From the IMG/VR virus record IMGVR_UViG_3300046787_000266, positions 1-23,438 of that record: DNA of 23,438 nucleotides; one strand, 5' to 3'. The position numbers and the translations under genes were made by a program. Below, one piece after another: positions 1 to 23,438 of the stretch (position 1 is its first letter; each line of letters starts with the position of its first letter). The stretch comes from a virus. The notes beneath the pieces are model-generated. The model was not told where the DNA came from, did not search any database, and saw only the letters and a program-made list of their open reading frames with translations.

Positions 1-27
1 AAAGAAAACCCCTACCGAAGTAGGGGC
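1..27 (-). terminator. Intrinsic terminator of the nrd operon
   Basis: Read on the minus strand, a 7-bp stem CCCCTAC/GTAGGGG (9-15 with 20-26) closes a TTCG tetraloop and is followed by TTTTCTTT. It lies about 14 bases after the nrdF stop codon. A stable UUCG-capped stem plus a U-rich tract is a textbook Rho-independent terminator, so the nrdHIEF transcript very probably ends here. Confidence 0.88.
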
Positions 28-40
28 TCTCTAACTCGGA

Positions 41-1009
<969 letters not shown>

Positions 1010-3127
1010 TTAAAGCATGCAGCTGACGCAGCCTTCGACGTCAGTGCCGTCGAGAGCCATCTGGCGGATACGGATGTAGTAAATAGTCTTGATACCCTTC
1101 TTCCATGCGTAAATCTGTGCACGGTTGACGTCGCGAGTGGTCGCGGTGTCCTTGAAGAATAGCGTCAAAGATAGCCCCTGGTCAACGTGCTGCGTTGCAG
1201 CCGCATAGGTGTCAATGATCTTGTCAGGACCGATTTCATAGGCATCCTCGAAGAATTCCATGTTGTCATTGGTTAGGAATGGGGCTGGGTAGTAAACGCG
1301 ACCTAGCTTGCCTTCCTTGCGGATCTCGATCTTCGATGCAATCGGGTGAATGCTTGAAGTCGAGTTGTTGATGTACGAGATCGAACCAGTCGGCGGGACA
1401 GCCTGAAGGTTCTGGTTGTAGATTCCGTGCTCCATTACGGACTCACGAAGAACCTCCCAGTCCTGCTGCTTAGGGATGGCGATGCCTGCGTTTGCGAATA
1501 GCTCTGCAACACGTGCGGTTGCTGGCTTCCACTCCTGGTTTACGTACTTATCAAAGAACTCACCTGACGCGTACTTAGACTTCTCAAAGTTAACGAAAGT
1601 CTCCTTACGCTCAATAGCTAGTTCGTTAGATGCAACTAGCGCGTGGAACAGTACGGTGTAGAAGTAGATGTTGGTGAAGTCGATGCCTTCTTCTGAACCG
1701 TAGTGGATACGCTCCTTGCCCAAGTAACCGTGAAGGTTCATCTGGCCAAGACCAATTGCGTGGGCACGCTTGTTACCCTCAGCGATAGAAGGTACCGAGT
1801 CGATATAGCTGAGGTCAGAGACCGCAGTCAGCGCGCGGATAGCAGTAGTGATAGTTTTACCGAAATCAGCTGACTCCATAGCCTTAGCAATGTTTAGGGA
1901 TGCAAGGTTACAGCTGATATCGCTACCAGTTACGTCATAGTCAAGGTTCGCCTTAAAAGTAGACGGAGTGTTGACCTGAAGAATCTCAGAGCAGAGGTTC
2001 GACATGTTGATGCGACCCTCTACAGGGTTAGCAGCGTTTACAGTGTCCTCGTACATGATGTATGGGTAGCCAGACTCAAACTGAAGTTCAGCAATACGCT
2101 CAAACAAAACACGAGCCTTGATCTTGGTCTTCTTGATGCGAGCATCGTCAACCATCTCCTGGTACTTCTCAGTAACCGAGATGTCGCCAAATGGTACACC
2201 ATAGACGTTCTCCACATCATACGGAGAGAACAAGTACATATCTTCGTTGCTCTTGGCTAGCTCAAGTGTCACGTCAGGGATCACTACACCAATAGACAGG
2301 GTCTTGATGCGAGTCTTCTCATCAGCGTTCTCTCGCTTGGTATCGAGGAACTTCAGAATATCTGGGTGGTGGGCATTTAGATAAACGGCACCGGCACCCT
2401 GACGCGCACCCAGCTGGTTTGCATAGCTGAACGAGTCTTCGAGAAGCTTCATCACTGGGATGATACCCGAGCTCTGGTTCTCGATCTTTTTGATAGGTGC
2501 TCCGGCCTCTCGTAGGTTACTGAGGTTTAGGGCAACGCCACCCCCACGCTTTGAGAGCTGCAGAGCAGAGTTGATACCGCGAGCAATAGATTCCATGTTG
2601 TCTTCGATACGAAGAAGGAAGCAAGATACAAACTCGCCGCGCTGCTTCTTACCCGAGTTGAGGAAGGTTGGGGTTGCTGGCTGGAAACGGCCAGAAATGA
2701 TCTCGTCAATAAGGCTTAGAACCTGAGCCTCATCGCCACGAGCAAGAGTAAGGGCGTTCATTACTACTCGATCTTCGAAACGCTCTAGATAGCGATCACC
2801 CTCGAAAGTTTTAAGTGCGTATGAGGTATAGAACTTGTATGCACCAAGAAATGCCTCGAAGCGGAACTTGTGAGCATAGGCAGCTTGAAATGCAGACTTG
2901 ACAAACTCAGGGGAGTACTGCTCTAGAACTTCCTTCTCGTAGTAGTCATTGTCTACCAGATAGGCTAGCTTCTCCTCGATTGAGTGAAAGAATACGGTGT
3001 TCTGGTTAACGTGGTCTAGAAAGTATGCGCGAGCAGCCTCTTTATCCTTACTAAACTGAATCTTTCCGTCTGAATCATAGAGATTCAGCATCGCGTTTAA
3101 TTCGTGATAACTGTATTTATTTTCCAT
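1010..3127 (-). CDS. nrdE: Class Ib ribonucleotide reductase large subunit NrdE
   Basis: This is the catalytic subunit (705 aa) that reduces ribonucleoside diphosphates to deoxyribonucleoside diphosphates using the NrdF radical and electrons from NrdH. The active site is complete: the redox pair C169 (in VSCF) and C406 (in DISCNLAS), and the N377-x-C379-x-E381 triad (SNLCSEI) with C379 as the thiyl residue. A CxxC-like pair, C700 and C703, sits at the extreme C-terminus to shuttle reducing power. The N-terminus starts directly in the NrdE fold with no ATP-cone, as usual for class Ib, so dATP feedback through that domain is absent. The PPTGSISY segment near the C-terminal third is also typical. 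The ATG start is preceded by GAGAGG at about 11 bases. The gene start lies inside nrdI (31-base overlap), suggesting coupled translation. No truncation or intein was seen. Confidence 0.97.
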
Positions 3128-3522
3128 AGCTGCTCGAGCCTCTCAATTGTTGTTACTACATCGTCTGGCGTTCCTAGAATTTCTACTCTTTGCAGCAACG
3201 GAACGCCCGTCTTGGCTGCAACGACATCCGCGGCTAAGCAATAGTGTTCACCAAAGTTGGTGTTGCCAGTGCCAACGACCCCGCGGATAAGGTCTCTGTT
3301 ACTTTTTACGTTTAAAAATTTGACTACCTGACGAGGGACGGCTTTTTCATACTCGCCACCGCCATAAGTAGGTAGAACTAAAACATATTCTTTCGCCACA
3401 TGTAGCGGGTTTTGGTCATCCCAGCGTAGTGGGATTCGGACCAAGTCTACCTCGGAAGATAGTTTTTCTACAAATCGCTTCGTATTCTCAGAAGCACTAG
3501 AGAAATAGACGATGTCGTACAA
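3097..3522 (-). CDS. nrdI: NrdI flavodoxin-like RNR activator
   Basis: NrdI (141 aa) is a small FMN protein that delivers the oxidant needed to assemble the dimanganese-tyrosyl cofactor of NrdF. Flavodoxin-type FMN sites are visible: the phosphate loop SSASENT (residues 8-14), PTYGGG (51-56) and GTGNTNFG (84-91), the last followed by EHYC as in typical NrdI. The length fits the family. The start is a TTG, chosen because it directly precedes the conserved strand YDIVYFSS and has an AGAGG SD site about 8 bases upstream. It follows nrdH by 15 bases and overlaps the nrdE start by 31 bases, giving the standard H-I-E-F order. The rare TTG start may lower its output relative to nrdE and nrdF (inference). 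Confidence 0.95.
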
Positions 3523-3537
3523 GACAATCGCCTCTAA

Positions 3538-3765
3538 CTACGCTGAGGCAAGCGAACTTAGTTTGTCAGGGCGGAAGCCTGACCAGTGGTCGTCGCCAGC
3601 AATAACAACTGGAGCTGCCTGGTAACCGAGAGCCTTGACCATTTCATATGCAGACTCATCCGCAGTCAGGTCAACTGTTGAAAACTCTACTCCAGTCTTT
3701 GTCAAAACTCTCTTAGTGTTGTCGCACTGGACGCAGTTAGGGAGAGTGTAGACGGTTACAGACAT
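3538..3765 (-). CDS. nrdH: NrdH glutaredoxin-like redoxin
   Basis: NrdH (75 aa) is the small dithiol electron donor of class Ib RNR. It is glutaredoxin-like in sequence but is reduced by thioredoxin reductase in known systems. The redox motif C11-V-Q-C14 follows the first beta strand (VTVYTLPN), the cis-proline is P52 (AAPVV), and the NrdH signature WSGFRPD is at residues 61-67. All of these separate it from ordinary glutaredoxins. It starts with ATG, with GAAAGG about 12 bases upstream as SD site, and is the first gene of the nrd operon. A 126-base leader region with a hairpin precedes it. The central Q in CVQC fits the usual C-[MV]-[QP]-C pattern of NrdH. Confidence 0.95.
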   Translation of the reverse strand: MSVTVYTLPNCVQCDNTKRVLTKTGVEFSTVDLTADESAYEMVKALGYQAAPVVIAGDDHWSGFRPDKLSSLASA

Positions 3766-3803
3766 AGTAGGAGCCTTTCAAGGGGGGAGTTTAGATGCCA
3801 AAT

Positions 3804-3840
3804 CCTGGCGTTTTTGGTCAAAATTTCGACCTTCGCCAGG
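3804..3840 (-). promoter_or_regulatory. Compound hairpin in the nrdH leader
   Basis: An outer stem CCTGGCG (3804-3810) pairs perfectly with CGCCAGG (3834-3840). Inside it a second near-palindrome, GGTCAAAATTTCGACC (3816-3831), has arms GGTC/GACC around an AAATTT core. Neither strand has a U-run directly after it, so it is not a normal intrinsic terminator. It lies between the end of the DUF3039 gene and nrdH, in what would be the 5' leader of nrdHIEF. It could attenuate readthrough, bind a regulator as DNA, or protect the mRNA end. The structure is seen; the role is inferred. Confidence 0.5.
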
Positions 3841-3852
3841 AGGTGGATTTCT

Positions 3853-3888
3853 AGTATAAGGGAGATATTATCAATCGATTACTTGATA
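3853..3888 (-). promoter_or_regulatory. Candidate nrd operon promoter with inverted repeat
   Basis: On the minus strand TATACT (3858-3853) is a good -10 candidate, but no strong -35 hexamer stands 16-18 bases upstream. Just upstream, TATCAA (3869-3874) and TTGATA (3883-3888) form a 6-bp inverted repeat with an 8-base spacer, covering the expected -35 zone. This is the layout of an operator. It does not match the NrdR box consensus as I know it, so any regulator is unknown. Confidence 0.35.
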
Positions 3889-3891
3889 TAT

Positions 3892-4107
3892 TTACAAGAA
3901 TAGTGCTTCAGCTATCTCTTTGCAAATCGGACAAATTCTCAGCTTTTCCGGGTCTTTAGAGGGTACAAAAATTTTCCCACATACAGCTATGATAGGCGTC
4001 CCCATGACGTACCCCTGAGTAACAGACACCGACTCAGCGTAATGCGCGAAGTTTTCTTCATCAGTTGTAGCATCTACATTTACACTTTCTAAGGTTTCAG
4101 TGCTCAT
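3892..4107 (-). CDS. DUF3039-like small Cys-rich protein
   Basis: This 71-aa protein has a disordered acidic N-terminus (about 1-20) followed by the conserved block characteristic of DUF3039: H22-Y, then GTPIIAVCGKIFVPSKDP and ICPICKEI. H22, C43, C59 and C62 could together bind one zinc ion (inference). DUF3039 proteins are small, of unknown function and found chiefly in Actinobacteria, so this gene is one of the better host clues in the window. The ATG start has a strong AAAGAGGT SD site about 8 bases upstream inside the preceding gene, and it overlaps that gene by 4 bases (ATGA). It is therefore expressed with the propeller protein upstream. Whether readthrough continues into nrdH is unclear. 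Confidence 0.72.
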   Translation of the reverse strand: MSTETLESVNVDATTDEENFAHYAESVSVTQGYVMGTPIIAVCGKIFVPSKDPEKLRICPICKEIAEALFL

Positions 4108-5066
4108 AGGCCTACCTCTTTCAACATATCTAAAACTTTAGCTAGCGGAATATCAGCTATGTGCGACGATGCATCCTTGCTACCGAAGGAGACGTGCACC
4201 GTGCTGTCTTTTACCAGGATACCAGCAGCGTACTCGATACCTCTATCTAAAAACTGAAACTCATCCGACACGTGAGTAACAACCCCCCGCTCGTTGTATT
4301 TTACAAACAAATGTGTATAGTTTCGCAGCGCGCTATCCCTAACAGCAAAAGATCTAGGGTCCCAAAATCGAATAGGCTTTGCATACATTCTGTGGCATAC
4401 GGCGAGATAGCTACCATCAGGCATTTTCCACAGGTTACCTCCACCTCGTAGCCCCCTCAGGCTATCTGGAATAGGAGCCACGGCTTTTAAAACACCGTCA
4501 ATGACCACCAAGTTAGGTCCGTAAATGTAGTCAAAATACTCAGACTTCTCGTAAGTAGCCATCCAGTTTTTCTCTACTCGTTTAGCATCCATCCACTCAT
4601 AGTCGTAAATCTCAAGCAGAGTAGCACGATAGTTCTCTAGTTTGAATAGACCAATCCGAGCTATGGGAACGGACACTTCTAGAATCACAGCCGTAAAAAA
4701 CCAAGACCCGTCTCGCCAAAATAGCTTAGGATCCTCGCAACCGCGCTTCATATCTAGGTCATATGGTCCGGAGTCAAAGGTTATCTCCCGAAGCATCTCG
4801 GTATCTAGCTCTAAATCATCTGTTAGATAGCAAAACCACATACGGTTCTTAACTAGCCCCGCGGTGAGGACATTTAAAACACCAGTAGTTGGGTCAATTA
4901 GGTAGTTACTAGACCGAATAGCGACCGCGTAGTCTGTAGGAGAGGCGGCGATAGAAGGGTTAAGGGCAGACCATCGCTTATCCTCGGGGTCCGGCAGCCT
5001 TAGGATACGCCTAACTATCCCACCCAGCTGAGATATAGCAGGGTACTTCTCTTTTTCTACGGACAT
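4104..5066 (-). CDS. Putative GH130-like five-bladed beta-propeller protein
   Basis: This 320-aa protein has the motif order of the GH130-type beta-propeller family (glycoside phosphorylases and mannosidases) and related unassigned phage and bacterial proteins: GCEDPKLF (109-116), EKNWM (165-169), a glycine-rich RGLRGGGNLW (204-213), H225-R226, GIEYAAGI (276-283) and SFGSKDASSHIADI (293-306). The EDP motif holds the catalytic aspartate in GH130 enzymes, so D112 is the candidate. No signal peptide or membrane segment is visible, so it would act in the host cytoplasm, perhaps on sugar precursors or a nascent glycan. It is the first gene of the leftward unit, with a promoter candidate about 35-60 bases upstream; its SD site is weak. 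Its substrate cannot be told, and a purely sugar-binding role is possible. Confidence 0.5.
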   Translation of the reverse strand: MSVEKEKYPAISQLGGIVRRILRLPDPEDKRWSALNPSIAASPTDYAVAIRSSNYLIDPTTGVLNVLTAGLVKNRMWFCYLTDDLELDTEMLREITFDSGPYDLDMKRGCEDPKLFWRDGSWFFTAVILEVSVPIARIGLFKLENYRATLLEIYDYEWMDAKRVEKNWMATYEKSEYFDYIYGPNLVVIDGVLKAVAPIPDSLRGLRGGGNLWKMPDGSYLAVCHRMYAKPIRFWDPRSFAVRDSALRNYTHLFVKYNERGVVTHVSDEFQFLDRGIEYAAGILVKDSTVHVSFGSKDASSHIADIPLAKVLDMLKEVGL

Positions 5067-5100
5067 ATCAGTAATTTCTAATAAAAGTTAGCTAAATCTA

Positions 5101-5129
5101 ATCATACTGCTGCTCAAATATTGCAGTAA
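5101..5129 (-). promoter_or_regulatory. Candidate leftward promoter
   Basis: On the minus strand TTACTG (5129-5124) and TATGAT (5106-5101) are separated by exactly 17 bases, matching 4 of 6 and 5 of 6 consensus positions of a housekeeping-sigma promoter. It sits 35 bases before the start of the propeller gene and is well placed to drive the leftward unit. Confidence 0.45.
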
Positions 5130-5131
5130 AG

Positions 5132-5147
5132 CTACTAGATCTAGTAG
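5132..5147. promoter_or_regulatory. Perfect 16-bp palindrome between divergent units
   Basis: CTACTAGATCTAGTAG is fully self-complementary and lies just upstream of the -35 of the leftward promoter candidate, between the leftward and rightward transcription units. It could be an operator for a dimeric regulator. As a stem its T-rich right flank (TCTTTTAT) makes it a weak terminator at best. The role is inferred. Confidence 0.35.
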
Positions 5148-5210
5148 TCTTTTATCCATTTGATACTAAATGTGTATAAAAGTACCTCATCTTACCACAC
5201 CGTGAATGAT

Positions 5211-5218
5211 GTAAAATA
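5211..5218 (+). promoter_or_regulatory. Candidate rightward -10 element (GTAAAATA)
   Basis: GTAAAATA stands 39 bases upstream of the GTG start at 5258. The same octamer occurs 36 bases before the paralogous gene at 19725, and a near copy (GTAGAATA) precedes the gene at 10746. No good -35 is visible, so this may be a phage-specific or extended -10 promoter. Confidence 0.4.
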
Positions 5219-5257
5219 GGAAGTAATCGCATAGATCTACTCTCCCGAAAGACTGAC

Positions 5258-5620
5258 GTGAGCACCCCAGCTGGACTTTACAACATTGTAGCCGATCAAG
5301 GCTCGACGTTGGCTCGCACTATTCTTTATCGCGACTCTGCTAAAAAACCTATCCTATTCTCGGGGTATACAGCTCGTATGCAGGTTAGACCGACTGTAGA
5401 TAGCGAGACAGTGATCCTAGAGCTAACTACTGAAAACGGCGGAATAACTCTAGGCGCGACAAACGGCAACATAAACATTTACGTATCAGATGAAGTTATG
5501 CAGACTATAGCCGAGGATATGTATGTGTATGACTTGGAGCTACTGGCTCCGAGCAGAACTCTATATATCTACAAGATTCTTTATGGAAACTTTGTAGTCA
5601 GATCGGAGGTCACTCGCTAA
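5258..5620 (+). CDS. Small beta-rich tail-module protein, first copy
   Basis: This 120-aa protein has an unknown precise function. It is a beta-strand-rich domain with the segments [33 protein letters not shown] and YVYDLELLAP, a pattern met in phage genes next to tail fibres, so it is probably a baseplate or fibre-attachment component (inference). It is clearly paralogous to the gene at 19725: both share [23 protein letters not shown] and the C-terminal EVTR. It starts with GTG and has only a weak GAAAG SD site. It opens the rightward tail operon. Its last codons carry GGAGG, which acts as the SD site for the next gene, and its TAA overlaps that gene's ATG by one base. Confidence 0.8.
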   Translation: MSTPAGLYNIVADQGSTLARTILYRDSAKKPILFSGYTARMQVRPTVDSETVILELTTENGGITLGATNGNINIYVSDEVMQTIAEDMYVYDLELLAPSRTLYIYKILYGNFVVRSEVTR

Positions 5621-5937
5621 TGGCTGGTGACGTACCAAGCAGTATAACTACTGGAAAATACATTCGTCAGATTGTTGTAACAGCTCCAGGTCCACAAGGC
5701 CCAGCTGGCACATCAGGAACGTCCGCAGACGAGGTAGTAGACCTAGTTTCCCACATGCACATACAGACAACCCCCTCATCACTGTGGACCGTAAACCACA
5801 ACCTAAATTTCTACCCGAATGTAACGGTATTTGATAGCGCTGGCACTCAGGTAGAGGGTTCCGAAACCCATGTAAACGCAACAACCCTAACCATCGCTTT
5901 CTCCAGCGCTATTTCTGGCAAAGCTCACCTCTCCTAA
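5620..5937 (+). CDS. Short fibre-tip protein with mini collagen motif
   Basis: This 105-aa protein has a short N-terminal lead, a mini collagen-like stretch GPQGPAG near residue 25, and a C-terminal beta domain containing WTVNHNLNFYPNVTVFDSAG and ending in SGKAHLS. That C-terminal pattern, a W-T-V-x-H-N-L strand followed by a P-x-V-T-V-x-D-S strand, is common at the ends of phage tail fibres, and a related version ends the 483-aa fibre downstream. It is therefore probably a small receptor-facing or fibre-cap subunit. The ATG overlaps the previous stop (TAATG) and translation is likely coupled, using the GGAGG encoded at the end of the previous gene. Family identity is inferred from pattern only. 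Confidence 0.72.
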   Translation: MAGDVPSSITTGKYIRQIVVTAPGPQGPAGTSGTSADEVVDLVSHMHIQTTPSSLWTVNHNLNFYPNVTVFDSAGTQVEGSETHVNATTLTIAFSSAISGKAHLS

Positions 5938-5948
5938 GAAAGAAAAAA

Positions 5949-7400
5949 ATGTCACGTAAATACCTAACGGGGCTCGATCTTAATAAGAATCAGCTCGAAA
6001 ATGCCAGAATCCAAAACCTGGCTACTGCACCTTCAAACCCAGTAACAGGTCTCTTCTACTTTGATACTGTTGCTAACCAGCTAAAGGTGTATGACGGCAC
6101 CGCCTGGGTTGCTTTAGCCGCTGGCGGCAACGTAACAGAGGCCATCAACCAGGCTATTGCAGACCTAGATCTAGCTAACACTTACGATGCAATCGGTGCT
6201 GCAGCGACCGCAGAGGCTGATGCAAATGACTACACCGATACTCTTATCGGTGACGTCACGGTGGATGGTACCTCTGGAAATACCGTCACCTCGCGCATTG
6301 CCACCGCTAAGTCAGAGGCAATCTCTGATGCTAGTGACTACGCAGATGGCCTTGCTTCAAACTATGATGCAGCTGGTGCAGCAGCCACCGCCCAGAGTAA
6401 CGCCGAGACCTTCGCCACTAACGCTATCAATGCGCTAGACACAGACGACATCGAAGAGGGTCTAAGCAACCTTTACTACACCACTTCGCGTGCCAAGACT
6501 GACGCTGCTGCTCTTCTAACTGGAGCAACCAAGACCAACATCACCATCACCGGTGACGGTACGGGCCTAACTATTACAGCCGAGAACGGCGTCGCTGACT
6601 CAGATACCGATGACCTAGCTGAAGGTACCACAAACCTATACTTCACCAATGAGCGCGCTCAGGACGCTGTTGGTAACTCTGCGGGCAACGGTATCTCATA
6701 CAACGATACTACCGGTGCAATTTCGGTAAACATCGGTACTGGACTAGAGTTCAACACCGGAGCAATTGATGTTGATACAGACACAATCTCGACCAAGACC
6801 TATGCAGAAACCGTAGCCGGAACCGCAGAAACTGATGCTAAGGCATACACTGATCTGCTAATTGGCGATGTTACAGTAGACGGCACCTCAGGTAATACCG
6901 TTACAGACCGAATCGCTACTGCAGTTTCGGACCTAGTAGATGGCGCTCCTGCACTACTAGACACTCTTAACGAGCTCGCTGCAGCCATCAACGATGACGC
7001 TAGCTTCTCTACCACCATCACCACCTCAATCGGTGAGAAGGTAGCCAAGGCTGGAGACACCATGACTGGTGCTCTAGTCCTTTCGGGTGACCCTACTCTA
7101 GACCTACATGCCGCAACTAAGGGTTATGTAGATACCGAGATTGCAGATGCTATCGCAGCTGCCGCTCCTACAACTAAGTTCGCTGCGTCAAACACCGAAC
7201 TAACTGTAACCAGCGGATCGGTGACATGGACCGTCACTCACAACTTCGGAACTCGCGATGTAAACGTTCAGCTTTACACTTTGGACGACTACACTCAGGT
7301 AGAAGTTGACGTAGTTCGCAACACCAACTCGGTAGTTCTTTCGTGGGCTGCATCTGCTACTGTAGCTGCAAACACTTACCGAGCTGTAGTAATCGGCTAA
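5949..7400 (+). CDS. Tail fibre protein (483 aa)
   Basis: This is a long repetitive fibre. The N-terminus MSRKYLTGLDL and the following FDTVANQLKVYDGTAWVAL resemble the start of the 132-aa protein downstream. The shaft has repeated units: IGDVTVDGTSGNTVT occurs twice, LYYTTSRA and LYFTNERAQDAV are classic fibre repeats, and LLDTLNELAAAINDD also recurs in the 966-aa fibre. The motif GDTMTGALVLSGDPTLDLHAATKGYVD, a hallmark of phage tail-fibre repeat families, precedes a C-terminal beta domain (WTVTHNFGTRDVNVQLY to VVIG) that probably binds the receptor or caps the trimer. The composition is low-complexity and rich in Ala, Thr and Asp with few Cys, as normal for trimeric fibres. The ATG has AGAAAG upstream. 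The virion role is confident; the receptor is unknown. Confidence 0.88.
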   Translation: MSRKYLTGLDLNKNQLENARIQNLATAPSNPVTGLFYFDTVANQLKVYDGTAWVALAAGGNVTEAINQAIADLDLANTYDAIGAAATAEADANDYTDTLIGDVTVDGTSGNTVTSRIATAKSEAISDASDYADGLASNYDAAGAAATAQSNAETFATNAINALDTDDIEEGLSNLYYTTSRAKTDAAALLTGATKTNITITGDGTGLTITAENGVADSDTDDLAEGTTNLYFTNERAQDAVGNSAGNGISYNDTTGAISVNIGTGLEFNTGAIDVDTDTISTKTYAETVAGTAETDAKAYTDLLIGDVTVDGTSGNTVTDRIATAVSDLVDGAPALLDTLNELAAAINDDASFSTTITTSIGEKVAKAGDTMTGALVLSGDPTLDLHAATKGYVDTEIADAIAAAAPTTKFAASNTELTVTSGSVTWTVTHNFGTRDVNVQLYTLDDYTQVEVDVVRNTNSVVLSWAASATVAANTYRAVVIG

Positions 7401-7424
7401 TAACCAAGCTAAAGAGGAAAAACT

Positions 7425-7823
7425 TTGTCAAGAAGGTTTTTAACACCAGTAAACCTGCCGCACGGTAGTTCGCTCCCTGCGTCAGGTTTATCTGGTGACC
7501 TCTTTTTCAATACATCAGACGGAAAAGTCTATGTACACAATGGCACTTCATGGGGTGCATCAGGCGGGTCCGACGCCTCCATAGCAACCTTATCTGACGT
7601 AACGCTCACCTCTGTAGCAGCAGGCGACGTCCTACTAAGAAACACAGAAAATACAGCTTGGATCAATACAAGTCTTATGGGCTTGCTAACTGATCTAGGT
7701 CTTATCTCTGGCGATGCTGGAGCATACAACACAACTCAGACAACTGGTACAATTGATGGTGGAACCCCGGCCACCACGTCCTACACAAATACCTATGATG
7801 GTGGAAACGAAAGTAGCTTCTAA
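7425..7823 (+). CDS. Short tail-fibre accessory protein
   Basis: This 132-aa protein starts at a TTG with a strong AAAGAGGA SD site at a good distance, and begins MSRRFLTPVNL. It is followed by the fibre module GDLFFNTSDGKVYVHNGTSW, which is found at the heads of many phage fibres (G-D-[LI]-[FY]-x-N-T-x-x-G-x-[VL]-Y-V-x-x-G-x-x-W). The rest is Ser/Thr/Gly-rich with no further recognisable domain, ending NTYDGGNESSF. The same N-terminal design is seen in the 483-aa fibre, so the two probably bind the same baseplate site or form a fibre series. Its stop overlaps the ATG of the 966-aa fibre (TAATG), so the two are co-translated. It could be the proximal section of the following long fibre. Confidence 0.72.
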   Translation: MSRRFLTPVNLPHGSSLPASGLSGDLFFNTSDGKVYVHNGTSWGASGGSDASIATLSDVTLTSVAAGDVLLRNTENTAWINTSLMGLLTDLGLISGDAGAYNTTQTTGTIDGGTPATTSYTNTYDGGNESSF

Positions 7824-10723
7824 TGGCGATTAAGATTCAGCTCCGACGCGGTACAGCCGCAGAGTGGACCTCAGCTAACCCTACCCTGTCCGCTGGAGAA
7901 GCAGGATTTGAGACGGACACCGGAAAGCTAAAAATTGGTACTGGATCAACCGTCTGGACATCTCTAGCATATGCCTCAAGCTTGCCAGCCGACGTTGCCA
8001 CAGACATTAGTGACGCTATTACAGCTCACGACGCCGAAACTACCAATGTTCACGGTATCGCTAACACTGCGGTGCTGGAGACTCAAAGTGGCGCACAGTC
8101 TAAGGCAGATGCAGCCGAAGCGGCAGCGAAAAGCTATACAGACACTGAGCTATCGGCTTTAGTAGACTCATCGCCGGTCCTACTAGATACCCTTAACGAA
8201 CTTGCTGCAGCCTTAAACGATGACCCTAGTTTTGCTACTACTGTAGCAAACAGTATTGCTACTAAGGCAACCCTAGAAATCGACACTGCTGCGGACTGGA
8301 CTGCTGCAAACACAGTGATCACTGCTAGTACTTTTGCCCTAGAATCTGACACCGGACTATTTAAAATTGGAAATGGTGTAACCGCCTGGACTGCACTACC
8401 CTATGCCGGAACCCCGTCTACCGAGATTCTAGCTCACTACGCTAAGACCACAGATGTACACGGTATCGCTAATGCCGCTGATTTAATCACAACATCTCAG
8501 CTAAACGGTCAGTTGACAGGTAAGGCAGACCTAGACTCTCCAACTTTTGTAGGCACCGTTGTAATACCCGGAACAGCTACAATTGCCGGGGTAACTGCTA
8601 CCGATTTAGTCTCGGCTTCGGAACTCTCTACCGAGTTAGCTGCTAAATCGGACCTAAACTCGCCTACTTTTACTGGAGTCGTAGTACTACCTACAAATAC
8701 CTCTATTGGAAACGTAGCCGGATCAGAGATAGCCTACCTTGATGGCGTAACTTCTAGCATCCAGACTCAGCTTGACGATAAGTTAGAGTCAGTCACGGCT
8801 GCCAGCACCTATGCCCCTTTAGCAGACGCTAATCTGACCGGAGTAGTTGTACTACCTGCAACTACATCCATCGGCAACGTGAGCTCAGTCGAGATTGGAT
8901 ATGTGGATGGAGTAACATCTAGTATCCAAACCCAAATTGACAGTAAAGCTGCATCAAGTGATCTGTCTTCTCACGCTTCTGACACCACTAGCGTGCACGG
9001 CATTGCTGACACTACTGAGCTAGAAACTCAGACTGGGGCTCAAGCAAAAGCAGACGCGGCTGTGACTACAGCTAACGGCTACACTGATTCCGAAATCGGA
9101 GCGCTTACTACGTCTGCAGTTGCAGAAGGCACTAACCTCTACTACACAGACGAGCGCGCACAGGATGCTGTCGGACTAAGCGTTGGCGATGGTCTTACCT
9201 ATAATGATACTAGTGGCGCTGTTTCTGCCTCAGTCAGCACTGGACTGCAGTTCAACCTATCCGGAGCCATCGAGATAGATGGAAACGTTACTACAAATTC
9301 TGGTGCTCAAACTTTAACTAACAAAACAATTAATACGGCAGATAATAGCATCACAATCGTGGCTGCAGACATCAGCGATGTGACTGCTTCTGCTGCAGAG
9401 CTGAACCTTCTTGATGGGGTCACTGCTACAACAACAGAACTTAACTATGTTGATGGCGTAACCTCTGCAATTCAGTCTCAGATTGATGCTAAAGCTCCTC
9501 TAGCTAATGCAACTCTAACTGGCACGGTGGTGCTCCCAGCAACCACCTCTATCGGAAACGTTTCAGCAACTGAACTCGGGTATGTTGATGGTGTAACTAG
9601 CGCTATTCAAACTCAGCTGAACGCTAAGGCAGATCTTTCTGGCGATACTTTCACCGGAGATGTAGTTATTTCATCTAACACCGCCTCTAGCAGCACTACC
9701 ACTGGTGCACTAGTAATTACCGGTGGTCTAGGAACCGGAGATAGTGCGTACATCGGTGGAGACCTTATTATTTCGGGTGACTTCACTGTAAACGGAACAA
9801 CTACCACCGTAAACGCTACAGATCTAAGCATCACAGACCCTCTAATCTACATCGGTGAGGGAAACAGCACCAACTCATCTGACCTAGGTATGGTTGCCAG
9901 CTTCAACGATGGTACATATCAGCACGCAGGTCTAGTTCGTGACTCGTCAGACAGCAAGTGGAAGCTTTTCAAGGGTGTAATTGACGAGCCAACAACTACG
10001 GTTAATTTCACTCAAGGATCCCTGGACGCTTTGGCCGTCGGAGCATTCGAAGCAGCTTCAGCAACTATTGGCGACGTCTCTAACACAGAGCTACAGTATT
10101 TGAACGGTGTAACTTCCGCTGTACAGACTCAGCTGGACACTAAGGCTCCTCTAGCTAACGCTACATTTACCGGAACCATAGCTCTACCTTCTACAACAAG
10201 CATCGGCAATGTTTCAGCTACAGAGCTAGGCTACTTGGACGGCGTGACTTCTGCTGTACAGACTCAGCTGGATGCCAAGCTTGCTAGCTCGACAGCTGCT
10301 ACCACCTATGCCCCTCTAGCAAACGCAACCTTTACTGGCACAACTACAGTCTCAGCTAGCGGAATTGCTTTCACTGATGCGACTCAGACAAAAGCTGGTG
10401 TTCCGTCAATTACCACCATCTCGCAGAAAACAGCAGCTTACACACTCTCATCTCTAGCGGAGCGCGATACCCTGATCGAGATTAATAGCTCTACCGGCGT
10501 CACACTGAGCATCCCAACCGATGCATCAGTAAACTATCCTGTAGGTACAACTCTAGATATTTTGCAGACAGGAGCAGGTCAAGTAACTATTGCAGCTGCA
10601 ACCCCCGGAACAACTACAGTAAATGCAACCCCTGGTCTAAAGCTACGCACCCAGTGGTCATCTGCTACACTGATGAAGCGAGCCGCAAATACATGGGTTG
10701 TTTACGGCGACTTGATGGCCTAG
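7823..10723 (+). CDS. Long tail fibre with two Mtd-N-like motifs (966 aa)
   Basis: This is the largest gene in the window. The N-terminus (1-52) has IQLRRGTAAEWTSANPTLSA, GFETDTGKLKIGTG and VWTSLAYAS, the pattern of the major-tropism-determinant N-terminal domain. A second, degenerate copy is at about 149-196 (DTAADWTAANTVITAS, ESDTGLFKIGNG). The shaft repeats VHGIA blocks three times and carries about six copies of a unit resembling TSIGNVSATELGYVDGVTS followed by IQTQLDAKA. A cyanophage-type fibre block, VNGTTTTVNATDLSITDPL through LVRDSSDSKWKLF, lies near residues 660-720. The C-terminus (from about 870) is a beta domain ending WVVYGDLMA. It is probably a trimeric, host-specificity fibre. 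No diversity-generating reverse transcriptase or variable repeat is present, so the Mtd-like start does not imply a DGR here. Confidence 0.9.
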   Translation: MAIKIQLRRGTAAEWTSANPTLSAGEAGFETDTGKLKIGTGSTVWTSLAYASSLPADVATDISDAITAHDAETTNVHGIANTAVLETQSGAQSKADAAEAAAKSYTDTELSALVDSSPVLLDTLNELAAALNDDPSFATTVANSIATKATLEIDTAADWTAANTVITASTFALESDTGLFKIGNGVTAWTALPYAGTPSTEILAHYAKTTDVHGIANAADLITTSQLNGQLTGKADLDSPTFVGTVVIPGTATIAGVTATDLVSASELSTELAAKSDLNSPTFTGVVVLPTNTSIGNVAGSEIAYLDGVTSSIQTQLDDKLESVTAASTYAPLADANLTGVVVLPATTSIGNVSSVEIGYVDGVTSSIQTQIDSKAASSDLSSHASDTTSVHGIADTTELETQTGAQAKADAAVTTANGYTDSEIGALTTSAVAEGTNLYYTDERAQDAVGLSVGDGLTYNDTSGAVSASVSTGLQFNLSGAIEIDGNVTTNSGAQTLTNKTINTADNSITIVAADISDVTASAAELNLLDGVTATTTELNYVDGVTSAIQSQIDAKAPLANATLTGTVVLPATTSIGNVSATELGYVDGVTSAIQTQLNAKADLSGDTFTGDVVISSNTASSSTTTGALVITGGLGTGDSAYIGGDLIISGDFTVNGTTTTVNATDLSITDPLIYIGEGNSTNSSDLGMVASFNDGTYQHAGLVRDSSDSKWKLFKGVIDEPTTTVNFTQGSLDALAVGAFEAASATIGDVSNTELQYLNGVTSAVQTQLDTKAPLANATFTGTIALPSTTSIGNVSATELGYLDGVTSAVQTQLDAKLASSTAATTYAPLANATFTGTTTVSASGIAFTDATQTKAGVPSITTISQKTAAYTLSSLAERDTLIEINSSTGVTLSIPTDASVNYPVGTTLDILQTGAGQVTIAAATPGTTTVNATPGLKLRTQWSSATLMKRAANTWVVYGDLMA

Positions 10724-10730
10724 GGATAGG

Positions 10731-10738
10731 GTAGAATA
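10731..10738 (+). promoter_or_regulatory. Candidate -10 element before the PPFF gene
   Basis: GTAGAATA contains TAGAAT (10732-10737), which ends 8 bases before the ATG at 10746, and no SD site stands at normal distance. The TANNNT hexamer close to the start suggests a leaderless or near-leaderless mRNA. It resembles GTAAAATA at 5211 and 19682. Confidence 0.38.
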
Positions 10739-10745
10739 ACTTACT

Positions 10746-11621
10746 ATGAGTAAAAGAGCCGGTAGACATTCACAGTCTCAGAACGACTTTCTGCAGCCTC
10801 AGGCGCCTATAAATGTTGTAGGCACTGACGTAGGTACTGCACGCGCATTTAATGACGGTGCTGCTAGCGTTGCGTTCGAGCTACCTTCAGGCTCCCCCGC
10901 CGCTACTAGCTACACAGTAACAGCATACAAAGCTGGCGTGCTAGATTCTACAGCTACAGGTGGCACCGGGTCTAGCTCCCCGCTCGTAATTGGTGGCCTT
11001 GACTCAAACACTGCTTACACATTTAAAGTAGTCGCTTCTAACGCAGTAGGCCCATCGGATGCATCTACCGCATCATCCCCAGTAACTATCACTACAGTCC
11101 CGGATGCAGTAGGCACACCTACAGCAACTAGCCCAGTAGCAAACCAAGACTCATTGGCATGGTCTCCACCAGCAACCGGTGGAAAAGCTATCTCTACCTA
11201 CAACTGGGAGAGTACCGATGCTAAGTCAGGATCATCGCCAACCAGCCCGGCAACTATCACCCAAGAGGGTGGAACATCTCAGACATACAAGGTCCGCGCT
11301 GTGAATGCTAACGGAGCTGGCGCATGGTCAGCTTATTCGAACAGCATCTCTACCACCCCACCGTTCTTCCCACCGTTCTTCCCACCGTTCTTCCCACCGT
11401 TCTTCCCGTTCTTCCCACCGTTCTTCCCTCCTTACTTCCCGTTCTTCCCACCGTTCTTCCCACCGTTCTTCCCGTTCTTCCCACCGTTCTTCCCACCGTT
11501 CTTCCCACCGTTCTTCCCACCGTTCTTCCCACCGTTCTTCCCACCGTTCTTCCCGTTCTTCCCACCGTTCTTCCCACCGCACTTCCCACCGCGTTTTGGT
11601 GGAGGAGTTATTTTCGAGTAG
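10746..11621 (+). CDS. FN3-like protein with C-terminal PPFF repeat tail
   Basis: This 291-aa protein has a short polar N-terminus, two fibronectin-type-III-like domains (about 24-117 and 118-204; note SYTVTAYKAG, GLDSNTAYTFKVVASNAVGPS, TYKVRAVNANGAG and GAWSAYSNS) and then an 80-residue tail (205-284) made only of PPFF units with some PFF and single PPYF, PPHF and PPRF variants. It ends GGGVIFE. FN3 domains are common on phage virions, where they bind carbohydrates weakly, so a virion or fibre-associated role is likely. The tail is very hydrophobic and proline-rich, unlike any normal transmembrane helix. It may form a polyproline-like rod, a membrane-active segment or an assembly tag. It is also a conceivable substrate for the proline-hydroxylase-like enzymes encoded directly downstream (inference). 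The gene is closed by a strong terminator. FN3 assignment moderate, function unknown. Confidence 0.85.
   Translation: MSKRAGRHSQSQNDFLQPQAPINVVGTDVGTARAFNDGAASVAFELPSGSPAATSYTVTAYKAGVLDSTATGGTGSSSPLVIGGLDSNTAYTFKVVASNAVGPSDASTASSPVTITTVPDAVGTPTATSPVANQDSLAWSPPATGGKAISTYNWESTDAKSGSSPTSPATITQEGGTSQTYKVRAVNANGAGAWSAYSNSISTTPPFFPPFFPPFFPPFFPFFPPFFPPYFPFFPPFFPPFFPFFPPFFPPFFPPFFPPFFPPFFPPFFPFFPPFFPPHFPPRFGGGVIFE
11358..11597 (+). repeat. In-frame 12-bp tandem repeat encoding PPFF
   Basis: About 14 near-identical 12-bp units CCACCGTTCTTC (Pro-Pro-Phe-Phe) are interspersed with four 9-bp units CCGTTCTTC (Pro-Phe-Phe), one PPYF unit, and final PPHF and PPRF units. Codon choice is almost invariant, so the array is young or homogenised by slippage. 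Every unit length is a multiple of three, so copy-number change would not shift the reading frame. Confidence 0.95.
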
Positions 11622-11633
11622 TAGGCGAATAAG

Positions 11634-11665
11634 AAAAGGATAGACCTAGCGTCTATCCTTTTTTT
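11634..11665 (+). terminator. Intrinsic terminator after the first fibre module
   Basis: AAAAGGATAGAC (11634-11645) pairs perfectly with GTCTATCCTTTT (11651-11662) around a CTAGC loop, and the T-tract runs to 11665. It is a strong Rho-independent terminator 13 bases after the PPFF gene, separating the first tail-fibre operon from the oxygenase block. Confidence 0.92.
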
Positions 11666-11701
11666 ATACGCGTTTTAGTTAGAAAAAGTAATCAACAGTG
11701 G

Positions 11702-11707
11702 TATCAT
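11702..11707 (+). promoter_or_regulatory. Candidate promoter -10 for the oxygenase block
   Basis: TATCAT ends exactly 6 bases before the ATG at 11714, and no SD-like sequence is present between the terminator and this ATG. A weak -35 (TTAGAA, 11679-11684) is 17 bases upstream. The layout predicts a transcript starting at or next to the A of ATG, that is, a leaderless mRNA. Because the preceding operon ends in a strong terminator, a promoter is needed here. Confidence 0.5.
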
Positions 11708-11713
11708 CGTCAT

Positions 11714-12457
11714 ATGAGACCGATAAATGACTGGTTCACTAAAGATAGGTCAGAGACAGCTAGCAATAGACTAGCAACTAGGACCGTAGGCTCTATACAA
11801 GTATCAAACCCAGCGCTCGGCATAAACGTGTATAGCAACGCGCTATCAGATTTAGCTTGTAAAAAATTTATTAACACCTTAGAAACAAAGCTAGACGGTT
11901 CGACACAGTATAAGTGGAGCGAGGCTAAGGTAGTCTCTTCGGAAGAGACAGATTTTTCTGCAAGAAATGCTAAAGATTTTAAGTTTTCTTCAAAGGGGCT
12001 AGGTCCTAGGACTGCAGAAAACTCAGACCTATATGACATGCATGAGGAAATCTTTCAAGCTGTTCGCACCTGCGTAGACGACTACGGACGCCTCTGGGGG
12101 GTAGGTATTCAGTCGTACGAAGCTTTTAATTTTGTAAAGTACGAGGGCGCTGGAACACACTTTAAAATCCACGCTGACCACGGTCCTACGTACGTAACCA
12201 CGGTCTCTATAGTTGTATACCTCAACGATGACTACGAGGGCGGCGACATATGGTTCCCTAGAATGGATAATCTATCCATTAAGCCTAAAACCGGAGATAT
12301 AGTAGTGTTTCCTTCTACCTATATCTACGAACACGCTTCTCAGGATATGATTAGCGGTACCAAGTATGCTGTAGTCATAATGAGCGACTACAACGATAGA
12401 GACAATGTAAACCAGAGAGTACCCCAGACGGTACAGGAATATGAGTTGAAATACTAA
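11714..12457 (+). CDS. Prolyl-4-hydroxylase-like 2OG/Fe(II) oxygenase 1
   Basis: This is the first of seven related dioxygenases (247 aa). The double-stranded beta-helix core carries H153-x-D155 (KIHADHG) and distal H207 (YEHASQ), forming the iron triad, and K217 (SGTKYAV) to bind the 2-oxoglutarate carboxylate, as in collagen prolyl-4-hydroxylases. The signature NDDYEGGDIWF and the strand KPKTGDIVVFPSTY lie between them. The N-terminal about 120 residues are variable and probably form the substrate-binding part. Known relatives hydroxylate Pro, Asp, Asn or Lys side chains, or small molecules; the substrate here is unknown. The start is leaderless-type with the promoter hexamer 6 bases upstream. 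Its TAA overlaps the next ATG by one base. Confidence 0.88.
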   Translation: MRPINDWFTKDRSETASNRLATRTVGSIQVSNPALGINVYSNALSDLACKKFINTLETKLDGSTQYKWSEAKVVSSEETDFSARNAKDFKFSSKGLGPRTAENSDLYDMHEEIFQAVRTCVDDYGRLWGVGIQSYEAFNFVKYEGAGTHFKIHADHGPTYVTTVSIVVYLNDDYEGGDIWFPRMDNLSIKPKTGDIVVFPSTYIYEHASQDMISGTKYAVVIMSDYNDRDNVNQRVPQTVQEYELKY

Positions 12458-13206
12458 TGGAAGTTAAAGTGCCAGAGTACGACGAAAGCCAGGGCAAAGC
12501 CGAGCAGGCTCTATTAGAGGATCGCCTGCGAAACTGGTACACCGTTGAAGAAAAAACTTGGAGTTCAGCTGAAGAAGTAGTACCAGGATCAGGCATCTGG
12601 GTGTATAGAGATGTTCTACCTAAAGATATGAATATTATTGAGCGCCTAGAGTCAGTCCTACTTGACGAGGGTAATCAGTATACGTACCAAGAGGCCATGG
12701 TTGGTTACGCTATGAAAATGCCTGAATATCGTGACTGCGTAGATTTCAAATACAAGAAATCAGATATTATTCAAGATACTTCACCGTCAGGTTTAACCCT
12801 CCACCAGCTAGCCGACGATACAGTATTCCGTCAGATGCAGGTAGTTAAAGACTACACCCGACGCTATAACATCGGAGAACTTCGCTACTGGGAAGCCACT
12901 AACTATATTCGCTACGGAGAGGGTCAGCACTTCCAGGAGCACCACGATCACGGCTACTCATATAACTGCGTGGTCTCGTTGGTGAGCTTCCCAAACGATG
13001 ACTACGAGGGTGGCGAGCTATACTTCCGACTACAAAACGCTACTATAAAAGCTAAGGCGGGGGAGACCTACATCTTTCCGTCAAACTTTATGTACCCTCA
13101 CAGGGCAATGCCAGTAAAGTCAGGAGTAAAGTACTCTATGGTTACGATGCTCGACTACTCCGAGAAATTCCACAACCCACAGTTTTATGCAGAAACCGGA
13201 AACTAG
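12457..13206 (+). CDS. Prolyl-4-hydroxylase-like 2OG/Fe(II) oxygenase 2
   Basis: Complete dioxygenase of 249 aa. The iron triad is H162-x-D164 (QEHHDHG) and H215 (YPHRAMPV), and K225 (SGVKYSM) is the 2OG-binding residue. The shared signature here reads PNDDYEGGELYF. The N-terminal 130 residues have no recognisable motif except WVYRDVLP, typical of the first strand of these folds. In the pair 11714/12457 both have a second His after the HxD (HADHG, HHDHG), a feature absent from the other five, suggesting that the two are sisters by tandem duplication. Translation is coupled to the previous gene by a TAATG overlap, with no strong SD site of its own. Confidence 0.88.
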   Translation: MEVKVPEYDESQGKAEQALLEDRLRNWYTVEEKTWSSAEEVVPGSGIWVYRDVLPKDMNIIERLESVLLDEGNQYTYQEAMVGYAMKMPEYRDCVDFKYKKSDIIQDTSPSGLTLHQLADDTVFRQMQVVKDYTRRYNIGELRYWEATNYIRYGEGQHFQEHHDHGYSYNCVVSLVSFPNDDYEGGELYFRLQNATIKAKAGETYIFPSNFMYPHRAMPVKSGVKYSMVTMLDYSEKFHNPQFYAETGN

Positions 13207-13943
13207 TGAAGAACATAACTGTAACTAAGATGTTCCCGCATGCTGCTAACATCGAGCAGCTGCAAGTTAAGCGCGACTGGATGGAAGAGACCGGGGATAA
13301 GCACGCCTACATGTGTGTACCGGTAACTTTAACCAACCGCCTAGGATGGGGCATATCGTATCCTAAAGACATCAGGTTTATCTGGGATGGGATCACTGAC
13401 ACCACCCCCGATCACATAAAAATTTTAGAAGGCGAAGAGTATGTAACCACCGGTAGAGGTAACGCTACTATAAGTTTTATTAGCGGGCTAATTTTTAGAA
13501 CAGATCAAGACACTTCTATGCTGGCTATGCCGGTCCCTAATCAATTTATTAGAGGAGTTCAGAGTTACACAACTCTAATCAGTACATCATTTTACATACA
13601 CGACCTGCCACTAGCCTGGAGAGTTACCGAGCCCAATATCGAAATAGTTATTCCAGCGGGGACTCCAATAGCTGCCATTCTCCCTATCTCTATTTCAGGG
13701 TTGGAGTCCGGATACCAGATATCGGTAAGCGACGAATACCCAGGAGACGATTACTGGACCGAGGTACGTAAATACGGTGACATAGTAGAAATAAAGAATA
13801 ATGTTGGCGACTGGTCCAGAATGTATAGAGAAGCTCTTAACTATAAGGGTGAAGTGATAGGTAAGCACGAAACCAAATCAATACGACTTAAGACAGTAAA
13901 GTGCCCAGCGACAGGAGCGACAATTGAAGTCCCAGATAATTAA
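13206..13943 (+). CDS. DUF6065-like protein A
   Basis: Unknown function, 245 aa. It has the pattern I associate with DUF6065-type proteins: CVPVTLTNRLGWGISYPKDI (about 36-55) followed by RFIWDG, a central FISGLIFRTDQD, LPLAWRVTEPNIEIVIPAGTPIAAILPI, and a C-terminal tail with WSRMYREALNYKGEV. The IPAGTP-IAAILPI segment looks like the end of a jelly-roll barrel. It shares order and motifs with the next gene (CPxxxD/N, G[YW][GV]xxxPxDIxF, PAGTPxAxxxPx), so the two are distant paralogues. The GTG start overlaps the previous stop (TAGTG). Its position inside an oxygenase block suggests it works on the same pathway or product, perhaps as a partner or as a cupin-type enzyme, but no metal-binding His cluster is evident. 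The family name is from memory and should be checked. Confidence 0.6.
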   Translation: MKNITVTKMFPHAANIEQLQVKRDWMEETGDKHAYMCVPVTLTNRLGWGISYPKDIRFIWDGITDTTPDHIKILEGEEYVTTGRGNATISFISGLIFRTDQDTSMLAMPVPNQFIRGVQSYTTLISTSFYIHDLPLAWRVTEPNIEIVIPAGTPIAAILPISISGLESGYQISVSDEYPGDDYWTEVRKYGDIVEIKNNVGDWSRMYREALNYKGEVIGKHETKSIRLKTVKCPATGATIEVPDN

Positions 13944-14667
13944 ATTTATTAGGAACCGACCATGGCTGACTAAAGACAGTCACTCGGTACCTCAGCCTAC
14001 TTCTAAGTGGATCCCTGAGTGGTACCGTAAAGGTGACCGATTTGCTGTAAACCCATACACTCAGGATTACTGGATCAGCCCGCACGACGGGGGCAAAATC
14101 CCTACCTGGAAAGCTTGTCCGGCAGTATTCGATCTAATGATTACAGGATATGTTTTCCGCACCCCTTGTGATATCGAGTTCTACGAAGACTCGAGCGGGG
14201 TAATTGCATGCCGAGTCACCGATCAAATAAACAAAGACTTTGTCAGCTTTAGACCGCCTATGCCGGGCTTCGTAACTCCGCCTGGATTTAGAGACGAGCA
14301 CTTCGCTTGGTGGTCGGATTGGGCTGTAAAGGTGCCGGAAGGCTATAGCGTCCTGTACACTACACCGCTTAATAGGTTCGATCTACCGTTTATCACTACC
14401 GCAGGGATTATAGATAACGACAAGGTCAACTTACCTGGGACTATTCCATTTTTCTTGGTTAAGGGTTGGACCGGAGTTCTTCCAGCTGGAACACCTTATG
14501 CTCAGTTGATACCGTTCAAGAGAGAAGACTGGTCGTCCGTAGTGGATGATACTTTTCAGTACGAGGCCATGGCTAAGGCAAATAACGACAATAGCGCTAA
14601 GTACCGAATCCCCGATGGAGGCGTGTACCAGAAGAATGTCTGGACACGGCGTAAGTATGATCAATGA
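13924..14667 (+). CDS. DUF6065-like protein B
   Basis: Unknown function, 247 aa. The motifs are SKWIPEWYRKGD (27-38), KACPAVFDLMITGYVFRTPCDI (63-84), a VPEGYSVLYTTPLNRFDLPF stretch, IIDNDKVNLPGTIPFFL and GTPYAQLIPFKREDW. This combination is familiar from uncharacterised genes of large tailed phages that often sit beside 2OG oxygenases. It is a distant paralogue of the 245-aa protein just upstream. The start is a TTG, chosen because AGGAG stands 6 bases upstream; it overlaps the preceding gene by 20 bases in another frame. Several exposed aromatic motifs could make a sugar- or ligand-binding jelly roll (inference). No catalytic residues can be named. Confidence 0.62.
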   Translation: MKSQIIKFIRNRPWLTKDSHSVPQPTSKWIPEWYRKGDRFAVNPYTQDYWISPHDGGKIPTWKACPAVFDLMITGYVFRTPCDIEFYEDSSGVIACRVTDQINKDFVSFRPPMPGFVTPPGFRDEHFAWWSDWAVKVPEGYSVLYTTPLNRFDLPFITTAGIIDNDKVNLPGTIPFFLVKGWTGVLPAGTPYAQLIPFKREDWSSVVDDTFQYEAMAKANNDNSAKYRIPDGGVYQKNVWTRRKYDQ

Positions 14668-14673
14668 TAGGAT
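14668..14673 (+). promoter_or_regulatory. Candidate internal leaderless promoter
   Basis: TAGGAT ends exactly 6 bases before the ATG at 14680, the same geometry as TATCAT before 11714, and there is no proper SD site. The preceding gene ends at 14667, so the 12-base gap is filled by this element. It could restart transcription in the middle of the oxygenase block. Confidence 0.38.
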
Positions 14674-14679
14674 ATTATT

Positions 14680-15357
14680 ATGGAACCAACTAACGAAAAT
14701 ATAGATCCGTCACGTCCTGTATCTATTACGCCATCAGGATTTTTTGGCAGCTCGCCGGAAAATATCGTATCTCTAGAAAACTTTATGACAGCTGAAGAGC
14801 TGGAGTTCATGGATAAGTTCGCTAGAGAAAACGACTCGTGGGACTACACCGAGTCACACTATAACGAAGACGGTGTGTGCATCTACGACGCATCGTACTG
14901 GGAGAACCGAGTAGCTACCGAGCCTACCCTGCGTCTAGTTAATCCTGATGTAGTAGAGGTTATTAAGGGTATGCAAGAGCGTCTAAAGGTAGAGGTAGAC
15001 AAATTTTTTAACGTAGACGCTAGGGCAACTAGCCCAGCCCTAGTCCGCTGGCTTCCAGGGCAGTTCCAGAACCCGCACGCGGACAAAGAGCTACACGAGG
15101 GTGACCAGCGCGGTAAGCCTAACGATTTTCCTTACTACGATATTGCCGGGCTTTTCTACTTAAATGACGACTACCAGGGCGGCGAGCTATACTTCCCGGA
15201 GCAGGGTATCCAATTTAAGCCTAAACGCGGTGCTGCCTATTTCTTCCCCGGCGACATGAACTATATTCACGGTGTGACCAAGATCGAGTCAGGTATTCGC
15301 TACGTTAGCCCGTTCTTTTGGACTATTGTAAAACACAGGGGAGATGAGCAGTCATAA
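14680..15357 (+). CDS. Prolyl-4-hydroxylase-like 2OG/Fe(II) oxygenase 3
   Basis: Complete dioxygenase of 225 aa. The triad is H133-x-D135 (NPHADKE) and H197 (YIHGVTKI), and the 2OG-binding residue is R207 (SGIRYVS), so it has Arg where five of its neighbours have Lys. The signature is LNDDYQGGELYF, the only copy with Gln instead of Glu, followed by KPKRGAAYFFP. The N-terminus has SLENFMTAEELEFM, the usual first strand and helix of P4H-type folds. With R207 and the HGVTKIESG segment it looks closer to bacterial P4H-like and PKHD-type hydroxylases than its neighbours do. The start has no normal SD site, and its TAA overlaps the next ATG (TAATG). Confidence 0.88.
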   Translation: MEPTNENIDPSRPVSITPSGFFGSSPENIVSLENFMTAEELEFMDKFARENDSWDYTESHYNEDGVCIYDASYWENRVATEPTLRLVNPDVVEVIKGMQERLKVEVDKFFNVDARATSPALVRWLPGQFQNPHADKELHEGDQRGKPNDFPYYDIAGLFYLNDDYQGGELYFPEQGIQFKPKRGAAYFFPGDMNYIHGVTKIESGIRYVSPFFWTIVKHRGDEQS

Positions 15358-15992
15358 TGTCAAACAACTACGAAGTAGTTGCTGACAAGGTCCTACATTT
15401 TCCGAATGCACTACCGGATCCAGCGGGCGCTATTCAACTATTAGAGAATCAAGCTAGCGCAACGGCCGGAGATTGGATCCCTTGGCATGCTAATAGGAAC
15501 CCTAGTAACACTCAGTACGGAGAACTAAAAGAGTTCACAGAAGCACGTCTAGAGTTGGAGACAGACGAGTTAGTTAAAGAAAAAGCTTCTACTTTTTTGG
15601 AAAACTTCTACGAAACAGTTAACCACTGTATTAGAGAGTATTTCAGGTACCTAGGTCTCGACGACGAGGTGGAGATTTCTTACTTTCAATCTCCTCAAAG
15701 CGTACGCCCAGAACACATAGCTATAAAAAAGTACTTCATAGGAGAGGGCTTAGGACCGCACCCAGACTGGGAGAAAGAGGATCCCGTAGCTTTTACTGCA
15801 TCTATGTACTTTAACGATGATTATGAAGGCGGGGACCTAGGTTTTCGAGATCTAGCGGTCTCCGTGAAACCAACCCCGGGCAGCGTAATAGTTTTCCCCT
15901 CATCCTATTTCCACTACTCAGTACCGATGATTAGCGGTACAAAATACGTAACAAACATCTTAGTACTACTCCCCAAAAGCGCACTAGACTAG
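15357..15992 (+). CDS. Prolyl-4-hydroxylase-like 2OG/Fe(II) oxygenase 4
   Basis: The smallest of the set (211 aa), but complete: H135-x-D137 (GPHPDWE), distal H186 (YFHYSVP) and K196 (SGTKYVT). The signature FNDDYEGGDLGF and the strand KPTPGSVIVFPSSY match its neighbours. The N-terminus starts the fold almost at once (YEVVADKVLHFPNALPD), so there is little extra substrate domain. Proline inside the HxD loop (HPD) is less common than a small or hydrophobic residue but compatible with iron binding. It is joined to oxygenase 3 by a TAATG overlap, so the two enzymes are probably made in similar amounts. Substrate unknown. Confidence 0.88.
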   Translation: MSNNYEVVADKVLHFPNALPDPAGAIQLLENQASATAGDWIPWHANRNPSNTQYGELKEFTEARLELETDELVKEKASTFLENFYETVNHCIREYFRYLGLDDEVEISYFQSPQSVRPEHIAIKKYFIGEGLGPHPDWEKEDPVAFTASMYFNDDYEGGDLGFRDLAVSVKPTPGSVIVFPSSYFHYSVPMISGTKYVTNILVLLPKSALD

Positions 15993-16018
15993 TTAATATT
16001 AATAGACAGGTATAAACA

Positions 16019-16786
16019 ATGTTTTTAGCAGAAAAACTACACGAGCAGGTTTTTTATTATCAAGATGTAATTGAAAACTCAGAGCAGCTGGTAACGTTGA
16101 TCGAAGAGCTAGATTCAGACGAATCTACGCACCCAGTCATCCCTGGGTGGGGTAAGTGGCTATCAAACAGCGCTGATGGCCATGCTTTTGGCGGAAAAAA
16201 AGACTTCGACCCCTCCAAGCTATCGGACCTAGACTCCCCTAGAAAAGCCGATGTAGAGAGAGTAGTTACTGCTATTAAATCTGCTGTCGAAGATGTAGCT
16301 ACGGCATACTATAGAGACCGAGGCTTTGAAGGTAAGCCTAATTTGTCACCATTCACTGGTGTTATGAAGTACCGTCCAGGCTGCGCCATGGGTGCCCACT
16401 TCGATGCGCAGGCTGGAGACAGGACTCTAAAATACTCCATCGTTCTGTATTTGAATGAGGATTATGAGGGTGGAGAGATCTCGTTCGCTGTGCGTGACTA
16501 CGATCTTCGCGACACTAAATTCTCCCACTTAAAGCCGCTAGACGACGTCAATGACCCGGATAACGAGGGTAGGATTGACTTTTGGCTAAAGCCGAAGGCT
16601 GGATCGGCTTTGATCTTTCCATCAACCCACCCATTCATGCACCGGGTCCACACCATGATCTCCGGTGATAAGTACATTTTTCCTGGATTTGTTTTCATCG
16701 AAGAGTTCGATCCTAGTGACCAAGCTTCTAGAGAAAAGTACAATGCTGGATCTGCCTACGAGCCGGTTCAACCATCTAGCTACTAA
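16019..16786 (+). CDS. Prolyl-4-hydroxylase-like 2OG/Fe(II) oxygenase 5
   Basis: Complete dioxygenase of 255 aa. The triad is H127-x-D129 (GAHFDAQAG) with H208 (FMHRVHTM), and K218 (SGDKYIF) binds 2OG. The signature LNEDYEGGEISF is followed by a 35-residue insertion (about 157-187, rich in Asp and Lys) before the KPKAGSALIFPSTH strand. The insertion is shared in shorter form by oxygenase 6 and would widen the active-site mouth. The C-terminal 30 residues (FDPSDQ to PSSY) are polar and probably flexible. The start follows a 26-base gap with ACAGG about 8 bases before the ATG, a fair SD site. Substrate unknown. Confidence 0.88.
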   Translation: MFLAEKLHEQVFYYQDVIENSEQLVTLIEELDSDESTHPVIPGWGKWLSNSADGHAFGGKKDFDPSKLSDLDSPRKADVERVVTAIKSAVEDVATAYYRDRGFEGKPNLSPFTGVMKYRPGCAMGAHFDAQAGDRTLKYSIVLYLNEDYEGGEISFAVRDYDLRDTKFSHLKPLDDVNDPDNEGRIDFWLKPKAGSALIFPSTHPFMHRVHTMISGDKYIFPGFVFIEEFDPSDQASREKYNAGSAYEPVQPSSY

Positions 16787-16787
16787 C

Positions 16788-16793
16788 TAGAAT
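16788..16793 (+). promoter_or_regulatory. Weak candidate -10 before oxygenase 6
   Basis: TAGAAT overlaps the end of the previous gene's stop region and ends 10 bases before the ATG at 16804, which has no SD site. It resembles the other TANNNT elements near starts in this window, but the spacing is longer, so confidence is low. Confidence 0.22.
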
Positions 16794-16803
16794 ACTGACG
16801 TAG

Positions 16804-17655
16804 ATGATAACTAACGAAGATGGCTATATTGTAGAGGAGATATTTCCTCGCATTTTAGTCTTTAAAGGCGCTCTAGATTGCTCGGATGAGCTTATAGATT
16901 TTTACGAGCAAAACTCCAAGTGGAGTAGTTGGTTTACATATGGCACGCATGTAACTGACGAAGGGCCAGCTTTCGAGTGGGACCACTTTCCGGGGCATGA
17001 TGAGTGGCATTTGAAAATGGTTGAATCACAGGCTGACGAGTATAAAAAGCGTATAGCAGAGATTTTTTATGATATTTCTAAAATATACATAGATAAATAT
17101 GACTATGTTAAAAATAGCTGGATCTGCAGAACCTGGAATATCGCAAAATACACCCCAACGCCTGTAGAAAAAGAATCAGCTATGGAGTTTCATACTGATT
17201 TTCAAGAAGAGAGGGCTGAAACACCGGGAGATCAGTTCGGGCTGACTTGTGTATTTTACCCTAATGACGACTATGAGGGCGGCGAGATACAGTTTACGAT
17301 AGTAGGAGATAACCCGTCTGACACTAAATTAGTATCGTTTAAGCCAGAGAAGGGCGACGTAATACTTTTCCCATCCACGGCACCCTACTATCATGGTGTA
17401 AATAATATCTATAGTGGGCATAAGTACATAATAAGACTCTATTGGCTACATAACTACGGCGGGTCCCCTGACTGGCACTCACTTAAAGAGAAATACGGAC
17501 AAGAGTGGGAAGTGCTAGAAGAGTGTCGACTATCAAGTAACCCTAAAACTCACTACTTTAGGTCAGTACCAGGAGCACCTAAGCGGTCTCTAGTCGAGTA
17601 CTACGAGCGACTAGATAGTGGAACCCTCCACCAGTGGGGCGAAGTGGAGCACTAA
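16804..17655 (+). CDS. Prolyl-4-hydroxylase-like 2OG/Fe(II) oxygenase 6
   Basis: The longest of the P4H-like set (283 aa). The triad is H130-x-D132 (EFHTDFQ) with H197 (YYHGVNNI), and K207 (SGHKYII) is the 2OG residue. The signature is PNDDYEGGEIQF; a short insertion (about 166-175) precedes the KPEKGDVILFPST strand. Unlike the others it has a C-terminal extension of about 70 residues (from LHNYGGSPDWHSLKEKY to EVEH), rich in charged and aromatic residues, which may be a partner-binding arm. No SD site is visible, and a weak -10 candidate lies 10 bases before the ATG. It is followed after 3 bases by the TauD-like gene. Substrate unknown. Confidence 0.87.
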   Translation: MITNEDGYIVEEIFPRILVFKGALDCSDELIDFYEQNSKWSSWFTYGTHVTDEGPAFEWDHFPGHDEWHLKMVESQADEYKKRIAEIFYDISKIYIDKYDYVKNSWICRTWNIAKYTPTPVEKESAMEFHTDFQEERAETPGDQFGLTCVFYPNDDYEGGEIQFTIVGDNPSDTKLVSFKPEKGDVILFPSTAPYYHGVNNIYSGHKYIIRLYWLHNYGGSPDWHSLKEKYGQEWEVLEECRLSSNPKTHYFRSVPGAPKRSLVEYYERLDSGTLHQWGEVEH

Positions 17656-17658
17656 TCA

Positions 17659-18507
17659 ATGCCTGCTATAGATATAGTTCCAGTGTCCTCTTTAGCGGAT
17701 GCGATTTCCAACATAGATGATATCGCTAGGCTGTTCGCAGAAGAGGGGATAGTGCTCTTAAGGGGTCATAAATTCTCTACAGAAGAGCAGCTCGCTACGG
17801 CTAAGATTCTAGGGGACGAGTTCTCTTGGAATGTTTGCTCGGACGCTAGTAGCGACACCCTGAGCAGCGCTATATATTATGGAGGACATTCCGACATCCA
17901 GGGGAGAGACTACAACCAAACTAGAGAAGAGTACGTGCTAGATTGGCACATAGAGCAGGTCTATTACGTAGATCCCGTACTGGCAGGGCTGTGGAGTATG
18001 ACCACATTTACTGCAGACTCGAAGTCTGGAAATACGAGATTTGTAGACTCTACAGGCCTATTCGATTCGCTTACTGATTCAGATAAAGAGTTTCTATCAC
18101 AATCGGTAGTGTCTTGGAACAAGCCATTATCTAGCGGATCGGGACCATTCTTTACCCCGGCAGTGTCAGATCATCCGATAACAGGTAGACCTACACTCAG
18201 GGTGGAGACTGATCAGGGGTGTATTTCTATGCCAAAGCTAGAGCTCTGGGCAGGCTCCCACCCGACCGTGAACCAAGTAGAGACATTTGAAAATATCATG
18301 ACAGCGATAAAAGCTCGATTGCTAAGCGACCAAGATATTAGATATTCTCAGAGGTGGCAAGAAGGAGATCTACTGATCGTTGATCTTTTCAGGATGTACC
18401 ATGCCGTCATGGGCGGGTTCGGATTTGGTCAACGGATAATTACCGGTATAGTAGTAAGGCCTAAAAACTACACCAACGATCTTTATGACAGTTTGGATAA
18501 AATATGA
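17659..18507 (+). CDS. TauD/TfdA-like 2OG/Fe(II) oxygenase with HxE triad
   Basis: This 282-aa protein belongs to a different 2OG-oxygenase branch from its neighbours. The start EEGIVLLRGHKFSTEEQ, then DWHIEQVYYVDPVLAGLWSM, GNTRFVDS and WQEGDLLIVDLFRMYHAV follow the TauD/TfdA/clavaminate-synthase order. The iron site is H97-x-E99 with distal H248, and R259 (GQRIITGIV) holds 2OG. Glu in place of Asp is seen in the clavaminate synthase and asparagine/arginine-hydroxylase branch, which act on free or carrier-bound amino acids and small molecules. This suggests a small-molecule or precursor substrate rather than a folded protein (inference). The start uses GTGGAG about 10 bases upstream, and the stop overlaps the next ATG by 4 bases (ATGA). 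Confidence 0.82.
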   Translation: MPAIDIVPVSSLADAISNIDDIARLFAEEGIVLLRGHKFSTEEQLATAKILGDEFSWNVCSDASSDTLSSAIYYGGHSDIQGRDYNQTREEYVLDWHIEQVYYVDPVLAGLWSMTTFTADSKSGNTRFVDSTGLFDSLTDSDKEFLSQSVVSWNKPLSSGSGPFFTPAVSDHPITGRPTLRVETDQGCISMPKLELWAGSHPTVNQVETFENIMTAIKARLLSDQDIRYSQRWQEGDLLIVDLFRMYHAVMGGFGFGQRIITGIVVRPKNYTNDLYDSLDKI

Positions 18508-18974
18508 ATGAAGAGCTAAGACCAGCCCACAAAAACCTACTGGAAGATTTTAAGGCCAGGGTATTAGATAAGTCTGCTGATTCGTATCTGCTTGCTATTG
18601 CGAGAGACGGCGAGTTCCCGGCTAGATCTATCTACTTTTACGGTGATGCGGTGTCCGCTGCCGCCGGGTACGGGAACTATATCGACTGGGGTTTTGCAAA
18701 AGATTTTTTAACTGTGACCCTATATGAGCCTACTGGTAAAGTTCACGAAAAAGTACTACAACGTCCACGTGGTGGCGAATGCGTGTTTGTTAGAGATGAC
18801 TACAACACAGCTGCCGAGATTTTTTTAGACTGTAAAAACAACATTTCAGAAGAGTCTTATAACCAACTTGTCTATAGGTTTGCTAAACTATTTTCTAAAG
18901 ACAACCAGCGCTTTAATCATGAGCGTTTTTTAATCAACACCGGCTATACAGGAGAGATCACCGATGGCGTTTGA
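18504..18974 (+). CDS. Conserved-looking protein of unknown function (156 aa)
   Basis: I do not recognise a named family. It is a compact alpha/beta protein: a helical start (LRPAHKNLLEDFKARVL), strands with SYLLAIARDGEFPARSIYFYGDA, an IDWGFAKDFLTVTLYEPTGKVHEKVLQRPRGGECVFVRDD core, and a helical end (SEESYNQLVYRFAKLFSKDN). No transmembrane segment, signal peptide or Cys cluster is present. The PRGGECVFVRDDY motif is a good handle for searches. It is locked between two oxygenase genes with overlaps on both sides (4 and 11 bases), so it is surely co-translated with them and probably acts in the same process, for example as a partner subunit or adaptor (inference). The codons and frame are clean, so it is a real gene. 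Confidence 0.78.
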   Translation: MNEELRPAHKNLLEDFKARVLDKSADSYLLAIARDGEFPARSIYFYGDAVSAAAGYGNYIDWGFAKDFLTVTLYEPTGKVHEKVLQRPRGGECVFVRDDYNTAAEIFLDCKNNISEESYNQLVYRFAKLFSKDNQRFNHERFLINTGYTGEITDGV

Positions 18975-19632
18975 GAATAAGGGATACTTCAAGGAAGATA
19001 TCATCCACTATGACGATTTCATCCCTGTAGAGGATCAGCAGAGAATTATCGCCTACTTCGAAGATGAGGGGCACCCGTGGAGTATGTCTGCGTTTTACGA
19101 GTCATACGGAATGAGCCTGCTCGTAGACGACCCTAAGCTAGAGGAATATGGACTACCTAGAGACTACCTAGGTAAACTAGTCACCAGACTACAGGAGCAT
19201 GTAGAGAACGCTCACGGGCGTCCAGTAAAATCAGTATCAAGCCACGCTCAGAAGTGGGAAGTTGGCGCTTTTGCACCATTCCACTCCGACAACACCGACA
19301 TGGACGGAAATCCTTCCGCCTGGGAGAAAAGCAAGCTCGTGTGTTTGCTGTATATCAACGATAGTTACGAAGGCGGAGAGTTAGATTTTCGCGATCATGA
19401 ACTGACTATCAAACCTAAGGCGGGACAGCTAATTACCTTCCCTGGTGGGATTTTAAACGTTCACCAAGTTAAGCCAGTGGAGTCCGGGACTCGACACACA
19501 ATCGGTGCATTCTGGGATTACGCCGAGTCAGAATATTCTGAAGAGCGCTTGGCAGAATGGGAAGCCGAGATCGAGAAGGTCCGCGAGGAACAGAAGCTTC
19601 AGCAGGAGCAGTGGCGCAAGGGTGTTTATTAA
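18964..19632 (+). CDS. Prolyl-4-hydroxylase-like 2OG/Fe(II) oxygenase 7
   Basis: Last enzyme of the block (222 aa). The triad is H107-x-D109 (PFHSDNTD) with H167 (NVHQVKPV), and R177 (SGTRHTI) binds 2OG. The signature is INDSYEGGELDF and the strand KPKAGQLITFPGG. The ESGTRH end, with Arg, resembles oxygenase 3 and canonical P4H-like bacterial proteins. The C-terminus has a charged helix (EERLAEWEAEIEKVREEQKLQQEQW, about 192-218) likely to form a short coiled coil, which no other member has; it may tether the enzyme to a partner or to itself. The ATG has GGAGAG about 7 bases upstream, inside the preceding gene, which it overlaps by 11 bases. Substrate unknown. Confidence 0.88.
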   Translation: MAFENKGYFKEDIIHYDDFIPVEDQQRIIAYFEDEGHPWSMSAFYESYGMSLLVDDPKLEEYGLPRDYLGKLVTRLQEHVENAHGRPVKSVSSHAQKWEVGAFAPFHSDNTDMDGNPSAWEKSKLVCLLYINDSYEGGELDFRDHELTIKPKAGQLITFPGGILNVHQVKPVESGTRHTIGAFWDYAESEYSEERLAEWEAEIEKVREEQKLQQEQWRKGVY

Positions 19633-19724
19633 TATACCCTAATCCACTATGCTGCAACTCAATCAGACGTGCTGTAGTAGGGTAAAATATAAAGAGAAAT
19701 AGGCCGTTTCTCAGAGGATTTTCC
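19633..19724 (+). promoter_or_regulatory. Promoter region of the second tail-fibre module
   Basis: This 92-base gap holds GTAAAATA (19682-19689), the same octamer as at 5211, 35 bases before the GTG at 19725. TACCCTA (19635-19641) and TAGGGTA (19678-19684) form a 7-bp inverted repeat whose right arm overlaps the -10-like element, as an operator would. The SD site is AGAGGA (19713-19718). No clear -35 or terminator is seen. Confidence 0.42.
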
Positions 19725-20087
19725 GTGCATTGTGCTACCACCAATTATTACGACATTATTGTCGATCAAGGTGCTACCCTACTGCGCTCTCTAGCTATCA
19801 AAAACTCGGCTAAGAAGCCAATATCTGTTGCTGGATACACCGCTCGTATGCAGGTTCGTGAAAAATCCTCCTCTACTACCGTTGTTTTACTGCTAACTAC
19901 AGAAAATGGCGGAATCGAGCTCAACCCAACCGCTGGAACAGTTCTAATTATCGGAACTCCAGCTCAGACTGCCGCACTTAATCCGACTAGTTACGCCTAT
20001 GACTTAGAGTTAGAGGAAACTGCTACCGGAATAGTCACCAAGATTATTCAGGGCAATCTGACAGTCCGTCCGGAGGTAACTAGATAG
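19725..20087 (+). CDS. Small beta-rich tail-module protein, second copy
   Basis: This 120-aa protein is a paralogue of the gene at 5258 with the same length. Shared blocks are [36 protein letters not shown] and the end EVTR, with roughly 40 percent identity by eye. It is therefore likely another baseplate or fibre-attachment adaptor, this time for the collagen-like fibres that follow. It starts with GTG and a good AGAGGA SD site 6 bases away; a short extra N-terminus (MHCATTN) replaces MSTPAG of the other copy. The codons for its last residues contain GGAGG, which is the SD site of the next gene, and its TAG overlaps the next GTG by one base. A precise function is not known. Confidence 0.8.
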
Positions 20088-22054
20088 TGCTATCAGATAA
20101 CTTTGCATACTTAGAGGTCAAAAGCGTTGGTGTTCAGGGACCAGCCGGTCCAACCGGCGCTCCCGGTCCAGCGGGTGGCCCTACTGGCCCTACAGGTACA
20201 CAAGGCCCAACCGGCCCTCAAGGCCCGACAGGTGCAACTGGTGCAACTGGTGCAGCAAGCACGGTAACCGGCCCAACCGGACCACAGGGACCAACCGGAC
20301 CTCAGGGTGCGCAGGGTATCCAGGGTGAACAAGGTTTACAAGGTGAACAGGGTCCTACAGGTGCTCAAGGGCCGATTGGTGCCACTGGCTCACAAGGTAT
20401 CCAAGGTGTCCAGGGAGCGACTGGTCCTCAAGGTATCCAAGGTGCCACTGGCCCTCAGGGTGCGACTGGTGCAACAGGTGCCACTGGCCCTCAGGGTGTG
20501 CAGGGCGATACAGGTCTCACTGGTTTAGTTGGACCTACCGGTTCTCAAGGCCCTACAGGTGCTCAAGGCATCCAAGGTGTCACCGGCCCGCAAGGCATTC
20601 AAGGTGCCACTGGGCCAACCGGCGCTCAGGGTGTGCAGGGCGCAACTGGTGCTACTGGTGCTACTGGTGCAGTTGGCCCCACTGGAGCAACTGGTGCAGC
20701 CGGTGCAGATAGCACGGTAGCTGGGCCAGCGGGTGCCACTGGACCTACAGGCGCTAAGGGTGATGCAGGACTTACTGGTCAGGTAGGTCCTACTGGTGCA
20801 ACTGGTTCTCAGGGTCAAACCGGTATTCAGGGTGTACAAGGTATTCAAGGTATCCAGGGTATCCAAGGCATTCAAGGAGCAACTGGTCCACAAGGTCCCA
20901 CAGGCGTACAGGGGTTGACAGGTGCTACAGGAGCAACTGGTGCTACAGGAGCAACTGGTTCACAAGGTGTTCCCGGAGATACGGGCCTCACTGGGCAAGC
21001 AGGGCCGACAGGCCCTACTGGAGCGCAAGGTATTCAGGGACCCACTGGAGCCATTGGCCCTACCGGATCCCAGGGTACGTCTATTCACTTTGCTGGTTCA
21101 GTAGAAGAAGTAGCTGACCTACCGACAAACGATTTAAGTGTAAACGATGCGTACATCGTAAACTCCAACGGAGATCTTTACGTATGGAACGGCACCGGCT
21201 GGGATAATGTTGGTCAAATTGTTGGTCCTCAGGGCGAGGTGGGGCCTACAGGCCCAACCGGACCGACTGGTGCTCATGGTGTTTACGAAGTGTCCGAGCT
21301 ATCCCCAGAGAATCCCGTAGAGGGAGACGTTTGGTTTGATTCAGCTTCAGGGCAGACGTTTGTTTTTTATGACTCGTACTGGGTAGAGATAACTGCAAAT
21401 AAGGTTGGCGCGACTGGCGCGACTGGTGCAACTGGTGCAACTGGTGCAACCGGGGCCACAGGATTGACTGGAGCTACTGGCGCAACTGGCCCTCAGGGCG
21501 GCACTGGCCCAACTGGAGCAACTGGCGAACAAGGAGTCCAGGGTGCAACTGGCCCTCAGGGTGTTCAAGGTATTCAAGGAGCCACTGGTCCTCAGGGTGA
21601 AGTTGGACCTACCGGCCCAACCGGTGCAACTGGAGCAGACTCTAACGTAACTGGTCCAACTGGCGCAACCGGAGGCATCGGTCCAACGGGACCAACCGGA
21701 CCAACCGGACCTCAGGGCGAACAAGGAGTCCAGGGTGCAACTGGCCCTCAGGGTGTTCAAGGTATTCAAGGAGCCACTGGTCCTCAGGGTGAAGTTGGAC
21801 CTACCGGCCCAACCGGACCTCAGGGGCTTCAGGGTGTTCAAGGAGTAACTGGACCAACCGGAGAAACTGGCAATCAAGGCCCTACAGGGCCTACTGGCGC
21901 ACAGGGTATTCAAGGGCCAACAGGTCCAACTGGTGCAGGTCTACCTACGGGTGGTACTATAAATCAAATACTGACTAAAGCATCGTCTGACGACTATGAC
22001 TACCAGTGGGCAGACCCTAGTGCGCTTACAGTAATTGACGGAGGAACTGTCTAA
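20087..22054 (+). CDS. Collagen-like tail fibre 1 (655 aa)
   Basis: Mostly Gly-X-Y triplets: blocks at about 18-330, 380-398 and 441-620. Pro is nearly always in the X position (GPT, GPQ) and Thr, Gln, Ala or Val in Y, so the protein lacks the X-Pro-Gly context typical of animal prolyl-4-hydroxylase targets but is rich in GPT and GAT. Two non-collagen modules interrupt it: 331-379 ([20 protein letters not shown]) and 399-440 ([18 protein letters not shown]). These are fibre-type beta knobs. The end ([20 protein letters not shown]) is the common C-terminal junction of collagen-like phage fibres. It should form a trimeric rod on the virion. The GTG start overlaps the previous stop and uses GGAGG 10 bases upstream. 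An exact 101-bp internal duplication is present. Confidence 0.9.
21524..21624. repeat. 101-bp exact direct repeat, copy 1
   Basis: The segment is identical, base for base, to 21716-21816. The offset is 192 bases, a multiple of three, so it adds 64 codons without changing the frame. It lies in the third collagen block of the 655-aa fibre and points to recent slippage or unequal recombination. Confidence 0.95.
21716..21816. repeat. 101-bp exact direct repeat, copy 2
   Basis: Second copy of the exact repeat at 21524-21624. The flanking bases differ on both sides, so the identity ends sharply at 101 bases. Confidence 0.95.
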
Positions 22055-23438
22055 TGGCTATTAATTTTCCAAGCTCCCCTACTAATGGAGAAGTTTACTC
22101 CTACGGTGATAGCTCGTGGATTTGGGACGGAGCTCGCTGGGAGGCACGAGCAACTGAATTGGTTGCTGGCCCTACTGGACCAACTGGACCAGCTTCAAAT
22201 GTTACCGGACCTACAGGATCACAAGGGGCGACTGGCTCGCAAGGGCCAACCGGGGCTACCGGTCCTCATGGAGCTACCGGAGCAACCGGACCTCAGGGCG
22301 AGCAAGGCGTTCAGGGTGTACAAGGTGATCAGGGGCTTCAAGGTATCCAGGGTATTCAAGGCGCAACTGGCCCACAGGGGGCAACAGGGGCGCAGGGTGA
22401 TGTAGGTCCTACGGGACCGACGGGAGGTCAGGGTCTCGTAGGAGATACCGGCCCGACCGGACCCCAGGGTGAAGTTGGACCTACAGGCGCGACTGGACCT
22501 CAGGGCGAGCAAGGCGAAGTAGGAGAGACTGGTCCTCAGGGTGCCGTTGGTCCGACTGGCGCTCACGGGGATATTGGCCCAACCGGACCACAGGGTGTTC
22601 AGGGGCAGCAGGGTATTGAAGGCATTCAGGGAGATGTAGGGCCTACTGGCGCTACTGGCCCTACCGGCGACACTGGACCAACTGGACCTCAGGGCGAGCA
22701 AGGCGTTCAGGGTACTACTGGAGCAACCGGTGCGACAGGCACTACAGGCCCTCAGGGGGCGACTGGAGCAACCGGTCCAGAAGGAATAGTAGCGCAAGAT
22801 ACAGCGCCACTAGATACTGATATCCTGTGGCTAGACACTAGCATCGAAGGTATCGAAGGCATCGGTCCCACAGGAGCGGCTGGCCCAACCGGACCAACCG
22901 GTGCTCAGGGCTCAACCGGACCAACCGGTCCTGGAGTAGCAGCTGGCGGAACTACTGGTCAAATTCTTGCAAAGATTGATGAAGTCGATTATAACACTGA
23001 ATGGATCAACAACTATACATCCGAGATTCGCCACTATATTAAGAACATTAGCGGTACCACCCTCCCAATCGGTACTCCAGTTAGTATCGCACTAAACGGA
23101 GGAAACAGTAGCACTGTAATTAAAGTCACGCTCTCAACTAACGCAACCGAAGCAGGGTCATCAAAAACCCTAGGTTTACTGGCTCAAGAACTAGCAAATA
23201 ATGGCGAGGGCTATGTAGTCGCTGAAGGCTTGCTGCCTGGGCTAGACACTTCATCCGCTTCCGTTGGTGACCCTATTTGGTTAGGAGTTGACGGTGCTTT
23301 TATTTATGGACTTGCTAATAAGCCAGTAGCACCAGCTCACTTGGTATTTTTAGGTGTAGTGACTCGTGATCAGCAAGTAAACGGCGAAGTTTTTGTAAAG
23401 GTACAGAACGGATACGAGCTAGAAGAGCTCCACAATGT
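22054..23438 (+). CDS. Collagen-like tail fibre 2 (cut by window end)
   Basis: Open from ATG at 22054 to the window end (461 codons visible, no stop), so the C-terminus is missing. It starts [19 protein letters not shown] and [10 protein letters not shown], a fibre-head module (G-x-x-Y-x-x-G-x-x-W-x-W-D-G-x-x-W). Collagen Gly-X-Y runs cover about 39-244 and 271-293, with an insert [18 protein letters not shown] between. After a [14 protein letters not shown] junction comes a C-terminal domain (about 321 on) with [38 protein letters not shown] and [14 protein letters not shown], a pattern I know from marine and freshwater phage fibres and structural proteins. Its ATG overlaps the previous stop (TAATG). 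It is probably a second trimeric collagen rod, perhaps partnered with the first. Confidence 0.88.

Follow-up and report, generated by a model that had tools for sequence, protein, structure and literature searches.

We identified in a phage a block of 2OG/Fe(II) oxygenase genes that, on balance, was probably a virion-protein-modification cassette, in which the core prolyl 4-hydroxylase-like (P4H-like) enzymes would hydroxylate the (PPFF)n tail of an fn3-domain virion protein; further changes made by the array behind this core were more speculative. Few "auxiliary metabolic genes" are as widespread in aquatic viruses as prolyl 4-hydroxylase, and its viral use has been called cryptic (PMC9301287). 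The (PPFF)n tail provided a candidate substrate for the viral P4Hs, backed by a test of gene association in which collagen-pattern loci served as the control.

The window, i.e., the whole stretch of 23,438 nucleotides that was analyzed, had no near DNA match in INPHARED. Its positions 11714-19632 were filled by 11 ORFs on the same (+) strand, most of which abutted or overlapped by a few bases. They encoded seven P4H-like enzymes, one TauD-like enzyme, two DUF6065-type proteins, and one orphan, and were flanked by two tail-fibre modules; the first-pass annotation had claimed this composition, and profile searches agreed with it. The core consisted of P4H-A (11714..12457, PF13640 3.6e-11), P4H-B (12457..13206, PF13640 4.3e-12), the DUF6065 protein DUFa (13206..13943, PF19541 2.1e-26), the DUF6065-like DUFb (13924..14667, phrog_7084 6e-33), and P4H-C (14680..15357, PF13640 1.2e-07). 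The variable array continued with P4H-D (15357..15992, PF13640 6.4e-07), P4H-E (16019..16786, PF13640 8.2e-11), P4H-F (16804..17655, PF13640 8.3e-10), and the TauD-like oxygenase (17659..18507, PF02668 4e-20). After the orphan of 156 aa (18504..18974), P4H-G was the final gene of the array (18964..19632, PF13640 1.2e-11, phrog_61 1e-27). Fibre module 1 (5258-11621) ended in the fn3-PPFF protein, and module 2, which occupied the rest of the window from 19725 onwards, was collagen-like with matches to phrog tail-fibre families. No homologue of 4104-5066 was found in Pfam, PHROG, NCBIfam, or PDB.

All seven P4Hs scored above the Pfam cut-off of 27 bits for PF13640 (2OG-FeII_Oxy_3, 30.7-47.3 bits) and matched PHROG_61, annotated as "2OG-Fe(II) oxygenase". 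It had been stated earlier that every catalytic triad and 2OG-binding residue was intact. Indeed, HxD...H...K/R was complete in 7 of 7 P4Hs, and the HxE...H...R motif of the TauD-like protein (73.2 bits for PF02668, cut-off 27) was read by eye as HIE with a later H and R. Among the relatives, HxD/E...H...K/R was present in 505 of 509 full-length P4Hs, the remaining four being cut by contig ends. The seven window enzymes were P4H-like by profile and motif, and their prolyl 4-hydroxylase activity was putative. By sequence, the nearest PDB chains to P4H-A were 3itq and 5hv0, labelled prolyl 4-hydroxylase (E 7e-6 over 79 residues), which we take to be the Bacillus anthracis P4H. The latter is a single cellular gene, and only its C-terminal core aligned with P4H-A. 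Since the window paralogues had diverged (23-47% identity to one another), the triads were kept, and the P4Hs of the close pair L012 and L014 were under purifying selection (dN/dS 0.009-0.059), the block was not a product of chance.

The block recurred in 81 viral loci, and P4H-B had 272 relatives in IMG/VR. Complete blocks held 3-12 P4Hs with a median of 6. The block was typical of its phage group and no one-off, which amended the first-pass annotation. The order A-B-DUFa-DUFb-C began 57 of the 59 complete blocks and was followed by a swappable array with 31 arrangements among these 59. For example, L012 and L014 were 88% identical except for a one-gene cassette, and the TauD gene was missing from the block of L008, a near relative of the window (76-93% DNA identity over aligned stretches). 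Because the core was constant and the cassettes were swapped, with triads kept and dN/dS low, the earlier proposal of selection for many distinct active oxygenases was supported.

The proposed substrate was encoded just upstream of the block (10746..11621, + strand, Pfam fn3 7e-08). The C-terminal (PPFF)n tail of this fn3-domain protein comprised ~85 residues with 38 Pro and 40 Phe, and the repeat contained no K or R. Wherever the sequence before the block was long enough to tell (40 of 40 loci), the same type of protein was located just upstream, a figure drawn from one lineage chosen by P4H-B. Moreover, when PPFF-coding DNA was scanned, 52 of 65 loci had a P4H no more than 3 kb downstream, and 0 of 43 had one upstream, among the matches listed. 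The collagen-pattern control had a P4H in 5 of 51 loci (Fisher p 7e-15 versus 52/65, among the matches listed). After single-linkage dereplication, 7 of 14 PPFF clusters were P4H-positive versus 5 of 47 collagen-pattern ones (p=0.003), also among the matches listed. The other 13 of the 65 listed loci had no P4H at this distance, and in several of them no modification enzyme was seen nearby. Further neighbours of PPFF genes were themselves modification enzymes, namely an Asp/Asn beta-hydroxylase (1.9e-11), a sulfotransferase (1.4e-5), and a radical-SAM/SPASM enzyme; epimerase genes also occurred near some PPFF genes.

The virion-decoration role suggested by the first-pass annotation was supported because the PPFF protein was directly upstream in all testable loci and P4Hs were linked to PPFF in the scan. 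This support was narrowed to the (PPFF)n tail and did not extend to the collagen-like fibres. A block common in phages that have neither type of proline-rich fibre would have spoken against that role, and this test did not refute it. A cellular origin of PPFF was considered and rejected: 257 Gb of genomes contained 55 exact pattern stretches, with 10 real PPFF ORFs, three of them with a P4H. Among cultured phages, the search for a PPFF fn3 protein gave one weak match, an unannotated faecal phage record. In the literature searched, which mostly excludes subscription journals, we found no paper on PPFF in phages or on hydroxyproline in phage fibres.

Between the PPFF gene and the block, there was an intrinsic terminator (11635..11661, + strand) with an 11-bp stem and a U tract. 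The RNA fold of 11628-11672 had an energy of -20.7 kcal/mol (z -7.5), and of 56 PPFF genes scanned, 21 had a terminator at the equivalent position. Since this strong terminator split the PPFF gene from the block, the two probably did not form one simple operon, a point against the PPFF-modification reading, and the enzymes were probably a separate transcription unit.

Inside the infected cell, the core P4Hs would most likely hydroxylate prolines of the PPFF tail, a candidate substrate pointed to by gene linkage, and this would give polarity to a tail that is rich in proline and very hydrophobic. The hydroxyproline may then be glycosylated, in some relatives, by a GlcNAc transferase of the Skp1 type. 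More speculatively, the variable-array enzymes could add position-specific hydroxylations on the tail or on neighbouring fibres, and gain or loss of cassettes could alter the surface chemistry used in adsorption. A still bolder idea, possible but doubtful, was a combinatorial chemical tropism: the constant core would modify the monotonous PPFF tail, the swapped oxygenase cassettes would write hydroxylation patterns with an optional GlcNAc cap, and the phages might vary adsorption by exchanging enzymes and not the fibre sequence.

The transferase gene belonged to PF11397, the Skp1-hydroxyproline GlcNAc-transferase family, and was located between the PPFF gene and P4H-A in some relatives including L008. 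The matches in L030 and L008 reached 75.9 and 71.1 bits (cut-off 21; E 5e-21 and 1.5e-19). For Dictyostelium Skp1, hydroxylation first and GlcNAc second was an established order (PMC3515798). Similar to that pathway (PhyA and Gnt1), P4H-like and PF11397-family enzymes were paired in these relatives, here as gene neighbours. However, the Dictyostelium pathway serves oxygen signalling at one proline of a host protein, and here the proposed target was a virion repeat tail. A PF11397-type gene was present in 4 of 14 long records and, when the scan was widened to 102 PPFF loci, in 1 of them among the matches listed; the window had none. The transferase was thus an optional component, which counted against the PPFF-modification reading. 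Two genes adjoining it in relatives, X263 (267 aa) and X197 (197 aa), fitted HxD...H by eye, but they were not claimed as 2OG enzymes because the hhalign comparison to P4H was weak (E 0.02, probability 2%).

Several other observations also spoke against hydroxylation of the PPFF tail. A two-residue repeat did not obviously need 3-12 different hydroxylases, and P4H-like genes were also found elsewhere in the block-carrying genomes (7-15 per record). A linkage of PPFF and P4H differs from chemistry, the association being known here from genes. Furthermore, the predicted DUF6065 fold suggested nucleotides rather than proteins as the target. DUFa matched PF19541 with 93.3 bits (cut-off 26.6), and DUFb had no Pfam match; phrog_7084 was common to DUFb and, weakly, DUFa, and hhalign linked the two over 35 columns. 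The AF2 model of DUFb (pLDDT 83.6) had a predicted dUTPase/dCTP-deaminase-like fold: against such folds, the best Foldseek E was 4.7e-4 with low TM, and VIA Z was up to 9.9 over 127 residues. The orphan, kept in relatives that also had P4H-G, matched nothing in Pfam, PHROG, or NCBIfam, and its AF2 model had a pLDDT of 81.7, yet the fold search gave no significant match.

According to the usual reading of viral P4HA (PMC9301287), which the first-pass annotation shared, the substrate of the oxygenases would be the collagen-like fibres in module 2, where prolyl or other hydroxylation could stabilise the triple helix. A collagen-like gene did lie 3' of the block in the window and many relatives, and five listed collagen-pattern loci had a downstream P4H. 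However, the Y position, which is the canonical collagen P4H site, was occupied by Pro in 67 of 6046 triplets. In the tail fibre at 20087..22054 (+ strand, phrog tail-fibre families), Pro was in X and not in Y (55 X-Pro and 3 Y-Pro in 168 GXY triplets); another collagen-like fibre of the window had Y-Pro in 0 of 73 triplets, and Y-Lys numbered 0-1 in the window. Moreover, the complete blocks L068, L074, L077, L081, and L082 carried a 1227-aa non-collagen gene instead. Because of the X/Y count and the rarity of P4H in the collagen-pattern control, collagen was demoted as the main substrate. This half of the earlier claim was not supported, and we regarded it as distinctly unlikely. An action on sugars, lipids, small molecules, or host surface components during infection was also unlikely. 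The 2OG-FeII_Oxy_3 and TauD superfamilies include small-molecule enzymes, the enzyme diversity was compatible with a biosynthetic pathway, and the epimerase and sulfotransferase genes near some PPFF genes would fit it, but the block had no conserved common sugar-nucleotide pathway, its constant neighbours were fibre genes, and the linkage was to the PPFF repeat and to no sugar gene.

The array could alternatively be an AMG-like accumulation: oxygenases gained by horizontal transfer would be tolerated at a hot spot within a host-recognition island, with unrelated targets and no common system. The 31 arrangements and the cassette difference between L012 and L014 agreed with this, and a passage in PMC3909814 names Fe(II)-dependent oxygenases among the genes of variable host-recognition regions (metaviromic islands) of marine phages; no array or substrate link was found in that passage. 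The near-invariant five-gene core and the purifying selection on all members made such an accumulation quite improbable. Modification of nucleotides or phage DNA, with dUTPase-like DUF6065-type proteins and P4Hs as base hydroxylases, was very unlikely. It drew on the predicted DUFb fold, on a halovirus DUFb homologue that adjoined thymidylate synthase and DNA polymerase, and on two PHROGs that matched P4Hs and were annotated as "DNA endonuclease". On the other hand, the block was situated between tail-fibre modules and linked to PPFF, and a normal dUTPase was already encoded elsewhere in 10 of 14 records. We rejected DNA modification since TET/JBP (PF12851) had a match above the cut-off in 0 of 14 long records and in none of the window proteins (P4H-C, 13.4 bits versus 34.9); the matches in 14 of 14 long records were under the cut-off, several at P4H positions. 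Anti-phage defence was tentatively set aside as well: in the PADLOC comparison, which covered P4H-A to P4H-F, the sole match was to a generic 2OG model with a CRISPR-associated annotation, and six P4Hs matched it.

If hydroxylation of the PPFF tail is true, a large phage class makes virions that contain hydroxyproline and may be glycosylated; extensins, collagen, and Skp1 are the more familiar examples of such chemistry. The prolyl 4-hydroxylase of Chlorella virus PBCV-1, likewise a viral P4H and similar by description, reportedly accepts proline-rich repeat peptides. Unlike the window phage, PBCV-1 is a eukaryotic algal virus with no array, PPFF, or DUF6065. In connection with this enzyme, 4-hydroxyproline in viral proteins has been described (Eriksson et al. 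1999, via PMC9301287). Other counterparts were the PHROG_61 or viral P4HA genes found in phages from marine and fresh waters, such as Synechococcus phage S-H9-1: as here, they encoded homologous P4H-fold oxygenases, several per genome and some beside tail-fibre genes. However, they were scattered and had no proposed substrate ("cryptic", PMC9301287), whereas here an ordered core and an array, with 3-12 P4Hs, were tied to PPFF and DUF6065. For the S-H9-1 oxygenase, structural similarity to the prolyl hydroxylase EGLN3 has been reported (PMC12774648). The phage carrying the block described here was aquatic.

The window, a linear IMG/VR virus record of 23438 bases, carried on its minus strand a ribonucleotide reductase cluster (nrdF, nrdE, nrdI and glutaredoxin/nrdH) with an adjoining gene for a DUF3039 protein, all within 41-4107. 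DUF3039 was presumably an actinobacterial family, and its presence hinted at an actinobacterial host. The next minus-strand gene (4104-5066) encoded a 320-aa protein that had no match in Pfam, PHROG, NCBIfam or PDB; its EDPK motif was reminiscent of five-bladed beta-propeller glycosidases. On the plus strand, the oxygenase block (11714-19632) was located between two groups of tail-fibre genes, called fibre module 1 (5258-11621) and fibre module 2 (starting at 19725 and reaching the window's end). Each module opened with a copy of the same 120-aa gene (5258-5620 and 19725-20087), suggesting module duplication. This gene belonged to phrog_1084 and weakly matched phrog_3304, L-shaped tail fibre assembly.

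The first-pass annotation had listed eleven genes in the block, with intact active sites in its oxygenases, and both points were borne out. Seven prolyl-4-hydroxylase-like oxygenases (P4H-A to P4H-G in gene order) scored above the curated cut-off of PF13640, and all seven kept the HxD...H...K/R residues; the other genes encoded one TauD-like enzyme, two DUF6065-type proteins (DUFa and DUFb) and a 156-aa orphan without a match by family profile or predicted-fold search. The seven P4Hs were diverged paralogues with 23-47% local identity.

Searching IMG/VR with P4H-B found 272 relatives, and the best 80 loci were kept. In these and the window (81 loci), a custom ORF caller and an HMM built from the seven window P4Hs identified 520 P4H ORFs. 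The order A-B-DUFa-DUFb-C opened 57 of the 59 blocks with both ends visible, while the genes after it followed 31 arrangements, with 3-12 P4Hs per block in all. The block was a constant core followed by exchangeable cassettes. Metal and 2OG residues were kept in 505 of 509 full-length P4Hs, and the remaining four reached contig ends. Two close relatives (L012 and L014), 88% identical in DNA and one inserted P4H gene apart (L012 12887-13722), had dN/dS values of 0.009-0.059 for the P4Hs, 0.054 for TauD and 0.063 for the orphan. The kept residues, low dN/dS and near-invariant core order indicated that the block was neither decaying nor random. The 14 long virus records contained 7-15 PF13640 matches each. 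Additionally, L077, L081 and L082 had an extra P4H-like gene near 0.9-1.8 kb, 33-35% identical to P4H-A; it lay within fibre module 1, some 8 kb ahead of the block.

Directly upstream of the block, the gene at 10746-11621 encoded an fn3 domain followed by about 85 residues that were nearly all Pro or Phe, the (PPFF)n tail. Of the block loci, 40 had 3.5 kb or more of sequence ahead of P4H-A, and all 40 carried such a PPFF gene. Since these loci were chosen by P4H-B and represented one lineage, the test was turned round, starting from PPFF. Viral contigs were scanned for a PPFFPPFFP DNA pattern with oxygenases ignored, and a locus was counted when its PPFF ORF was real and was followed by 3 kb of sequence. 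Among the matches listed, a P4H was located within 3 kb downstream in 52/65 loci and upstream in 0/43, and a collagen-type pattern handled identically gave 5/51 (Fisher p 7e-15 against 52/65, with related contigs not independent). After harsh single-linkage DNA clustering of the listed matches, the difference was 7/14 versus 5/47 (p 0.003). Of the 13 listed PPFF loci without a nearby P4H, L203 had an Asp/Asn beta-hydroxylase and P4Hs farther off, L112 a DUF6065-like gene and a P4H farther off, and L100 a DUF6065-like gene and a sulfotransferase (Sulfotransfer_2 match); several others had no modification enzyme in the visible sequence.

Some relatives carried a further enzyme. In L030 (5e-21) and L008 (1.5e-19), a gene of PF11397, the family containing the Skp1-hydroxyproline GlcNAc transferase, was located between the PPFF gene and P4H-A. 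Apart from this insert, a neighbouring 264-aa gene and the absence of TauD, L008 was colinear with the window, and the stretches that aligned shared 76-93% DNA identity. The transferase was found in 4 of the 14 long records and in 1 of 102 loci of the wider PPFF scan (among the matches listed), and the window had no such gene; it was thus optional and outside the core. The Dictyostelium transferase Gnt1 acts on Skp1 that has been hydroxylated (PMC3515798). Where the transferase occurred, it supported hydroxyproline as the product.

The analysis showed the gene content of the block, the conservation of its active sites, purifying selection, the constant core, the exchangeable cassettes and the PPFF linkage. 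In the proposed mechanism, P4H-A, B and C would probably hydroxylate the PPFF tail, and in some phages the GlcNAc transferase would then extend the modification; more speculatively, the array enzymes might set different patterns or act on other fibre sites, changing host contact. However, a simple repeat does not account for so many enzymes, and the linkage rests on few independent lineages. Collagen-like fibres were a less likely substrate. In the block loci, their triplets had Pro at X in 2058/6046 and at Y in only 67/6046, so canonical collagen P4H sites were nearly absent; Y was mostly Thr, and the enzymes could possibly modify Thr or X-Pro. Some complete blocks were followed by a 1227-aa non-collagen gene.

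A role in nucleotide metabolism was considered for DUFb. Its predicted structure (pLDDT 83.6, pTM 0.77, fair confidence) appeared something like the dUTPase/dCTP deaminase fold (Foldseek 4.7e-4 at low TM; VIA Z 9.9 over 127 residues). Plain dUTPase duty was unlikely because an ordinary dUTPase was also present in 10 of the 14 long records. In a halovirus, the DUFb homologue (KC117376, 28132-29001) adjoined genes for thymidylate synthase and DNA polymerase; these surroundings belong to nucleotide metabolism and differ from the fibre genes around DUFb in the window.

Phage P4H-like genes are abundant and well known, their use being called cryptic (PMC9301287), and structure-based annotation puts many phage genes of this type among 2OG oxygenases (PMC12774648). 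Another paper lists Fe(II)-dependent oxygenases in host-recognition islands (PMC3909814). A literature search without most subscription journals turned up neither a multi-P4H array nor PPFF tails in phages.

A strong terminator (11635-11661) was located 3' of the PPFF gene, and 21 of 56 scanned PPFF genes had one in the corresponding position. The enzymes and the fibre gene are thus likely to be transcribed separately, an arrangement that would make sense if one product is a catalyst and the other an abundant structural substrate.

Other features were noted around PPFF genes. The records G001 (~34.9 kb) and G005 (~63.2 kb) had a second PPFF-coding stretch past fibre module 2, besides the block-adjacent one. 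Three contigs in bacterial MAGs (L339, L350 and L371), likely prophages or phage contamination, had PPFF ORFs with 2-3 downstream P4H genes. One family of roughly 310-aa proteins, which matched GSHPx (thioredoxin-fold) weakly, recurred within 6 kb downstream of PPFF genes (12 members among neighbours, e.g., L122:2206-3159, minus strand). A second recurrent neighbour (11 members, e.g., L162:1225-2010 and one in L203) had an N-terminal HIPKTSG/HIPRTSG motif resembling that of sulfotransferases, though the representative scanned had no Pfam match. In at least 15 relatives (e.g., L028:7724-9097 and L018:7717-9051), the PPFF protein ran about 160 residues past the repeat. This extension started with Cys and looked Hint/bacterial-intein-like (PDB 2lwy, E 6e-4; weak Pfam Hint matches), suggesting that the protein may cleave itself where the PPFF tail ends. 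In L083, L084 and L086 the repeat was followed by 156-166 residues, similar in length to the Hint tail but without its Cys and His-Asn ends; this stretch might be a Hint domain that has degenerated.
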